Positions 1-64,000 of a stretch of DNA of 64,000 bases are shown here, in pieces (the stretch's first letter is position 1; each line of letters opens with the position of its first letter). A program made the translations under genes and the position numbers. This DNA is from an uncultured SAR86 cluster bacterium (GTDB lineage: Bacteria; Pseudomonadota; Gammaproteobacteria; Magnimaribacterales; AG-339-G14). The DNA is taken from NCBI GenBank assembly GCA_902614235.1, contig CACMKG010000004.1, positions 1 to 64,000 of the forward strand, read 5' to 3'. Below the pieces are notes generated by a model. That model was given only the letters and a program-made list of their open reading frames with translations. It searched no databases and was not told where the DNA came from.

Positions 1-1220
1 CAGAACATAATGAAATGATTGACAATGAATATCATGGACAAAATGGGCCACTGAACGTTACCAATATTCCCCATAAAAATAAATTTGTGGACTACTTTGT
101 TGAAGCAGCTTCTAAATTTTATAAAGTCAACGACGATTACAATGGCAAGGATCAAGAAGGAGTTGGCATTTATCAAACGACTCAAAAAAATGGAAAAAGA
201 TGTAGTGCAGCTGCTGCTTACCTGCATCCTGTAAAGGACAGACCAAACTTAGAAATCTTAACCAACACGACAATTGATAGAATAATTTTCGAAGGAAACA
301 AAGCTACGGGTGTTGAATGCTTAGATAAAAGCAATCGTTCTTTTTGTGTTGGTGTAAAAAAGGAAGTATTGGTTTCTTCAGGAGCTTTTGGATCGCCACA
401 AATTTTAATGCGTTCTGGAATTGGTCCGACCGAAGAATTAAAAAATCATGGCATCGATACCTTATTTAATATCCCAGGGGTAGGAAAAAATTTACAAGAT
501 CATATTGATTACGTTAGTGTACATCTCCACCAAAGTACTGATTTGATAGGTCTTTCTCTGCAATCTATTTTTTTTAAGTTTCCACTCGAAATCCTAAAAT
601 ATTTATTCACTAAAACTGGTCAATTTACTTCTACCATCGCCGAGGGTGCTGGATTTATTAAGTCTTCTCCTGAACAAGAAATTCCAGATCTACAACTACA
701 TTTCTGCGTTGCTCCAGTTAAAGATCATGGTAGGCAATTTGTATTTGGTAATGGGCTGAGCTGTCATGTTTGCTTATTGCGACCAAAATCTAGAGGCGAA
801 GTCACCTTAAATTCAAATGATCCCAAAGACCCGCCAAAAATTGATCCCAGGTTTCTGAGTGCCCAAGCAGATGTTGATCTGTTGGTGACTGGTTACAAAA
901 AGATGATGGAAATCATGAATACCGAACCATTAAAGGAACATACCAAAAATAATCTCAGGCCAGTTGATTTAAGTAGCGACGAAAAAATTGAGGAAGCAAT
1001 AAGAGAAGAAGCAGATACCGTCTATCACCCAGTAGGCACTTGCAAAATGGGCACAGATGAAATGAGCGTAGTGAATCACGAACTAAAAGTTCATGCTCTT
1101 GATAATGTCAGAGTTGTAGATGCATCCATCATGCCGACTTTGATTGGTGGTAATACCAACGCACCGACCATAATGATTGGAGAAAAAGCTGCAGACATGA
1201 TCAAAGCGACTTGGTCATAA
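1..1220 (+). CDS. GMC family oxidoreductase, 5'-truncated by window edge
   Basis: Frame open to window start (EHNEMIDNEYHGQNGPL); GMC C-terminal motif YHPVGTCKMG...VRVVDASIMPTLIGGNTNAPTIMIGEKAADMI. Confidence 0.93.
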   Translation, partial: EHNEMIDNEYHGQNGPLNVTNIPHKNKFVDYFVEAASKFYKVNDDYNGKDQEGVGIYQTTQKNGKRCSAAAAYLHPVKDRPNLEILTNTTIDRIIFEGNKATGVECLDKSNRSFCVGVKKEVLVSSGAFGSPQILMRSGIGPTEELKNHGIDTLFNIPGVGKNLQDHIDYVSVHLHQSTDLIGLSLQSIFFKFPLEILKYLFTKTGQFTSTIAEGAGFIKSSPEQEIPDLQLHFCVAPVKDHGRQFVFGNGLSCHVCLLRPKSRGEVTLNSNDPKDPPKIDPRFLSAQADVDLLVTGYKKMMEIMNTEPLKEHTKNNLRPVDLSSDEKIEEAIREEADTVYHPVGTCKMGTDEMSVVNHELKVHALDNVRVVDASIMPTLIGGNTNAPTIMIGEKAADMIKATWS

Positions 1221-1297
1221 AGGATTAAGACGTTTGTATATCTGCTGATTTTTACTTTAAAATCTTAGATAGTAGATATTCATCCAAAGGGGGCAAT

Positions 1298-3361
1298 GTG
1301 AAACATCTTTTTATAATTATTTTAGTTTTAACTTTTATCAGCTGTACTGATACTAGATACGAAATTGTTGATTATTCTGGTGTTGCTCCAGCTGTAACGA
1401 CGACCCCTGATTACAACGAAGACAGGAATGCTTACTTTGGCGATACTCATATTCATACTAAATATTCTTTTGACGCTTATATTTTCGGCACCACTGCAAC
1501 TCCTGACGATGCTTACCGATTTGCCCAAGGAGAAGCTATTCAACACCCACTTGGTTTTGATATGAAAATAAAAGAGCCGCTAGATTTTTATGCTGTGACC
1601 GATCACGCTTTTTTCCTTGGCATGATTAACGCTTGGGCGGATACTTCGACTTATGCTTCAACTCTACCTGGCGTAGAAGCTTTCCATGATTTGAACCGTG
1701 ATGGCAACCGAGGCGTTGATTCCATAGTTGATCGTTTTAATTTGTTTGGCAATCAAGTAAGAAACATTCTTGCTGATGTGCGTCCTTGGTGGGATCCAAC
1801 TTTATGGCGAGCCATCTTAACTCCACACTTACAAATTGGCTCCAAAGTTTTTGATCACGATACACATATTTCTGCATGGGCAGATATAGTGCGTGCTGCA
1901 GAGGAAGCTAATGATCCTGGAAGATTTACTACTTTCACCGCTTATGAATTTACGACTTCGACTGATGTTGGCAATGGAAACCTTCATAGGAATGTAATTT
2001 TTAAAGGCGATCAAATACCAGTGAGGCCTCACTCTAGAATTGATTCGATAAATCCAGAAAATTTATGGAAATGGATGGATGGTTTGAGAGAGATGGGCGT
2101 AGACTCAATTGCTATTCCTCACAACTCCAACGGTTCCAATGGCGCAATGTTTGATATGCGAACTTTTAATGGAAAACCCATTACTCAAGCCTACTCGGAT
2201 ATGAGAATGAGAAATGAGCCAATCGTAGAAATGACTCAGGTAAAAGGAACTTCAGATACTCATCCACTTTTATCTCCAAATGATGAATTTGCAGATTTTG
2301 GAATTTATGAATCTAGAATCGGTTCTTTTCCTAGAACTTATAGTTTTCCAGCTGGTGGATATGTCAGAGATGCTTTTATTAAAGGCATGGTTTTGGAATA
2401 CAGCGCACAAGGAAATCCTTTCAAGTTTGGTTTAATTGGAGCAAGCGATTCTCACACTGGGGCCGGAGCCTATAGCGAAGAAGATTATTGGTCGAAAATT
2501 GGAATTATCGATGGCACTCCTGAAGGTCGAGGTAGTGTTCCCTTGAGCGAATTACAAGTAGATCAATTGCCTCAAGGCGGTGCAGGAGTAAGTGTCACTG
2601 AAACCGATCAAGGCGCCTATGCAAATACAGGCTTTGAAACCTGGGGTGCATCTGGTCTAGCAGGAGTTTGGGCCGAAGAAAACACAAGAGATTCGATATT
2701 TTCCGCAATGCGACGAAAAGAGACTTTCGCCACAACAGGCAATAGAATGAAAGTTAGATTTTTTGGAGGATTTGAAACGAATCAACTAGATTTAAATGAC
2801 GAGAACCTAGTCAAAGCTGCTTATGCAAATAGTTCGACTATGGGTGGTGAGATTCTAGCCGACGGAGACAAAGTTCCAAGTTTCTTGGTTTGGGCACAGA
2901 GAGACAAACATGGAGCACCCCTACAAAGAGTGCAAATTATCAAGGGTTCAATCAATCAATTTGATTCTTCTCCAACCGAAGTCATATACGACGTTGCCTG
3001 CTCCAATGGCCTAGAAGTTAATCCTGAAACAAATAGATGTCCAGACAATGGTGCGCGAGTTGATATCGGAACCTGTGCTTTTTCAAAAGACGTCGGCTCA
3101 GCTGAATTAAAAGCAACTTGGACAGATCCTGATTTCAATCCAAACGACAGAGCTTTTTACTACGTTAGGGTATTAGAGAACCCCACCTGTAGGTGGTCGA
3201 CTTGGGATGCAATCAAAAGAGGTTTGGCCCCGAGGCCTGATATTCATGACACTATTCAAGAGAGAGCCTGGTCTTCGCCAATTTGGTTTGTTCCAACTGG
3301 CTCCAACGAATTAGCGCCAGCACAATCTATGCAATCAGATTTAGCTGAATACGTTGAATAA
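1298..3361 (+). CDS. DUF3604 family protein, predicted lipoprotein
   Basis: N-terminal signal with lipobox-like ISC; YFGDTHIHTKYSFDA and YAVTDHAFFLG are typical of DUF3604/PHP-like proteins. Confidence 0.85.
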   Translation: MKHLFIIILVLTFISCTDTRYEIVDYSGVAPAVTTTPDYNEDRNAYFGDTHIHTKYSFDAYIFGTTATPDDAYRFAQGEAIQHPLGFDMKIKEPLDFYAVTDHAFFLGMINAWADTSTYASTLPGVEAFHDLNRDGNRGVDSIVDRFNLFGNQVRNILADVRPWWDPTLWRAILTPHLQIGSKVFDHDTHISAWADIVRAAEEANDPGRFTTFTAYEFTTSTDVGNGNLHRNVIFKGDQIPVRPHSRIDSINPENLWKWMDGLREMGVDSIAIPHNSNGSNGAMFDMRTFNGKPITQAYSDMRMRNEPIVEMTQVKGTSDTHPLLSPNDEFADFGIYESRIGSFPRTYSFPAGGYVRDAFIKGMVLEYSAQGNPFKFGLIGASDSHTGAGAYSEEDYWSKIGIIDGTPEGRGSVPLSELQVDQLPQGGAGVSVTETDQGAYANTGFETWGASGLAGVWAEENTRDSIFSAMRRKETFATTGNRMKVRFFGGFETNQLDLNDENLVKAAYANSSTMGGEILADGDKVPSFLVWAQRDKHGAPLQRVQIIKGSINQFDSSPTEVIYDVACSNGLEVNPETNRCPDNGARVDIGTCAFSKDVGSAELKATWTDPDFNPNDRAFYYVRVLENPTCRWSTWDAIKRGLAPRPDIHDTIQERAWSSPIWFVPTGSNELAPAQSMQSDLAEYVE

Positions 3362-3369
3362 ATAATTAA

Positions 3370-4170
3370 GTGTCAAAAAAACTAATCTTATTTTTAGGAA
3401 TAGGTTTATCAATTTTTTTGATAGATCTTTTTCTAAATCCACCCAATGAAGATAAAACAATTTATATTTCAAACGAAGAAGTTATTGCTTTGATCAATAC
3501 TTGGAGTTTGCAAGTTGGAAGAGAGCCTAATAACGATGAGATTAGATCCATCATTGATAGTCTTATTGAAGAGGAAATTCTTTATAGAGAAGCATTAAGA
3601 CTTGGCTTAGATAGCGAAGACAGAATAATCAAAAGAAGACTTGCCCAAAAAATTACTTTTCTAAAGCAGGAAACAATCTCAACAGAGCCGGCAATTGAAA
3701 AACTTGAACAATTTTATGAAGAAGCAAAAGAATCATATTTGGTCCCCCAAAATTTTAGTTTTACACATCTTTATTTTGCTGAAAATAAAAATGGAAATGA
3801 AAGAGCTGCTCAAGCCATGAAAGACCTTTTAAGTGATAAATCAGTAATAAATGCTGACCCTTTTTTATTGGGCAAAAATTTTTCAAATAGGAGCTTGCTA
3901 GATATTGAAAGAGACTTTGGAGAAGCTTTTTCAAAAGCTTTTTTAACTTTAACGCTCGGCAATTGGCAAGGACCAGTTACATCTACTTACGGCAGTCACC
4001 TAGTAAAAATATTAGATAGCAATGAAGAATACATGCCATCTTTTGAAGAAGTGATTTCTCAAGTCAGAGTAGACTTTTTATTAAAACAAAGAGACCTGCA
4101 AATAAAGAACTTCGTAGATGAGTTAAAAACGGACTACCAAGTAATTATTAGTCCTAGATTTACGCAATGA
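3370..4170 (+). CDS. PpiC-type peptidylprolyl isomerase-like protein
   Basis: N-terminal TM, SurA/PpiC-like N region (EEEILYREALRLGLD..I.RRL.QK) and C-terminal GPVTSTYGSHLVKI. Confidence 0.75.
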   Translation: MSKKLILFLGIGLSIFLIDLFLNPPNEDKTIYISNEEVIALINTWSLQVGREPNNDEIRSIIDSLIEEEILYREALRLGLDSEDRIIKRRLAQKITFLKQETISTEPAIEKLEQFYEEAKESYLVPQNFSFTHLYFAENKNGNERAAQAMKDLLSDKSVINADPFLLGKNFSNRSLLDIERDFGEAFSKAFLTLTLGNWQGPVTSTYGSHLVKILDSNEEYMPSFEEVISQVRVDFLLKQRDLQIKNFVDELKTDYQVIISPRFTQ

Positions 4171-5123
4171 CGCTTATTAAAAACTTCATTTTTTCTTGTC
4201 TAATTTTTTTAAGTATTAATTTATCTAGTCATGAGTTTAGTCCTGCTCACTTGATCATGAATGAGAAAGAAGACTCTAACTATGAGACTACTTGGATGTA
4301 TCCTATTAGATCCATTGGGGAAAGAGCGTCTCTTTTATTTCCAGAAAATTGCACCGCTTTCAGCCAAATCCCTTATAAACAAGGCAAATATTCTATAGAA
4401 AAAATATCTCTCAGCTGTGATTCAACTATTAGAGGAGCAGAAATCAAAGTAGTGGGGCTAAGTGTTTTGAATGACGCTCTAGTGACAATTAACTTTTTAG
4501 ATAAAAAAAGATTTGAAGGGTTGATGAATTTAAAGAATTCGACAATAAAAATTCCTAAAAATGAACAAACTTTTCCAACTGCCTATTTTGTTCTGGGTGT
4601 TGAGCATTTAATAGGCGGTCCAGATCATCTTTTATTTGTGATGGGCTTGTTATTTATAGTCTTCGGCTGGAAGAATTTACTAAAGACCATAACTGCCTTC
4701 ACTTTAGCCCATAGCATCACTTTAGCCCTTTCAGTCTTAGGAATAGTACAGCTTCCATCTGGCAGTATCGAAGCATTAATTGCTTTAACCATTATTTATT
4801 TGGCATTTGAAATTAATTCAGAAGACAAACTGAAGAAAACTCCGTGGCTAATGGCGTTCGGTTTTGGTTTGCTTCATGGATTCGGATTTGCAGGTGCCCT
4901 ATCAGAAATAGGAATAGCAAATGACCAACTTTTGCTATCTCTCCTTTTTTTCAACATAGGCATTGAAATCGGCCAATTAATCATGATCCCAATTTTTCTT
5001 TTTGGAATCTACTTGCTTTCAAAAATAAAATTAGAAAAAGGTTCTTATATCGCTGCTTCTTATTTATTAGGAGGTATAGGTAGTTATTGGTTTATCGAAA
5101 GAGTGATTGGTATTGTGACTTAA
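4167..5123 (+). CDS. HupE/UreJ family membrane protein
   Basis: GVEHLIGGPDHLLFVMGLL...TAFTLAHSITLALSVLG...FGFGLLHGFGFAGAL motif set. Confidence 0.85.
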   Translation: MTLIKNFIFSCLIFLSINLSSHEFSPAHLIMNEKEDSNYETTWMYPIRSIGERASLLFPENCTAFSQIPYKQGKYSIEKISLSCDSTIRGAEIKVVGLSVLNDALVTINFLDKKRFEGLMNLKNSTIKIPKNEQTFPTAYFVLGVEHLIGGPDHLLFVMGLLFIVFGWKNLLKTITAFTLAHSITLALSVLGIVQLPSGSIEALIALTIIYLAFEINSEDKLKKTPWLMAFGFGLLHGFGFAGALSEIGIANDQLLLSLLFFNIGIEIGQLIMIPIFLFGIYLLSKIKLEKGSYIAASYLLGGIGSYWFIERVIGIVT

Positions 5124-5152
5124 AAAAAAGGCTGCATTAAGCAGCCTTTTTT
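5122..5152. terminator. Bidirectional rho-independent terminator
   Basis: AAAAAAAAGGCTGC-ATTAA-GCAGCCTTTTTT between convergent genes. Confidence 0.9.
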
Positions 5153-5160
5153 AATTTTTT

Positions 5161-5964
5161 TTAACTAGATGGAATTTGTCCAGTATTATAAGAAATTACA
5201 TCTTGACATGAAGCTACTTCATCAAAAGCTGCTTGGATATTTGGCGCTTTTGCTAAAAAGTTAGCATTTCCTTCTGCTCTTTTTTCGACTGTCTGATGAA
5301 AATCTCCCCATATGAAATCAAATTCTTCTGTTTCATAATCAGGTGCTAGCACCATAAATCCATATGGAGCGTCAATATTTTCGTCTGAATCTAACCAAGC
5401 ATCAAAACTATCAATTGATGAAATTAGTTCATCTGCACCTTGTCCTTCATTGTATGAACAGGCCATATAATTTGAATTAAAGTTAGTTCTATCAAACTCG
5501 CCCAACGAGTCAACATCTCTTCTCATGTAAGCATCAAAAGAAAAAGTATCCTCTTTATTTCCGCAAACTAAAATGTTGCTTGTTTCCTCACTCCACTCTG
5601 CTGTTTTTTCATACCCGGCCCAAGTAGCCCAACCTTCTTCAGCATCTTCTTTTGAATTCCAAACAAGTTGCCAATAGCCATCTTCTTCAGCATCCTCGGG
5701 TTTACTCTCGTAGCCGAGGCCATATGCAGCAACAATTGTTGAATCAACCTCTACCAAAAGACTCTGCCAGCCGGGAAGCATGTCCTGAGCGAAGGCTTCT
5801 GGAGAATAGTCAGGTCCTAATTCACAAGGGATATATTCCACATAAAACTTTTGGGGGTAATTTTCTGAACCTAGTTCAGAATATGTTGGAGTTGACTCGC
5901 TGCTGCAAGCAACAATAACTCCTAGTAAAGCAACGAGTGTTGCTATTTTTATATTTTTTTTCAT
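5161..5964 (-). CDS. Lipoprotein of unknown function
   Basis: ATG at 5964 preceded by GGAGAG; MKKNIKIATLVALLGVIVAC lipobox. The longer ORF start at 6027 is probably not used. Confidence 0.7.
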   Translation of the reverse strand: MKKNIKIATLVALLGVIVACSSESTPTYSELGSENYPQKFYVEYIPCELGPDYSPEAFAQDMLPGWQSLLVEVDSTIVAAYGLGYESKPEDAEEDGYWQLVWNSKEDAEEGWATWAGYEKTAEWSEETSNILVCGNKEDTFSFDAYMRRDVDSLGEFDRTNFNSNYMACSYNEGQGADELISSIDSFDAWLDSDENIDAPYGFMVLAPDYETEEFDFIWGDFHQTVEKRAEGNANFLAKAPNIQAAFDEVASCQDVISYNTGQIPSS

Positions 5965-6023
5965 TTTTCTCTCCTTTGAAAAATTTATAAGGACATTAAC
6001 ATTAGTAGATTTCTGATCTTTCT

Positions 6024-6887
6024 TCAAATCTTAATAGTTTCTTTTATTTTCTCTTTGAGTTTTTCTAAATGTGGATTGTCTTTATTTGAAAATATTTCAT
6101 TCAATTTTTCTTCATGATCTCTAAAATCAAGGATCCCTTTTTTATAACTATTTCTAGCTTTTAAATTTTTCCAATAAGCCTTAATTTTAGGAAGCTCCGG
6201 CATTTCCAGTACTGAATCAAGCCTCAAATCTTGCAATCTATAAAAGCAACACATTAGATTGATATCGGCATGGCTAAAATCACCGAATAAAAATCCATTT
6301 TCTGGTAAGTTGTTTTCGAGCTCTAATATTCCTTGCACAAAACCCTTGTATGCAAGAGGGCCAACTCTATCTTTAAGCGACGAGAAATACATAGTTACGA
6401 AAGCAATTTTTCTTTCCCTGCGAGGATGTCTAAGAATAATATTCCATATGGCTCTATAACTCAGTTTTTTTATTAAAGTCTCTATCAAACTCATAGAGAA
6501 AAGTGGAATGGTGGTTCCTAAAGTTTTTCCCATTGGGACGCCTTCTGTGATGGTGGTATCGTAAACCCAACTTCTTAATTCTTCCCGATTTGCCTCGTCT
6601 TTTGGCCAGAGATTTATATTATTTTCTCCTTCTAGATCGTCTAATCTTTCAATAATATAGGCACTGTCTCTGACTATTTCATCGTTGATTTTCAATACAG
6701 GAACCACCCCCGTTGGATTGATATTTTTAAGGTAATCTTTGGTAATGTTCTCTGCTTCTTCATAGTGATCACATAATTTAATTGGAACATGATCAAATTC
6801 GAGCCCCTTTTCAAATAGTGCAACTCTTACCATTTGGCTACAAAGTGACCAATTGGCATGATAAAGAGTAAGTTTTGGTTTCGTCAT
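6024..6887 (-). CDS. Glutathione S-transferase family protein
   Basis: LYHANWSLCSQMVRVALFEKGLEFDHVPI...NPTGVVPVLKI...VRDSAYIIERLDD, thioredoxin-fold GST N-domain. Confidence 0.85.
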   Translation of the reverse strand: MTKPKLTLYHANWSLCSQMVRVALFEKGLEFDHVPIKLCDHYEEAENITKDYLKNINPTGVVPVLKINDEIVRDSAYIIERLDDLEGENNINLWPKDEANREELRSWVYDTTITEGVPMGKTLGTTIPLFSMSLIETLIKKLSYRAIWNIILRHPRRERKIAFVTMYFSSLKDRVGPLAYKGFVQGILELENNLPENGFLFGDFSHADINLMCCFYRLQDLRLDSVLEMPELPKIKAYWKNLKARNSYKKGILDFRDHEEKLNEIFSNKDNPHLEKLKEKIKETIKI

Positions 6888-6953
6888 AATTCAACAGGTT
6901 GCATAATGTCTTCTTATAATATAGCTTAGATTAAGGATATCAATTTTAGGTAA

Positions 6954-7334
6954 ATGCTGGATAAAGTTTTTTTGTTTTTATTTGGGCTCGAATGGCTTGG
7001 CTTCGGGATTCTGGGTTTATTTTTTCCTGAGATAATCACTGGTCTCCTTGGGGTCTATGAATATTCAGCAGTTTATTTAAATGAAACAAGAGCTCTATAT
7101 GCTTTTTTTACTCTCATTGGCCTAATGTCTTTTATAAGTATTTATCGAATAAATTTAAGAAAAAAAGTTTATCTAACTTATGCAATTTTCTTAGGAAGTT
7201 TCGTTGTTGGCAGAATTATAAGTTTTCTTTTAGACGATAGTTTAAATACAACTACTTTTTATATTTTCTTAAATGAAATAATCGTTTTTGCAATTTGTTT
7301 TTGGCGCTATTCAAAAAGAGACTTTATTTTCTAG
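6954..7334 (+). CDS. Small 4-TM membrane protein, DUF4345-like
   Basis: Hydrophobic profile and G..P......GV......NE.RA.Y pattern. Confidence 0.5.
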   Translation: MLDKVFLFLFGLEWLGFGILGLFFPEIITGLLGVYEYSAVYLNETRALYAFFTLIGLMSFISIYRINLRKKVYLTYAIFLGSFVVGRIISFLLDDSLNTTTFYIFLNEIIVFAICFWRYSKRDFIF

Positions 7335-8272
7335 AGTAAATTTTCTTTCAAAAACTCTAGCGCGTCTTTTTTGCAAGCTCTTCTTAGATTCCTAGTCCCA
7401 CCAGTCCATGCCCCATACTTTGCAACTTCCTCAAATAATTTTAGTCTGTCCTCTGGACTATTCAGCGATAGAACTTTTCCATCATCTGTTTCATAAGTCA
7501 TGTCACCGTTATTATCAATTTTTGCAAATCTTGAAACTTTTGGGGCTATTGAATCAGGCCAAAAAGTTTTGGGATACATTGAATCAAAACCATGCAAGCC
7601 TCCTTGGTAGAGAATATCTTTACAATTAGCTCCTGATTCATTTATCCCTATAGTCAATTCTTGAGCAAGCTCAAAAGGAGTGTAATCATCTTGGTCACCC
7701 AAAAGATTTAAAATCGGTGCTTTTGTCCATCTCATCTCTTCGGGCCAATATGAAGCTAAAGGATAATAATTTAAATGTAATGCAAACCTCTCTCCTTTTG
7801 GAGCTAACTTTTCTGCCAATGGCAGCCATCCAGCGTAAAGAGACGAGCCTGCACCCAAACTCCAACCACAAATACCTATCTTATTTTTGTCTATATCAGG
7901 GTGTTTAGAAAGAAACTTTAAAGGTTCAAATGCATCAGCCAAAATCATTGCTGTAGTGACGGCCATTTGTTCCTCTGATGTTGAAGTCACGCCTCTTGAT
8001 TCAAAACTATTTACCTGAAAAACAGCTATACCAGATTCCAAAATATCCTTGATCATTTCATATTGTGCAGCGCCCCATCCACCACTGTGATGAACACAAA
8101 CCATGCAAGAAAATGGTTTTTTCCCTTCCTCAGGAAATAATAGCCATCCCTCTAGATCTTGCTCTGGCAAGTTATCTAATTCGTTTAGGATGTGAAAAAA
8201 TTCAAAAGGATTGGTTGATTTGTACTTTATAAAACCAAAATCTCCCTCTTTGAAGCTTAAATCTTCGTTCAT
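7331..8272 (-). CDS. Dienelactone hydrolase-like alpha/beta hydrolase
   Basis: GICGWSLGAGSSLYAG nucleophile elbow; LGDQDDYTPF acid; GGLHGFDS histidine. Confidence 0.8.
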   Translation of the reverse strand: MNEDLSFKEGDFGFIKYKSTNPFEFFHILNELDNLPEQDLEGWLLFPEEGKKPFSCMVCVHHSGGWGAAQYEMIKDILESGIAVFQVNSFESRGVTSTSEEQMAVTTAMILADAFEPLKFLSKHPDIDKNKIGICGWSLGAGSSLYAGWLPLAEKLAPKGERFALHLNYYPLASYWPEEMRWTKAPILNLLGDQDDYTPFELAQELTIGINESGANCKDILYQGGLHGFDSMYPKTFWPDSIAPKVSRFAKIDNNGDMTYETDDGKVLSLNSPEDRLKLFEEVAKYGAWTGGTRNLRRACKKDALEFLKENLL

Positions 8273-8403
8273 AATTGCCTTTAAATTGTTGTCAGGAATT
8301 TATTATATTTTAGATATGATATATCAATAAAATTTGGCATAATAGTTTTCCTTTTACTGAATCCAGTATCATTTAAGGTAAGGAATTTTTAGAGAGAAGA
8401 ATT

Positions 8404-9927
8404 TTGAATCATAATTTACCAATACCTAGCTTATTAGACATCGCGATAAAAAAAGGCGAAGGCATTCAGGTAAAAAATGGTGCTTTTGTTGTCACTACGG
8501 GTAAAAGAACTGGTAGAAGTCCAGCAGATCGATTTTTAGTTGACGATGCTTTGACACATGGTGTTGTCGATTGGGGCGAAAACAACCAACCAATAGAAGC
8601 TGAAAAATTCTTAAACCTTTGGGATGAATCCGAAGAGTACCTTAAGGGTAAAGATAAATATACAGCCGATCTCCATGTTGGTGCCAGCATGGAACATTAC
8701 CAGCCGGTAACTATTGAAAATGAATACGCCTGGCAAAATATGTTTTGTCAAAGCTTGTTTATTCAAACGGAATCTTTCAACCCTAAATCAAAAGATGTTT
8801 GGCAGCTTAGATCTGTTCCAAGCTTCAAATGCGATCCTAGTCGCCATGGAACAAATTCCGATGGAACAGTAATGATCAATTTTTCAACAAAACAGATCTT
8901 AATCCTTGGAATTGGTTATGCAGGAGAAATGAAAAAATCGATGTTTGGGATTATGAATTTTATTCTTCCTGAAGAAGATGTCTTATCGATGCACTGTGCA
9001 GCAAATGCTGGAAAAGATGGCGATGTGTCATTATTTTTTGGACTTTCAGGTACTGGAAAAACAACTCTTTCAGCAGATCCTGACAGATGGCTAATTGGCG
9101 ACGACGAACATGGTTGGGGAGACGGAATTGTTTTTAACATTGAAGGTGGATGCTATGCCAAAACTGTAGACCTATCTCAAAAAAATGAGCCAGTCATTTG
9201 GAACGCAATAAAAAATGGCACAATTTTGGAAAATGTAATTTTTGATCCTAACAGTTTAGAAGTAGATTACACCGATCAATCTTTAACTGAAAATACCAGG
9301 GCTTGTTATCCTCTCAGTCACGTTGATCAACATTTAGAAAAAAATTATGGAGGCGAGCCGCAAAATATTATCTTTTTAACATGTGATCTATCCGGAGTGA
9401 TGCCACCAGTTTCAATATTGTCTAAAGAGCAGGCTGCCTATCATTTTTTAAGTGGTTACACTGCAAAAGTAGGCTCTACTGAATTAGGATCGACTGAAGA
9501 AATATCTTCAACTTTTTCAAACTGTTTTGGTGCACCATTTTTCCCTAGAAGAGCTCAAGTTTATGCAGATCTATTAATGAAAAGAATTGAAGGCTTTGGT
9601 AGCAAAGTTTATATAGTAAATTCTGGTTGGACTGGTGGCTCTTATGGGGTTGGAGAAAGATTCAACATTCCAACTACTCGAAATATTATTAAAGCAATTC
9701 AGTCAGGGTCTATTGAAGAAAGTCCAAAATCTAAACTCGACATTATGAACGTAGAAATTCCTACGGAGCTAGAAGGTGTAGAAACTAAAATTTTGAATCC
9801 ATCTGAAACTTGGTCTGATCAGGGCCTCTATAAAAAAGCAGCTGAAGATTTGGCGATTAAGTTTAATGACAACATCTCTAAATTTGAAGTAACAGACGAA
9901 ATCCTTGCTTCTGGCCCTTCTACCTAA
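8404..9927 (+). CDS. pckA: Phosphoenolpyruvate carboxykinase (ATP)
   Basis: GLSGTGKTTLS, LIGDDEHGW, GKRTGRSPADRF, NSGWTGGSYGVG. Confidence 0.97.
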   Translation: MNHNLPIPSLLDIAIKKGEGIQVKNGAFVVTTGKRTGRSPADRFLVDDALTHGVVDWGENNQPIEAEKFLNLWDESEEYLKGKDKYTADLHVGASMEHYQPVTIENEYAWQNMFCQSLFIQTESFNPKSKDVWQLRSVPSFKCDPSRHGTNSDGTVMINFSTKQILILGIGYAGEMKKSMFGIMNFILPEEDVLSMHCAANAGKDGDVSLFFGLSGTGKTTLSADPDRWLIGDDEHGWGDGIVFNIEGGCYAKTVDLSQKNEPVIWNAIKNGTILENVIFDPNSLEVDYTDQSLTENTRACYPLSHVDQHLEKNYGGEPQNIIFLTCDLSGVMPPVSILSKEQAAYHFLSGYTAKVGSTELGSTEEISSTFSNCFGAPFFPRRAQVYADLLMKRIEGFGSKVYIVNSGWTGGSYGVGERFNIPTTRNIIKAIQSGSIEESPKSKLDIMNVEIPTELEGVETKILNPSETWSDQGLYKKAAEDLAIKFNDNISKFEVTDEILASGPST

Positions 9928-9980
9928 TTAAAATATAGAAGTTTATTTTTATTTGAGTCATTAATTATTGAATAAAATTC

Positions 9981-11531
9981 ATGCAAAATGCATTTAAAGA
10001 CTCGCTTAAAAAATTAAATGATCTCAATCTTGTTAATTTTTCAAACTTTTCTCAAAGAGGTATAGAAAAGGAATCCTTAAGAGTTAATGACTCAGAAATA
10101 TCGAACTCGGATCATCCAAAAGCTTTAGGTTCGGCCTTAACTAACCCTTTTATTACAACGGATTTTTCTGAAGCTTTATTGGAATTTATTACAAGAAAAT
10201 CCTCCACTGTTGAAAAAGCTCTAGATGATTTAAAAATTATTCTTACTTACACGCATCAAAATATTGAAGATGTTATTTGGCCAGGAAGTGTGCCGTGCTC
10301 AATTAGAGATGAATCAAAGATTAGAATTGCAAATTATGGAACTAGTAATTCAGGAAAACTAAAAGAGCTTTATAGGATCGGACTAAGTTATAGATATGGA
10401 AGCATGATGCAGTGTGTATCCGGTATCCATTACAATTTTTCATTGAATGAAGATTTTTTTAAAAAGTGGCAAGGCTCTAAAGAGAACTTTCAGTCTTTTC
10501 AAAACGAAAAATATTTAAACTTAATAAGAAATTTCAGAAAAAATGCTTGGCTTCTTCTTTATTTGTTTGGTGCAAGTCCAGTTGTTCCAAATACCTTCCT
10601 AACCGATAGAAAAAATTTCCTCAAACCTCTTAATAACGAAGATTCTTTCTTAGAAAATGCAACCTGTTTAAGGATGAGTGAATTAGGCTACATGTCAGAA
10701 GCTCAGGATGATCTAAATATAGCTTATAACACCTTGGATGAATATATATCTGACCTAAGAAATGCTTTGACGAAAAAGTATGAGCCGTATGAAGAAATTG
10801 GCTTAAAAAAAGACAATCAACACATACAAATTAATGACTCAATAATTCAAATCGAAAACGAATATTACAGCTCTATTAGACCGAAAAGAGTTGTTGATAG
10901 TGGCCAGAGACCTATAAATGTTTTAAAAAATGAGGGTATAGAATATGTAGAAGTGAGATGTTTGGATAATAATCCCTTTTTAAGAGGAAGTATTGATAAA
11001 CATACAGCTTATTTTATTGAAGCTTACCTTATGGTTTCGCTTATTGACGAAAATTACTCTTTTGATGAAAGAAGAATTAAAGAAATTCAAGACAACTGGC
11101 AAAATACAGTTAGAAATGGCAGAGATTCAAAACTGTTGCTAAAGCGCGATGGCAAAACTATTTTTGTAAAAGATGCCGCCAATGAGGTATTTAGCAAAAT
11201 TTACGATTTTGCCTACGCTCTTCCAATTGAGGCTTACGATCTCAAAAATAAAATCTTAAGGTCTTTGGAGGTACAAAAATCAAAACTTCGTGACTCAGAG
11301 TTAACGCCTTCAGGAAAGATATTAAAAGAAATGCAAGAAAAAAATCTTACTTGGAATGAATTTTGTAACGATAGAGCAGAAAAAAATATTAGTTATTATA
11401 AATCCTTAAAAAAAGATACAACAAATATAAAAATATCTTCAGAGATTTCGCTTGAAGATTTTGAAAAATTAGAGTCTTCGAAAGAAGTTGATTTTGACAC
11501 TTTTTTAAAGGATTATTTAAACGCTATATAA
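9981..11531 (+). CDS. gshA: Glutamate-cysteine ligase
   Basis: RGIEKESLRV, TDFSEALLEFIT, YRYGSMMQCVSGIHYNFS, EGIEYVEVRCLDNNPF. Confidence 0.95.
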   Translation: MQNAFKDSLKKLNDLNLVNFSNFSQRGIEKESLRVNDSEISNSDHPKALGSALTNPFITTDFSEALLEFITRKSSTVEKALDDLKIILTYTHQNIEDVIWPGSVPCSIRDESKIRIANYGTSNSGKLKELYRIGLSYRYGSMMQCVSGIHYNFSLNEDFFKKWQGSKENFQSFQNEKYLNLIRNFRKNAWLLLYLFGASPVVPNTFLTDRKNFLKPLNNEDSFLENATCLRMSELGYMSEAQDDLNIAYNTLDEYISDLRNALTKKYEPYEEIGLKKDNQHIQINDSIIQIENEYYSSIRPKRVVDSGQRPINVLKNEGIEYVEVRCLDNNPFLRGSIDKHTAYFIEAYLMVSLIDENYSFDERRIKEIQDNWQNTVRNGRDSKLLLKRDGKTIFVKDAANEVFSKIYDFAYALPIEAYDLKNKILRSLEVQKSKLRDSELTPSGKILKEMQEKNLTWNEFCNDRAEKNISYYKSLKKDTTNIKISSEISLEDFEKLESSKEVDFDTFLKDYLNAI

Positions 11532-11544
11532 AAAGGAGAAGTTG

Positions 11545-12519
11545 ATGAAGGCATATGTTTGTAGAGAATTTGGACCGGTTGAATCTCACAAGGTTGAGGA
11601 AATAGAGGATCCTAGAGCAGAGGCCGGCCAAGTTGTGGTTGATGTAAAAGCAGCAGGAGTAAGCTTTCCTGACGTTTTAATTGTCCAAGGAAAATATCAA
11701 TTTCAACCTCCTTTTCCCTTTTCTCCAGGAGGAGAAATTGCAGGTGTCATTAGTGAAGTTGGCGAAGGGGTTGTCGATTGGAAGGTTGGAGATCGAGTGA
11801 TTGCGATGACTGGAAATGGTGGAATTGCTGAGAAGGTAGTGGCTTTTGAAATGACTTTGATGCCGCTTCCAGAAACAATGGATTTTAAAGACGGCGCAGC
11901 ATTTCCTCTTAACTACGGAACTACTTATCATGCTTTAAAACAAAGAGGTCAATTGCAGCCTGGCGAAACTCTCCTTGTCACGGGCGCAGGAGGAGGAGTT
12001 GGCACGACAGCAATTGAAATTGGAAAGGCGATGGGAGCGAAAGTAATTGCCGCTGCTAGTACCGAAGAAAAATTAGAAATCGCTAAAAACCTTGGCGCTG
12101 ACGAAACAATAAACTATAGCGATGGTGAGTTAAAAGAAAAAGTAAAGGCTTTAACCGATGGCTTAGGAGCAGATGTTATTTACGATCCAATTGGCGGAGA
12201 TATTTTTTTACAATGCATGCGATGTGTAAATTGGAAAGGCAGAGTATTAGTAATTGGCTTTGCAAGTGGGCCTATCCCTGAAGTACCAACAAATTTAGCA
12301 TTATTGAAAGGATGTTCTATCGTGGGTGTTTTTTGGGGAAGATTCACAGGCGCAGAGCCAGAAGAAAATTCAAAGAACTTTGATGAATTATTTGCTCTTC
12401 ACGCTGAAGGCAAGCTCAAACCACAAATCACTAAAAGCTATTCTTTAGATGATGCGGCGGAAGCGATATCGTCCTTAGAAAACAGAAAAGCTACTGGAAA
12501 AGTTGTAATAGAGATGTAA
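11545..12519 (+). CDS. NADPH:quinone oxidoreductase family protein (zinc-type MDR)
   Basis: GAGGGVGTTAIEIGKAMGAKVIAAAS Rossmann motif; SFPDVLIVQGKYQFQPPFPFSPGGEIAG. Confidence 0.92.
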   Translation: MKAYVCREFGPVESHKVEEIEDPRAEAGQVVVDVKAAGVSFPDVLIVQGKYQFQPPFPFSPGGEIAGVISEVGEGVVDWKVGDRVIAMTGNGGIAEKVVAFEMTLMPLPETMDFKDGAAFPLNYGTTYHALKQRGQLQPGETLLVTGAGGGVGTTAIEIGKAMGAKVIAAASTEEKLEIAKNLGADETINYSDGELKEKVKALTDGLGADVIYDPIGGDIFLQCMRCVNWKGRVLVIGFASGPIPEVPTNLALLKGCSIVGVFWGRFTGAEPEENSKNFDELFALHAEGKLKPQITKSYSLDDAAEAISSLENRKATGKVVIEM

Positions 12520-12546
12520 AAAAAGGAGGCTTTTGCCTCCTTTTTT
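12518..12546. terminator. Bidirectional rho-independent terminator
   Basis: AAAAAAAGGAGGC-TTTT-GCCTCCTTTTTT between convergent genes. Confidence 0.9.
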
Positions 12547-12551
12547 AGTTT

Positions 12552-12968
12552 TTACTCTTTAGGCTCTGGTGCCATCCATGTAGGCACTAAAAGGCTTATT
12601 AGGATAACAAGAAAAAATATTATCGCAATTGGGTCTGCAGGGATAAGAGAGAACTCAGGAAGTTCAGATCCTCCACCAAAAAAATCTACAAGCTGCTGGC
12701 TTGCTGGTGAAATTGTCTCTAATTGAGCTAAATTATATGCAGTTGTTTGCTGTAAATTATTTAACAGGCCTAAGACAAAAAGATTAAAATAAACTACCGT
12801 AAGCGAGAACAAAGAGGATAATACTTTTTGTACAACATTTGCTCCCATATCAGTAATTCTATTTACTCCTCTAAAAGCCATCCACAATAGAAACACGAAA
12901 GCGGCAAAATAAATTGCGTTACTTATTAATGAGCTATTGAATAAAGCTAGTATTTGATATTCTTCCAT
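12552..12968 (-). CDS. Small membrane protein, member 3 of a tandem paralogous trio; unknown function
   Basis: Shares size, N-terminal F..G...A..F....FLLWMAFRGVN.I pattern and topology with the two adjacent ORFs; SD GGAGG upstream. Confidence 0.75.
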   Translation of the reverse strand: MEEYQILALFNSSLISNAIYFAAFVFLLWMAFRGVNRITDMGANVVQKVLSSLFSLTVVYFNLFVLGLLNNLQQTTAYNLAQLETISPASQQLVDFFGGGSELPEFSLIPADPIAIIFFLVILISLLVPTWMAPEPKE

Positions 12969-12977
12969 TTTTTCCTC

Positions 12978-13379
12978 CTATGCCTTAGTCCAAATTCTTC
13001 CAAACAGCATGACAGTGATAACTGCCCACCAACCTGTGTTGATTGGATTGCTAAAAGGTCCAGCATCAAAACTAACTGAGCCTGTTCCAAAAGTTTCGAC
13101 AAAATTTTGTGCTCCCGCACTGATCACTTCAAGTTCATCAAAACCATAAGCAGTACTCTCTAAGATACTCAAAAAAGCGGCTCCTAAAGTTAAACCATTA
13201 AAGATAATTCCTAAGCTAAATAACGACACTAGAGTTTTATTTAAAACTCCCGAATCTTCTATTCTGATTTGATTAGCAGCTCTAAATGCGACCCAAAGCA
13301 GAAAAAAAGTTCCAGCTTGAAAAAGAGCGTTTTGAGTTAATCCTCCGTTTAACGCAGTCCATAATTGATATTCATTCAT
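12978..13379 (-). CDS. Small membrane protein, member 2 of a tandem paralogous trio; unknown function
   Basis: NGGLTQNALFQAGTFFLLWVAFRAANQI aligns with neighbours; SD GGGAGAA upstream. Confidence 0.75.
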   Translation of the reverse strand: MNEYQLWTALNGGLTQNALFQAGTFFLLWVAFRAANQIRIEDSGVLNKTLVSLFSLGIIFNGLTLGAAFLSILESTAYGFDELEVISAGAQNFVETFGTGSVSFDAGPFSNPINTGWWAVITVMLFGRIWTKA

Positions 13380-13445
13380 ATTTTTCTCCCATATTGTTGA
13401 ACATAAAAGAAAGGAAACTTTAAATTCCCTTTCTTAAAAAATTTG

Positions 13446-13856
13446 TTATTTTCTTGGTGCCCAAATTAAGGACAAAATCATTAAAGTAACAATCACGCAA
13501 AAGGCTATTCCCAAAGGCGTGGGCATTCCTGTTGCTTCAGTTGTGCCGACATAATCTATGAAAGCTTGAGCGCCGATTGGGTCTCCAGTATTTTCAGGAC
13601 CTATTTCTGTAAGCCTTCTTGCAAAAGTTACCCAAGTGTTGGAAGCAAAGCCAAATGATTGAAATGTTCCAGCCATTACTGTAAGACCAAATGCACTTGA
13701 TACTATTTTTGTAATAAGATTGCTATCAGGATTCTCTCCCGTCATATTGGCTACCCTTAAAGCCAACCAAATTGCAATAATTACCCCTATAAAAGTTAAC
13801 GCGTCTACAATTCTTCCATTCTGAAAGGCCTGTAAAGCTGTATTTGCTAAATCCAT
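13446..13856 (-). CDS. Small membrane protein, member 1 of a tandem paralogous trio; unknown function
   Basis: QNGRIVDALTFIGVIIAIWLALRVANMTG aligns with neighbours; SD GGGAGAG upstream. Confidence 0.75.
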   Translation of the reverse strand: MDLANTALQAFQNGRIVDALTFIGVIIAIWLALRVANMTGENPDSNLITKIVSSAFGLTVMAGTFQSFGFASNTWVTFARRLTEIGPENTGDPIGAQAFIDYVGTTEATGMPTPLGIAFCVIVTLMILSLIWAPRK

Positions 13857-13954
13857 ATTTCTCTCCCGTATGTATTTAATTGAGAATAATTCTCAAAAAA
13901 AACTATATCAAAGAAATTTAGGATTAAAAATGTTTTTGTGCGTCAAGAATGCGA

Positions 13955-14602
13955 CTAATTTGAAAATTTTATGACACTTTCCAATGCTTCAGCCATCATC
14001 TCAGGAGAATATGGTGTTTTGAAAAAACCATGATATTTACCGGAAGGATCAATCAAAGCCAAGTTCATACTATGATCCATATCGTAGTCTTTATTTTTTG
14101 AATCAATCACCGGTGTGAATGGCAGAGTTAAATTTAATGAAAGCTGATAAATATCCTTAATATTTCCAGAAACTCCCTTAAATTCCTTATTAAATGCTTT
14201 GGCGTATTCGTTTACCCTTTCAGGGCTGTCTCTATCAGGATCTATAGAAATCATTACAAAGTTTATTTTTTCTATGAGTCCCTCTTTCTGCGAAAGCATT
14301 TGAGCAGTTTTTGCCATCTTTTGCATAGTCATTGGACACATGTCAGGGCAAGAAGCAAAACCTAAAAATACCAAGTCCCACTTGCCTTTAAAGTTAGCCT
14401 CGGTAAAAGGTTTGTCATTTTCATAAAGAGAAAAAGCATTTAAATCTCTTTTGGTATTCAGTTGATAGAATTTCAGTAACTTGTATTGATCGTTGGTAAG
14501 CTCTTTTTCTGCTACCGTGCTGTAAACAAAAAGCCCTATAACCATTGACACGATGGCCAGACAAGAAATAACTGTATAGGTAATGCCTTTATTTTTTGTC
14601 AT
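13955..14602 (-). CDS. SCO1/SenC copper chaperone
   Basis: FLGFASCPDMCPMTMQKM (CxxxC) and ...YDMDHSMNLALIDPSGKYHGFF. Confidence 0.92.
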   Translation of the reverse strand: MTKNKGITYTVISCLAIVSMVIGLFVYSTVAEKELTNDQYKLLKFYQLNTKRDLNAFSLYENDKPFTEANFKGKWDLVFLGFASCPDMCPMTMQKMAKTAQMLSQKEGLIEKINFVMISIDPDRDSPERVNEYAKAFNKEFKGVSGNIKDIYQLSLNLTLPFTPVIDSKNKDYDMDHSMNLALIDPSGKYHGFFKTPYSPEMMAEALESVIKFSN

Positions 14603-14606
14603 GGAA

Positions 14607-15494
14607 TTAAATTAGTCTGTCCAAGATCATAGAGACAAATAATATTGTCAAATAGATAATTGAGTATAAGAAAAAAGGAATAGCTCCGCTATTATTTTTG
14701 TCCTGCATTAAGCGAGCAGCCAAAAAGATAAAAATTAAACCCAAAGAACTTGCTGAAATAAAATACAAAATGCCTAGACTGCCAATTGCGAAAGGCAAAA
14801 GCGAGCAGGCCAAAAGAAGAAAGGAATAAAGTAAAATTTGAATTTTGGTATATTCGATACCTTTAACTACCGGCATCATAGGTACATTGGCATTATCATA
14901 ATCGTCAATCCTATCTATGGCTAAAGCCCAAAAGTGTGGAGGCGTCCAAACAAATATAATAGCAACCAATAGCAAAGGTAAAGGCGAAATAGATCCTGTC
15001 AAAGCAACCCACCCTAAAACGGGAGGCATTGCGCCAGCGAGACCTCCAATGACAATGTTTTGCGGTCCAGCGAATTTTAAAACTCTGGTGTATAAAAAAG
15101 CATAGAAAATCCAGGTTGCAACGGTAAGTGCCCAAGCTAGAAAATTATTAAAAGTTAGCAAAAGAAAAGAGCCCATAATAAAAAGAATTGCCGCAAAAGT
15201 AATGGCATTTATGACGGGAATTTTTCCAGCTACTAGTGGCCTTCTATCGGTTCGTTTCATTTTTCCATCAATTTCTAAATCTAATATTTGATTTATAGCA
15301 GCACTAGAGGCAGCGATGAGCCCAATACCAAATATTCCGGTCAATGCCATAAGAAGATTTGTTTCGAAGCCGTCGACTAGAAACATTGCAGTGGCAGCAG
15401 TTAGCACTAACAAATAAATGATCGAGGGTTTTGTGAGTTGTATATAAGCTCCCAAGTTGAAAGATGAATTCTTCTCTTTTACGCTAGCTACCAC
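14607..15494 (-). CDS. cyoE: Protoheme IX farnesyltransferase
   Basis: NQILDLEIDGKMKRTDRRPL prenyltransferase motif. Confidence 0.95.
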   Translation of the reverse strand: MVASVKEKNSSFNLGAYIQLTKPSIIYLLVLTAATAMFLVDGFETNLLMALTGIFGIGLIAASSAAINQILDLEIDGKMKRTDRRPLVAGKIPVINAITFAAILFIMGSFLLLTFNNFLAWALTVATWIFYAFLYTRVLKFAGPQNIVIGGLAGAMPPVLGWVALTGSISPLPLLLVAIIFVWTPPHFWALAIDRIDDYDNANVPMMPVVKGIEYTKIQILLYSFLLLACSLLPFAIGSLGILYFISASSLGLIFIFLAARLMQDKNNSGAIPFFLYSIIYLTILFVSMILDRLI

Positions 15495-16479
15495 TTACTT
15501 TTAACCTGAAATATGAAATTGAAATTAACAACAATAAAGCTCCGAGATTATGGGCTATTGCAACGTATAAAGGAAGTGAATAAATAATGTTGGAAACACC
15601 TAATATTAATTGAAGAAATAGTAACGAGATTAAAATTTTGGCAAAACCAAATTGTCTTTCTTTAGCCAAAATGAAGGTCAAAAATAAAAAGTAAGCTGTT
15701 ACAAAATAAGCACCAAATCTATGCACAATATGGATTGCTAATCTTGCTTCGTGATCAAGTTGCCCACCTAAATAATCTGGCCCAATGCTTTGTAAAAAAT
15801 TAAATCCCATTTTGAAATCTGCATTAGGGATGATCTCTCCCTGACAAAGAGGAAAATCTGGACATGCTAACGAAGCATAATTAGAGCTGAGCCAAACTCC
15901 TAAAATAATCTGAATTATTAGAACCGGAAAAGCCCAGTTCAGAATGTTCTTGGAAAAGGCTGTCATGGAATATAAATTTTTATTACCCTCGCTTAGTTCT
16001 TTGAGTTTTACGTATATTAAAAATATAAGTGTCGTAGTTGCAAAACCTCCTAACAGGTGAATTGAGACTATTTGCGGCCATAACTTAAGACTGACTGTTA
16101 AATATCCAAATGTTGATTGAAACAAGACTAACAAAGTGAGAGCTCCTGACAACTTTGTAACTAATTCATTTCGGGGTTTTAAAAAGAACGACATAGCAAA
16201 AATTGCAATAATTAGAAGGCCTAAGCTTCCTGCAAAATACCTATGTACAACTTCAGGAATTGCTTTCTCAACTTCAAATTGTCTTTCGGGATATAGGACA
16301 TTGGCTTGGCTAATCTCTGCTTCAGTCGTCGGCATCCAAACAAAACCATAACAGCCTGGCCAATCTGGGCACCCAAGGCCAGCATCTACAAGTCTTGTCC
16401 ATGCTCCTAATGCAACCACAGAAAATGCCAAAAATATCCCAATCAATGAGATAACTTTTAATTTATTCAAATTAACCAA
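15484..16479 (-). CDS. ctaA: Heme A synthase
   Basis: GAWTRLVDAGLGCPDWPGCYG, E-VHRYFAG, QIILGVWLSSNYASLACPDFPLC. Confidence 0.95.
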   Translation of the reverse strand: MVNLNKLKVISLIGIFLAFSVVALGAWTRLVDAGLGCPDWPGCYGFVWMPTTEAEISQANVLYPERQFEVEKAIPEVVHRYFAGSLGLLIIAIFAMSFFLKPRNELVTKLSGALTLLVLFQSTFGYLTVSLKLWPQIVSIHLLGGFATTTLIFLIYVKLKELSEGNKNLYSMTAFSKNILNWAFPVLIIQIILGVWLSSNYASLACPDFPLCQGEIIPNADFKMGFNFLQSIGPDYLGGQLDHEARLAIHIVHRFGAYFVTAYFLFLTFILAKERQFGFAKILISLLFLQLILGVSNIIYSLPLYVAIAHNLGALLLLISISYFRLKVSGS

Positions 16480-17050
16480 TTTTTGATGCTCCTAATAATT
16501 TTTTTAAATCTGCAAGAAGTTTTTTACCATCCACTTCTCCTGAATAATGCAAAATAACATTGCCGATAGGATCGACAACAAACATATTGGGTTGTGCAAA
16601 CGGATCGATTCCGTTCTTATTAAATGCCTCAGTAATTTTAGATTGATCTTTTACATCAATAAAATTTAAGTCAGGGTAAGTAGAAAAAAAGTTTTCAAGT
16701 TTTGGTTTGATTTCTAATGGAGCAGCAATGTATCTTTTTACGCGAGTTTGTTGCCTAGCCAAAAGGACATTTACTTGTCTTGCAACGTATATTAAGTCTG
16801 CACAGCTTTCGAGACATGTGTCGTTGATAAAATGAACTAACATCCATTTTCTTTCCATGCTGTCGACGTTTAAATTTTGATAATCTAATTCTAAATTAAG
16901 ATTTCCTACATCGATTGGGTCAGTAAGCAAATGTCCATAATTCACTCTTTCTTCAGGCCCATATCCAGAGTAATACCAAACCGTACTAACTGTGATAACA
17001 AGAATAGGTGTTAAAAAAATTAGCAGTGCTGTTATAAAACCCTTATTCAT
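16472..17050 (-). CDS. SURF1/CtaA-linked protein, thioredoxin-like fold
   Basis: Single TM, ML-VHF-C-ESC-DLIY SCO-like segment; located between SURF1 and ctaA. Confidence 0.65.
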   Translation of the reverse strand: MNKGFITALLIFLTPILVITVSTVWYYSGYGPEERVNYGHLLTDPIDVGNLNLELDYQNLNVDSMERKWMLVHFINDTCLESCADLIYVARQVNVLLARQQTRVKRYIAAPLEIKPKLENFFSTYPDLNFIDVKDQSKITEAFNKNGIDPFAQPNMFVVDPIGNVILHYSGEVDGKKLLADLKKLLGASKIG

Positions 17051-17750
17051 TGCCTTTTGTCTCACCTTTTCTTAAAAAAAATACGTACCCTACAATCAAA
17101 ACTATTGCTAATCCAAACCATTGAACAGCGTATCCAAAATGTCTGAAAGAACTTAAATTGATAGGCTGCCAAGTTTTAACAAAGGCTGATTCAGACAATT
17201 CCGATAATTCCAATATGTAAGGTGATAAAGGTTTTCCAAGAAAATTAGATAGCTCTCTTAGATTTACAGTTTGCACTAAGATCGGATTACTTTTTTTATT
17301 CATTTTTTGATTTTCTAGTACAAAATCTTTTGATTCGGGTCTTAAAACTCCTTGTATTTTTAAAATATTTTTTGAACTTTTTATCATTGGTAAGTTAGAT
17401 CTATCCTCTAATTCAACCCATCCTCTAGAAACTAAAACTAAACCACTATTGGTGGTTTCAAATGGTGAAAACACTTTCAATCCAGGTTTGCCATTATGAA
17501 TTCTGTTGTCTAAAAAAAATATATTTTCTAAATATCTTCCTTCTAAAACAACGTTTCGATATAAATCAGATTCTAGAAAAGTATTATATTTGATCTCTTT
17601 CACAGGTTGAGATTGACGTTCTAAAAAAGTATTTTCTAATTCTTTTTTATTATAGCCTCTGTCTATTTGCCAAACTCCAAGAGATAATACTAATAGTAAT
17701 AATAAAAAAAAAGTTAACGAAGCTTTCCAATTACTTATCAAGATATTCAT
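17043..17750 (-). CDS. SURF1 family protein
   Basis: LSLGVWQIDRGYNKKELE, VLVSRGWVE, HFGYAVQWFGLAIVLIVGY. Confidence 0.93.
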   Translation of the reverse strand: MNILISNWKASLTFFLLLLLVLSLGVWQIDRGYNKKELENTFLERQSQPVKEIKYNTFLESDLYRNVVLEGRYLENIFFLDNRIHNGKPGLKVFSPFETTNSGLVLVSRGWVELEDRSNLPMIKSSKNILKIQGVLRPESKDFVLENQKMNKKSNPILVQTVNLRELSNFLGKPLSPYILELSELSESAFVKTWQPINLSSFRHFGYAVQWFGLAIVLIVGYVFFLRKGETKGNE

Positions 17751-17764
17751 TCTATAATTTAAAA

Positions 17765-17974
17765 ATGATATTTAAAATAATCATAGTCCTGCTAGCAGCT
17801 GCAATGTTGATAAGTCTTTTTTCTAGTGCTTTTTTTCTTGTTAAAGACAAAGGAAATACAGAGAGGGCCCAGAATACTTTAAGAATTCGTGTGACAATTG
17901 CTGTTTTAATTATGATTACCGTAGCCATTGGCATTTATACCGGTCAACTTGGTGTAAATATTCCTTTTGGCTAG
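17765..17974 (+). CDS. Twin-TM protein, DUF2909-like
   Basis: Two TM helices; opposite strand inside the cox cluster; RIRV-IAVLIM...G..TGQLG. Confidence 0.75.
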   Translation: MIFKIIIVLLAAAMLISLFSSAFFLVKDKGNTERAQNTLRIRVTIAVLIMITVAIGIYTGQLGVNIPFG

Positions 17975-18873
17975 AAAATATAAACTACCAGCACTAAAAG
18001 AATCCAAACCACATCCACAAAGTGCCAGTACCAAGATCCAGCTGCTAAGCCAAAATGATCGTGATCACTGAAAGCGCCGCCAAAACCTCTAATGGTCATT
18101 ATTGTAAGTATTATGGCACCAAGACAAACATGGAATCCGTGAAAGCCAGTCAATAAAAAGAAAGTTGTTCCGTATATTCCTGCTCCAAGCGTCAAACCCA
18201 TATGTGTGTAGGCTTCGTAATATTCCAAGCCTTGGAGAAACACGAATACATACCCAAGAGTCAAAGTTGCCACCATCCACAATTTAAAAGCTGTCCTGTT
18301 CCCTTTTCTTAGGCCTGCTTCGGCCAAAGCAATTGTGCCACTAGAAGTTATCAAACAAAGCGTATTCCAGAAGGGTAGCCAAGTATGTAGTTTTGAAACT
18401 GCTGGTATCGACATGCTGTGGTGAGCTCCAGGAAATTGTTCGTTATCCGGAGTAACTAGAAGAGGCCAAGCCGCTTCGAATCCTGGCCATAAAATATTCG
18501 ATATTGCTTTTTCTCCCTCTCCACCTAACCAAGGCACAGCAAAGAGTCGCACGTATCCCAATGCTAAAAAGAAAGCAAAAAAGAACATAACTTCTGAAAA
18601 AATAAACCAGGCCATACCCCAAACAAACGATTGATTTAATTGACCGCTATACATGCCAGAATCATTTTCCTTAATGACACTGCCAAACCAAAAAAACATG
18701 GTCCCCCAAATAACAGCAAAAGAGGTAATTAATAACCAATGCGCATTGGAGTCCTCTTCACCCCAGTTATTCATCGTAAAAGAAGCACCTAAGACAAAAA
18801 GCAAAAGCCCAAAAGCCATAAAAATTGGCATTCTGCTGCTTGCTGGAACGTAATATGAAGAATCAGAACTCAT
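17971..18873 (-). CDS. Cytochrome c oxidase subunit III
   Basis: SEVMFFFAFFLA, GFHGFHVCLGAI, WYWHFVDVVWILLVLVVYI. Confidence 0.97.
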   Translation of the reverse strand: MSSDSSYYVPASSRMPIFMAFGLLLFVLGASFTMNNWGEEDSNAHWLLITSFAVIWGTMFFWFGSVIKENDSGMYSGQLNQSFVWGMAWFIFSEVMFFFAFFLALGYVRLFAVPWLGGEGEKAISNILWPGFEAAWPLLVTPDNEQFPGAHHSMSIPAVSKLHTWLPFWNTLCLITSSGTIALAEAGLRKGNRTAFKLWMVATLTLGYVFVFLQGLEYYEAYTHMGLTLGAGIYGTTFFLLTGFHGFHVCLGAIILTIMTIRGFGGAFSDHDHFGLAAGSWYWHFVDVVWILLVLVVYIF

Positions 18874-19409
18874 TAATTTTTTGCTTGGAGATTAGCAAAC
18901 TCCTCGGTCACATCAAATAAAGTATACCCCAAAGCCAACGAAGAAATATCATCGGGCAATTCCGGGTCGATAATGAATTTAACCGGGATAGTTATGGATT
19001 CGCCTGCTGCTAGAAATTGTTGCTCAAAACAAAAGCATTCTGTTTTATGAAAATACCTAGCTCCCCTTCCTGGAGAAACACTTGGGACAGCTTGAGCTAT
19101 CATTGGTTTATCTGTCGTGTTTGTAAACGTGAAGTCCATCAAATAATCTTGCCCTGTTTCCACTTTCATTTGTGGTGAACTTGATTTGAAAGACCATGGC
19201 ATTTGTTTGTTGTTGGAAGTGACAAAAGTAATTTTTACTTCTCTCGATGAAATCTCTTGATCGTACGTTGTAATAGTTGGTCCGGTAACTTTTCCATTCA
19301 ATCCTGTAATATCACAAAAAACATCGTACAAAGGTACTAAAGCAAACCCAAAGCCAAACATTCCAAAAGTAAAAAGGATTAATTTTAGAGTACTTTTTCG
19401 AGCTTCCAT
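18873..19409 (-). CDS. Cytochrome c oxidase assembly protein CtaG/Cox11
   Basis: MFGFGFALVPLYDVFCDITGLNGK and KTECFCFEQQ-L..GE. Confidence 0.95.
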   Translation of the reverse strand: MEARKSTLKLILFTFGMFGFGFALVPLYDVFCDITGLNGKVTGPTITTYDQEISSREVKITFVTSNNKQMPWSFKSSSPQMKVETGQDYLMDFTFTNTTDKPMIAQAVPSVSPGRGARYFHKTECFCFEQQFLAAGESITIPVKFIIDPELPDDISSLALGYTLFDVTEEFANLQAKN

Positions 19410-19415
19410 ATCTTA

Positions 19416-21023
19416 TTAAGAGCTAGATTTTAGGCTTTCCATTGATGGAGGTGAACTGAAAGTGTGATAAGGAGCTGGTGAATCTACAGTCCACTCAAAG
19501 CCTCTATCTTTTGCGCCTTCCCATACTTCGGTAGTAGCCGCTTTTCCATTATAGATACACTTGAGTACTATGAATAAGAAAAGAAGCTGAGAAATTCCAA
19601 ATAAGAACGCTCCTACACTGACCATCATGTTCCAGTCAGCAAATTGCATTGCATAGTCAGGTATTCTTCTTGGCATTCCTGCAAGTCCGACAAAATGCAT
19701 TGGGAAAAATGTCAAATTCACCGAAATGAATGACATCCAAAAATGAACTTTCCCAAGAGTTTCGTCGTACATTTTTCCAGTCCATTTTGGAATCCAATAA
19801 TAAGCTGCTGCTAAGAGCGAGAAAAGTGCTCCTGGAACAAGTACATAGTGAAAATGTGCTACGACAAAATAAGTATCGTGATATTGAAAGTCAGCCGGAG
19901 CAATAGCAAGCATAATTCCTGAAAGACCTCCGATTGTAAATAAAGCTACAAAGGCAATGGCGAACAACATTGGCGTTTCAAAAGTTAGTGATCCCTTAAA
20001 CATGGTAGACAACCAATTGAAAACTTTAACCCCCGTCGGAATCGCAATTAACATTGTCGAATACATAAAAAATAATTCACCCGCAATTGGCATGCCCACC
20101 GTGAACATGTGATGAGCCCATACAACAAAAGATAAAAGCGCAATTGATGCAATTGCATAAACCATGGATGAATATCCAAAAATTGGTTTTCTAGAAAAAG
20201 TCTCAATAATGTGAGAGACAATTCCAAAGGCCGGCAAGATCATAATATAAACTTCGGGATGACCAAAAAACCAAAAAATATGCTGGAAAAGGACAGGATC
20301 TCCACCGCCGCCGGCTTTAAAGAAACTTGTACCAGCGTGGATATCCATTAACATCATAGTTACGGCTCCAGCCAACACTGGCATCACGGCAATTAACAAG
20401 TAAGCTGTTATGAACCAAGACCATACAAAAAGAGGCATCTTCATGAGAGTCATCCCCGGTGCTCTCATATTTAAAATAGTAGTAATAATGTTTATGGAAC
20501 CCATAATCGATGAGGCCCCCATAATATGTACGGAGAAAATAAAAAATGTAACTGTGGGCGGTGCATACTCAGTTGATAAGGGTGCATAGAAAGTCCAGCC
20601 AAAATTTGGAGCTCCGCCTTCCATAAAGAAAGTACTCAAAAGTATTCCGAAAGCTACGGGCAAAATCCAAAAACTCAAGTTATTTAGCCTTGGCAAAGCC
20701 ATGTCGGGTGCTCCAATCTGCATAGGTATCATCCAGTTTGCAAACCCAACGAATGCCGGCATGATCACACCGAAGACCATAATCAAACCATGATTAGTTA
20801 CCATCTGATTATAGAATTCTGGAGATACAATTTGACTTCCTGGTTCAAAGAGCTCAGCTCTAATTACCATAGCCATTGCTCCACCAATGAATAGCATTAC
20901 CAAGCTGAACCATAGGTACATTGAACCAATGTCTTTATGGTTTGTAGTGTAAAGCCACCTTGAAAAACCTTTCGCCGGTCCGTGGTGGTGATCGTCGTGA
21001 TGTGAATCTATAACTGCACTCAT
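19416..21023 (-). CDS. Cytochrome c oxidase subunit I
   Basis: FWFFGHPEVYIMILPAFGIVSHII, VWAHHMFTVGMP, VAHFHYVL. Confidence 0.98.
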   Translation of the reverse strand: MSAVIDSHHDDHHHGPAKGFSRWLYTTNHKDIGSMYLWFSLVMLFIGGAMAMVIRAELFEPGSQIVSPEFYNQMVTNHGLIMVFGVIMPAFVGFANWMIPMQIGAPDMALPRLNNLSFWILPVAFGILLSTFFMEGGAPNFGWTFYAPLSTEYAPPTVTFFIFSVHIMGASSIMGSINIITTILNMRAPGMTLMKMPLFVWSWFITAYLLIAVMPVLAGAVTMMLMDIHAGTSFFKAGGGGDPVLFQHIFWFFGHPEVYIMILPAFGIVSHIIETFSRKPIFGYSSMVYAIASIALLSFVVWAHHMFTVGMPIAGELFFMYSTMLIAIPTGVKVFNWLSTMFKGSLTFETPMLFAIAFVALFTIGGLSGIMLAIAPADFQYHDTYFVVAHFHYVLVPGALFSLLAAAYYWIPKWTGKMYDETLGKVHFWMSFISVNLTFFPMHFVGLAGMPRRIPDYAMQFADWNMMVSVGAFLFGISQLLFLFIVLKCIYNGKAATTEVWEGAKDRGFEWTVDSPAPYHTFSSPPSMESLKSSS

Positions 21024-21038
21024 AATTTATTCCTTAAT

Positions 21039-22181
21039 TTAAAGTTTATTATTTTTATAATCTAAAATCTCTTTCGGGATGACTATTTTGCCATCGCCAG
21101 TTTCTGCATTACCCCAAGCCTGTCTTGTGTAAGTTATGACAGCTGCTATTTCAACTTCTGTCAGTTGCTCTGCATATGATGCCATTGCCGCGCCCTGCAC
21201 TCCTTCCATGAGAATTTCTATGTGTCTAGCTTTGTTTCTCATGACTATTTCACTTCCAACAAGCGAAGGAAAAACAGGTGGTATTCCTCTGCCGCCAACT
21301 TGATGACAAGCAACACAATTCTTTTGATAAGTAGCCTCTCCAATTTCCATGAGCTCGCTGGTGCTCCAAAGTTTCTCTGTTAAAAGAGCTTGTTGGATTT
21401 TTGCTTGTTTCTTATCGTTAATGAAAGTTGAATATTCTTCTGGTGACACTGCTTTGACCACAATTGGCATGTAACCATGATATTGACCACATAACTCAGT
21501 ACATTGTCCTCTGAAAACTCCAGGCTCATTAACATAAGTCCATCCCGTATTAACAAATCCTGGGATAGCATCTTGTTTTATCGCAAAATCAGGAACCCAC
21601 CAGGAGTGAATAACATCATTTGCAGTAATTAAAAATCTAACTCTTGTATTGGTTGGTATTACCAAAGGTTCATCAACTTCCAAAAGATAGTTTTCGTCTT
21701 TTGGAGCCAAATTATTTCTTTTGTCTAAGGAAGTTGAAAGATTGCTGAAAAAACCAACCTCGTCTTCAATGTATTCGTATTGCCATTTCCACTGATGACC
21801 CGTGATTAATATGTTTATATCGCCTTCTTGATCATCGTAAGCTTTGATCATTACCGAGGTCGCTGGTACCGCGAGCACAATTAATATCAACGCAAATAAT
21901 ACTGTCCAAGTGATTTCTAAAGCAGTGCTATCGTCGAAATCAGCTGGTTTTACGCCTTCTTTTTTTCTGTATTTAAAAAGGATGAAAGCCATTGCTAATA
22001 AAACAGCAATACCAATAGCAAGGCAAACGTAAAAGACTGTCATGTGAAGGCCAAATATTTCCTGACTCAGTTGAGTAGCTCCAGGGCTCATATTCAAGTC
22101 ATCCCAGGCTCCAAATGAAAAATTTGCAGTCAGCGCTGCCACAAGGCTTAATGAATATTTAATAGCTCTAAACATAAACAA
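21039..22181 (-). CDS. Cytochrome c oxidase subunit II with C-terminal cytochrome c domain
   Basis: CuA motif CTELCGQYHGYM plus C-terminal CVACHQVGGRG haem c site. Confidence 0.95.
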   Translation of the reverse strand: MFMFRAIKYSLSLVAALTANFSFGAWDDLNMSPGATQLSQEIFGLHMTVFYVCLAIGIAVLLAMAFILFKYRKKEGVKPADFDDSTALEITWTVLFALILIVLAVPATSVMIKAYDDQEGDINILITGHQWKWQYEYIEDEVGFFSNLSTSLDKRNNLAPKDENYLLEVDEPLVIPTNTRVRFLITANDVIHSWWVPDFAIKQDAIPGFVNTGWTYVNEPGVFRGQCTELCGQYHGYMPIVVKAVSPEEYSTFINDKKQAKIQQALLTEKLWSTSELMEIGEATYQKNCVACHQVGGRGIPPVFPSLVGSEIVMRNKARHIEILMEGVQGAAMASYAEQLTEVEIAAVITYTRQAWGNAETGDGKIVIPKEILDYKNNKL

Positions 22182-22219
22182 TTATTGTGATTTGAGCGTA
22201 ATTTTAGCTTATTAGGCTG

Positions 22220-23068
22220 TTACTCTCCATGCTTTGCGATGAGCTCTGAAGTGTCGGGTTTAAAGCCAGTCCAAAGAAAAAAAGATTCAGCGGCTTGTTC
22301 CACTAGCATGCCCCAGCCATCTATTACTGTGGGCACTTTAGCTCTATCAGCTAAATCCATAAAAGGCGTAAAAGCCTGAGAGTAGTATAAGTCAAGGGCT
22401 AGAGAGGTGTTTCTAAAAACAGATTCGTCTAAATTTAAATTTAGACTCGGATTTGTCGATACAGAAGTAGCATTGATTACTACGTCAAACTCAAAATCTT
22501 TCATCGCTTCTAAGCTTAAACTAGACGCTATAAGATTAGAACTTTTGCTTGTCTGTGACGCTTTAGAGCTGAATTCTTTAGCAATTCTCTCTGCTTTTTC
22601 TACTGTCCTGTTGGCAATGACAATGGACTTAGGTTGCTCTTTTAAAAGAGATGGCAAAATGCCTCGAGATGCTCCTCCAGCGCCTATTACCAAAATAGAT
22701 TTTTCTTTGATGCTTTGTTTTTTATTTACAGTTAAATCTTTTACCAGTCCGACCCCATCCGTACAATCACCTAAAATTTTGCCTTTGTTATTAAAGAGTA
22801 CATTTATAGCCTTTGTTATTTCTGCTCTATCCGAGATTTCGTCCGCTAAGCTTAGGCAATCTTCTTTAAAAGGAAGGGTGATGCTCAAGCCTTTGCCTCC
22901 ATCAAGAAAAAATGAATGAACCCAATCATCTAAATTGGATTTGCTCAATTCAACTTTGCTAAATTCGATATCTATGCCGGCTTGATAAGCAAAATCTTGA
23001 TGAATCTCAGGTGAACGACTGTGAGATATTGGCGACCCTATTACTGCTAGTTTTATTTTCTTAACCAT
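22220..23068 (-). CDS. aroE: Shikimate dehydrogenase
   Basis: AVIGSPISHSRSPEIHQ, VIGAGGASRGILPSLL, VINATSV. Confidence 0.95.
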   Translation of the reverse strand: MVKKIKLAVIGSPISHSRSPEIHQDFAYQAGIDIEFSKVELSKSNLDDWVHSFFLDGGKGLSITLPFKEDCLSLADEISDRAEITKAINVLFNNKGKILGDCTDGVGLVKDLTVNKKQSIKEKSILVIGAGGASRGILPSLLKEQPKSIVIANRTVEKAERIAKEFSSKASQTSKSSNLIASSLSLEAMKDFEFDVVINATSVSTNPSLNLNLDESVFRNTSLALDLYYSQAFTPFMDLADRAKVPTVIDGWGMLVEQAAESFFLWTGFKPDTSELIAKHGE

Positions 23069-23589
23069 TCTTTACTTTCTAAATCTTGTATTGGCGTGGG
23101 CCTTTTTAAACTACCTAATTCTCCCTCAATAATAAGAACCTTGTCTTTGAAAAAAGTTCTTATTTCATTTGAATCTTTTGCAGGTTCATTTCCGCTAAGA
23201 TTAGCTGAGGTAGAACATATAGGCATTCCAAGAGTTTCTGTAAGTTTTATAACTGTTTTATGGCTACTTAATCTCAATGCAATTAATCCTGTTGGGCCCA
23301 AAAGCCATTTTGGAGTCCGAGACGAAGATGAAACAAGCCATGTATGAGGACCTGGCCATTTTGAATACATTCTTTTCTTTAGTTTTTCATCTAGATGTTC
23401 AGTAAATGGCGTCAATTGCTCCATAGATCCGCCTAGAATTATAATTCCTTTATTTTTAGGCCTTTTTTTAAGAAGAATTAGCTTTTTTACTGCTTTTTCT
23501 GAAAAAGGATTGCACCCAATGCCCCAAACTCCTTCCGTTGGATAAGCAAAAATCTGGTCTTTGAAGAATAAATTCTTTAAATCAGGCAT
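23053..23589 (-). CDS. tsaC: Sua5/YciO/YrdC family protein (threonylcarbamoyl-AMP synthase, TsaC-like)
   Basis: AYPTEGVWGIGCNPF, WPGPHTWLV, ICSTSANLSG. Confidence 0.93.
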   Translation of the reverse strand: MPDLKNLFFKDQIFAYPTEGVWGIGCNPFSEKAVKKLILLKKRPKNKGIIILGGSMEQLTPFTEHLDEKLKKRMYSKWPGPHTWLVSSSSRTPKWLLGPTGLIALRLSSHKTVIKLTETLGMPICSTSANLSGNEPAKDSNEIRTFFKDKVLIIEGELGSLKRPTPIQDLESKEWLRK

Positions 23590-24077
23590 TAGCTGGCCTG
23601 AAGTTCGTCATTTTCCTTCTTAAGTTGTTGTTTTTGTTGGATTCTTGCCTCTTTAATGGCATTTTCAAGCTTTTCGTTACTAATCGCCAACATTTGAGCA
23701 GCTAAATGCCCTGCATTTATCGCTCCAGCCTTTCCTATAGCTACTGTGGCAACAGGAACTCCTTTTGGCATTTGAACTGTCGACAATAAAGCATCGAAGC
23801 CATTGAGTGGACCGCCATCACCGGGTACACCGATGACTGGAACCGAAGTGTGCGCTGCAATATTTCCAGCCAAGTGAGCCGCCATACCAGCGATTCCAAT
23901 AAAAACTTTAGTGCCCGATGAAAGTTCAGTTTGAATATGTTCTTGAAGTACTTCCGGCATTCTGTGTGCGCTTAAAACATTGATAGAATTTTCCACCCCA
24001 AAACTATCTAAAACTTCTGCTGAGGCTTTAGCCAAATCAAGATCTGTTTTAGATCCTATTACTATTGAAACTTTCAA
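23589..24077 (-). CDS. purE: N5-carboxyaminoimidazole ribonucleotide mutase
   Basis: VIGSKTDLDLAK, SAHRMP, AGMAAHLAG.AA.T..PVIGVP. Confidence 0.96.
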   Translation of the reverse strand: MKVSIVIGSKTDLDLAKASAEVLDSFGVENSINVLSAHRMPEVLQEHIQTELSSGTKVFIGIAGMAAHLAGNIAAHTSVPVIGVPGDGGPLNGFDALLSTVQMPKGVPVATVAIGKAGAINAGHLAAQMLAISNEKLENAIKEARIQQKQQLKKENDELQAS

Positions 24078-24144
24078 AAGTTACTCCATTAAATGTTAAT
24101 TAAAATTTATAACCTATAATAAATGTTTATCGTAATTAAATAAA

Positions 24145-24654
24145 ATGGCATTAAGAAATATATTAGTTTTTCCAGATCCAAGATTGAGGGAAGTTGCAGA
24201 GGAAGTAAAAGTTTTTGATGAAAAGCTAAAAATACTTTCAGAAGATCTTTTGGAGACTATGTATGAGTTCAATGGAATTGGATTAGCGGCAACTCAGATT
24301 GGGGTATCAAAAAGAATTCTAGTTTTAGATATCAGTGAAGAAAAAAACGAACCACAAGTTTTTGTCAATCCAAAAATTAAAATTTTAGAAGGCGAAGAAA
24401 CGGCAGGATATGAAGAAGGCTGTCTTTCCGTACCAAGTTTTTATGAGGAAGTAATTCGTCCAGTGAATGTTGAAATTACTTTCAATGATTTAGAAGGCAA
24501 TGAAAAGAAAATAAAACCAACCGGATTATTGAGTGTAGTTGTTCAACATGAAACAGATCACTTAGATGGAAAACTTATGGTTGATTATATTTCGTCGACG
24601 AAAAGAGGAAGGATAAGGTCTAAGTTATTGAAATTAAAAAAACAAAAAAAATGA
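24145..24654 (+). CDS. def: Peptide deformylase
   Basis: GIGLAATQIGV, EGCLSVP, VVQHETDHLDG. Confidence 0.97.
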   Translation: MALRNILVFPDPRLREVAEEVKVFDEKLKILSEDLLETMYEFNGIGLAATQIGVSKRILVLDISEEKNEPQVFVNPKIKILEGEETAGYEEGCLSVPSFYEEVIRPVNVEITFNDLEGNEKKIKPTGLLSVVVQHETDHLDGKLMVDYISSTKRGRIRSKLLKLKKQKK

Positions 24655-25583
24655 AAATTGTTTATGCTGCAACGCCTGAAATTTCAATTTCTTGTTTAGA
24701 AAAATTGTTAAATTCGTCTCATGAATTAAGTTTGATTTTGACTATGCCTGATAAGCCGTCTGGAAGAGGAAAAAAATTAATCCCTGGGCCAATAAAAAAA
24801 TATTGTATAGAAAATAGTTTGCCTTTTATTCAGCCTGAAAACTTAAATAATTTTGACCTTGAAAATAAACTTAAAGAGATTGCTCCAGACTTACTAATTG
24901 TATTTGCTTATGGAAAAATCATTCCTAAAAAGATATTTGAATTGCCAACTCACGGCTCTATAAATATCCATACTTCTCTTCTTCCGAGTTATCGTGGCGC
25001 TGCTCCTATACAAAGAGCAATAATAAATGGAGAAAAATCCTCAGGGATAACTTTCATGAAATTATCTGAAGGTTTGGACGAAGGGCCAATTTTAGAATAC
25101 TTTGAAATGGCAATAGAAGATGATGATACTGCAGGTACTTTGGCAGATAAAATGGCTGAAGTATCTTCTAATAAAATTATACAAACTGTTGATAATATTG
25201 AATTAAATAATTATAAAATAATAGAACAGGATCATTCAAAAGCTTCTTATGCAGACAAACTATTAAAGAAAGAATCTTGTATAGAATGGAACAACAAAGC
25301 TATGGATATTAAAAATATGATAAATGGTTATAGCCCTAACCCATGTGCATATACAATTTATAAAAAAGAAAGAATTAACGTTTATAGGGCAAAACTTAGT
25401 TCAACTAAAAGTGAAGGTGCCGGAAAAATTATGGAATTTTCAAGAAACAAACTCTTGATTGGTGCTGAGGATTTTTCGGTTGAATTATTGGAACTTTCTA
25501 GACCAGGTAAAAGAAAAATATCCATAGGTGCTTTTTACAATGGCTCTAAGGATTTTTTTAATCCTGGAAAATATATTACTTAA
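24651..25583 (+). CDS. fmt: Methionyl-tRNA formyltransferase
   Basis: NIHTSLLPSYRGAAPIQRAIINGE; MKLSEGLDEGPIL. Confidence 0.96.
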   Translation: MKIVYAATPEISISCLEKLLNSSHELSLILTMPDKPSGRGKKLIPGPIKKYCIENSLPFIQPENLNNFDLENKLKEIAPDLLIVFAYGKIIPKKIFELPTHGSINIHTSLLPSYRGAAPIQRAIINGEKSSGITFMKLSEGLDEGPILEYFEMAIEDDDTAGTLADKMAEVSSNKIIQTVDNIELNNYKIIEQDHSKASYADKLLKKESCIEWNNKAMDIKNMINGYSPNPCAYTIYKKERINVYRAKLSSTKSEGAGKIMEFSRNKLLIGAEDFSVELLELSRPGKRKISIGAFYNGSKDFFNPGKYIT

Positions 25584-25631
25584 AGTTCACAAATATTTAA
25601 GTAAGAGTATAATTTTTACAGGTAAAAAAAC

Positions 25632-26987
25632 TTGAATATTGTAATCCTTGGTGCAGGGCAAGTCGGATCAGAATTATCAGAAATTCTGGCAGAAGAGCAC
25701 AATGTAACCCTCATCGATATCAACGAAGAAAAACTACATAAAATTTCTGATCACAACGATCTAAGAACAATTTGTGGAAACTGTTGCTATCCGAGAACTT
25801 TAGAATCAGCCGATATAGAGTCAGCGGATCTTGCTGTTGCAATGACCCAATGGGACGAAGTCAATATGGTTGCCTGTCAAATGATAAAACATATAAATAA
25901 AAAAACTAAAACTATGGCAAGAATTCGAGCTACTCAATATTTAGCTGGAAAGGGAAGAGAAATTTTTGAAGCAGGAGATTATTCCATTGATGTGATAATT
26001 AGTCCTGAAAATTTAATTACCAATTACATAACAAAATTAATAGAGCTTCCTGGTGCAATGCAAGTTTTGGATTTTGGAAATTCTATGGCTTCAATGGTGC
26101 AAGTTAAAGCAACAAAAGGAGCTCCGATAACTGGTCATAAAATTTCAGAATTAAAAGATCATATTCCTAGTGCCGACACTAGAGTTGCAGCTATTTATAG
26201 AAGCAATGAATTAATTATTCCTACTGGCGACGATTTCATTGAAGAAAAAGATGAAGTATTTTTTATTACGGCAAGATCTAATTTAAGAAAAGTTATGTCA
26301 GAGATTAGAGAAGAAGGCGCCCGATATAAAAATATAATGATAGCTGGTGGTGGAAGAATTGGCAGAAGAATTGCCAAAGCCTTAGAGAAAAATTTCAGGG
26401 TCAAAATTGTAGAAACAGACAAAGAGAGATGCGTTTATTTATCAGAAAAACTTTCGAACAGTTTAGTTTTGCATGGTGATACTTCTGACTCAGAATTATT
26501 AGATGAAGAAGGAATAGATCAAATAGACGTTTTTTGCGCAGTAACAAATAATGATGAAGCAAACGTTATGTCTTCATTGTTAGCAAAAAGGCAAGGTGCA
26601 AAAAATGTATTAACTTTGGTAAATAAGAGCAACTATATTGAACTCATCAAAGATGAAGATTTAGAAGTTTCTATCGCCCCTACACTCATTACAATTGGAG
26701 TTGTATTACAAAATGTTGTTAGCTCCAGACTCGCCAATGCATATTCTTTTAAGGGTGGAAAAGCTGAAGCTCTAGAAGTAATAGTAGATTTAGAGAAGAA
26801 CAAAGGGCTTATAGGCAAGGGGATAGATGAAATTAAGGTGCCTGAAGGCTGCATGATAGGCGCTCTTTTGAGAGACAAAGAGGTGAAAATAGCCCATCAC
26901 GACGTTAAAATAGCTGAAAACGACCATTTAGTGATATTTTTAGCTGACAAAAGCAATTTTCAAAAGTTAGAAAGCTCTTTGGCTTAA
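25632..26987 (+). CDS. trkA: Trk system K+ uptake protein TrkA
   Basis: Duplicated TrkA-N/TrkA-C: NIVILGAGQVGSELSEILA and NIMIAGGGRIGRRIAKALE. Confidence 0.95.
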   Translation: MNIVILGAGQVGSELSEILAEEHNVTLIDINEEKLHKISDHNDLRTICGNCCYPRTLESADIESADLAVAMTQWDEVNMVACQMIKHINKKTKTMARIRATQYLAGKGREIFEAGDYSIDVIISPENLITNYITKLIELPGAMQVLDFGNSMASMVQVKATKGAPITGHKISELKDHIPSADTRVAAIYRSNELIIPTGDDFIEEKDEVFFITARSNLRKVMSEIREEGARYKNIMIAGGGRIGRRIAKALEKNFRVKIVETDKERCVYLSEKLSNSLVLHGDTSDSELLDEEGIDQIDVFCAVTNNDEANVMSSLLAKRQGAKNVLTLVNKSNYIELIKDEDLEVSIAPTLITIGVVLQNVVSSRLANAYSFKGGKAEALEVIVDLEKNKGLIGKGIDEIKVPEGCMIGALLRDKEVKIAHHDVKIAENDHLVIFLADKSNFQKLESSLA

Positions 26988-27011
26988 TTTATTGAATTTT
27001 AACAGAAAATA

Positions 27012-28463
27012 ATGAAATATAGACTAATTTCACAGATTTTAGGCATAGGTCTAATTATTTTTTCTCTTTTTCAGCTCTTACCAATTGTAATTGCCTTAAT
27101 TTACCAAGAAGAATCTACTGTCTCTTTTGCAAATTCATTCTTAATTACTTTTATATCGGGATTATTTCTGGTAGCTGTTAACTTTAATAAAGAATACGAA
27201 GATTTAAAGATCAGAGATGGGTTTTTATTAACTGTTTTGCTTTGGTTTACTTACTCTATATTTGCAAGTTTGCCGTTTTTTTTTGAAAATAGCAGCAATA
27301 TAACAATAGTGAATGCTTACTTTGAAGCTGTATCAGGCCTCACAACTACTGGGGCGTCTATTTTCACTGATTTAGATAGTCAACTTAAATCCATATTGTT
27401 TTACAGAGCCATGCTGCAATGGCTTGGAGGCTTAGGAATAATAGTATTGGCCCTTGCTCTCTTTCCATTGCTTGGTATAGGCGGAATGCAGCTTTATAGA
27501 GGTGAAACGCAGGGATCTGTTTCTGGTACCAAATTAAGGCCAAAAATGGCAGAGACAGGCAAATCTTTGTGGCAAGTATACTTGATGCTCACTTTTACCT
27601 GTTTTTTTTGCTATTTATTTTCTGGAATGGGTCTGTTTGACGCAATTACTCACTCTTTTACAACAGTTGCAATAGGTGGATTCTCTAATTATGACGAGAG
27701 CTTTGCCTATTTCGATAATAATTTTCTATATTTATTTGGCTCAATTTTCATGTTTTTATCTGCCTTAAGCTTTTCCCTTCATTTTGTAGCATTAAGAAAA
27801 AGAGAGCTTAAAGGTTATTTTCTTGATCCTGAACTTAAATTTTTTTCAAACATAGCTCTTTTATCTTTTTTATTCGTATTTATCTCGATGATTGTTTTTA
27901 CTGAAAATAATGATTTGTCTTTACTTATGAAATCACTTTTTCAAACAGTATCTTTTTTAACTACAACTGGATTTACATCGGGTGATCATAGCTCTATGCC
28001 GTCTTATCTCCCCTATTTTTTAATAGGCCTTGCTGGAATGGGTGCTTGTGCTGGATCTACAGGAGGAGGAATAAAAGCAATAAGAATTTTAATCTTTTTT
28101 AAGCAAGGCATTAAAGAACTAAAAAAACTTGTCCACCCTAATTCAGTCCTCCCTCTTAAAGTAGGAAATAAGATAATTAACCAAGAAATAAAAGATTCCG
28201 TTTGGGGATTTATAGCAGTCTATATAATAACTTTAATAATTGGGACAATTCTCTTATTAGGCTCCGGGTTAAATTTTGAAACAGCATTCTCAGCTGTTTT
28301 TTCATGTATTAATAATTTGGGTCCGGCACTTGGCGATGCGACTTTCAATTACGATTCTTTAAACGAAATTAGTAAACTATTTTTGTCATTTGCAATGATC
28401 TTAGGTAGGCTAGAGATTTATACGCTGTTAGTGTTATTTACGAGCTTCTTTTGGAGGGCATAG
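27012..28463 (+). CDS. trkH: Trk/Ktr potassium transporter TrkH
   Basis: ASLPFFFE...SGLTTTGAS, GGLGIIVLALALFPLLGIGGMQLYRGE, GACAGSTGGGIK. Confidence 0.95.
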   Translation: MKYRLISQILGIGLIIFSLFQLLPIVIALIYQEESTVSFANSFLITFISGLFLVAVNFNKEYEDLKIRDGFLLTVLLWFTYSIFASLPFFFENSSNITIVNAYFEAVSGLTTTGASIFTDLDSQLKSILFYRAMLQWLGGLGIIVLALALFPLLGIGGMQLYRGETQGSVSGTKLRPKMAETGKSLWQVYLMLTFTCFFCYLFSGMGLFDAITHSFTTVAIGGFSNYDESFAYFDNNFLYLFGSIFMFLSALSFSLHFVALRKRELKGYFLDPELKFFSNIALLSFLFVFISMIVFTENNDLSLLMKSLFQTVSFLTTTGFTSGDHSSMPSYLPYFLIGLAGMGACAGSTGGGIKAIRILIFFKQGIKELKKLVHPNSVLPLKVGNKIINQEIKDSVWGFIAVYIITLIIGTILLLGSGLNFETAFSAVFSCINNLGPALGDATFNYDSLNEISKLFLSFAMILGRLEIYTLLVLFTSFFWRA

Positions 28464-28514
28464 TAAGCACTTACTATAGTTCAAAATCATATTTAAATGA
28501 AATAGGAAATTAAA

Positions 28515-29863
28515 TTGACTGCTAAAACGATGGAAGAACTTGTGGCTCTTTGTAAGAGAAGAGGCTTTATATTTCAATCAAATGAAATCTACGGAGGTCT
28601 TCAAGGTTTGTATGACTTTGGGCCTTTAGGTGTTGAATTAAAAAATAACATTAAGCAATCTTGGTGGGCTTCTATGGTTTATGACAGAGATGACATAGAG
28701 GGCTTAGATGCGTCTATTTTGACCCACCCAGAAGTGCTGAAATATTCTGGTCACGAAGATACTTTTACAGACCCCATGGTTGACTGTAAATCATGTGGAG
28801 AAAGATTTAGAGCTGATCAAGTTCCTGATTATTGTAAAGAAGATGATTTAACTGAACCTAGACAATTTAATTTAATGTTTAAAACCAATGTGGGTCCCAT
28901 TGATGATGGAACCAGCTTTGGATATTTGAGACCTGAAACTGCGCAACAAATCTTTACTAATTTTAAAAACGTTATTGATTCTACCTCTAGAAGTTTGCCA
29001 TTCGGAATTGCACAGATTGGAAAGGCCTTTAGAAACGAGATAACCCCTAGAAACTTTATTTTTAGAGTAAGAGAATTTGAACAGATGGAGCTAGAGTATT
29101 TTGTTGATCCTGGCAACGATGATGAGTGGCATGACAAATGGGTGGAATTAAGGCTTGCTTGGTGGGAGGCTCAAGGAGTTCCTAAAGAAAAAATAAAGCT
29201 TTTGGATGTAGAAGGAAAAGAGCTGGCTCATTATTCAAAAAAGACAGTTGATTTGATGTATGAATTTCCGCACGGCTTGGAAGAATTGGAGGGAATCGCT
29301 AATCGAACTGATTTTGACCTCGGATCACATAGCAAAAATCAAGAGGACTTAGAAATTAAAGCAAAAGTAGCAAAAAATAGCTCTTCTAACGCAAAGCTAG
29401 CCATTCAGGAGCAAGATACCAACAAATGGGTAATTCCATTTGTAATCGAACCTTCTGCAGGAGTAGAAAGGGCGTTTTTGGCTATTTTAAACGAAGCCTA
29501 CAGAGAAGAAGAGCTTAATGATGGTAAAACAAGGGTTTTATTGTCTTTAAAGCCTCATTTGGCGCCAATAAAGGCTGCTGTGATACCGCTCAAGAAAAAT
29601 AACAAAGATTTAGTAGATTTGGCCTATAAACTTAAAAATCAGTTACAAAACATGAAATTGGGTAGAGTTGTGGTCGAAAATACAGGCAATATTGGTAAAA
29701 GTTACAGAAAACATGATGAAATTGGAACTCCTGTCTGTATTACAGTAGATTTTGACAGCTTGGAAAAAAATAAAGTTACTTTGAGAGACCGTGACGATAT
29801 GAGTCAGGAATCTCTAGACATAGAGGAGATTTCTTCTTTTTTTCAGCAAAAGCTTTCTAGTTA

Positions 29864-29864
<1 letters not shown>
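28515..29864 (+). CDS. Glycyl-tRNA synthetase, dimeric (alpha2) type
   Basis: [61 protein letters not shown] class II motifs of the single-chain alpha2 GlyRS. Confidence 0.95.
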
Positions 29865-32820
<2,956 letters not shown>

Positions 32821-32826
32821 TCAATA

Positions 32827-33852
32827 TTATAAATCAATAACGGAATTTAATTTAATATTTTCAGGTTTTTTTATAGAAGAAATAATTTTTTGACCTTTTG
32901 CTTTTGCTAAAGATTTTAAGGCTAAATACAAATTTTCTTCATCAAACTCTGCCGTTGCATCATCGATTAGATAAAAAACTCTCTTATCGGTATGATTAGC
33001 AGTGTACTCTCCAAAGCTTAAAAAAATCAATAAAATCAATAGTTTTTGCTCTCCTCTTGAAAGAACATTCCCTGCTTTGTCTTTTAAAATATTTACATCC
33101 AAGTCAAATCTTTGTGGTCCGAACTTTGTATATCCTCTTTTCATATCCTCTTGAAAGTTTCTTCTTAAAACTTCTATTAATTCGCCCTTCTCCCAGCCTT
33201 TATAAAAATTTAAAGACATTTTATTTATAATTTCTTTCCACTTTTTATCTAGAGTTAAATTGTTAAAAAACTGAGGAATATTTTTAATTACTTTATTTAA
33301 TATTTCTTCTCTATCTTTAGTAATTTTTTCTGCATGTTCCACCAATAATTTTGTCCAGATATTAATTTCTTCTTCATTATTTTTTTTAAGTGCAATATTT
33401 CGAGTAGAGAGAGTTTTTTTAAATTTTTTAAGATTATCTGCATAATCATGTTTCACGTGAAACATGAAATAATCTAAAAACTTTCTTCTTATTTCCTTAT
33501 CAGATTCCAGGAAGGCTAGGCTAAAGTTATTTATTAAAATTGGAAAATTTTTAAATTTATAGTCTTCTGTTTTATATCCGTTGTTAGTTGCTAAGTTCCT
33601 TCTTTTTTTTTCAAAAATTAACAAATCTCCTTCCAGCTTCGCGTTCAGTATAAAATTTTCTTTTTCACGATTTATTAGACTATTTATAGATGAAGTTCGA
33701 AAAGATCTAGATTTCAATAAGACATGTATTGCTTCTAAAACAGAAGTCTTGCCGGAACCATTTCTACCTGTGATGAGGGTTGTTTCCTGAAGATTAAAAG
33801 CTATGTCAGAAAAAGGCCTAAAATTAATTAAGTGAATTCTTGAAAGATACAT
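32827..33852 (-). CDS. recF: DNA replication/repair protein RecF
   Basis: NFRPFSDIAF, GRNGSGKTSVLEAIHVL, LSRGEQKLLILLIFLS. Confidence 0.95.
   Translation of the reverse strand: MYLSRIHLINFRPFSDIAFNLQETTLITGRNGSGKTSVLEAIHVLLKSRSFRTSSINSLINREKENFILNAKLEGDLLIFEKKRRNLATNNGYKTEDYKFKNFPILINNFSLAFLESDKEIRRKFLDYFMFHVKHDYADNLKKFKKTLSTRNIALKKNNEEEINIWTKLLVEHAEKITKDREEILNKVIKNIPQFFNNLTLDKKWKEIINKMSLNFYKGWEKGELIEVLRRNFQEDMKRGYTKFGPQRFDLDVNILKDKAGNVLSRGEQKLLILLIFLSFGEYTANHTDKRVFYLIDDATAEFDEENLYLALKSLAKAKGQKIISSIKKPENIKLNSVIDL
33446..33467. promoter_or_regulatory. parS: parS centromere-like site
   Basis: Perfect 22-bp palindrome TCATGTTTCACGTGAAACATGA containing the exact consensus parS TGTTTCACGTGAAACA (33449-33464). 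Confidence 0.95.
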
Positions 33853-33855
33853 TTA

Positions 33856-34956
33856 TCATAATCTCATAGGCATGATTACATGTATCAAGCTTTCATCATC
33901 AATATTTTTGACTAAACAAGAGTTTTCAGAACCAAAAAAAACAAACTCTACTTCATTATTTGGAATGACAGATAAAGATTCTTGTACGTAGGATATGTTA
34001 AAACCAATTTCAAATGAATCTCCAGCGTAGTCAACAGTAACCTCCTCTTCTGCACTCTCTTTGCTAGGGTTATTAGCACAAATTTTTAAATTATCTTGAT
34101 CTAGAATAAATTTTACCCCCCTGTACTTTTCATTTGATAAAACTGCAGCTCTATTTAAAGCCGTTTGAACTGAAGATTTATTAGCTTTAAGTTTCTGCTC
34201 GGTTCCCTGAGGGAAAACTTTTTCATAATCGGGATAAGAGCCTTCAATCAATTTTGAAATAAAAGTAAATTCATCTGAAAAAACTCTTAATTGATTGGAG
34301 TTAAAGGAAATATTTACATTATCTGGATAAAGATTTAGTAATTTTTGGAGCTCTATTGCCGATTTCCTAGGAATTATTATTTTTTCATCAATAAAATCCG
34401 TTTTTATTTTGCAAGAAGCCCAAGCTAATCTGTGTCCATCCGTTGCAACTACATTTATTTGAGCAGGGGAAACTTCTAGTAAAATTCCATTTAAATAATA
34501 TCTAACATCTTGAGATGCCATAGCAAAAGACGTTTTTTCTATTAGATCTGCTAGCTCTTTTCCAGGCAAAGCTACTTCCCTTTCAAATTCACTTATTTCG
34601 GTAACCGGAAAGTCTCCTACGGGAAGAGTCGAAAAGTCTGCTTGGAATTTAAGCGCACTAATCTCTAGTTGACTTTCTAAAAGCTCAAAGGTTAAAACCG
34701 TATCCTCAGGCACAGATCTTACTAAATCAGCAAGTTTCCTAGCTGAAACCGTAGTTTCGCCTTCACTATCTAATTCTATCTTTGGAATTTTAAAAGTAAG
34801 CTCTATCTCCAAATCTGTAGCTATCAAGGTAAGCCCTTTGTTTTCTGCTTTTAAAAGGATATTAGATAGTACTGGAATAGACTGTCTTTTTTCTGCTACT
34901 GAAGCAACAAGACTCAATGCTTCAGATATTTCTTTTTTTTCTACTGTGAATTTCAT
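33856..34956 (-). CDS. dnaN: DNA polymerase III beta clamp
   Basis: MKFTVEKKEISEAL..V...AEKRQSIPVLSNILL; C-terminal HVIMPMRL. Confidence 0.97.
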   Translation of the reverse strand: MKFTVEKKEISEALSLVASVAEKRQSIPVLSNILLKAENKGLTLIATDLEIELTFKIPKIELDSEGETTVSARKLADLVRSVPEDTVLTFELLESQLEISALKFQADFSTLPVGDFPVTEISEFEREVALPGKELADLIEKTSFAMASQDVRYYLNGILLEVSPAQINVVATDGHRLAWASCKIKTDFIDEKIIIPRKSAIELQKLLNLYPDNVNISFNSNQLRVFSDEFTFISKLIEGSYPDYEKVFPQGTEQKLKANKSSVQTALNRAAVLSNEKYRGVKFILDQDNLKICANNPSKESAEEEVTVDYAGDSFEIGFNISYVQESLSVIPNNEVEFVFFGSENSCLVKNIDDESLIHVIMPMRL

Positions 34957-34959
34957 TGT

Positions 34960-36291
34960 TTAGGCAGTTAGAGCTCTTACTAATTTTTTATAATCTTCTT
35001 CGATGCCGCTATCTTCCTCTCTAAGTTCTAATATTCTTCTACATGCATGAAGAACTGTGGTATGGTCCCTGCCTCCAAAGGATTCGCCAATTTCTGGCAA
35101 ACTATGATTAGTTAATTCTTTAGCAAGACTCATCGATAATTGTCTTGGTCTAGCCAAGGAGCGATTCCTTTTGCTTGATAACAAGTCTGAAAGCTTTATA
35201 TTATAGTAATCTGAAACAGTTTTTTGTATATTGTCAATGCTTACTTGTCTTGCTTGTATAGCTAGTAAATCTTTTAAAGATTCTTTAATTAAATTCACAT
35301 CTATTGGTCTATTAGTAAATTTAGAATTTGCTCCAACCCTTTTTAAAGATCCTTCTAGTTCTCTAACATTAGATCTAACCTTTTGTGCAATATAAAAAGC
35401 ACTGTCTTGTGGTAAATCTATTCCCATTTCCTCAGATTTACTCAAAAGTATAGCAACTCTCGTCTCAAGCTCAGGCGGCTCTATAACGACAGGGAGCCCC
35501 CAACCAAGTCTTGATTTCAACCTTTCTTCTAAGCCTGAGATTTCCTTTGGATACCTATCACAAGTAAGAATCATTTGTTGACCACCTTCTAACAAAGCAT
35601 TAAAAGTGTGAAATAATTCTTCTTGAGACTGTTCTTTTCCAGCAAAAAATTGAATATCATCTATTAAAAGGGCATCGACAGTTCTATAAAAGTTTTTAAA
35701 TTCGTTAATTGCGCCTAATTGAAGGGATTTAACCATGTCGCCTACAAATCTTTCTGAATGAACGTAAACAATTTTTTTTGAGGGATTTCTTTCTTTTAAT
35801 TTATTTCCTACTGCATGCATTAGATGAGTTTTTCCCAATCCAACACCTCCATAGATAAATAGCGGATTATAGGCTCCGTCTGGCATCTCAGAAATTTGCT
35901 TAGCTGCTGCAAGGGCAACATTATTTGATTTTCCTTGTACAAATGTTTTAAAAGTAAAATTTGGAATTAAAGAATTTTCTTTGTTTGAAAATAAGGAACT
36001 CTCTCTTTTAGTTTTATCCTTTAAATTCAATAGGTTATAAGTGTTTTCTAGTTCGTAAGTTAATGAAAAATCCTTAATTCCTGCTGCCTTAGTTAAATGC
36101 TTTCTAAATTCATGATCCAGATTTTCTCTTATATATTCTTTAATGAAATCGTTTGGTGCTAAAACATAAAAAGATCTAAGGCCATTAATTTTATCTGCTT
36201 CAACCAGATCTAAAGGATTAATCCATGTGGCATATTGTTCTGAAGGCAAACTGTTTTCAAAACTTTTCTTGCACTTATTCCATATTTGCAA
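34960..36291 (-). CDS. dnaA: Chromosomal replication initiator DnaA
   Basis: [50 protein letters not shown]. Confidence 0.98.
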
Positions 36292-36342
36292 AATCTTTCT
36301 CCTAAAAAGATGCTTCCTAAATACTATTACTTTTATATAAAC

Positions 36343-36390
36343 TTATCCACAGGATATCCATTATATAAAATGTGGATAAGTTGTAGATAA
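36343..36390. promoter_or_regulatory. DnaA-box cluster in dnaA-rpmH intergenic region
   Basis: TTATCCACA 36343-36351, inverted TGTGGATAA 36371-36379, TGTAGATAA 36382-36390. Confidence 0.85.
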
Positions 36391-36452
36391 CTTATTTTAA
36401 TTGATTTTTTTTTAAAACTATATATTATCTGCGGTTCTTTATTATTCAAATC

Positions 36453-36587
36453 ATGAAAAGAACTTATCAGCCCAGTAAAATTAAAAGAAAGAGAACTCAT
36501 GGATACAGAAAGAGAGCTTCTACTTTAGGCGGACAATCAGTTCTAAAAAATAGAAGATCAAAAGGACGCAAATCCCTGACTGTTTAA
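36453..36587 (+). CDS. rpmH: 50S ribosomal protein L34 (absent from the supplied ORF track)
   Basis: Reads [44 protein letters not shown]. Confidence 0.97.
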
Positions 36588-36591
36588 TCTC

Positions 36592-36924
36592 TTGAAATTG
36601 GCTTCATTAAAAAATAAGTCTGATTTTGATTTAATTTTTGAAAAAAATAACTTAAAAGTTTCTTCTGGAGAGTTTGAGGTTCTTCTTGTCTTTAAAAATA
36701 AAAAAGAAATTAATTATGGTTTCGTATTTCCAAAAAAAAATATTCATCTCGCTGTAAATAGAAATTTTGCGAAACGATCTGCCAAGGAAATGCTTAAGAC
36801 TTTAAATCCGAAAAAAGGTTTTGATATTGTATTTTTAGTAAGAAAAAAAATTATTAATTTTGACAAAGATAAAGTGAAAATAAATTTCGCTGAGCTTAAA
36901 AGAAAGATAGAATTCTGTTTTTAA
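36592..36924 (+). CDS. rnpA: Ribonuclease P protein component
   Basis: Position after rpmH; AVNRNFAKRSAKEMLK is the RNR-like motif. Confidence 0.92.
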   Translation: MKLASLKNKSDFDLIFEKNNLKVSSGEFEVLLVFKNKKEINYGFVFPKKNIHLAVNRNFAKRSAKEMLKTLNPKKGFDIVFLVRKKIINFDKDKVKINFAELKRKIEFCF

Positions 36925-36936
36925 ATATTCATAGTA

Positions 36937-37182
36937 GTGAAAAGAAAAATAAGCAACTTGACGTCAAAATGTTTGATATTGACTATTAGATTTTATCAAA
37001 TATTTATAAGCCCATTAACTGGAAATAATTGCAGATATCATCCAACCTGTAGCACATACTTTATTAAAAGTTTACAAATACATGGTCCAATTAAAGGATT
37101 TGTGTTGGGCGTTAAAAGAATTTTTAAGTGTCATCCCTGGGGAGGCAAAGGATATGATCCTGTGCCGGAAAAGGAAAAATAA
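36937..37182 (+). CDS. yidD: Membrane protein insertion efficiency factor YidD
   Basis: [23 protein letters not shown]...[18 protein letters not shown]. Confidence 0.96.
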
Positions 37183-38831
37183 TGGAAAATTTTCAAAGAT
37201 ATTTTTTAATGTTTTCAATATTGATTTTCTCTTATTTTTTGCTGATAAGATGGGATCCTCCAATACAAAATTCCAATTTAGGATTGGAGGAAAAAAATAG
37301 TGAGCGCTTACTTATTGAAGACTCACAGAATTTTGAAGAAGCTGCTCCTTTTAATGAAAACCTTTCAAATGTTGAGTCTCTTAATAATGTATGTGCTGTA
37401 AGCAACATTAAAACTTTAGAGACACCTTATTGGTCCCTGGATATTGATTTAAAAAAAGGAGAAATTGTAAAATCTACTTTGAAGAACTATCCAATTGAAA
37501 TTGACTCATTGGAAAGAAAAACTTTATTCAACAAATGCGGGCCGGAAAAATATTCACAAGTAAGCGGATTTGAATTTCTTAATAAAGAGCTAAATCCAAA
37601 AAATAATTTTTTCTCGATTAAAGAAACATATACATCTAATGGCCAAAACTTTGTTGTTTTGGAAAAAGCTGAAAAAGACTTGCTCTTCAAAAAAATTATA
37701 AGTTATAAAAATGAAGATTATTTTATTTCTGTTACTGATAAAGTTTTAAATCTTTCAGTATCTGAAATAACTTTTGCGCCCTTCTCTAAAATTGATCGAT
37801 CAAGCGTAGATTTGGATGCAGATGAAAATTCAATTTTTAATCCAGCCAGTTTTGCTTACCTTGGACCTGCTTTTCAAACCTCTAACGTCAATTACAATAA
37901 AATTTCCTTTTCAGATTTAACTGAAGAATCTTTTAGAGAACTATCTACCGAAGGTTGGGTTTCTATGTTGGAACACTATTTTATTAGCGCAATAGTGCCC
38001 GAAGAAGGATCTAATTTTATATTTCAAGCAAGGAAAAGCACAAAATCTGATGTCTTCTCAATTGGTTTGGTGGGCGAAACAAAGTCTATTTCGCCTAACG
38101 AAGAAGCTTCCTTCAATCAAAAGGTCTATTTTGGACCAAAAATTAAGAAGGAACTTCAAAAAGCACACCCTGAGCTTGATTTAGCTGTTGATTATGGCTG
38201 GCTATGGTGGATAGGACAACCAATGTATTCGGCCATGTCTTTTTTCCATGATTTAACTGGGAATTGGGGTTGGTCTATTGTGCTGGTCACAATTCTTATA
38301 AAAATCCTCTTATGGCCTTTATCTATGGTTTCTTATAGAAATATGGGAAAAATGCGAGCAGTTCAGCCCAAAATGCAAGAAATTCAGGAAAGGCACGCTG
38401 ATGATAGGCAGGCATTATCAAAAGCAATGATGGATCTTTATAAGAAAGAAAAGGTTAACCCGGCTCTTGGGTGTTTGCCAATGCTAATGCAAATGCCTTT
38501 CTTTTTGGCTTTTTATTGGGTTCTAATAGAAACAGTAGAGCTTAGGTATGCTCCTTTTTTGTTCTGGATTACTGACTTGTCAGCAAGAGATCCTTTGTTT
38601 ATTTTGCCCATTCTAAATATGGCAGCGATGTGGGGGATGCAGCAACTTCAACCACAACCAGTTGGTGCAGATCCAATCCAAGCTAACGTGTTTAAATATA
38701 TGCCTTTAATATTTGGTGTTTTATTTGCATTGTTCCCTGCTGGACTCGTCCTTTATTGGTTTCTTAATTCTCTAGTTTCCGCTGTTCAGATGGTCATGCA
38801 TGGTCCCAAAAAGGCGAAAGCAAGCGCCTAA
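37182..38831 (+). CDS. yidC: Membrane protein insertase YidC
   Basis: WGWSIVLVTILIKILLWPLSMVSYRNMGKMR...NPALGCLPMLMQMPFFLAFYWVL. Confidence 0.97.
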   Translation: MENFQRYFLMFSILIFSYFLLIRWDPPIQNSNLGLEEKNSERLLIEDSQNFEEAAPFNENLSNVESLNNVCAVSNIKTLETPYWSLDIDLKKGEIVKSTLKNYPIEIDSLERKTLFNKCGPEKYSQVSGFEFLNKELNPKNNFFSIKETYTSNGQNFVVLEKAEKDLLFKKIISYKNEDYFISVTDKVLNLSVSEITFAPFSKIDRSSVDLDADENSIFNPASFAYLGPAFQTSNVNYNKISFSDLTEESFRELSTEGWVSMLEHYFISAIVPEEGSNFIFQARKSTKSDVFSIGLVGETKSISPNEEASFNQKVYFGPKIKKELQKAHPELDLAVDYGWLWWIGQPMYSAMSFFHDLTGNWGWSIVLVTILIKILLWPLSMVSYRNMGKMRAVQPKMQEIQERHADDRQALSKAMMDLYKKEKVNPALGCLPMLMQMPFFLAFYWVLIETVELRYAPFLFWITDLSARDPLFILPILNMAAMWGMQQLQPQPVGADPIQANVFKYMPLIFGVLFALFPAGLVLYWFLNSLVSAVQMVMHGPKKAKASA

Positions 38832-38834
38832 TAA

Positions 38835-40145
38835 TTGATAAATACAGAAGACATAATTGTTGCTTGCTCCTCGCCGCCAGGTTCTGGAGCAATATCCTGT
38901 ATAAGAGTTTCAGGAAAAAATTGTTCAAAATTGTTTAAAAAAATATCCGGCAAAAAGATGGTTCACAAAGAGGCTGCTATATGTGAGATTCAGCTTGAAC
39001 ATGGTTTAAAAGAAAAGTGTGTACTTACTTCGTTTGTTTCGCCAAATTCTTACACGGGAGAAGATGTCATAGAGATTTCTTGCCACGGAAACCCTCTTAT
39101 TGTGGAACTTATAATATCTAAATTAAACAGCCTTGGTTGTAGGAATGCTGAGCCAGGGGAATTTACTATGCGATCATACTTAAATGAAAAAATAAGCTTA
39201 ATAGAAGCAGAAACTATTGCAGATTTAATTTCTGCTGAAACCTACGAAAAATTGAAAACTATCAACAAATCTCTTTCAGGTGAATTTGAAAAAGAAATAA
39301 GCGAGACTATATCTAAATTAAAAAAGATTAGAACAAAAATTGAAGGAGAAATTGATTTTAACGATCAAAGTATAAATATTAATGTCATGTCTCTTAAGTC
39401 GGAATTAAAAGATTTTAATATGTTTTTTAAAGATTTTATCGCCAAGATAGAGGCAGCGGTATTACTCAACGAAGGTGTAAAAGTCGTAATAACTGGGCCG
39501 GAAAATGCAGGAAAATCAACCCTGATGAATGTTTTGGCTGAAGAAAATGTCTCTATCGTCTCTGAAATTCCTGGAACTACACGTGATTTGTTGTCAAAAT
39601 CTATTAAAATACAAGGTTTTATCTTTGACTTTGTTGATACTGCAGGCTTGAGTGATGAACAACATGGGAAAATTGAAAAAATAGGCATTGAAAGGGCTAA
39701 AAAGGTTTTGAATCAAGCAAATATAATTATTGAATTAATAGATCCTGAAAATATAAATTATAAAGCTCAATACCCAAGAGAACCTAAGGTCTTGAAAGTT
39801 ATTAATAAGTTAGACCTTTTTGAAAAATCGGAAGAAAGTAAATTATGTATTTCTGCTAAATACAATAAAAATATAAACGAATTAAAAGATTCTCTTGTAA
39901 GCGTTGCCTTTAAATCTAAAAACAAAACCTTAGAGGGATTTTCTGCAAGAACTAGGCACTTGGAGCTAATCAATAAGTGTTATGCAGAAACTATTGCTGC
40001 GGAAAAACTTTGTTATGAAGATACTGTTGAGCTTTCTGCAGAGCATTTAAAATCAGCTAGTAATTTTTTAGGCGAGATTATGAGTCCTTATTCTTCTGAT
40101 GATTTGTTGGGAGAAATTTTTTCTTCTTTCTGTATTGGTAAATAG
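38835..40145 (+). CDS. mnmE: tRNA modification GTPase MnmE
   Basis: PGEFTMRSYLNEKISLIEAE, GPENAGKSTLMN, DLLGEIFSSFCIGK C-terminus. Confidence 0.96.
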   Translation: MINTEDIIVACSSPPGSGAISCIRVSGKNCSKLFKKISGKKMVHKEAAICEIQLEHGLKEKCVLTSFVSPNSYTGEDVIEISCHGNPLIVELIISKLNSLGCRNAEPGEFTMRSYLNEKISLIEAETIADLISAETYEKLKTINKSLSGEFEKEISETISKLKKIRTKIEGEIDFNDQSININVMSLKSELKDFNMFFKDFIAKIEAAVLLNEGVKVVITGPENAGKSTLMNVLAEENVSIVSEIPGTTRDLLSKSIKIQGFIFDFVDTAGLSDEQHGKIEKIGIERAKKVLNQANIIIELIDPENINYKAQYPREPKVLKVINKLDLFEKSEESKLCISAKYNKNINELKDSLVSVAFKSKNKTLEGFSARTRHLELINKCYAETIAAEKLCYEDTVELSAEHLKSASNFLGEIMSPYSSDDLLGEIFSSFCIGK

Positions 40146-40388
40146 CCTGTGTTGAAGATGTTCGTTTTTTGTGAATTATTTTTTTTGTTTTGACAGTTGT
40201 TTTTTTTACTAACAATAAATTACATTTTATACACAAAAGGCATCCCTAATTATTAACAAGGTTTTTAATTCGTGAAATCTAATTTATAGTTGCGTCTTAT
40301 GAGTTATCAACAGATATAAGCATGTATAACAATAACAACAATAATATAAATATATATATAAATATATTATCAATATTAGTAATAAGAG
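40146..40388. promoter_or_regulatory. Candidate oriC: AT-rich intergenic region with DnaA-box-like sites upstream of mnmG
   Basis: TTATACACA 40227-40235 (consensus), TTATTAACA 40250-40258, TTATCAACA 40304-40312, near-match TGTGAATTA 40170-40178, then an extreme A+T stretch (ataatataaatatatatataaatatattatc) next to mnmG. Confidence 0.6.
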
Positions 40389-42275
40389 ATGAATAAGTTT
40401 GACATCATCGTTATCGGAGGCGGACATGCGGGAACAGAAGCTGCCTTTGCATGCGCTAGATATGGAAAGAGGACTTGTTTAATAACTCAGTCAAAAAAAG
40501 ATATAGGAAAAATGTCTTGCAATCCAGCAATCGGTGGAATAGGAAAGAGCCACTTAGTTAAAGAAATAGATGCTATGGGCGGCCTTATGGCTTCCAGTGC
40601 AGATAAAGCAGGTATTCATTTTAGAGTTCTAAATGCTTCTAAAGGCCCTGCTGTGAGAGCAACAAGAGCTCAGTCAGATAGGAAGTTGTATGCAAGATCA
40701 GTAAAAGAATTAATTGAAAGTGAGCACTTACTTACGATAGTGGAATCTGAGGTTTATGAGCTGCTTATAAAAAATTATAAAGTTAGCGGAGTTGTTTTAA
40801 AAAACGATAAAGAGCTTAGATCAGATAAGGTAATTTTGACTGCCGGAACTTTTCTAAATGGCAAACTCTTTACGGGCGAAGATTCATCAGAGGGAGGCAG
40901 AATAGGAGAAAAACCTTCAAAAAATCTGGCAAGTTTTTTGTCCGAATTAGATTTAAAAACGGGCAGATTAAAAACGGGAACGCCGCCTAGACTAAACATT
41001 AATACCATTGATTGGACCCAAACTGTTGAGCAACGTGGCGATGTTCCGAGACCCACTATGTCTTTCATAAACTCATCTGATATCCATCCAAAACAATTAA
41101 GTTGTTTTTTAACTAGAACTTCACAAGAGACCCACGATCACATAAGAAAGGGAATAGATAAATCCCCTATGTTTTCTGGAAAAATTGAAGGAGTGGGACC
41201 AAGGTACTGTCCTTCTATCGAAGATAAAATTTTTAGATTTTCCGATAAACCTTCTCATCAAATTTTCATCGAACCGGAAGGGCTTGACTCAAACCTAGTC
41301 TATCCTAATGGTATCTCAACCAGTATGCCTGCAGATATACAAGAAAAAATGATTTCTTCAATACCAGGTTTCGAAAAAGCAAAAATAGAACAATTTGGAT
41401 ATGCTGTTGAATATGATTTTTTTGATCCTAGAGAGTTGAAACATACTTTAGAAACAAAAAAAATAGACAACTTATATTTCGCAGGACAAATAAACGGCAC
41501 GACAGGTTACGAAGAAGCTGCAGCACAAGGATTGGTAGCTGCAATAAACGCTTGCTTAGCTCTTGATGACAAAGAGCCTTGGATATCTACTAGAGACGAG
41601 AGTTATATAGGAGTTTTAATAGATGATTTAGTAACTTTAGGGACAAAAGAACCTTATAGGATGTTTACTAGCAGGGCAGAGCATAGACTTTTATTAAGAG
41701 AGGACAATGCTGATCAAAGGCTCACACCCATAGCAAAAAAAATTGGCCTTATAGACGAAACAAGGTGGAAAAAATTTCAATCTAAAATGAATGCTATTAA
41801 TAGCGAAAAAGCCAGACTATCAAGCATAAAAATAAAAAAGAAAGATCTGCCGGGAGCGCTAGAAGCTAACAAAAATAAAAACGACCAAAAAATTACAGCG
41901 CTAGATGCCCTTAAGAGGCCAGACGTGAATTACCAAGAACTCTGCCATTTGCTAAAAATAAAAGAAGCCTCAGAGGAAGTAGCTTTAGATGTGGTCACAG
42001 AAGAAAAGTATTCAGGTTATATTTCTCGTCAGAAAAAAGAAATAGAGAAGATAAAAAGCAACGAAAACGCGTTAATACCAGACCAACTTTCTTATAAAGA
42101 AATAAAAGGGCTATCTAACGAATCAAGACAAAAGTTATTAGATGTAAAACCAAGAACCATCGCACACGCCCAACGAATTCCAGGAATAACACCAGCGACA
42201 ATATCGCTGTTGCTTGTGCACTTAAAAAAAACACAAAACTGGAAGAACACCAATGTCTCTGAAAAGCCTGTTTGA
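40389..42275 (+). CDS. mnmG: tRNA uridine-5-carboxymethylaminomethyl modification enzyme MnmG
   Basis: [40 protein letters not shown]. Confidence 0.98.
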
Positions 42276-42855
42276 TAAAGCAAACTTAAAGCTTTCAAAA
42301 AATAAACTAGACCAGTTAAGCGAATATGCAAACTTAATCGTAAAATGGAACAAAACCAGAAACCTGGTATCAAGAAACGCTAATTTAGAGACCATAAACG
42401 AACATATCCTTGATTGCGCTTGTTTAATACCGCACCTAAAAGAAAGCAATCTTTTAGATGTGGGCAGCGGTGCGGGCTTACCTGGGCTGGTTGTTTCGAT
42501 TTTAGATGATGAAAAAAACATAAAACTACTAGAACCAAACCAGAAAAAGATATCTTTTTTGACTCACGCACAAGCCAAACTTGATTTAAAAAATACAACC
42601 ATATTTAAAGAAAGAATTGAAAACCTAGAAGAAATAAATGAAGAAACAATAATTACAAGAGCCGTTATGGAACCAAAGAAGCTATTGAATGTGATATCTA
42701 AACAAAAGAATAAAAATTTAAAAATTATAATGATGGTTTCAGAGCCGATGGAAATTTCTTACCCAAATTGGGAATCAAAATTTTTAGTATCCGAAGCTCA
42801 AAGAATTCTTGATAAAAATCGAGGATTTTTGAATATTACTCCTATAAAAAACTGA
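42253..42855 (+). CDS. rsmG: 16S rRNA (guanine527-N7)-methyltransferase
   Basis: [14 protein letters not shown]...[17 protein letters not shown]; position after mnmG. Confidence 0.93.
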
Positions 42856-42865
42856 TATAGTAATT

Positions 42866-43648
42866 TTGTTGATTACTTTAGTTGTTGCGAATCAAAAAGG
42901 AGGTGTGGGCAAAACCACAACCGCTTTAAATCTTGCAGCTTCCCTATCCGCAGCTTCAAGAAAAGTTTTATTGATTGACTTAGACTCCCAAGGAAACTCT
43001 ACAACTGGCACGGGCGAAGAAAAGAATGAAGGCCTTTACTCTCTCATTGATGTTATGGTCAATGAAAGTTTTTCACTCGAAAAAGTTATTGAAGAGACAA
43101 AATATAAATTTGATTTAATTCCGGCAAACTCCGACCTGATATCGGCAGAGATAGAGCTGAGCTCGCATCATAGCCCAACTTCTATTCTCAAGAAAAAGTT
43201 AACTGATATGCAGGAATTATATGATTATGTTGTAATCGACTGTCCACCATCACTTGGCATGATGTCGGTAAACGCTTTAAGAGCAGCTTCAAAAGTTTTA
43301 ATTCCGCTTCAGTGCGAGTATTACTCCTTGGAAGGACTTGCATTAATGAACAAGACTATAAAAGAAATTAACGAGGCAACCGGAGAAAACATTGAAATAA
43401 ACGGTATTATAAGAACAATGTATGATTCTAGAATTAGGCTTTCTAGAGAGGTCTCTAAAGAACTTGAAGAACACTTTTCAGAGCAGTTATGTGACACTGT
43501 AATCCCTAGGAACGTTAAATTGGCAGAAGCCCCTAGTTTTGGAATGCCGGCACTTTATTATGAACCAGAGGCAAAGGGTACGCTGGCTTATTTGGCCTTA
43601 GCAGGTGAAATAATAAATAAATTTGAAAGCAATATAAGCGTTTCTTAA
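42866..43648 (+). CDS. parA: Chromosome partitioning ATPase ParA
   Basis: VVANQKGGVGKTTTALNLAASLS; VIDCPPSLGMMSVNAL. Confidence 0.96.
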   Translation: MLITLVVANQKGGVGKTTTALNLAASLSAASRKVLLIDLDSQGNSTTGTGEEKNEGLYSLIDVMVNESFSLEKVIEETKYKFDLIPANSDLISAEIELSSHHSPTSILKKKLTDMQELYDYVVIDCPPSLGMMSVNALRAASKVLIPLQCEYYSLEGLALMNKTIKEINEATGENIEINGIIRTMYDSRIRLSREVSKELEEHFSEQLCDTVIPRNVKLAEAPSFGMPALYYEPEAKGTLAYLALAGEIINKFESNISVS

Positions 43649-44506
43649 ATGAACGAAGAAAACAACAAAACACTGAAAAGAGGGCTTGGCGCTCTGCTTG
43701 GAGAAGAAAGCGTTTATAAAAAAAGTGCTAATGCTTCATCGGTGGACATCGACAAAATATCGCTGAGCAGATTTCAAGCTAGAACCGATATATCAGATGA
43801 AAGCCTTGAAGAACTGACAGCCTCGATAAGATCGCAAGGAGTCATTCAACCCCTTATAGTCAGAAAAACATCTGCTGGAAATTTTGAGTTAGTAGCTGGG
43901 GAGAGAAGATTAAAGGCTTCAAAGAAAGCAGGCTTATCAGAAGTTCCCGTTGTTGTTAAAGACCTAACTGATGAAGAAATAATTAAAATGGGCCTTATAG
44001 AAAATTTACAAAGAGAAGATTTAAACCCGCTTGATGAGGCCAAAGGAATTCAAAGGTTACAAAAAGAATTTGACATCACCCAGGAAGACTTGGGCGCTTC
44101 ATTAGGAAAGTCGAGGGCGGCTATTTCCAATTCTTTAAGGCTTTTGCAATTGACATCGCCAGTACAGGCAATGCTTGAATCAGGCAGTTTAAGTATGGGC
44201 CATGCTAGGCCTTTATTAACTTTACCTGAAGCAATTCAAGAAAAATTTGCTTTAAAAATTGTCAAATCTGGCATGTCGGCTAGACAAGCAGAAAATTTAG
44301 CGAAAACATATCTGAAAGAAAAAGGAGGAAAAGTCAAATTAGCTAAAGATCCTAATTTGGTTAATTTAGAAACCGAGCTGGGCGATGTCTTGGGCGCAAA
44401 AGTAGCAATAGCGCACCAAAAAAAAGGCTCGGGAAAAATAACTTTTTTCTATAAAGATTTAGATCAGTTGGACCAAATAATTGGTCCGCTAAGAAAAAAA
44501 GAATAA
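43649..44506 (+). CDS. parB: Chromosome partitioning protein ParB
   Basis: QARTDISDESLEELTASIRSQGVIQPLIVR, ELVAGERRLKASKKAGL, ENLQREDLNPLDEA. Confidence 0.96.
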   Translation: MNEENNKTLKRGLGALLGEESVYKKSANASSVDIDKISLSRFQARTDISDESLEELTASIRSQGVIQPLIVRKTSAGNFELVAGERRLKASKKAGLSEVPVVVKDLTDEEIIKMGLIENLQREDLNPLDEAKGIQRLQKEFDITQEDLGASLGKSRAAISNSLRLLQLTSPVQAMLESGSLSMGHARPLLTLPEAIQEKFALKIVKSGMSARQAENLAKTYLKEKGGKVKLAKDPNLVNLETELGDVLGAKVAIAHQKKGSGKITFFYKDLDQLDQIIGPLRKKE

Positions 44507-44578
44507 GCTAAAAAAAAATCTATTAAGTTCTTGAATAGACAGCACTGACCTAACTATAATGCCTTGCCCGAGCGACTT

Positions 44579-45463
44579 ATGGCAGAGAAAAACCTTACAG
44601 AAAATCTAACACCAACGGCTGATTACATTAGCCATCATTTGACGAATTTAACTTATGGTTGGTGCGAAAAATCACAAACTTGGGGATTTGCATATCATCA
44701 GCAAAATATTTTTAAAGAAACTTCATGCAAAGTATCAGAAATGGGTTTTTGGTCTTTTCATCTTGATACAATTTTTATGTCTACCTTTTTGGGCTTAATC
44801 TTTTTTGGCTTTTTCGGTTTGGTATTGGTGGGAGCAAAAAAGGGCGTGCCCGGAAAAGTTCAAAACTTCGCAGAATTTGTTTTTGAGTTCATAAGCGGTG
44901 CGGTAAAAAGTAATTTCCATGGAACTTCAAAAATAATTGGACCGCTCGCTTTTGCTTCATGTGTCTGGATTTTATCTTGGAACTTAATGGACTTGCTCCC
45001 AGTAGAGATGACAAACTTTTTTGGGGCTAATTTGGTTAACTCTGAAGGGGCCAGTTACGTAGGATATTTTAAAGTGTTGCCAACAGCAGATGTAAATGCT
45101 CCGTTAGCATTAGCCTTGGTCGTGATGTTTTTTGTAACTTACTACACAATAGCTAATCATGGCCTTGGAGGTTTTTTGAAAGAATTTATAAACCCTATAG
45201 AACTAGTAGGTTACTTTTCCAAGCACGTGGCTCTTGCTTTGAGGCTTTATGGAAATCTTTTCGCAGGAGAAATGATTTTTATTCTTATTGGAATTATGTT
45301 CGGACAGTTTCTATTGTCATTTGGACAAACGCTGTGGTTTATACCAGGGCTTATGATGAATTTGGTGTGGGCTCTTTTCCACATACTTATAATTGCTTTG
45401 CAGGCATATATCTTTATGATGCTGACCATTGCTTACATTAACTTGGCTTGTGCGAAGCACTAG
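44579..45463 (+). CDS. atpB: ATP synthase F0 subunit a
   Basis: VALALRLYGNLFAGEMIFILIG; start at MAEKN preferred. Confidence 0.96.
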   Translation: MAEKNLTENLTPTADYISHHLTNLTYGWCEKSQTWGFAYHQQNIFKETSCKVSEMGFWSFHLDTIFMSTFLGLIFFGFFGLVLVGAKKGVPGKVQNFAEFVFEFISGAVKSNFHGTSKIIGPLAFASCVWILSWNLMDLLPVEMTNFFGANLVNSEGASYVGYFKVLPTADVNAPLALALVVMFFVTYYTIANHGLGGFLKEFINPIELVGYFSKHVALALRLYGNLFAGEMIFILIGIMFGQFLLSFGQTLWFIPGLMMNLVWALFHILIIALQAYIFMMLTIAYINLACAKH

Positions 45464-45485
45464 CCCAAAATAAAAGGAGAAAAAA

Positions 45486-45707
45486 ATGGAAGAATTAAGA
45501 TTGGTTGCAGGAGCTTTGCTCACCGGACTTGGTGCGCTTGGAGCCGGAATCGGGATTGGTACTTTAACCTCAAAATATATAGAAGCTTTGGCAAGACAGC
45601 CAGAATTACAAGGGCTTTTATTTGGTCAACTTCTAATTGCAATGGGTCTGATCGATGCATTGCCTGTAATCTCGTTGGCCGTTGGATTATTGTTCTTATT
45701 TACGTAA
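45486..45707 (+). CDS. atpE: ATP synthase F0 subunit c
   Basis: GIGIGTLTSKYIEALARQPEL...MGLIDALPVISLAVGLL. Confidence 0.97.
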   Translation: MEELRLVAGALLTGLGALGAGIGIGTLTSKYIEALARQPELQGLLFGQLLIAMGLIDALPVISLAVGLLFLFT

Positions 45708-45717
45708 AAGATAATAA

Positions 45718-46188
45718 ATGAACGTTAATGCTACTTTTTTTGCTGAGCTAATAGCTTTTTGCATTTTTATATTTATCACTTACAGATATCTTTGGCCAAG
45801 TTTTTCAAACATTCTAGAAGCTAGACAAGAAGAAATTTCTGAGGGTTTAGAGGCTGCTAGTCAGTCACAAAGAAAGCTTGAAGAGGCTAATGAAGAATCG
45901 AGAAAGCTAGTAGAAGATGCAAAGTCCGAAGCCTCTACGCTCATTGCGCAGGCTGGATCTAGAGGAGATCAAATTGTTGATGAAGCTAAAAATCAAGCCG
46001 TTGAAGAACAAAAGAAAATAAAAGATAGCGCTGAAGCTGATATAGAACAAAATATAACAAAAGCCAAAGAAGGCCTTAGAGAAGAAGTTGCTGCTCTGGT
46101 TATCGCTGGTGCTGAACAAATATTAAACAAAGAAGTTGATGAATCTTCAAACAAAGATATCGTCGATGCGTTAATCAAAGAGTTATAA
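45718..46188 (+). CDS. atpF: ATP synthase F0 subunit b
   Basis: Position, N-terminal TM and long coiled coil (LEARQEEISEGLEAA). Confidence 0.95.
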   Translation: MNVNATFFAELIAFCIFIFITYRYLWPSFSNILEARQEEISEGLEAASQSQRKLEEANEESRKLVEDAKSEASTLIAQAGSRGDQIVDEAKNQAVEEQKKIKDSAEADIEQNITKAKEGLREEVAALVIAGAEQILNKEVDESSNKDIVDALIKEL

Positions 46189-46192
46189 AAGT

Positions 46193-46729
46193 ATGTCGGA
46201 ATTACTCACTCAATCAAGACCTTATGCAGAAGCAATTTTTGAAATTGCAAAAGAAGAAAATGCTCTGGATCTTTGGGTTTCTGATTTAACCCTTGTAGCT
46301 ATCTCTATGCAGGAAGTCGAAGTTAAACGCTTGATTGATTCTCCGGATATTTCTCAAAAAATAAAAGCTGAAACTTTTGCAAAACTCTTTGAAGGAGAAA
46401 TATCGAATAAAGTGCTCAATTTTGTATTAGTTCTGGGGCAGGCTAATAGACTAAAACTTTTGAAAAGCGTACTGGATAATTTTAAAAATTTGGTTGCTTT
46501 AGAGAAAAATGAAAAAAATATAGTCATATCTTCTTCTTATGCCTTGGATTCTGAACAAGTAGAAAAAATTAAAGAAGCAATGCAAAAAAGAACAGGATCA
46601 ATAATTAATGCCTCAACAGATATAGATAAATCTTTGATAGGCGGAATAAAAATTTCATATGACGATCAAGTAATTGATTTGTCATTAAAAAATAAACTTG
46701 AGGCCTTAAAGGCGCAACTTAGAAACTAG
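46193..46729 (+). CDS. atpH: ATP synthase F1 subunit delta
   Basis: [14 protein letters not shown]-terminal [11 protein letters not shown]. Confidence 0.95.
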
Positions 46730-46739
46730 CAGGTACGAA

Positions 46740-48284
46740 ATGGATAACTTAAACCCATCAGAAATTAGCAAAATTATTAAAAATAGAATAAATAATTTAG
46801 AGGTGTCCTCAGACGAATCTAACGAAGGAACTATTGTATTCCTGTCCGATGGAATCGCAAGAGTGCATGGCTTAAGCGAAGCCATGTATGGGGAATTGAT
46901 TGAGTTTCAAGGCGGTATTTTTGGTATGGCCCTTAACTTAGAAAGAGATTCAGTCGGTGTCGTCATATTTGGTGATTACAAACAGTTAGCAGAAGGCGAT
47001 ACAGCAAAATGTACCGGGAAGATTTTAGAGGTTCCAGTAGGACCAGAACTTGTGGGTAGAGTAGTTGATGCTCTTGGAAACCCAATTGACGGTAAAGGCC
47101 CAATTGACAGCAAGCTTACTTCGCCGGTAGAAAAAGTGGCACCTGGGGTCATGACTAGAAAACCTGTAGATGAACCAGTTCAAATTGGCCTTAAAGCTGT
47201 TGATAGCATGGTGCCAATTGGCAGAGGCCAGAGAGAGCTTATTATTGGAGACAGACAAACAGGTAAAACAGCAATCGCTTTAGATGCGATCATTAATCAG
47301 AAGGGCACAGGTGTAACCTGTGTATACGTTGCAGTGGGACAAAAACAATCTTCTATTGCAGCAGTAGTTAGAAAACTAGAAGAATTTGGTGCAATGGAGC
47401 ACACCATTGTCGTTGCTGCAGGCGCAGCTGACCCTGCACCAATGCAATTTTTAGCACCATACTCTGGCTGCTCAATGGGAGAATACTTCAGAGATAAAGG
47501 CGAAGACGCTCTAATTATTTATGATGACTTGTCAAAGCAAGCAGTCGCTTATCGTCAAATTTCTCTCTTGCTGAGAAGGCCACCAGGGCGTGAGGCATAT
47601 CCTGGAGATATCTTCTATTTGCATTCAAGACTATTAGAAAGAGCTTGCCGAGTTAATGAGGAATACGTTTCTGAAGAAACTGATGGAAAGGTAAAAGAAC
47701 AAACAGGCTCCTTAACTGCTTTACCAATTATTGAAACACAAGCAGGAGATGTATCTGCTTTTGTGCCAACCAATGTTATTTCAATTACGGATGGACAAAT
47801 ATTTCTAGAAACTTCCTACTTTAACAAAGGACTTTTGCCAGCAATGAATCCTGGAATATCAGTCTCGAGAGTGGGCGGGGCAGCTCAGACGCCGCTTATC
47901 AAAAAACTTGGGGGTGGAGTTAGGATTGCCTTGGCACAATTTAGAGAGTTAGAAGCTTTTGCTCAGTTCGCATCGGATTTAGATGATGCCTCAAGAGAGC
48001 AACTTGAGCTTGGACAAAAAGTAACCGAGCTAATGAAACAAAAACAGTATTCACCAATGTCAGTTTCGGAAATGGGACTTGTTTTATTTGCAGTTGAAAA
48101 AGGATATTTAAAAGATGTGGAGTTAGCAAAAATAGCTGACTTTGAGTCCGCACTTCTCTCCTACATGGCTGCTGAACATAAAGACTTTATGGATGCTCTG
48201 GCCGTTTCAGGAGAATATTCAGATGAAGTGATTAAAACTTTTACCGATGCCATCGATAAATTTAAATCAACGCAAACTTGGTAA
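46740..48284 (+). CDS. atpA: ATP synthase F1 subunit alpha
   Basis: [43 protein letters not shown]. Confidence 0.98.
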
Positions 48285-48287
48285 TCT

Positions 48288-49148
48288 ATGGCTAATACTA
48301 AAGAAATAAGAAAACAAATCTCAAGTATTACCAATACGCAAAAGATAACTAGCGCGATGGAGATGGTGGCGTCTAGCAAGATGAGAAAAACCCAAGACAG
48401 AATGGAAATGGGCAGACCGTATGCCGATAGAATGCTTTCTGTAATTGGTCACTTAGCTAATTCAAATCCAGAATACAAACCAATTTATATGTCGGAAAGA
48501 GAAGTTAAAGGTATTGGAGTTATAGTAATTGGGTCTGATAAAGGTCTTTGTGGCGGTTTGAATATTAATCTCTTTAGAACTTTGCTGCCTTTTTTAAAAG
48601 AACAAACTGATAACGGAACAAAACAAATGTTTTGTCCAATCGGTACCAAAGCAAAAGTTTTTTTTAATTCCTTTGGAGGAGACGTAGTGGCTGCTTCTGA
48701 AAAATTAGGCGATATCCCTTCTCTTGAAGATCTAATTGGTTCCATTAAAGTTTTATTGGATAAATTTGAACAAGGAGAGATAGATAAAGTTTACTTAGCC
48801 AGCAACAGGTTTGAAAACACAATGACCCAGCAGCCAGAAATCAAGCAACTACTACCCTTGTTGCCCGAGGATACGCCAGAACTAAAACATAGGTGGGATT
48901 ACATTTATGAACCAGATGCAAAAGAATTATTAGATGGATTGATGCAGAGATACATCGAGTCGCTGGTATATCAAGCTGTTATTGAAAACATAGCCTGTGA
49001 GCAAGCTGCAAAGATGGTAGCAATGAAAAATGCAACAGAGAACGCAGGAACGATAATTGATGAATTACAACTTATTTACAACAATGCTAGGCAAGCAGCA
49101 ATCACTCAAGAACTTTCTGAGATTGTCGCTGGAGCTGAAGCAATATAG
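48288..49148 (+). CDS. atpG: ATP synthase F1 subunit gamma
   Basis: [42 protein letters not shown]. Confidence 0.97.
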
Positions 49149-49156
49149 ATTTTTGA

Positions 49157-50542
<1,386 letters not shown>

Positions 50543-50545
50543 AGC

Positions 50546-50959
50546 ATGGCTACCATTCAGTGCAGTATTGTAAGTGCCGAAAAGGAAATCTTTTCCGAGA
50601 GCGTTTCCATGGTTGTTGCAACAGGATCAATGGGCGAATTAGGAATCACGCCTGGACACTCGCAACTTTTAACCGGCATTAAGCCTGGACCAGTAAAAAT
50701 AGTTAAAGAGAATGGTGAGGAAGAAGTATTCTTTTTATCCGGCGGTTTTATAGAAGTGCAGCCTGATGTGGTGACTCTTTTATCCGATGTTGCAATTAGA
50801 GCAGAGGACATTGACGAAGAACAAGCTGAAAAAGCTAGAGAAGCTGCTGAGAAAATTAAAGAAAATGCAGACTCCGATTTAGATTTCTCAAGAGCTAGAG
50901 CTGAATTAGCCGAAGCTGCTGCAAGACTTCAAACCTTGCGTAAATTACGCAAGAAGTAG
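50546..50959 (+). CDS. atpC: ATP synthase F1 subunit epsilon
   Basis: CSIVSAEKEIFSESVSMVVATGSMGELGITPGHSQLLTGIKPG. Confidence 0.96.
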   Translation: MATIQCSIVSAEKEIFSESVSMVVATGSMGELGITPGHSQLLTGIKPGPVKIVKENGEEEVFFLSGGFIEVQPDVVTLLSDVAIRAEDIDEEQAEKAREAAEKIKENADSDLDFSRARAELAEAAARLQTLRKLRKK

Positions 50960-51001
50960 TTTAATACCTTCCATAAGTAAATTTTATTGGCTCCTTTTAA
51001 A

Positions 51002-52348
51002 ATGAATGTCGACATAATCATATTAGCTGCCGGACAAGGGAAAAGGATGCAGTCTAATTTACCCAAAGTTCTCCAGCCTTTAGGCAGCAAACCGCTTTTG
51101 CAACACGTAATCGATACTTGCTCTCAAATAAATAAGTCAAAACTTCATATAGTAGTCGGAGGTCATAACAAACTCATTCAATCTTCTGTAAAAGCTCCAA
51201 GATCTACTAATTGGGTGCTACAAAGAAAACAACTTGGAACGGGCCATGCAGTCAAACAAACTCTACCGAGTTTAAGACCTAACTCCTGTGTAGTTGTGCT
51301 TTATGGTGATGGGCCTTTGGTAAGAATTAAAACTTTAAAAAAACTTATTTCAAGAACTTCTAGAGATAATTTGTCTCTTTTAACTTTTGAAGCATCTAAT
51401 CCAAAAGGCTTGGGTAGGATCATTAGACAAATCAATTCTAAGGTAGTTGGTATAGTTGAAGAAAAAGATGCATCTGCTAGTGAGAGAAAAATTACCGAGG
51501 TTAACTCAGGAATTATGGCTACTTCATCTAAAAATTTAAAAGGTTGGTTGTCCAAACTTAAAAATAATAATGCCGCGAAAGAATATTATTTAACGGATGT
51601 TGTTTCTTGTTGTCACAATGAAAATAAAAGGATAACAGCAATAAATCTTGGAAATTCTGAAGAATTATTAGGCGCCAACGATGCTCAAGAATTGCAAAAT
51701 TTAGAGCGCATTTATCAAAAAGAAATGGCAAAAAGTTTCATAGAAAAGGGCGTTAAATTTGCTGATGTAAATCGAGTAGATTTTAGAGGCGAAATAGTTA
51801 TAGGTAAAAATGTCTTCATTGATATCAATGTGGTTCTACAAGGAAACGTTTCAATAGGCAACGATTGCTTTATTTCAGCAGGCGCTGTAATTAAAGATAC
51901 AAAATTAAATAAAAAAGTTAAGGTAGAACCTTATTCGGTAATAGAAAATTCTCAAATTGGCGATAATTCATCTATTGGCCCATTTGCTCATGTTGGCCCA
52001 GGGGCAGAATTAGAACAAGGCGTCGAAGTAGGAAATTTTGTTGAAATTAAAAGAAGCAAGATCGGTAAAAAAACAAAAGCCAAGCACTTAGCCTACATAG
52101 GAGATGGCGCATTGGAGGCGGAAATAAATGTTGGCGCTGGAACAATTTTCGTAAATTACGACGGTAAAAATAAGAACAAAACCAAAGTTGGATCAAATGC
52201 CTTTATAGGCTCCAACAGCTCTCTTGTTGCTCCTTTGATAATTGGTAAAAACAGCATGATCGGGGCTGGTTCAGTAATAACAAAAAACGTTTCAGCAAAC
52301 AAATTGGCTTTGGGCAGAAGCAAACAAAGAAATATTAAGAAAAGATAA
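51002..52348 (+). CDS. glmU: Bifunctional GlmU
   Basis: IILAAGQGKRMQSNLPKVLQPL, left-handed beta-helix repeats, YDGKNKNKTKVGSNAFIGSNSSLVAP. Confidence 0.97.
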   Translation: MNVDIIILAAGQGKRMQSNLPKVLQPLGSKPLLQHVIDTCSQINKSKLHIVVGGHNKLIQSSVKAPRSTNWVLQRKQLGTGHAVKQTLPSLRPNSCVVVLYGDGPLVRIKTLKKLISRTSRDNLSLLTFEASNPKGLGRIIRQINSKVVGIVEEKDASASERKITEVNSGIMATSSKNLKGWLSKLKNNNAAKEYYLTDVVSCCHNENKRITAINLGNSEELLGANDAQELQNLERIYQKEMAKSFIEKGVKFADVNRVDFRGEIVIGKNVFIDINVVLQGNVSIGNDCFISAGAVIKDTKLNKKVKVEPYSVIENSQIGDNSSIGPFAHVGPGAELEQGVEVGNFVEIKRSKIGKKTKAKHLAYIGDGALEAEINVGAGTIFVNYDGKNKNKTKVGSNAFIGSNSSLVAPLIIGKNSMIGAGSVITKNVSANKLALGRSKQRNIKKR

Positions 52349-54174
52349 TGTGCGGAATAATTGCAGCAGCTACTGATAGAAGTGTCGGAAAACTTTTAGT
52401 TCAGGGGCTTCATAAAATGGAGTACCGAGGTTATGACTCAGCAGGCATTGCCTTGCACCAAGAGGGTGGTGTTGCGCATTTAAGAACACTCGGGAAAGTC
52501 AATTTGCTCGAAGAAAGAATGATACAAGAAAAGCCGAGAGGCAAAGTAGGTATTGCGCACACTCGATGGGCAACTCATGGCGAACCTTCTGAATCAAATG
52601 CCCATCCTCATTCGTCAAAAAATAGAGTATTTATTGTGCACAATGGTATCATTGAAAATTATTTAGCTTTAAAAGCTGCTTTATCAAAAAAAGGCTATTC
52701 ATTTGAGTCTCAAACGGATTCAGAATTGATAGCCCACCTTATTGATAGTTTTCTAAATGATGGCAAAAGTATGATTGAAGGCATGCAGGCTCTTAAAACT
52801 AGTCTTGAGGGAGCCTACGCAATTGCAGCAATAGATAAGGAAGACTCAAATAATTTTTATTTAGCCAGAAACAAATCTCCTTTGCTTTTAGGTTTGGGGA
52901 AAGATGAGTATTTTGCTGCTTCAGACCCTTTGGCAATTAGCGAATTAACCAATAAGTTTATTTTTTTAGAAGATGGAGACACAGCAGCAGTTTCAGCATC
53001 AGGCTTAGAAATCTTTGATGAAAATCAAAAAGCTGTTGAAAGAAATGTCACAAAAATTGATATTTCTGCTGAGGCGACCTCAAAAGGGGACTATAAACAC
53101 TTCATGGAAAAAGAAATTTACGAACAACCTCAAGCCATCAGAAATACCTTAGATGGAAGAATCGGTGGCGAAGATGTTTTAGAGAATATTTTCGGAGAAG
53201 GCTCTTCAAAGTTGCTAGCGGAAGTAAAAAGAATACAAATTGTCGCTGCTGGCACTAGCTTGCATGCAGGTAGAGTTGCGGCCAATTGGTTTTCAGCGAT
53301 TTCTCAAGTACCAACGCAAATAGATTTTGCGAGTGAATATACATACAAAAATCCTTATATTGATGAAAATACTTTGCTAGTAACTATTTCTCAATCTGGC
53401 GAGACGGCGGATACATTGACTTCTTTGAGGCATGCAAAAAATCAAAGCTACTTAGGCTCCTTAACCATTTGCAACGTGCCAACTAGCTCCATTGCTAGAG
53501 AATCTGATTTTCTCTTACTCACTAATGCTGGCCCAGAAATAGGTGTTGCTTCAACTAAAGCTTTTACCACGCAGTTAGTCGCACTGATGTTGTTGGCAAT
53601 GTCGATTGCTAAGGCAAAAAATATTAATCCCAAACTAAGAACAAGAATTGTCACGGCCATAAGAACACTACCAGAGATTGTAGAAGAATCTTTAAAACTA
53701 AAAAAAGAAATTCAAGAGATTTCGCCCAAAATTGCAGAAAAAGATAATGCTCTTTTTCTTGGACGCGGTATGTTTTATCCAATCGCTAAAGAAGGGGCAT
53801 TAAAGTTAAAAGAAATTTCTTATATTCACGCTGAAGCTTATCCAGCAGGCGAGTTAAAACACGGACCACTAGCATTGATTGATGAAAATATGCCTGTCGT
53901 GGCGCTTGCTCCTGAAAGTGAATTGGCCGAAAAACTTATTTCAAATTTGGAGGAAGTAAAAGCAAGGAGCGGGACTTTGTACGTTTTTGGAGATGCATCT
54001 AGCCATATGCAAATCGATTCTGGCAAGTTGATGACCATGCCAAAATGTGACTTTTTATTGACGCCTATTCTTTATACTATTCCGTTGCAAATATTGTCTT
54101 ACGAGGTAGCTTTGATCAGAGGCACAGATATCGATCAACCAAGAAACTTAGCCAAGTCCGTCACGGTAGAGTAG
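52348..54174 (+). CDS. glmS: Glutamine-fructose-6-phosphate aminotransferase
   Basis: MCGIIAAATDRSV...; C-terminus DIDQPRNLAKSVTVE*. Confidence 0.98.
   Translation: MCGIIAAATDRSVGKLLVQGLHKMEYRGYDSAGIALHQEGGVAHLRTLGKVNLLEERMIQEKPRGKVGIAHTRWATHGEPSESNAHPHSSKNRVFIVHNGIIENYLALKAALSKKGYSFESQTDSELIAHLIDSFLNDGKSMIEGMQALKTSLEGAYAIAAIDKEDSNNFYLARNKSPLLLGLGKDEYFAASDPLAISELTNKFIFLEDGDTAAVSASGLEIFDENQKAVERNVTKIDISAEATSKGDYKHFMEKEIYEQPQAIRNTLDGRIGGEDVLENIFGEGSSKLLAEVKRIQIVAAGTSLHAGRVAANWFSAISQVPTQIDFASEYTYKNPYIDENTLLVTISQSGETADTLTSLRHAKNQSYLGSLTICNVPTSSIARESDFLLLTNAGPEIGVASTKAFTTQLVALMLLAMSIAKAKNINPKLRTRIVTAIRTLPEIVEESLKLKKEIQEISPKIAEKDNALFLGRGMFYPIAKEGALKLKEISYIHAEAYPAGELKHGPLALIDENMPVVALAPESELAEKLISNLEEVKARSGTLYVFGDASSHMQIDSGKLMTMPKCDFLLTPILYTIPLQILSYEVALIRGTDIDQPRNLAKSVTVE
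54160..54174 (+). repeat. Direct repeat copy A (glmS 3' end), candidate attachment core
   Basis: GTCACGGTAGAGTAG, last four codons plus stop of glmS; recurs at 57822 and 58179. Confidence 0.9.
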
Positions 54175-54512
54175 GCGAAAGTAGTGATTTATCACTGCTA
54201 CAAAAACATCACTATCTAGTTTTTAAACTTTATTGTCGAAGCAACAATCTGACTTGGGAAAAAGAAATTTCGAAACGACAATTTATTCTCTTAAAAATAA
54301 TTAGAACTCTTAAAAGTGATGGTCTAGGTTATCGAAGAATTGCAAACTGGTTAAATGACTCTGGAATTAGAACTCATACCAATAAAAAATTTACGAATAG
54401 TCACGTGCATGGAATTTTAAAAAGATTTTCTGAACGAGGTGAACGCTATCAGCAAATTCGTCATAAGAAATATAGAAGTAGACTTGGGAAATTTAAATTG
54501 ATAATAAGATAA
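54175..54512 (+). pseudogene. Recombinase-domain ORF lacking a canonical start codon in the integrated form (may be completed on circularisation)
   Basis: Open frame GESSDLSLLQKHHYLVFKLYCRSNNLTWEKEISKRQFILLKIIRTLKSDGLGYRRIANWLNDSGIRTHTNKKFTNSHVHGILKRFSERGERYQQIRHKKYRSRLGKFKLIIR*; GYRRIANWLNDSGIRTHTNKKFTNSHVHGILKR resembles the Recombinase DNA-binding domain. No in-frame ATG/GTG/TTG upstream of the domain. Confidence 0.7.
54180..54191 (+). repeat. Terminal inverted repeat, left
   Basis: AGTAGTGATTTA; exact reverse complement at 58155-58166. Confidence 0.75.
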
Positions 54513-54546
54513 AATAATATGAAAAAATTTTAATAAGTAAATTAGC

Positions 54547-54795
54547 ATGGACTTTCCCAAAGTATTTGAATTAATAATGGAAGCGATATTAGAAGGGAAG
54601 TCAGTGGAAATTGAATATCAAAAAAATAAATTTAAGGATTACGAAATTACAAAAAGAAAAATAACTCCTAAAAAATTTATTCTCGTCGAAAGAAGAACAA
54701 ATTATTTTCATAGACTTTGTGTTCAAGCATATTGTCATCTTAGAGAAGAAGAAAGGGTTTTTGCTGTTTATCGTATTAAAAATTTAAAAAGTTAA
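54547..54795 (+). CDS. Small WYL-domain-like protein
   Basis: ILEGKSVEIEYQ...ITPKKFILVERRTNYFHRLCVQAYCHLREEERVFAVYRIKNLK matches the WYL layout (IxY, P, xxAYCHLREExRxFxxxRIxxL). Confidence 0.7.
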   Translation: MDFPKVFELIMEAILEGKSVEIEYQKNKFKDYEITKRKITPKKFILVERRTNYFHRLCVQAYCHLREEERVFAVYRIKNLKS

Positions 54796-55353
54796 ATGCA
54801 GGAAGGGTATAAAGAAAAAGTAATTAATCATTCAAATAGTTTTGTCAGTATTAAAATTGAAGAACTCTTGATAAAAAAAACAGAAGAATTTGCAAAAGAA
54901 ATTGTAAAAACTAAATTAAAGGAAAGACATCACTTTATAGACAATTCACAAGAGATAAAAAGATGGAAAAATGGATTTCTAGGAGAATATGCTGTAGAGA
55001 AATTTATAGGAAAAAAATTTGTCGATCTCTCTATAGGCGATAGTAAAAAATACCATGTCTCAGATCTTTCTAAGTTAGGTATAGATTGGGGAATAAAAAC
55101 AGTTGAATATGGCAAATTTCCAATTATCTTTAAAAATTCTTTCAAGGACGAGATAATAGTGATTAAAAAAACAGATCAACTCTTTTATATTTGTGGGTTA
55201 GCAACAAAAGAGACTCTTAATAAATTTCAGTCTGAAGATCTTATATTAAGTCCCGGTTTAAGAGCAAAAGGAACTAAAACAGGGTTTTACGGATTCTCTG
55301 ATCTCAAAACACCAACATATATAAAAAAAGTTATTTCTTCCTGCAATGATTAA
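54796..55353 (+). CDS. Putative PD-(D/E)XK-like nuclease, likely restriction component
   Basis: GFLGEYAVEKFIGK...LGIDWGIKTVEYGKFPII...DEIIVIKK...FYICGLATKE: E-x(n)-D-x(n)-IKT nuclease-like arrangement; overlaps the MTase start. Confidence 0.45.
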   Translation: MQEGYKEKVINHSNSFVSIKIEELLIKKTEEFAKEIVKTKLKERHHFIDNSQEIKRWKNGFLGEYAVEKFIGKKFVDLSIGDSKKYHVSDLSKLGIDWGIKTVEYGKFPIIFKNSFKDEIIVIKKTDQLFYICGLATKETLNKFQSEDLILSPGLRAKGTKTGFYGFSDLKTPTYIKKVISSCND

Positions 55354-56341
55354 AACAAATAAATATTCTCGATCTTTAAAGAATCTAAAATATATAGACT
55401 TGTTTGCCGGAATAGGAGGTTTCAGAATAGCGTTAGATTCCTTTGGAGCAAAATGCGTATTTTCTTCAGAGTGGGATAAAAATTCTCAACAAGTATATTT
55501 AAAAAATTTTAATGAAATGCCCCATGGCGATATTACCAAGATCAATGAAAAAGAAATTCCCAAACATGATTTATTATGCGGAGGTTTTCCTTGCCAACCT
55601 TTCAGTATCTCAGGAAAAAGAAAAGGTTTTGATGACTCTAGAGGAACCCTTTTTTTTGATATTTCAAGAATAGTTAAATTTCACAAACCCAAAGTCTTAA
55701 TTTTAGAAAATGTTAAAAACATTCTTTCTATTGACAAAGGCAAGACATTAGAAATGATAAGGTCAATTCTTGAAAATGAACTCAACTACCAAGTATCGAT
55801 AGAACTTTTAAAAGGAAACGATTTTGGCGTTCCACAAAAAAGAGAGAGAGTCTTTTTTATATGCATTCATAATTCTTTAGGAATAAAGAATTTTAAGTTA
55901 TCAAAACCTGCTTTTAATCCCAAAACCGTGAATGAAATTCTAGAAGAAGGGAACTTTCAGGAATTAGAAATTAATAGAAATGATATAAAAATAGATTCAA
56001 GCAAAATAAAAAAGGATCTCTTTAATAATTATCCTTCAAAACCTTTGAGAGTTGGGACAATAAATAAAGGTGGGCAAGGCGAGAGAATTTATAGTCCAAA
56101 AGGGTTGGGCATAACTTTGTCGGCACACGGAGGAGGTGCAGGAAAAAAAACTGGGGCATACTTAATTAACAATAAAGTAAGAAGATTAACCAAAAGAGAG
56201 TGTGCAAGAATGATGGGATTTCCAGAAAGTTTTAATATTTCAGAAAATCTAAACCAAGCACACACTCAATTTGGTAATGCAGTAATTGTAAATGTAGTTC
56301 AATTTATTATTAAAGAATTAATAGATCAAAATGTTATTTAA
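55346..56341 (+). CDS. DNA (cytosine-5) methyltransferase
   Basis: DLFAGIGGFRIALDSFGAKCVFSSEWD, GGFPCQPFSISGKRKGFDD, LENVKNI, VPQKRERVFFI, QFGNAVIVNVV. Confidence 0.97.
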   Translation: MIKTNKYSRSLKNLKYIDLFAGIGGFRIALDSFGAKCVFSSEWDKNSQQVYLKNFNEMPHGDITKINEKEIPKHDLLCGGFPCQPFSISGKRKGFDDSRGTLFFDISRIVKFHKPKVLILENVKNILSIDKGKTLEMIRSILENELNYQVSIELLKGNDFGVPQKRERVFFICIHNSLGIKNFKLSKPAFNPKTVNEILEEGNFQELEINRNDIKIDSSKIKKDLFNNYPSKPLRVGTINKGGQGERIYSPKGLGITLSAHGGGAGKKTGAYLINNKVRRLTKRECARMMGFPESFNISENLNQAHTQFGNAVIVNVVQFIIKELIDQNVI

Positions 56342-57144
56342 GTATTTAAACTTTCAATAAAAAGTTTCGAATCGTCTGTCTTTATCTCTTTCTTTGGTTC
56401 TAATTTAAAAATTACATTCGAATTATTAGTATTTGATAATTTTCTTACCTCAAAGTGCAATTCATTTTTTTTACTTAAGAAATATAATGAATTTTTCAGA
56501 TAAGGACTTTTGGGTGCAGACTCTCCAAAACTAACAAATGTCTTGCCCTTAGACTGCTCAATCTTAAAACTTGAAAATTTCATACCTAAAATATTTTTGA
56601 AGTTTTCTAAATCTTTTGCAGGAAGATTTGAAGACCCGCTTTTCTTCTCCCTATAAACTCCACTGATTTCAAAATGTTTTTCAACATTATCTGCACTAGT
56701 AAACCTTATTGGATATTTCATAAAATCTGAATGATGATTTGAAGAAATCAAAAACTTAACTTTTTTCGAACTCAAATAACTCTTAATAGAATCTATCATT
56801 TCGTTTTTACTGCATCTTAGGGCAACAGATTTCTTTGAAGAATAATATTCAAACTGATCATTCATGTGTTTGATTATTGCTTGCGCTCTTAATTCATTAC
56901 CCTTATTCGCAGATGAAAATATAAAGGAAGAACTATTAAGGTCTTTTAAAACAACAAATTGACCAATCTGACTTTCCTTCAATTTGCACTCTAAAAAAAA
57001 TAGGGAATTATTGTTTTTTAAAATCTCAATGTCTGGGATATTGGAGTTAGACCCACCATGTTTTTTAAATTTTAAAAAAGAAAAATTAGAGTACTCATTT
57101 TTTAAATATTTAAAAGCATTTTCTTCAAAATCTTTCCATGACAT
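56338..57144 (-). CDS. Putative restriction endonuclease, PD-(D/E)XK type
   Basis: PDIEILKNNNSLFFLECKLKESQIGQFVVL gives PD-x(n)-ExK; convergent with the C5-MTase (4-bp overlap). Start chosen at MSWKDFEENAF. Confidence 0.7.
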   Translation of the reverse strand: MSWKDFEENAFKYLKNEYSNFSFLKFKKHGGSNSNIPDIEILKNNNSLFFLECKLKESQIGQFVVLKDLNSSSFIFSSANKGNELRAQAIIKHMNDQFEYYSSKKSVALRCSKNEMIDSIKSYLSSKKVKFLISSNHHSDFMKYPIRFTSADNVEKHFEISGVYREKKSGSSNLPAKDLENFKNILGMKFSSFKIEQSKGKTFVSFGESAPKSPYLKNSLYFLSKKNELHFEVRKLSNTNNSNVIFKLEPKKEIKTDDSKLFIESLNT

Positions 57145-57223
57145 CTTGCTAAGTTGCCATAATTTTAAAAAAAAACAAAATAATGATAAGTTTATTTTAT
57201 TAGTTTTAGAACAGGAGGAAATT

Positions 57224-57388
57224 ATGAAATTTAGCATTTCAACAATCTTAGGAATAATCTTAGGTGCGACAATATTTATTTTTTATGTCTCTAATGTCAG
57301 ACCAGTAGGTTGGTTTGATTCTCTAGTAGGTATAATTTTAGGTGTAATAGTATTTGTAGTGGTTAAAAGGTTTAAAGGTTTTAAGTAA
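57224..57388 (+). CDS. Small two-TM protein, 54 aa
   Basis: Perfect SD AGGAGG 57213-57218, then MKFSISTILGIILGATIFIFYVSNVRPVGWFDSLVGIILGVIVFVVVKRFKGFK. The longer track ORF from 56984 is antisense read-through. Confidence 0.8.
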   Translation: MKFSISTILGIILGATIFIFYVSNVRPVGWFDSLVGIILGVIVFVVVKRFKGFK

Positions 57389-57431
57389 AAATAAATGAAC
57401 ATTTAGTTTAACAATGGATGAAATTTAAATA

Positions 57432-57788
57432 ATGAAGGCATTAAAAAATAATTTTTTTCAAAACACAAAACAATGGTTTGATACTGTAATTAGTAAAATA
57501 TTTAAAAACAGACAAGAAGCAGTATTTACAGATGAAGAAATTAATAAGTGGGATCAAGTAGAGTTTGAAGAAGCATTATGGAAAGAGCAGGAAGAATATT
57601 TGAAAGATTATATAGAGGAAGATGAATTTGACCCTCCGCCAATGAATGACGAAGATTACATTAAATACGAAGAACACGAAGAAGATGCTTACATTTACGA
57701 CGAAGAACATGAAGAATATGATAATGCTCACGAAGGAACTCAAGTAGGTCCGATAGAAGAGTATTTAAGGGATAGAGAGATAGATTAA
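57432..57788 (+). CDS. Very acidic small protein of unknown function
   Basis: Basic N-terminus then Asp/Glu-rich C-terminal two thirds (EEALWKEQEEYLKDYIEEDEFDPPPMNDEDYIKYEEHEEDAYIYDEEHEEYDN). Confidence 0.7.
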   Translation: MKALKNNFFQNTKQWFDTVISKIFKNRQEAVFTDEEINKWDQVEFEEALWKEQEEYLKDYIEEDEFDPPPMNDEDYIKYEEHEEDAYIYDEEHEEYDNAHEGTQVGPIEEYLRDREID

Positions 57789-57790
57789 AT

Positions 57791-57836
57791 GATATGTTTA
57801 ATCACTGTTTTCAATCAGTCTGTCACGGTGGAATAG
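57791..57836 (+). repeat. Candidate attachment site copy B (left arm + core)
   Basis: GATATGTTTAATCACT (57791-57806), then GTCACGGTGGAATAG (57822-57836); same 31-nt spacing as copy C. Confidence 0.85.
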
Positions 57837-57871
57837 ATCTAAGGAAAGAAATTAAGTAATATATTTAATAA

Positions 57872-58120
57872 ATGAGAATTTTTATTTTAATTTTGTCTTT
57901 GAGTTCCTGTTTGATTTTTTCTCATTCAGGCGGGACAAATCAAGATGGATGTCATACCAATCATTCTAATGGAAGTTATCATTGTCACGACGCAAAACCT
58001 TACTCTTACACACAGTCATATTGTCATATGAAATTTGGAGAAAAACGATGTGGTTACGCAAAAAGCACCTGCGATTCGCTAGTCAGAGAATATGGTGGAT
58101 ATTGTCAAATAGAATTCTAA
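57872..58120 (+). CDS. Small secreted YHCH-motif protein
   Basis: Signal peptide, then HSGGTNQDGCHTNHSNGSYHCHDAKPYSY and further cysteines. Confidence 0.75.
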   Translation: MRIFILILSLSSCLIFSHSGGTNQDGCHTNHSNGSYHCHDAKPYSYTQSYCHMKFGEKRCGYAKSTCDSLVREYGGYCQIEF

Positions 58121-58147
58121 AGATTAAACAAAAAGATAATAGTAGAC

Positions 58148-58193
58148 GATATGTTAAATCACTACTCTGACTGTAATCGTCACGGTAGAGTAG
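58148..58193 (+). repeat. Candidate attachment site copy C (left arm + core)
   Basis: GATATGTTAAATCACT (58148-58163), then GTCACGGTAGAGTAG (58179-58193), core identical to the glmS 3' end. Confidence 0.9.
58155..58166 (-). repeat. Terminal inverted repeat, right
   Basis: TAAATCACTACT, exact reverse complement of 54180-54191. Confidence 0.75.
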
Positions 58194-58214
58194 ATCCTCA
58201 TTTGGAGTTTTTAT

Positions 58215-59021
58215 TTGGAAAAATTGAAAAGAATAATACTCAGCAGAAAAGGATTTGATGCTAGAGCAGGTGGAAGTGCGTCACCTATATTTGGCGATGG
58301 AAGGATCTTTTCTATACCGATTCCTCAAAACCACCCCTCACCTAAAAAGTATAGAGATTTAGACTTTTATGGAGTATCAGGCACAGAATTATTAAAAGAA
58401 GTATCTGCTAAGGTTAAACCTTCAGATTATTGTCATAATGACCCGCTGCTAAATGAAGATATTGGTATTTTCGGTCAAGCAGGTTCTTCGCAAACAGAAT
58501 TAAAAAATAATAGTGTAGGTCCAGGAGACTTATTTTTATTCTTTGGATGGTTTAAGAACTTTTCAATTAAGGGAAGAGATATGCACCATCTTTATGGATG
58601 GTTACAAATAAAAGAAATAATCAAAGGGTCTAAAGCAATAACCACATATCTCAAAGAAGAGAATATTGCTCATCCTCATGGATACGGAGACACTTCTAAA
58701 TTCTTAAATAATACTATCTATATAGGTAGAAAAACTTTAGAGATAGATAACAAAAAAGTTTTTGATAGGGGGCACGGTTTATTTAAAAAGACTCATGATG
58801 ATTTAATTTTGACCGAAGCAAATAAAACACGATCTAGATGGAAACTGCCTTCTAAATATTTTTTAAATACAAAAGGGCTATTCTTAAACAGAATGAAGTG
58901 GGAAAATGAAAAAGAATCTACAATCTTTTACAAAGGGTTTGGTCAAGAATTCATTCTTGACATTGAAAAAAATCCAAGTGTAAAGACGTGGGCAGTAAAC
59001 CTAATAAAAAAACATGGATAA
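58215..59021 (+). CDS. Nmad3-like (nucleotide modification associated domain) protein
   Basis: RIILSRKGFDARAGGSASPIFGDGRIFSIPIP N-terminal signature and downstream HxxLYGWLQI; TTG start with GGAG at 58203-58206. Confidence 0.7.
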   Translation: MEKLKRIILSRKGFDARAGGSASPIFGDGRIFSIPIPQNHPSPKKYRDLDFYGVSGTELLKEVSAKVKPSDYCHNDPLLNEDIGIFGQAGSSQTELKNNSVGPGDLFLFFGWFKNFSIKGRDMHHLYGWLQIKEIIKGSKAITTYLKEENIAHPHGYGDTSKFLNNTIYIGRKTLEIDNKKVFDRGHGLFKKTHDDLILTEANKTRSRWKLPSKYFLNTKGLFLNRMKWENEKESTIFYKGFGQEFILDIEKNPSVKTWAVNLIKKHG

Positions 59022-59040
59022 TTTATATGGAAGATAAAAT

Positions 59041-59727
59041 ATGTTTTTAGTAGCGGGCGTGCTCTTAGTTTTGGCATTGATATTTGGACCTTCTTTGTGG
59101 GTGAAGTTCGTTATGAGAAGATATTCATCACAGCAGCCAGAAATGCCTGGCACTGGTGGAGAGCTTGCAAAGCACTTGATTGAGCGATTTTCTTTAGAGG
59201 ATGTGAAGGTCGAAGTAACTGAGCTCGGAGATCACTACGACCCAATTGAAAAAAAAGTTAGGCTCTTACGAGAGCATTACGATTCTAAATCATTGACCGC
59301 AATTGCGATTGCAGCGCATGAGGTTGGACACGCAATTCAGGATCAGCAAGGCGATAAACGTTTGGCTACTAGAACAAAGATGGTTCCCGTAGTTGACAAG
59401 GTAGCCCGTTGGAGTGTTGCCATAATATCTTTATCACCTGTGATTGGTATTATTACGCGACATCCTATGCCATTTTCTTTGTTGCTTTTTCTCGGGCTAT
59501 CCGGTTTCATAGCTCGCATGATGATTCATGCGGTAACTCTGCCGATCGAATTTGATGCAAGTTTTTCTAAAGCCCTCCCTATATTGAGGGAAGGGAATTA
59601 TGTATCGCAGTCAAACGAAAAAGCAGTTAGTCAAATTCTGAGGGCGGCAGCCCTTACCTATGTCTCGGCTGCGCTAGCCGACATCCTAAACCTTAGTCGC
59701 TGGATTGTTATACTGTTAAGGCGATGA
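59041..59727 (+). CDS. Neutral zinc metallopeptidase, YugP-like
   Basis: AIAIAAHEVGHAIQD HExxH motif; IARMMIHAVTLPIEFDASF..A...L. Confidence 0.93.
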   Translation: MFLVAGVLLVLALIFGPSLWVKFVMRRYSSQQPEMPGTGGELAKHLIERFSLEDVKVEVTELGDHYDPIEKKVRLLREHYDSKSLTAIAIAAHEVGHAIQDQQGDKRLATRTKMVPVVDKVARWSVAIISLSPVIGIITRHPMPFSLLLFLGLSGFIARMMIHAVTLPIEFDASFSKALPILREGNYVSQSNEKAVSQILRAAALTYVSAALADILNLSRWIVILLRR

Positions 59728-59750
59728 AATAAATTTAACGGAATAGAGAT

Positions 59751-59888
59751 TTATAAATCTTTATAATTCTGTCCAGAAATCCCTTGGGGGGAATAGTTAT
59801 TTAAAAAATCGTACCACTCGATACTGGTGCCCGATAAAGAAGTAAAGGCAACTTTTCTAATATTTGATTCTGTTTGAATTTCTTTCAT
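59751..59888 (-). pseudogene. Truncated MFS transporter N-terminus
   Basis: Minus strand reads MKEIQTESNIRKVAFTSLSGTSIEWYDFFLNNYSPQGISGQNYKDL*; RKVA..SL.GT.IEWYDFFL is the MFS (MHS-type) N-terminal signature. Confidence 0.65.
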
Positions 59889-60008
59889 GACATCATAATA
59901 AACTCAAATCCCTTACATTACACTACACTCAAGAGTTGATAGTTTTAAAAAAATACTGGAAAGAAAAAAATAAGTTGAACTAAACTAAAAGAATTTTAAA
60001 ATTAAGAA

Positions 60009-60398
60009 ATGAAATCAATTATTATAATTTTATTTTTAATGTTATCTATCAATACTTTTGCGGAGAAAGTTTATTTTATAAATATAAAAGATGGAGACGT
60101 TTTGAAATCACCGTTTCTTGTTCAATTTGGATTGTCAGGCAAAGGCGTTGCGCCTGCGGGGGTTGATATAGAAAATACCGGTCACCATCATCTTTTAATA
60201 AACGTTGATGAAATAGATTATTCTTTGCCAATCCCATCTTCTAAGCAACATCTTCATTTTGGCTTAGGTCAAACTGAAACAAATCTTGATCTTGCAGAAG
60301 GGGAATATCAGTTGCAGTTAATTTTGGGAAATAAATACCATATACCTCATCAGCCACCTTTAGAATCAAAAAAAATTAAAGTTACAGTGATCCCATAA
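60009..60398 (+). CDS. DUF4399-like secreted protein
   Basis: Signal peptide; KDGDVLKSPFLVQFGLSGKGVAPAG...NTGHHHLLIN...GQTE..L.L..G.Y.LQL.LG...H.PH.PP..S. Confidence 0.85.
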   Translation: MKSIIIILFLMLSINTFAEKVYFINIKDGDVLKSPFLVQFGLSGKGVAPAGVDIENTGHHHLLINVDEIDYSLPIPSSKQHLHFGLGQTETNLDLAEGEYQLQLILGNKYHIPHQPPLESKKIKVTVIP

Positions 60399-60446
60399 GT
60401 GAAAATAATTTGGTATCCTAAATAATAAAAAAAAGGAGTTATAAAT

Positions 60447-60902
60447 ATGTTAGATGTAAATAGTTTTGACGAATCGAAGATTGATTGGAAGCCGCTGCCT
60501 GGACCTGACGGAGAGCCAGCTGATCATATCTTGATGTCGATATTAAATGTTGATGAAAAAGCTAAAATAGTCGATGTTTTATTTAAGTTTTCAGCCAATG
60601 AAAAGATTCTGATGCACAGACATACATCAAACTATAGTACTTTCACTGTTAAAGGAGAGTTGAAAACTTATCTTCCCAATGGAGAATTAAAAGATGTCAG
60701 ACCTGCGGGAGTATTTAAAGCCGGTGAACCGGGGGAAGCTCACACAGAAGGCGGTGGAGATGAAGATGTAGTGGTTTATTTCAGCTTAAGACCGTATTCG
60801 GCCACAGATCCTATATATGAAATTCTGGACGAAAACTTAGAAGTTCTTCAAGCTATGAATTTTGAAGATTTGAAGGGTCTGAATGAGGAATACTCTTCTT
60901 AA
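60447..60902 (+). CDS. Cupin-domain protein
   Basis: LMHRHTSNYSTFTVKGELKTY...PGEAHTEGGG. Confidence 0.75.
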   Translation: MLDVNSFDESKIDWKPLPGPDGEPADHILMSILNVDEKAKIVDVLFKFSANEKILMHRHTSNYSTFTVKGELKTYLPNGELKDVRPAGVFKAGEPGEAHTEGGGDEDVVVYFSLRPYSATDPIYEILDENLEVLQAMNFEDLKGLNEEYSS

Positions 60903-60975
60903 GTCTCATAGTCAAAAGTTGTGTCCTAATAAGTATTAATTTAAAGTGTCTCTTCCTTGAGGAGAGAAGAAACAC

Positions 60976-61374
60976 ATGAAAAACACTCAGTTAATTTCAG
61001 ATAGGCTCGCTATGACATTATCTATAGCTTGTATAGTGCATTGCCTATTTGTGCCGGCTTTCTTGATTTCATCTGTTGCTATATTTTCTATACAGTTTTC
61101 CAATGAAATTCTTCATTATTCTCTGCTTTTTATGGCCGCACCAATTAGTCTTTACGCTCTTTATCTGGGTAAAAAAAATCACAAAAGTAATTCCTTTTTC
61201 CCGGTTGGGCTTTTTGGGTTGGCGGTTCTTTTTTTCGCCTTGTTTAATGAAGGAGAGTATTTAGGCTTTCCATTAGAAACGGTATTCACACTAATTGGTT
61301 CAGCTTTCTTAATATTTGCCCACTATAAAAATTATCAAACTTGCCAAAATTCTGACTGCGATTGTCATGAATAA
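60976..61374 (+). CDS. MerC-domain membrane protein
   Basis: DRLAMTLSIACIVHCLFVPAF; 4 TM; C-terminal CxxxDCDCH. Confidence 0.8.
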   Translation: MKNTQLISDRLAMTLSIACIVHCLFVPAFLISSVAIFSIQFSNEILHYSLLFMAAPISLYALYLGKKNHKSNSFFPVGLFGLAVLFFALFNEGEYLGFPLETVFTLIGSAFLIFAHYKNYQTCQNSDCDCHE

Positions 61375-61424
61375 TTTCTTAATTTTAACTTGGAAAAATA
61401 GAAAAAAAAATTTAATATTTTCAT

Positions 61425-62624
61425 ATGTTAAAGGAAGAACAAAACAGACTGCTCAAAGGTTTGATCAGCCATTTAGACGCTAATACAAATGTTGATGCAG
61501 GTGGGATAGTTAAAACACCGGCCGATACCTATACTTGTGAAGAAAGATTTGATTTAGAGTGGAAAACCTTTTTTAAAGATTATCCTCAAATTGTTGGCAT
61601 GTCAGGAGATTTGGCTGAACCTAATAGTTTCGTTACGATCGAAGATTTTGGCTCATCAATAATTGCTGCACGAGATCCCCAAGGAAAGTTTCGGGCGTAT
61701 GCAAATGTCTGTTCTCATCGAGGTGCTGAAATTGAACAAGAAAAAAAAGGTGTAAAGTCTAAATTTTCGTGTCCTTTCCATGGATGGACTTTTAATAACG
61801 AAGGAGATTTAGTTGGTTATCCGAAAAGCGACCAATTTGGAAAAATAGATAAAGACTGTTATGGACTGACTGAATTACCAAGTCTAGAAAAGTACGGTTT
61901 CTTATGGGTGCATCCAAATTCAAGCGGAGAAATTAATTTAGATGAATTATTAGGCGATAAGTTGAACGAAGAATTTGCTGCGTGGGATTTTGATAAGTTA
62001 GTTCTTTCTCATGAAGATGAATATCAAACTGACATGAATTGGAAGTTAGCTATAGATACTTTTGGAGAAACTTACCACTTTTCTGTTTTGCACAAAGACT
62101 CTCTCTTTCAAGCTTTTCATGGTAATTGTCAAATGTTTGATAGTTTTAAAAGGAACGGAAGATTAATTTTGTGCAAAAGGGATATCGATGCAATGAGAGA
62201 AATGCCTGAAGAAGATTGGAAAATCTGTACAGGAACGTTGCCAGTTTATTATTTATTTCCAAATATAATCTTTATGCCAACTCCAGAAGGAGCTTTTTTG
62301 GTTAAAGAGTATCCTTTAGAAGATTCACCTCACAAAAGTGTTTCAAAGATTTCGTTCTATTTTTATCCAGAAGCACTAGCAGCTGCCAAAAAAATGGGAG
62401 TATCTCCAGAAACTGGTCAAAATCCTCTCGAAGAACTCTATACTGCATTTGGTAATGTTATTAGAGACGAGGATTATGTAGCAGCTGCCTCATCTCATAA
62501 GGGGCTAAATTCTGGCAACCTTGAATTTCTTACTTTTGGCAGAAATGAGCCTGCTCTTCATCATTATCACAACACCTATAGAGAAGCATTAGGCCTGCAA
62601 AAACTACCTCTTATAAAATCTTAA
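61425..62624 (+). CDS. Rieske non-haem iron oxygenase alpha subunit
   Basis: CSHRGAEIEQEKKGVKSKFSCPFHGW Rieske motif; catalytic domain DTFGETYHFSVLHKDS. Confidence 0.92.
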   Translation: MLKEEQNRLLKGLISHLDANTNVDAGGIVKTPADTYTCEERFDLEWKTFFKDYPQIVGMSGDLAEPNSFVTIEDFGSSIIAARDPQGKFRAYANVCSHRGAEIEQEKKGVKSKFSCPFHGWTFNNEGDLVGYPKSDQFGKIDKDCYGLTELPSLEKYGFLWVHPNSSGEINLDELLGDKLNEEFAAWDFDKLVLSHEDEYQTDMNWKLAIDTFGETYHFSVLHKDSLFQAFHGNCQMFDSFKRNGRLILCKRDIDAMREMPEEDWKICTGTLPVYYLFPNIIFMPTPEGAFLVKEYPLEDSPHKSVSKISFYFYPEALAAAKKMGVSPETGQNPLEELYTAFGNVIRDEDYVAAASSHKGLNSGNLEFLTFGRNEPALHHYHNTYREALGLQKLPLIKS

Positions 62625-62628
62625 TAAA

Positions 62629-63363
62629 ATGATAGATCTTTATTATGCTCCAACACCCAATGGTTGGAAAATTTCTATCATGCTTGAAGAATGCGAGATG
62701 GATTACAACGTAATTTACGTCAATTTAGGCAAAGGCGATCAATTTAAACCAGAATTTTTAAAAATTAGTCCAAACAACAGAATGCCGGCGATTGTTGATC
62801 ATAAAAATGTAATCGATGGGCAGCCAATGAGCGTGTTTGAATCTGGTGCAATACTAATGTATCTGGCGGAAAAGGCAGAAAATTTTTTTCCTCAGCAATC
62901 TCCTGATAGAGAAAGGGTTTTAGAATGGTTATTTTGGCAAGTTGGAGGATTAGGCCCAATGGCTGGTCAAGTAAGTCATTTTGTTAACTATGCTCCGAAT
63001 TTCCCTGGTGATCACTCATATTCCGAAACTAGGTACAAAAACGAATACGATCGCTTGTTAGGTGTAATGGATAAAGTTTTGAATGAAAGAGAATTTTTAG
63101 CTGGAGATTATTCAATTGCAGATATAGCGTCTTTTCCATGGGTAACCGCCTATAAAAGGTACGAAGTAGATCTAGACTCCTTTGCAAATGTAAGACGATG
63201 GTTTGACGCTATAAAAGTCAGACCTGCGGTAAGAAGAGGCATGGATGTTGGAAAAGAAGCAAGAAATTTTGGTGAAGGAATTTCCAAAGCAAGTCTTAAA
63301 ACTATGTTCCAACAAGATGCCAAAAGTATTTCTGAAATGGCAAAGGCAAAAGAAAAAAATTAA
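62629..63363 (+). CDS. Glutathione S-transferase family protein (YfcG/YghU-like)
   Basis: YYAPTPNGWKISIMLEECEMDYNVIYVNLGKGDQFKPEFLKISPNNRMPAIVD; SVFESGAILMYLAEK. Confidence 0.92.
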   Translation: MIDLYYAPTPNGWKISIMLEECEMDYNVIYVNLGKGDQFKPEFLKISPNNRMPAIVDHKNVIDGQPMSVFESGAILMYLAEKAENFFPQQSPDRERVLEWLFWQVGGLGPMAGQVSHFVNYAPNFPGDHSYSETRYKNEYDRLLGVMDKVLNEREFLAGDYSIADIASFPWVTAYKRYEVDLDSFANVRRWFDAIKVRPAVRRGMDVGKEARNFGEGISKASLKTMFQQDAKSISEMAKAKEKN

Positions 63364-63367
63364 ATTT

Positions 63368-63967
63368 CTAGAGTAAGTTTTCTATTAATTGAAGCCTATC
63401 GTTACCAAAATACATATCTTTATCATTGATAAAGAATGTTGGTGAACCGAAGCCACCTCTTTCCATAAGTTCTTGAGTGTTTTTCACAAGTCTATTTTTT
63501 GTATCAGGCAGATTAATAAACTCAATATAATTCTTTGAATCTACGCCTAAGGCATCAACAATTTTTGCTAAACAATCTTCACTTGATATATCAATTCCGT
63601 CAGTCCAATAAGCTTTAAAAATAGATTCAAGATAAGACTCTATTTCAATTTGTTCATCTAAAAAATAAAAGGCGCCTCTCATAGCTCTTACGCTATTAAT
63701 CGGGAAAATTTTTGGCCAATTTATTTCAATATCTCTTAATTTAGTCCAATCATTCATATCTTTTTGAGAGTATTCTAATTTTTCTTTCACTGGGTTTTTT
63801 CTACTTTCGTAAACGCTCGGATTGATCGAATTAAAAATACCACCCACTAAAATGGGCTTCCATATAATGTCAAAATTTTTATTTTTTTTTAAATTTAAAA
63901 TTCCTTTGAATGAAAGATAAGTCCAAGGACTGCTGCAGTCTAAAAAATATTCAATTTTTTTTGTCAT
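63368..63967 (-). CDS. 2-hydroxychromene-2-carboxylate isomerase/DsbA-family protein
   Basis: EYFLDCSSPWTYLSF; GSPTFFINDKDMYFGNDRLQLIE. Confidence 0.88.
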   Translation of the reverse strand: MTKKIEYFLDCSSPWTYLSFKGILNLKKNKNFDIIWKPILVGGIFNSINPSVYESRKNPVKEKLEYSQKDMNDWTKLRDIEINWPKIFPINSVRAMRGAFYFLDEQIEIESYLESIFKAYWTDGIDISSEDCLAKIVDALGVDSKNYIEFINLPDTKNRLVKNTQELMERGGFGSPTFFINDKDMYFGNDRLQLIENLL

Positions 63968-64000
63968 CTGCTTGATTTACTCCAGAATAATCTTAACTCC

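Follow-up and report, generated by a model that had tools for sequence, protein, structure and literature searches.

Two composite sites repeat the end of glmS

The 64,000-nucleotide stretch of DNA analysed here (the window) contains two short composite sites, B and C, downstream of glmS, and they raise the question of whether such sites are arms of a recombination site, a conserved piece of coding sequence, or both. The original prediction described them as near-identical composites, and the exact pattern was indeed found at 57791-57836 and 58148-58193 on the plus strand and nowhere else in the window, where shuffles of the window gave 0 expected by chance. The left arms of B and C are identical except for one base (T/A), the 15-nt spacers are unlike each other, and the differences in the right block are confined to its two R positions, with ATC following both.

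The right block, GTCACGGTNGARTAG, is the final 15 nt of glmS (codons V-T-V-E-stop). A third copy, which the original prediction had not listed, lies at 54160-54174 and is the end of glmS itself (S-V-T-V-E-stop); no further copy was found in the 1.09-Mb genome with up to 2 mismatches allowed. By its size and gene order, this genome is probably that of a SAR86-like bacterium. Both variable bases of site B fall at third-codon positions of glmS, as would be expected if this copy came from another glmS allele. The left arm, GATATGTTNAATCACT, is an inverted repeat of the sequence 3' of the glmS stop codon and the complement of AGTGATTNAACATATC, which is found after glmS at loci L036 and L040. Because of this complementarity, the block that had been called a left arm appears to be the right-end arm of a cassette. 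The features of the region are listed in Table 1.

Table 1. Features of the glmS region, in positions of the window
Feature	Position	Strand	Remarks
glmS	52348..54174	+	3' end is the predicted integration target (attB); ORF ending SVTVE-stop; relatives 50-98% identical
22-nt core at glmS 3' end, element 1 left junction	54153..54174	+	Predicted crossover dinucleotide AC 54163-54164
Element 1 left arm GCGAAAGTAGTGATTTATCA	54175..54194	+	Inverted match 14/20 to the arm preceding site B
Headless ORF with Recombinase domain, without catalytic domain	54162..54512	+	PF07508 6e-9; in frame with ATG 57794 across the circular junction
WYL-domain protein, element 1 cargo	54547..54795	+	PF13280 5e-10
185-aa protein, element 1 cargo	54796..55353	+	Without family match
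C5-cytosine DNA methyltransferase, element 1 cargo	55346..56341	+	PF00145 1.6e-91; PADLOC MTase_II
Type II restriction enzyme, element 1 cargo	56338..57144	-	PADLOC REase_II 5.7e-29
54-aa membrane microprotein, element 1 cargo	57224..57388	+	Also alone in a relative's 244-bp cassette
118-aa acidic protein, element 1 cargo	57432..57788	+	-
Element 1 right arm, predicted integrase half-site	57791..57814	+	Includes ATG 57794-57796
Site B core (glmS 3'-end copy)	57815..57836	+	AC 57825-57826; right end of element 1
82-aa His/Cys-rich protein, element 2 cargo	57872..58120	+	Signal-peptide-like N terminus
Element 2 right arm	58148..58171	+	Arm shared with another cassette, in relative G007 (L040)
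Site C core (glmS 3'-end copy)	58172..58193	+	AC 58182-58183; last site of the array
Nmad3-domain gene	58215..59021	+	PF18754 3.1e-53; directly right of the array

Core copies downstream of glmS in related genomes

The region 3' of glmS was traced in 59 genomes of the same order, and 57 loci had 2.5 kb or more of sequence beyond the gene. Of these 57 loci, 43 had one or more exact distal copies of the glmS 3' end and 31 had one or more cassettes with paired arms. In 640 kb downstream of glmS, 98 core copies were found on the glmS strand, 0 on the opposite strand and 0 in a reversed control, and an order-wide scan also gave clusters, such as nine core copies within 12 kb. The copies clustered downstream of glmS and not at random positions unrelated to it, the latter being the outcome that would have refuted the original prediction. 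Altogether 87 distinct paired cassettes, 186-6047 bp long, were recognised, and the cargo between core copies was unrelated across dozens of genomes. A scan of 274 Gammaproteobacteria with the arm pattern gave no match, this pattern representing one arm type and missing the sites of the window's own genome too.

Empty and filled sites were both present. At the empty sites L066 and L070, glmS continues straight into TTTTTGATTTTCTTTAG; at the filled sites L057, L059 and L063 the same sequence stands after the last core, beyond 1.1-5.1 kb of cassettes. The right half of that last core is native, and its left half (GTA, not GTC) is cassette-derived.

Some cassette genes, at L071 (offset 3176-3616 downstream of glmS) and L073 (offset 222-626), end in ...SVTVE-stop and take their C terminus from the glmS-like core at the right end of the cassette. 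At L040 the minus strand carries six mutually related short ORFs at offsets 3445-7329. Their spacings are close to multiples of 339 bp, a pattern indicative of a long repetitive stretch in this genome (G007).

Arm symmetry and position of the crossover

The 20 nt after one core were the inverted complement of the 20 nt ending 22 nt before the next stop codon. Arm identity averaged 11.6/20 at this exact spacing compared to 5.4-6.6 at other spacings within 6 nt, and paired arms (at least 13/20) were found for 71 of 132 neighbouring sites; 2000 shuffles gave 10.4 on average and never more than 23. The arms formed about 15 families on one shared core. Symmetry was raised at positions 11-28 from the centre, reached its top (84-93%) at 16-24 and was at background beyond. 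In the structure of the LI integrase bound to attP, the half-sites are 25 bp long and the zinc-domain motif lies at 16-24 (PMC3783163). The symmetry profile of the arms therefore appears to match a large serine integrase (LSI) half-site and its 16-24 motif.

Linkage between arms and core positions was then used to map the exchange. In distal sites with only the left arm in common, core positions -22, -21, -19, -17, -16 and -13 agreed above chance and -10, -7, -4 and -1 did not, while sites with only the right arm in common gave the reverse pattern (-10 to -1) apart from a weak signal at -17. The left half-core was linked to the left arm with p about 0.001 at -22, -21, -19, -16 and -13. Since the linkage switches between -13 and -10, the exchange would take place at or beside AC (-12, -11), which is the exact centre of the dyad and was kept in distal copies (A in 129/132, C in 130/132). 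The sites thus combine attP-like dyad half-sites of ~25 bp around a central dinucleotide with a 2-bp crossover common to both partners, and a 2-bp centre between dyad half-sites is characteristic of serine integrases.

The proposal of protein-binding arms on either side of a recombination core in B and C therefore survived in part. The arm is a predicted integrase half-site and the site a probable glmS-tied recombination junction, but the exchange maps to AC within the right block (GTC-AC-GGT) and not to the variable 15-nt spacer.

An integrase-bearing element in the glmS site

Serine catalytic domains were found in 7 of the 204 genomes of the order, and only one of these genomes, G458, had an LSI at glmS, which counts against the model proposed below. 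In G458 a 6.05-kb element lies precisely between glmS and the next core, with matching arms (GTTTAGTCGGTCTTTC / GTTTAATCGGTCTTTC). Its 551-aa integrase ends just before the right core and has the catalytic, recombinase and zinc ribbon domains of an LSI (PF00239, PF07508 and PF13408), the zinc ribbon scoring 21.7 bits, slightly below the curated 25.3. A G2P-type rolling-circle Rep and, at the left end, a small helix-turn-helix-like protein are also encoded by the element. The closest solved relatives of the integrase were YokA/SprA and the TP901-1 integrase, and its identity to any phage record was <30%. No match to it was found in viral contigs. The core-arm and circular attP patterns were not found in viral contigs either, which again counts against the model.

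The arms of the G458 element also bound integrase-less cassettes at L041 and L096, which would link the site geometry to the enzyme. We infer that cassettes lacking an LSI are moved in trans by integrases of the G458 type and, judging from this single LSI, that other arm families may have integrases of their own.

The two remaining full-length LSIs, those of G044 and G047, were located away from glmS with no core sites nearby. Both loci (LSIs at L116 7636-9213 and L117 322-1881, respectively) hold a similar protein of ~165 aa (DGRRSF...LDNLIK), which hints at a second LSI element family in this order. A different island, adjacent to guaA (L119 6619-8543 in G002; L120 1314-3154 in G026), has a tyrosine integrase gene and a small serine resolvase gene that overlap.

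Proposed mechanism and alternatives

Sites B and C are very probably attR-type right junctions of cassettes placed by LSIs in the 3' end of glmS. At the level of sequence, the glmS-derived core, the dyad arms, the crossover position, the empty and occupied sites and an LSI-encoding element in the same site all indicate this. In the circular cassette, attP would read arm (about 18 bp)-10-AC-10-inverted arm, and its central 22 nt would mimic the end of glmS. By swapping strands of attP and glmS at AC, the integrase would exchange the final glmS codons for equivalents, leaving the protein unchanged, and the old glmS 3' end would be displaced downstream, behind the right arm of the cassette. Repeated events would stack cassettes. 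Most cassettes, the two of the window among them, encode no integrase and would need one provided in trans. Two further findings count against the model: after a first insertion the glmS target keeps only the left (glmS) half of attB, and element 2 of the window has no matching left arm.

Integrative elements of tyrosine recombinases, or Xer-dependent elements, could also have the glmS 3' end as attB, and this is the best of the alternatives although very unlikely. Such elements typically use the 3' end of a gene and restore that gene, and XerC and XerD were present in nearly all genomes. However, nearly all genomes had just two full-length tyrosine recombinases, taken as XerC and XerD, and no additional one was seen at the glmS arrays. 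The crossover, moreover, fell within 2 bp between -13 and -10, without a mixed zone, compared to an overlap of 6-8 bp for these enzymes, and it is a serine integrase that occupies the glmS site in G458.

Tandem single-gene cassettes as small as 186 bp, with palindromic ends that vary in sequence while complementarity is kept, would also be seen if the cassettes were integron-like and recombined as folded single strands (attC-like). We consider this even less probable, as the arrays showed no IntI-like integrase and the symmetry was highest at LSI half-site positions. The crossover lies at the dyad centre, whereas in attC it is at one end of the hairpin.

Casposon-like transposition of elements that end in inverted repeats and duplicate a 22-bp target site would place inverted repeats between direct copies of the 22-bp target, as observed, but is scarcely credible. 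The left half of the downstream copies travels with the arm of the element and often misfits the glmS codons; it is therefore no duplicate of the target, and the cassettes had no common transposase. Finally, a chance or repeated coding segment without mobility, which the likeness of the copies to the end of a coding sequence might suggest, has practically no probability and was refuted by the comparative data, with 0 copies expected in the window and strand-specific clustering around unrelated cargo in dozens of genomes.

The two elements of the window

Under placement by serine integrases, element 1 of the window extends from AC 54163-54164 to AC 57825-57826 (54164-57825, 3,662 bp) and carries a type II restriction-modification system, a WYL protein and small genes. 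Element 2 (57826-58182, 357 bp) has one 82-aa gene; its left arm was not recognisable, with no match to its own right arm. Since in G007, a genome of the same genus, this right junction belongs to another cassette that is intact, element 2 looks like a remnant, a deletion product. No serine integrase (PF00239) was found in the whole genome from which the window comes (G000), so neither element would be autonomous here. The window is thus best described as a restriction-modification cassette plus a remnant, both without integrase and apparently non-autonomous, and not as complete LSI elements. The Nmad3-domain gene to the right of the array was also the next gene after the last core in G006 and G007.

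The 54-aa membrane microprotein of element 1 (FYVSNVRPVGWFDSLVG...VVVKRFKGFK) turns up in cassettes from different genera. It is the sole gene of the 244-bp cassette at L039 (3529-3773) and is found at L069 on the minus strand (offsets 893-1162).

A possible gene across attP

Short ORFs with PF07508 and no catalytic domain were found in about 16 genomes, mostly beside the core at a cassette end. The ORF of this type in the window (54162-54512) has no in-frame start when integrated. In the circular form, ATG 57794-57796 would open a frame of 127 aa (MFNHCFQSVCHGRVGESSDL...) that runs through the core and in frame into this ORF, and the same arrangement was found at L036. The alternative that had been offered for the conserved blocks, a short coding segment, and the observation of an ATG inside the arm therefore gained support as well.

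None of 12 left-end recombinase-domain ORFs running through the core had an in-frame start when integrated. In the circular state one was present in 9 of 11 paired-arm cases (8 with ATG), compared to 47% (34% with ATG) for unrelated right ends, in a small sample of 12 ORFs with five close relatives among them and family members that are not independent. The small recombinase-domain proteins could be aligned along their length. An AlphaFold model of one (mean pLDDT 80) showed two strands around a helical core and had no significant PDB match, which is neutral on kinship beyond the Pfam hit. Together, these observations give moderate support to an attP inside a small recombinase-domain gene that would be whole only in the excised circle; our guess is that the protein is a regulator acting at att sites.

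In one arm family (L096 cassette 6374-11604, L137 5663, L037 6253-6522), the small recombinase-domain ORF occupies the right end instead, lying on the minus strand and running outward through the core, in mirror image to the left-end cases.

The broadest reading would be an order-wide serine-integrase cassette system with many outer-arm specificities on one glmS core, in which the product of an attP-split recombinase-domain gene, made only in the excised circle, is a sensor of the integration state; for this we see the chances as evenly balanced. No description of a glmS cassette system was found in the literature searched, which covered non-subscription papers. Streamlined ocean bacteria are thought to be poor in mobile DNA, and most genomes here had no resident phage-type integrase; nonetheless, the order would have a site dedicated to the stacking and exchange of single-gene cassettes, restriction systems among them. 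This would give serine integrases an integron-like cassette economy. Sites with one core and different arms would also form a natural panel of integrase sites, of use for questions of attP and attB choice. If the gene across attP is real, it would be a simple switch reporting the presence of the element in the chromosome.

Comparison with known systems

Tn7 also takes the 3' region of glmS as its safe site. It inserts downstream of glmS with a 5-bp duplication and encodes TnsABCD, whereas in the cassette system the glmS end itself would be exchanged and copied. Integron arrays and CALINs are alike in layout only, with tandem small cassettes, variable palindromic sites and an integrase that is mostly absent. 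The glmS arrays differ in having no IntI or attC, in a predicted crossover at the dyad centre and in their target, the end of an essential gene.

In mycobacteriophage BPs, attP lies within the reading frame of a small DNA-binding protein and integration alters the gene product (PMC4557955). In the glmS cassettes attP may likewise lie in the frame of a small protein. In BPs, however, integration removes the C terminus and the shortened product is active, while the glmS cassettes would lose the start codon, leaving a headless gene, and their protein is a relative of the recombinase domain. Among phage LSIs (A118/LI, SPbeta SprA/YokA, TP901-1 and phiC31), the domains of the G458 integrase have counterparts and the att geometry resembles that of the LI integrase, but the G458 integrase is borne by a 6-kb element with a rolling-circle Rep that is not a recognisable phage.

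The att sites of staphylococcal and enterococcal cassette chromosomes (SCC/ECC), used by the large serine recombinases CcrAB/CcrC at the 3' end of rlmH, are about 50 bp long and have inverted repeats giving a dyad in attR and in the circle (PMC6222049). A large serine recombinase, dyad att sites and a conserved housekeeping gene as target are common to both systems. The two are also alike in their highly variable cargo, in which restriction systems occur, in islands of several elements and in elements without a recombinase. The differences are that the target is glmS and not rlmH, that the central motif is GTNACNGT here and TATCATAA in SCC/ECC, and that a single LSI and no Ccr-type gene pair was seen at glmS. 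In addition, the glmS cassettes are tiny (186-6047 bp), often with one gene, have ~15 arm families and belong to a different bacterial phylum. By analogy, the glmS array appears to work like staphylococcal SCC, but it is not SCC.
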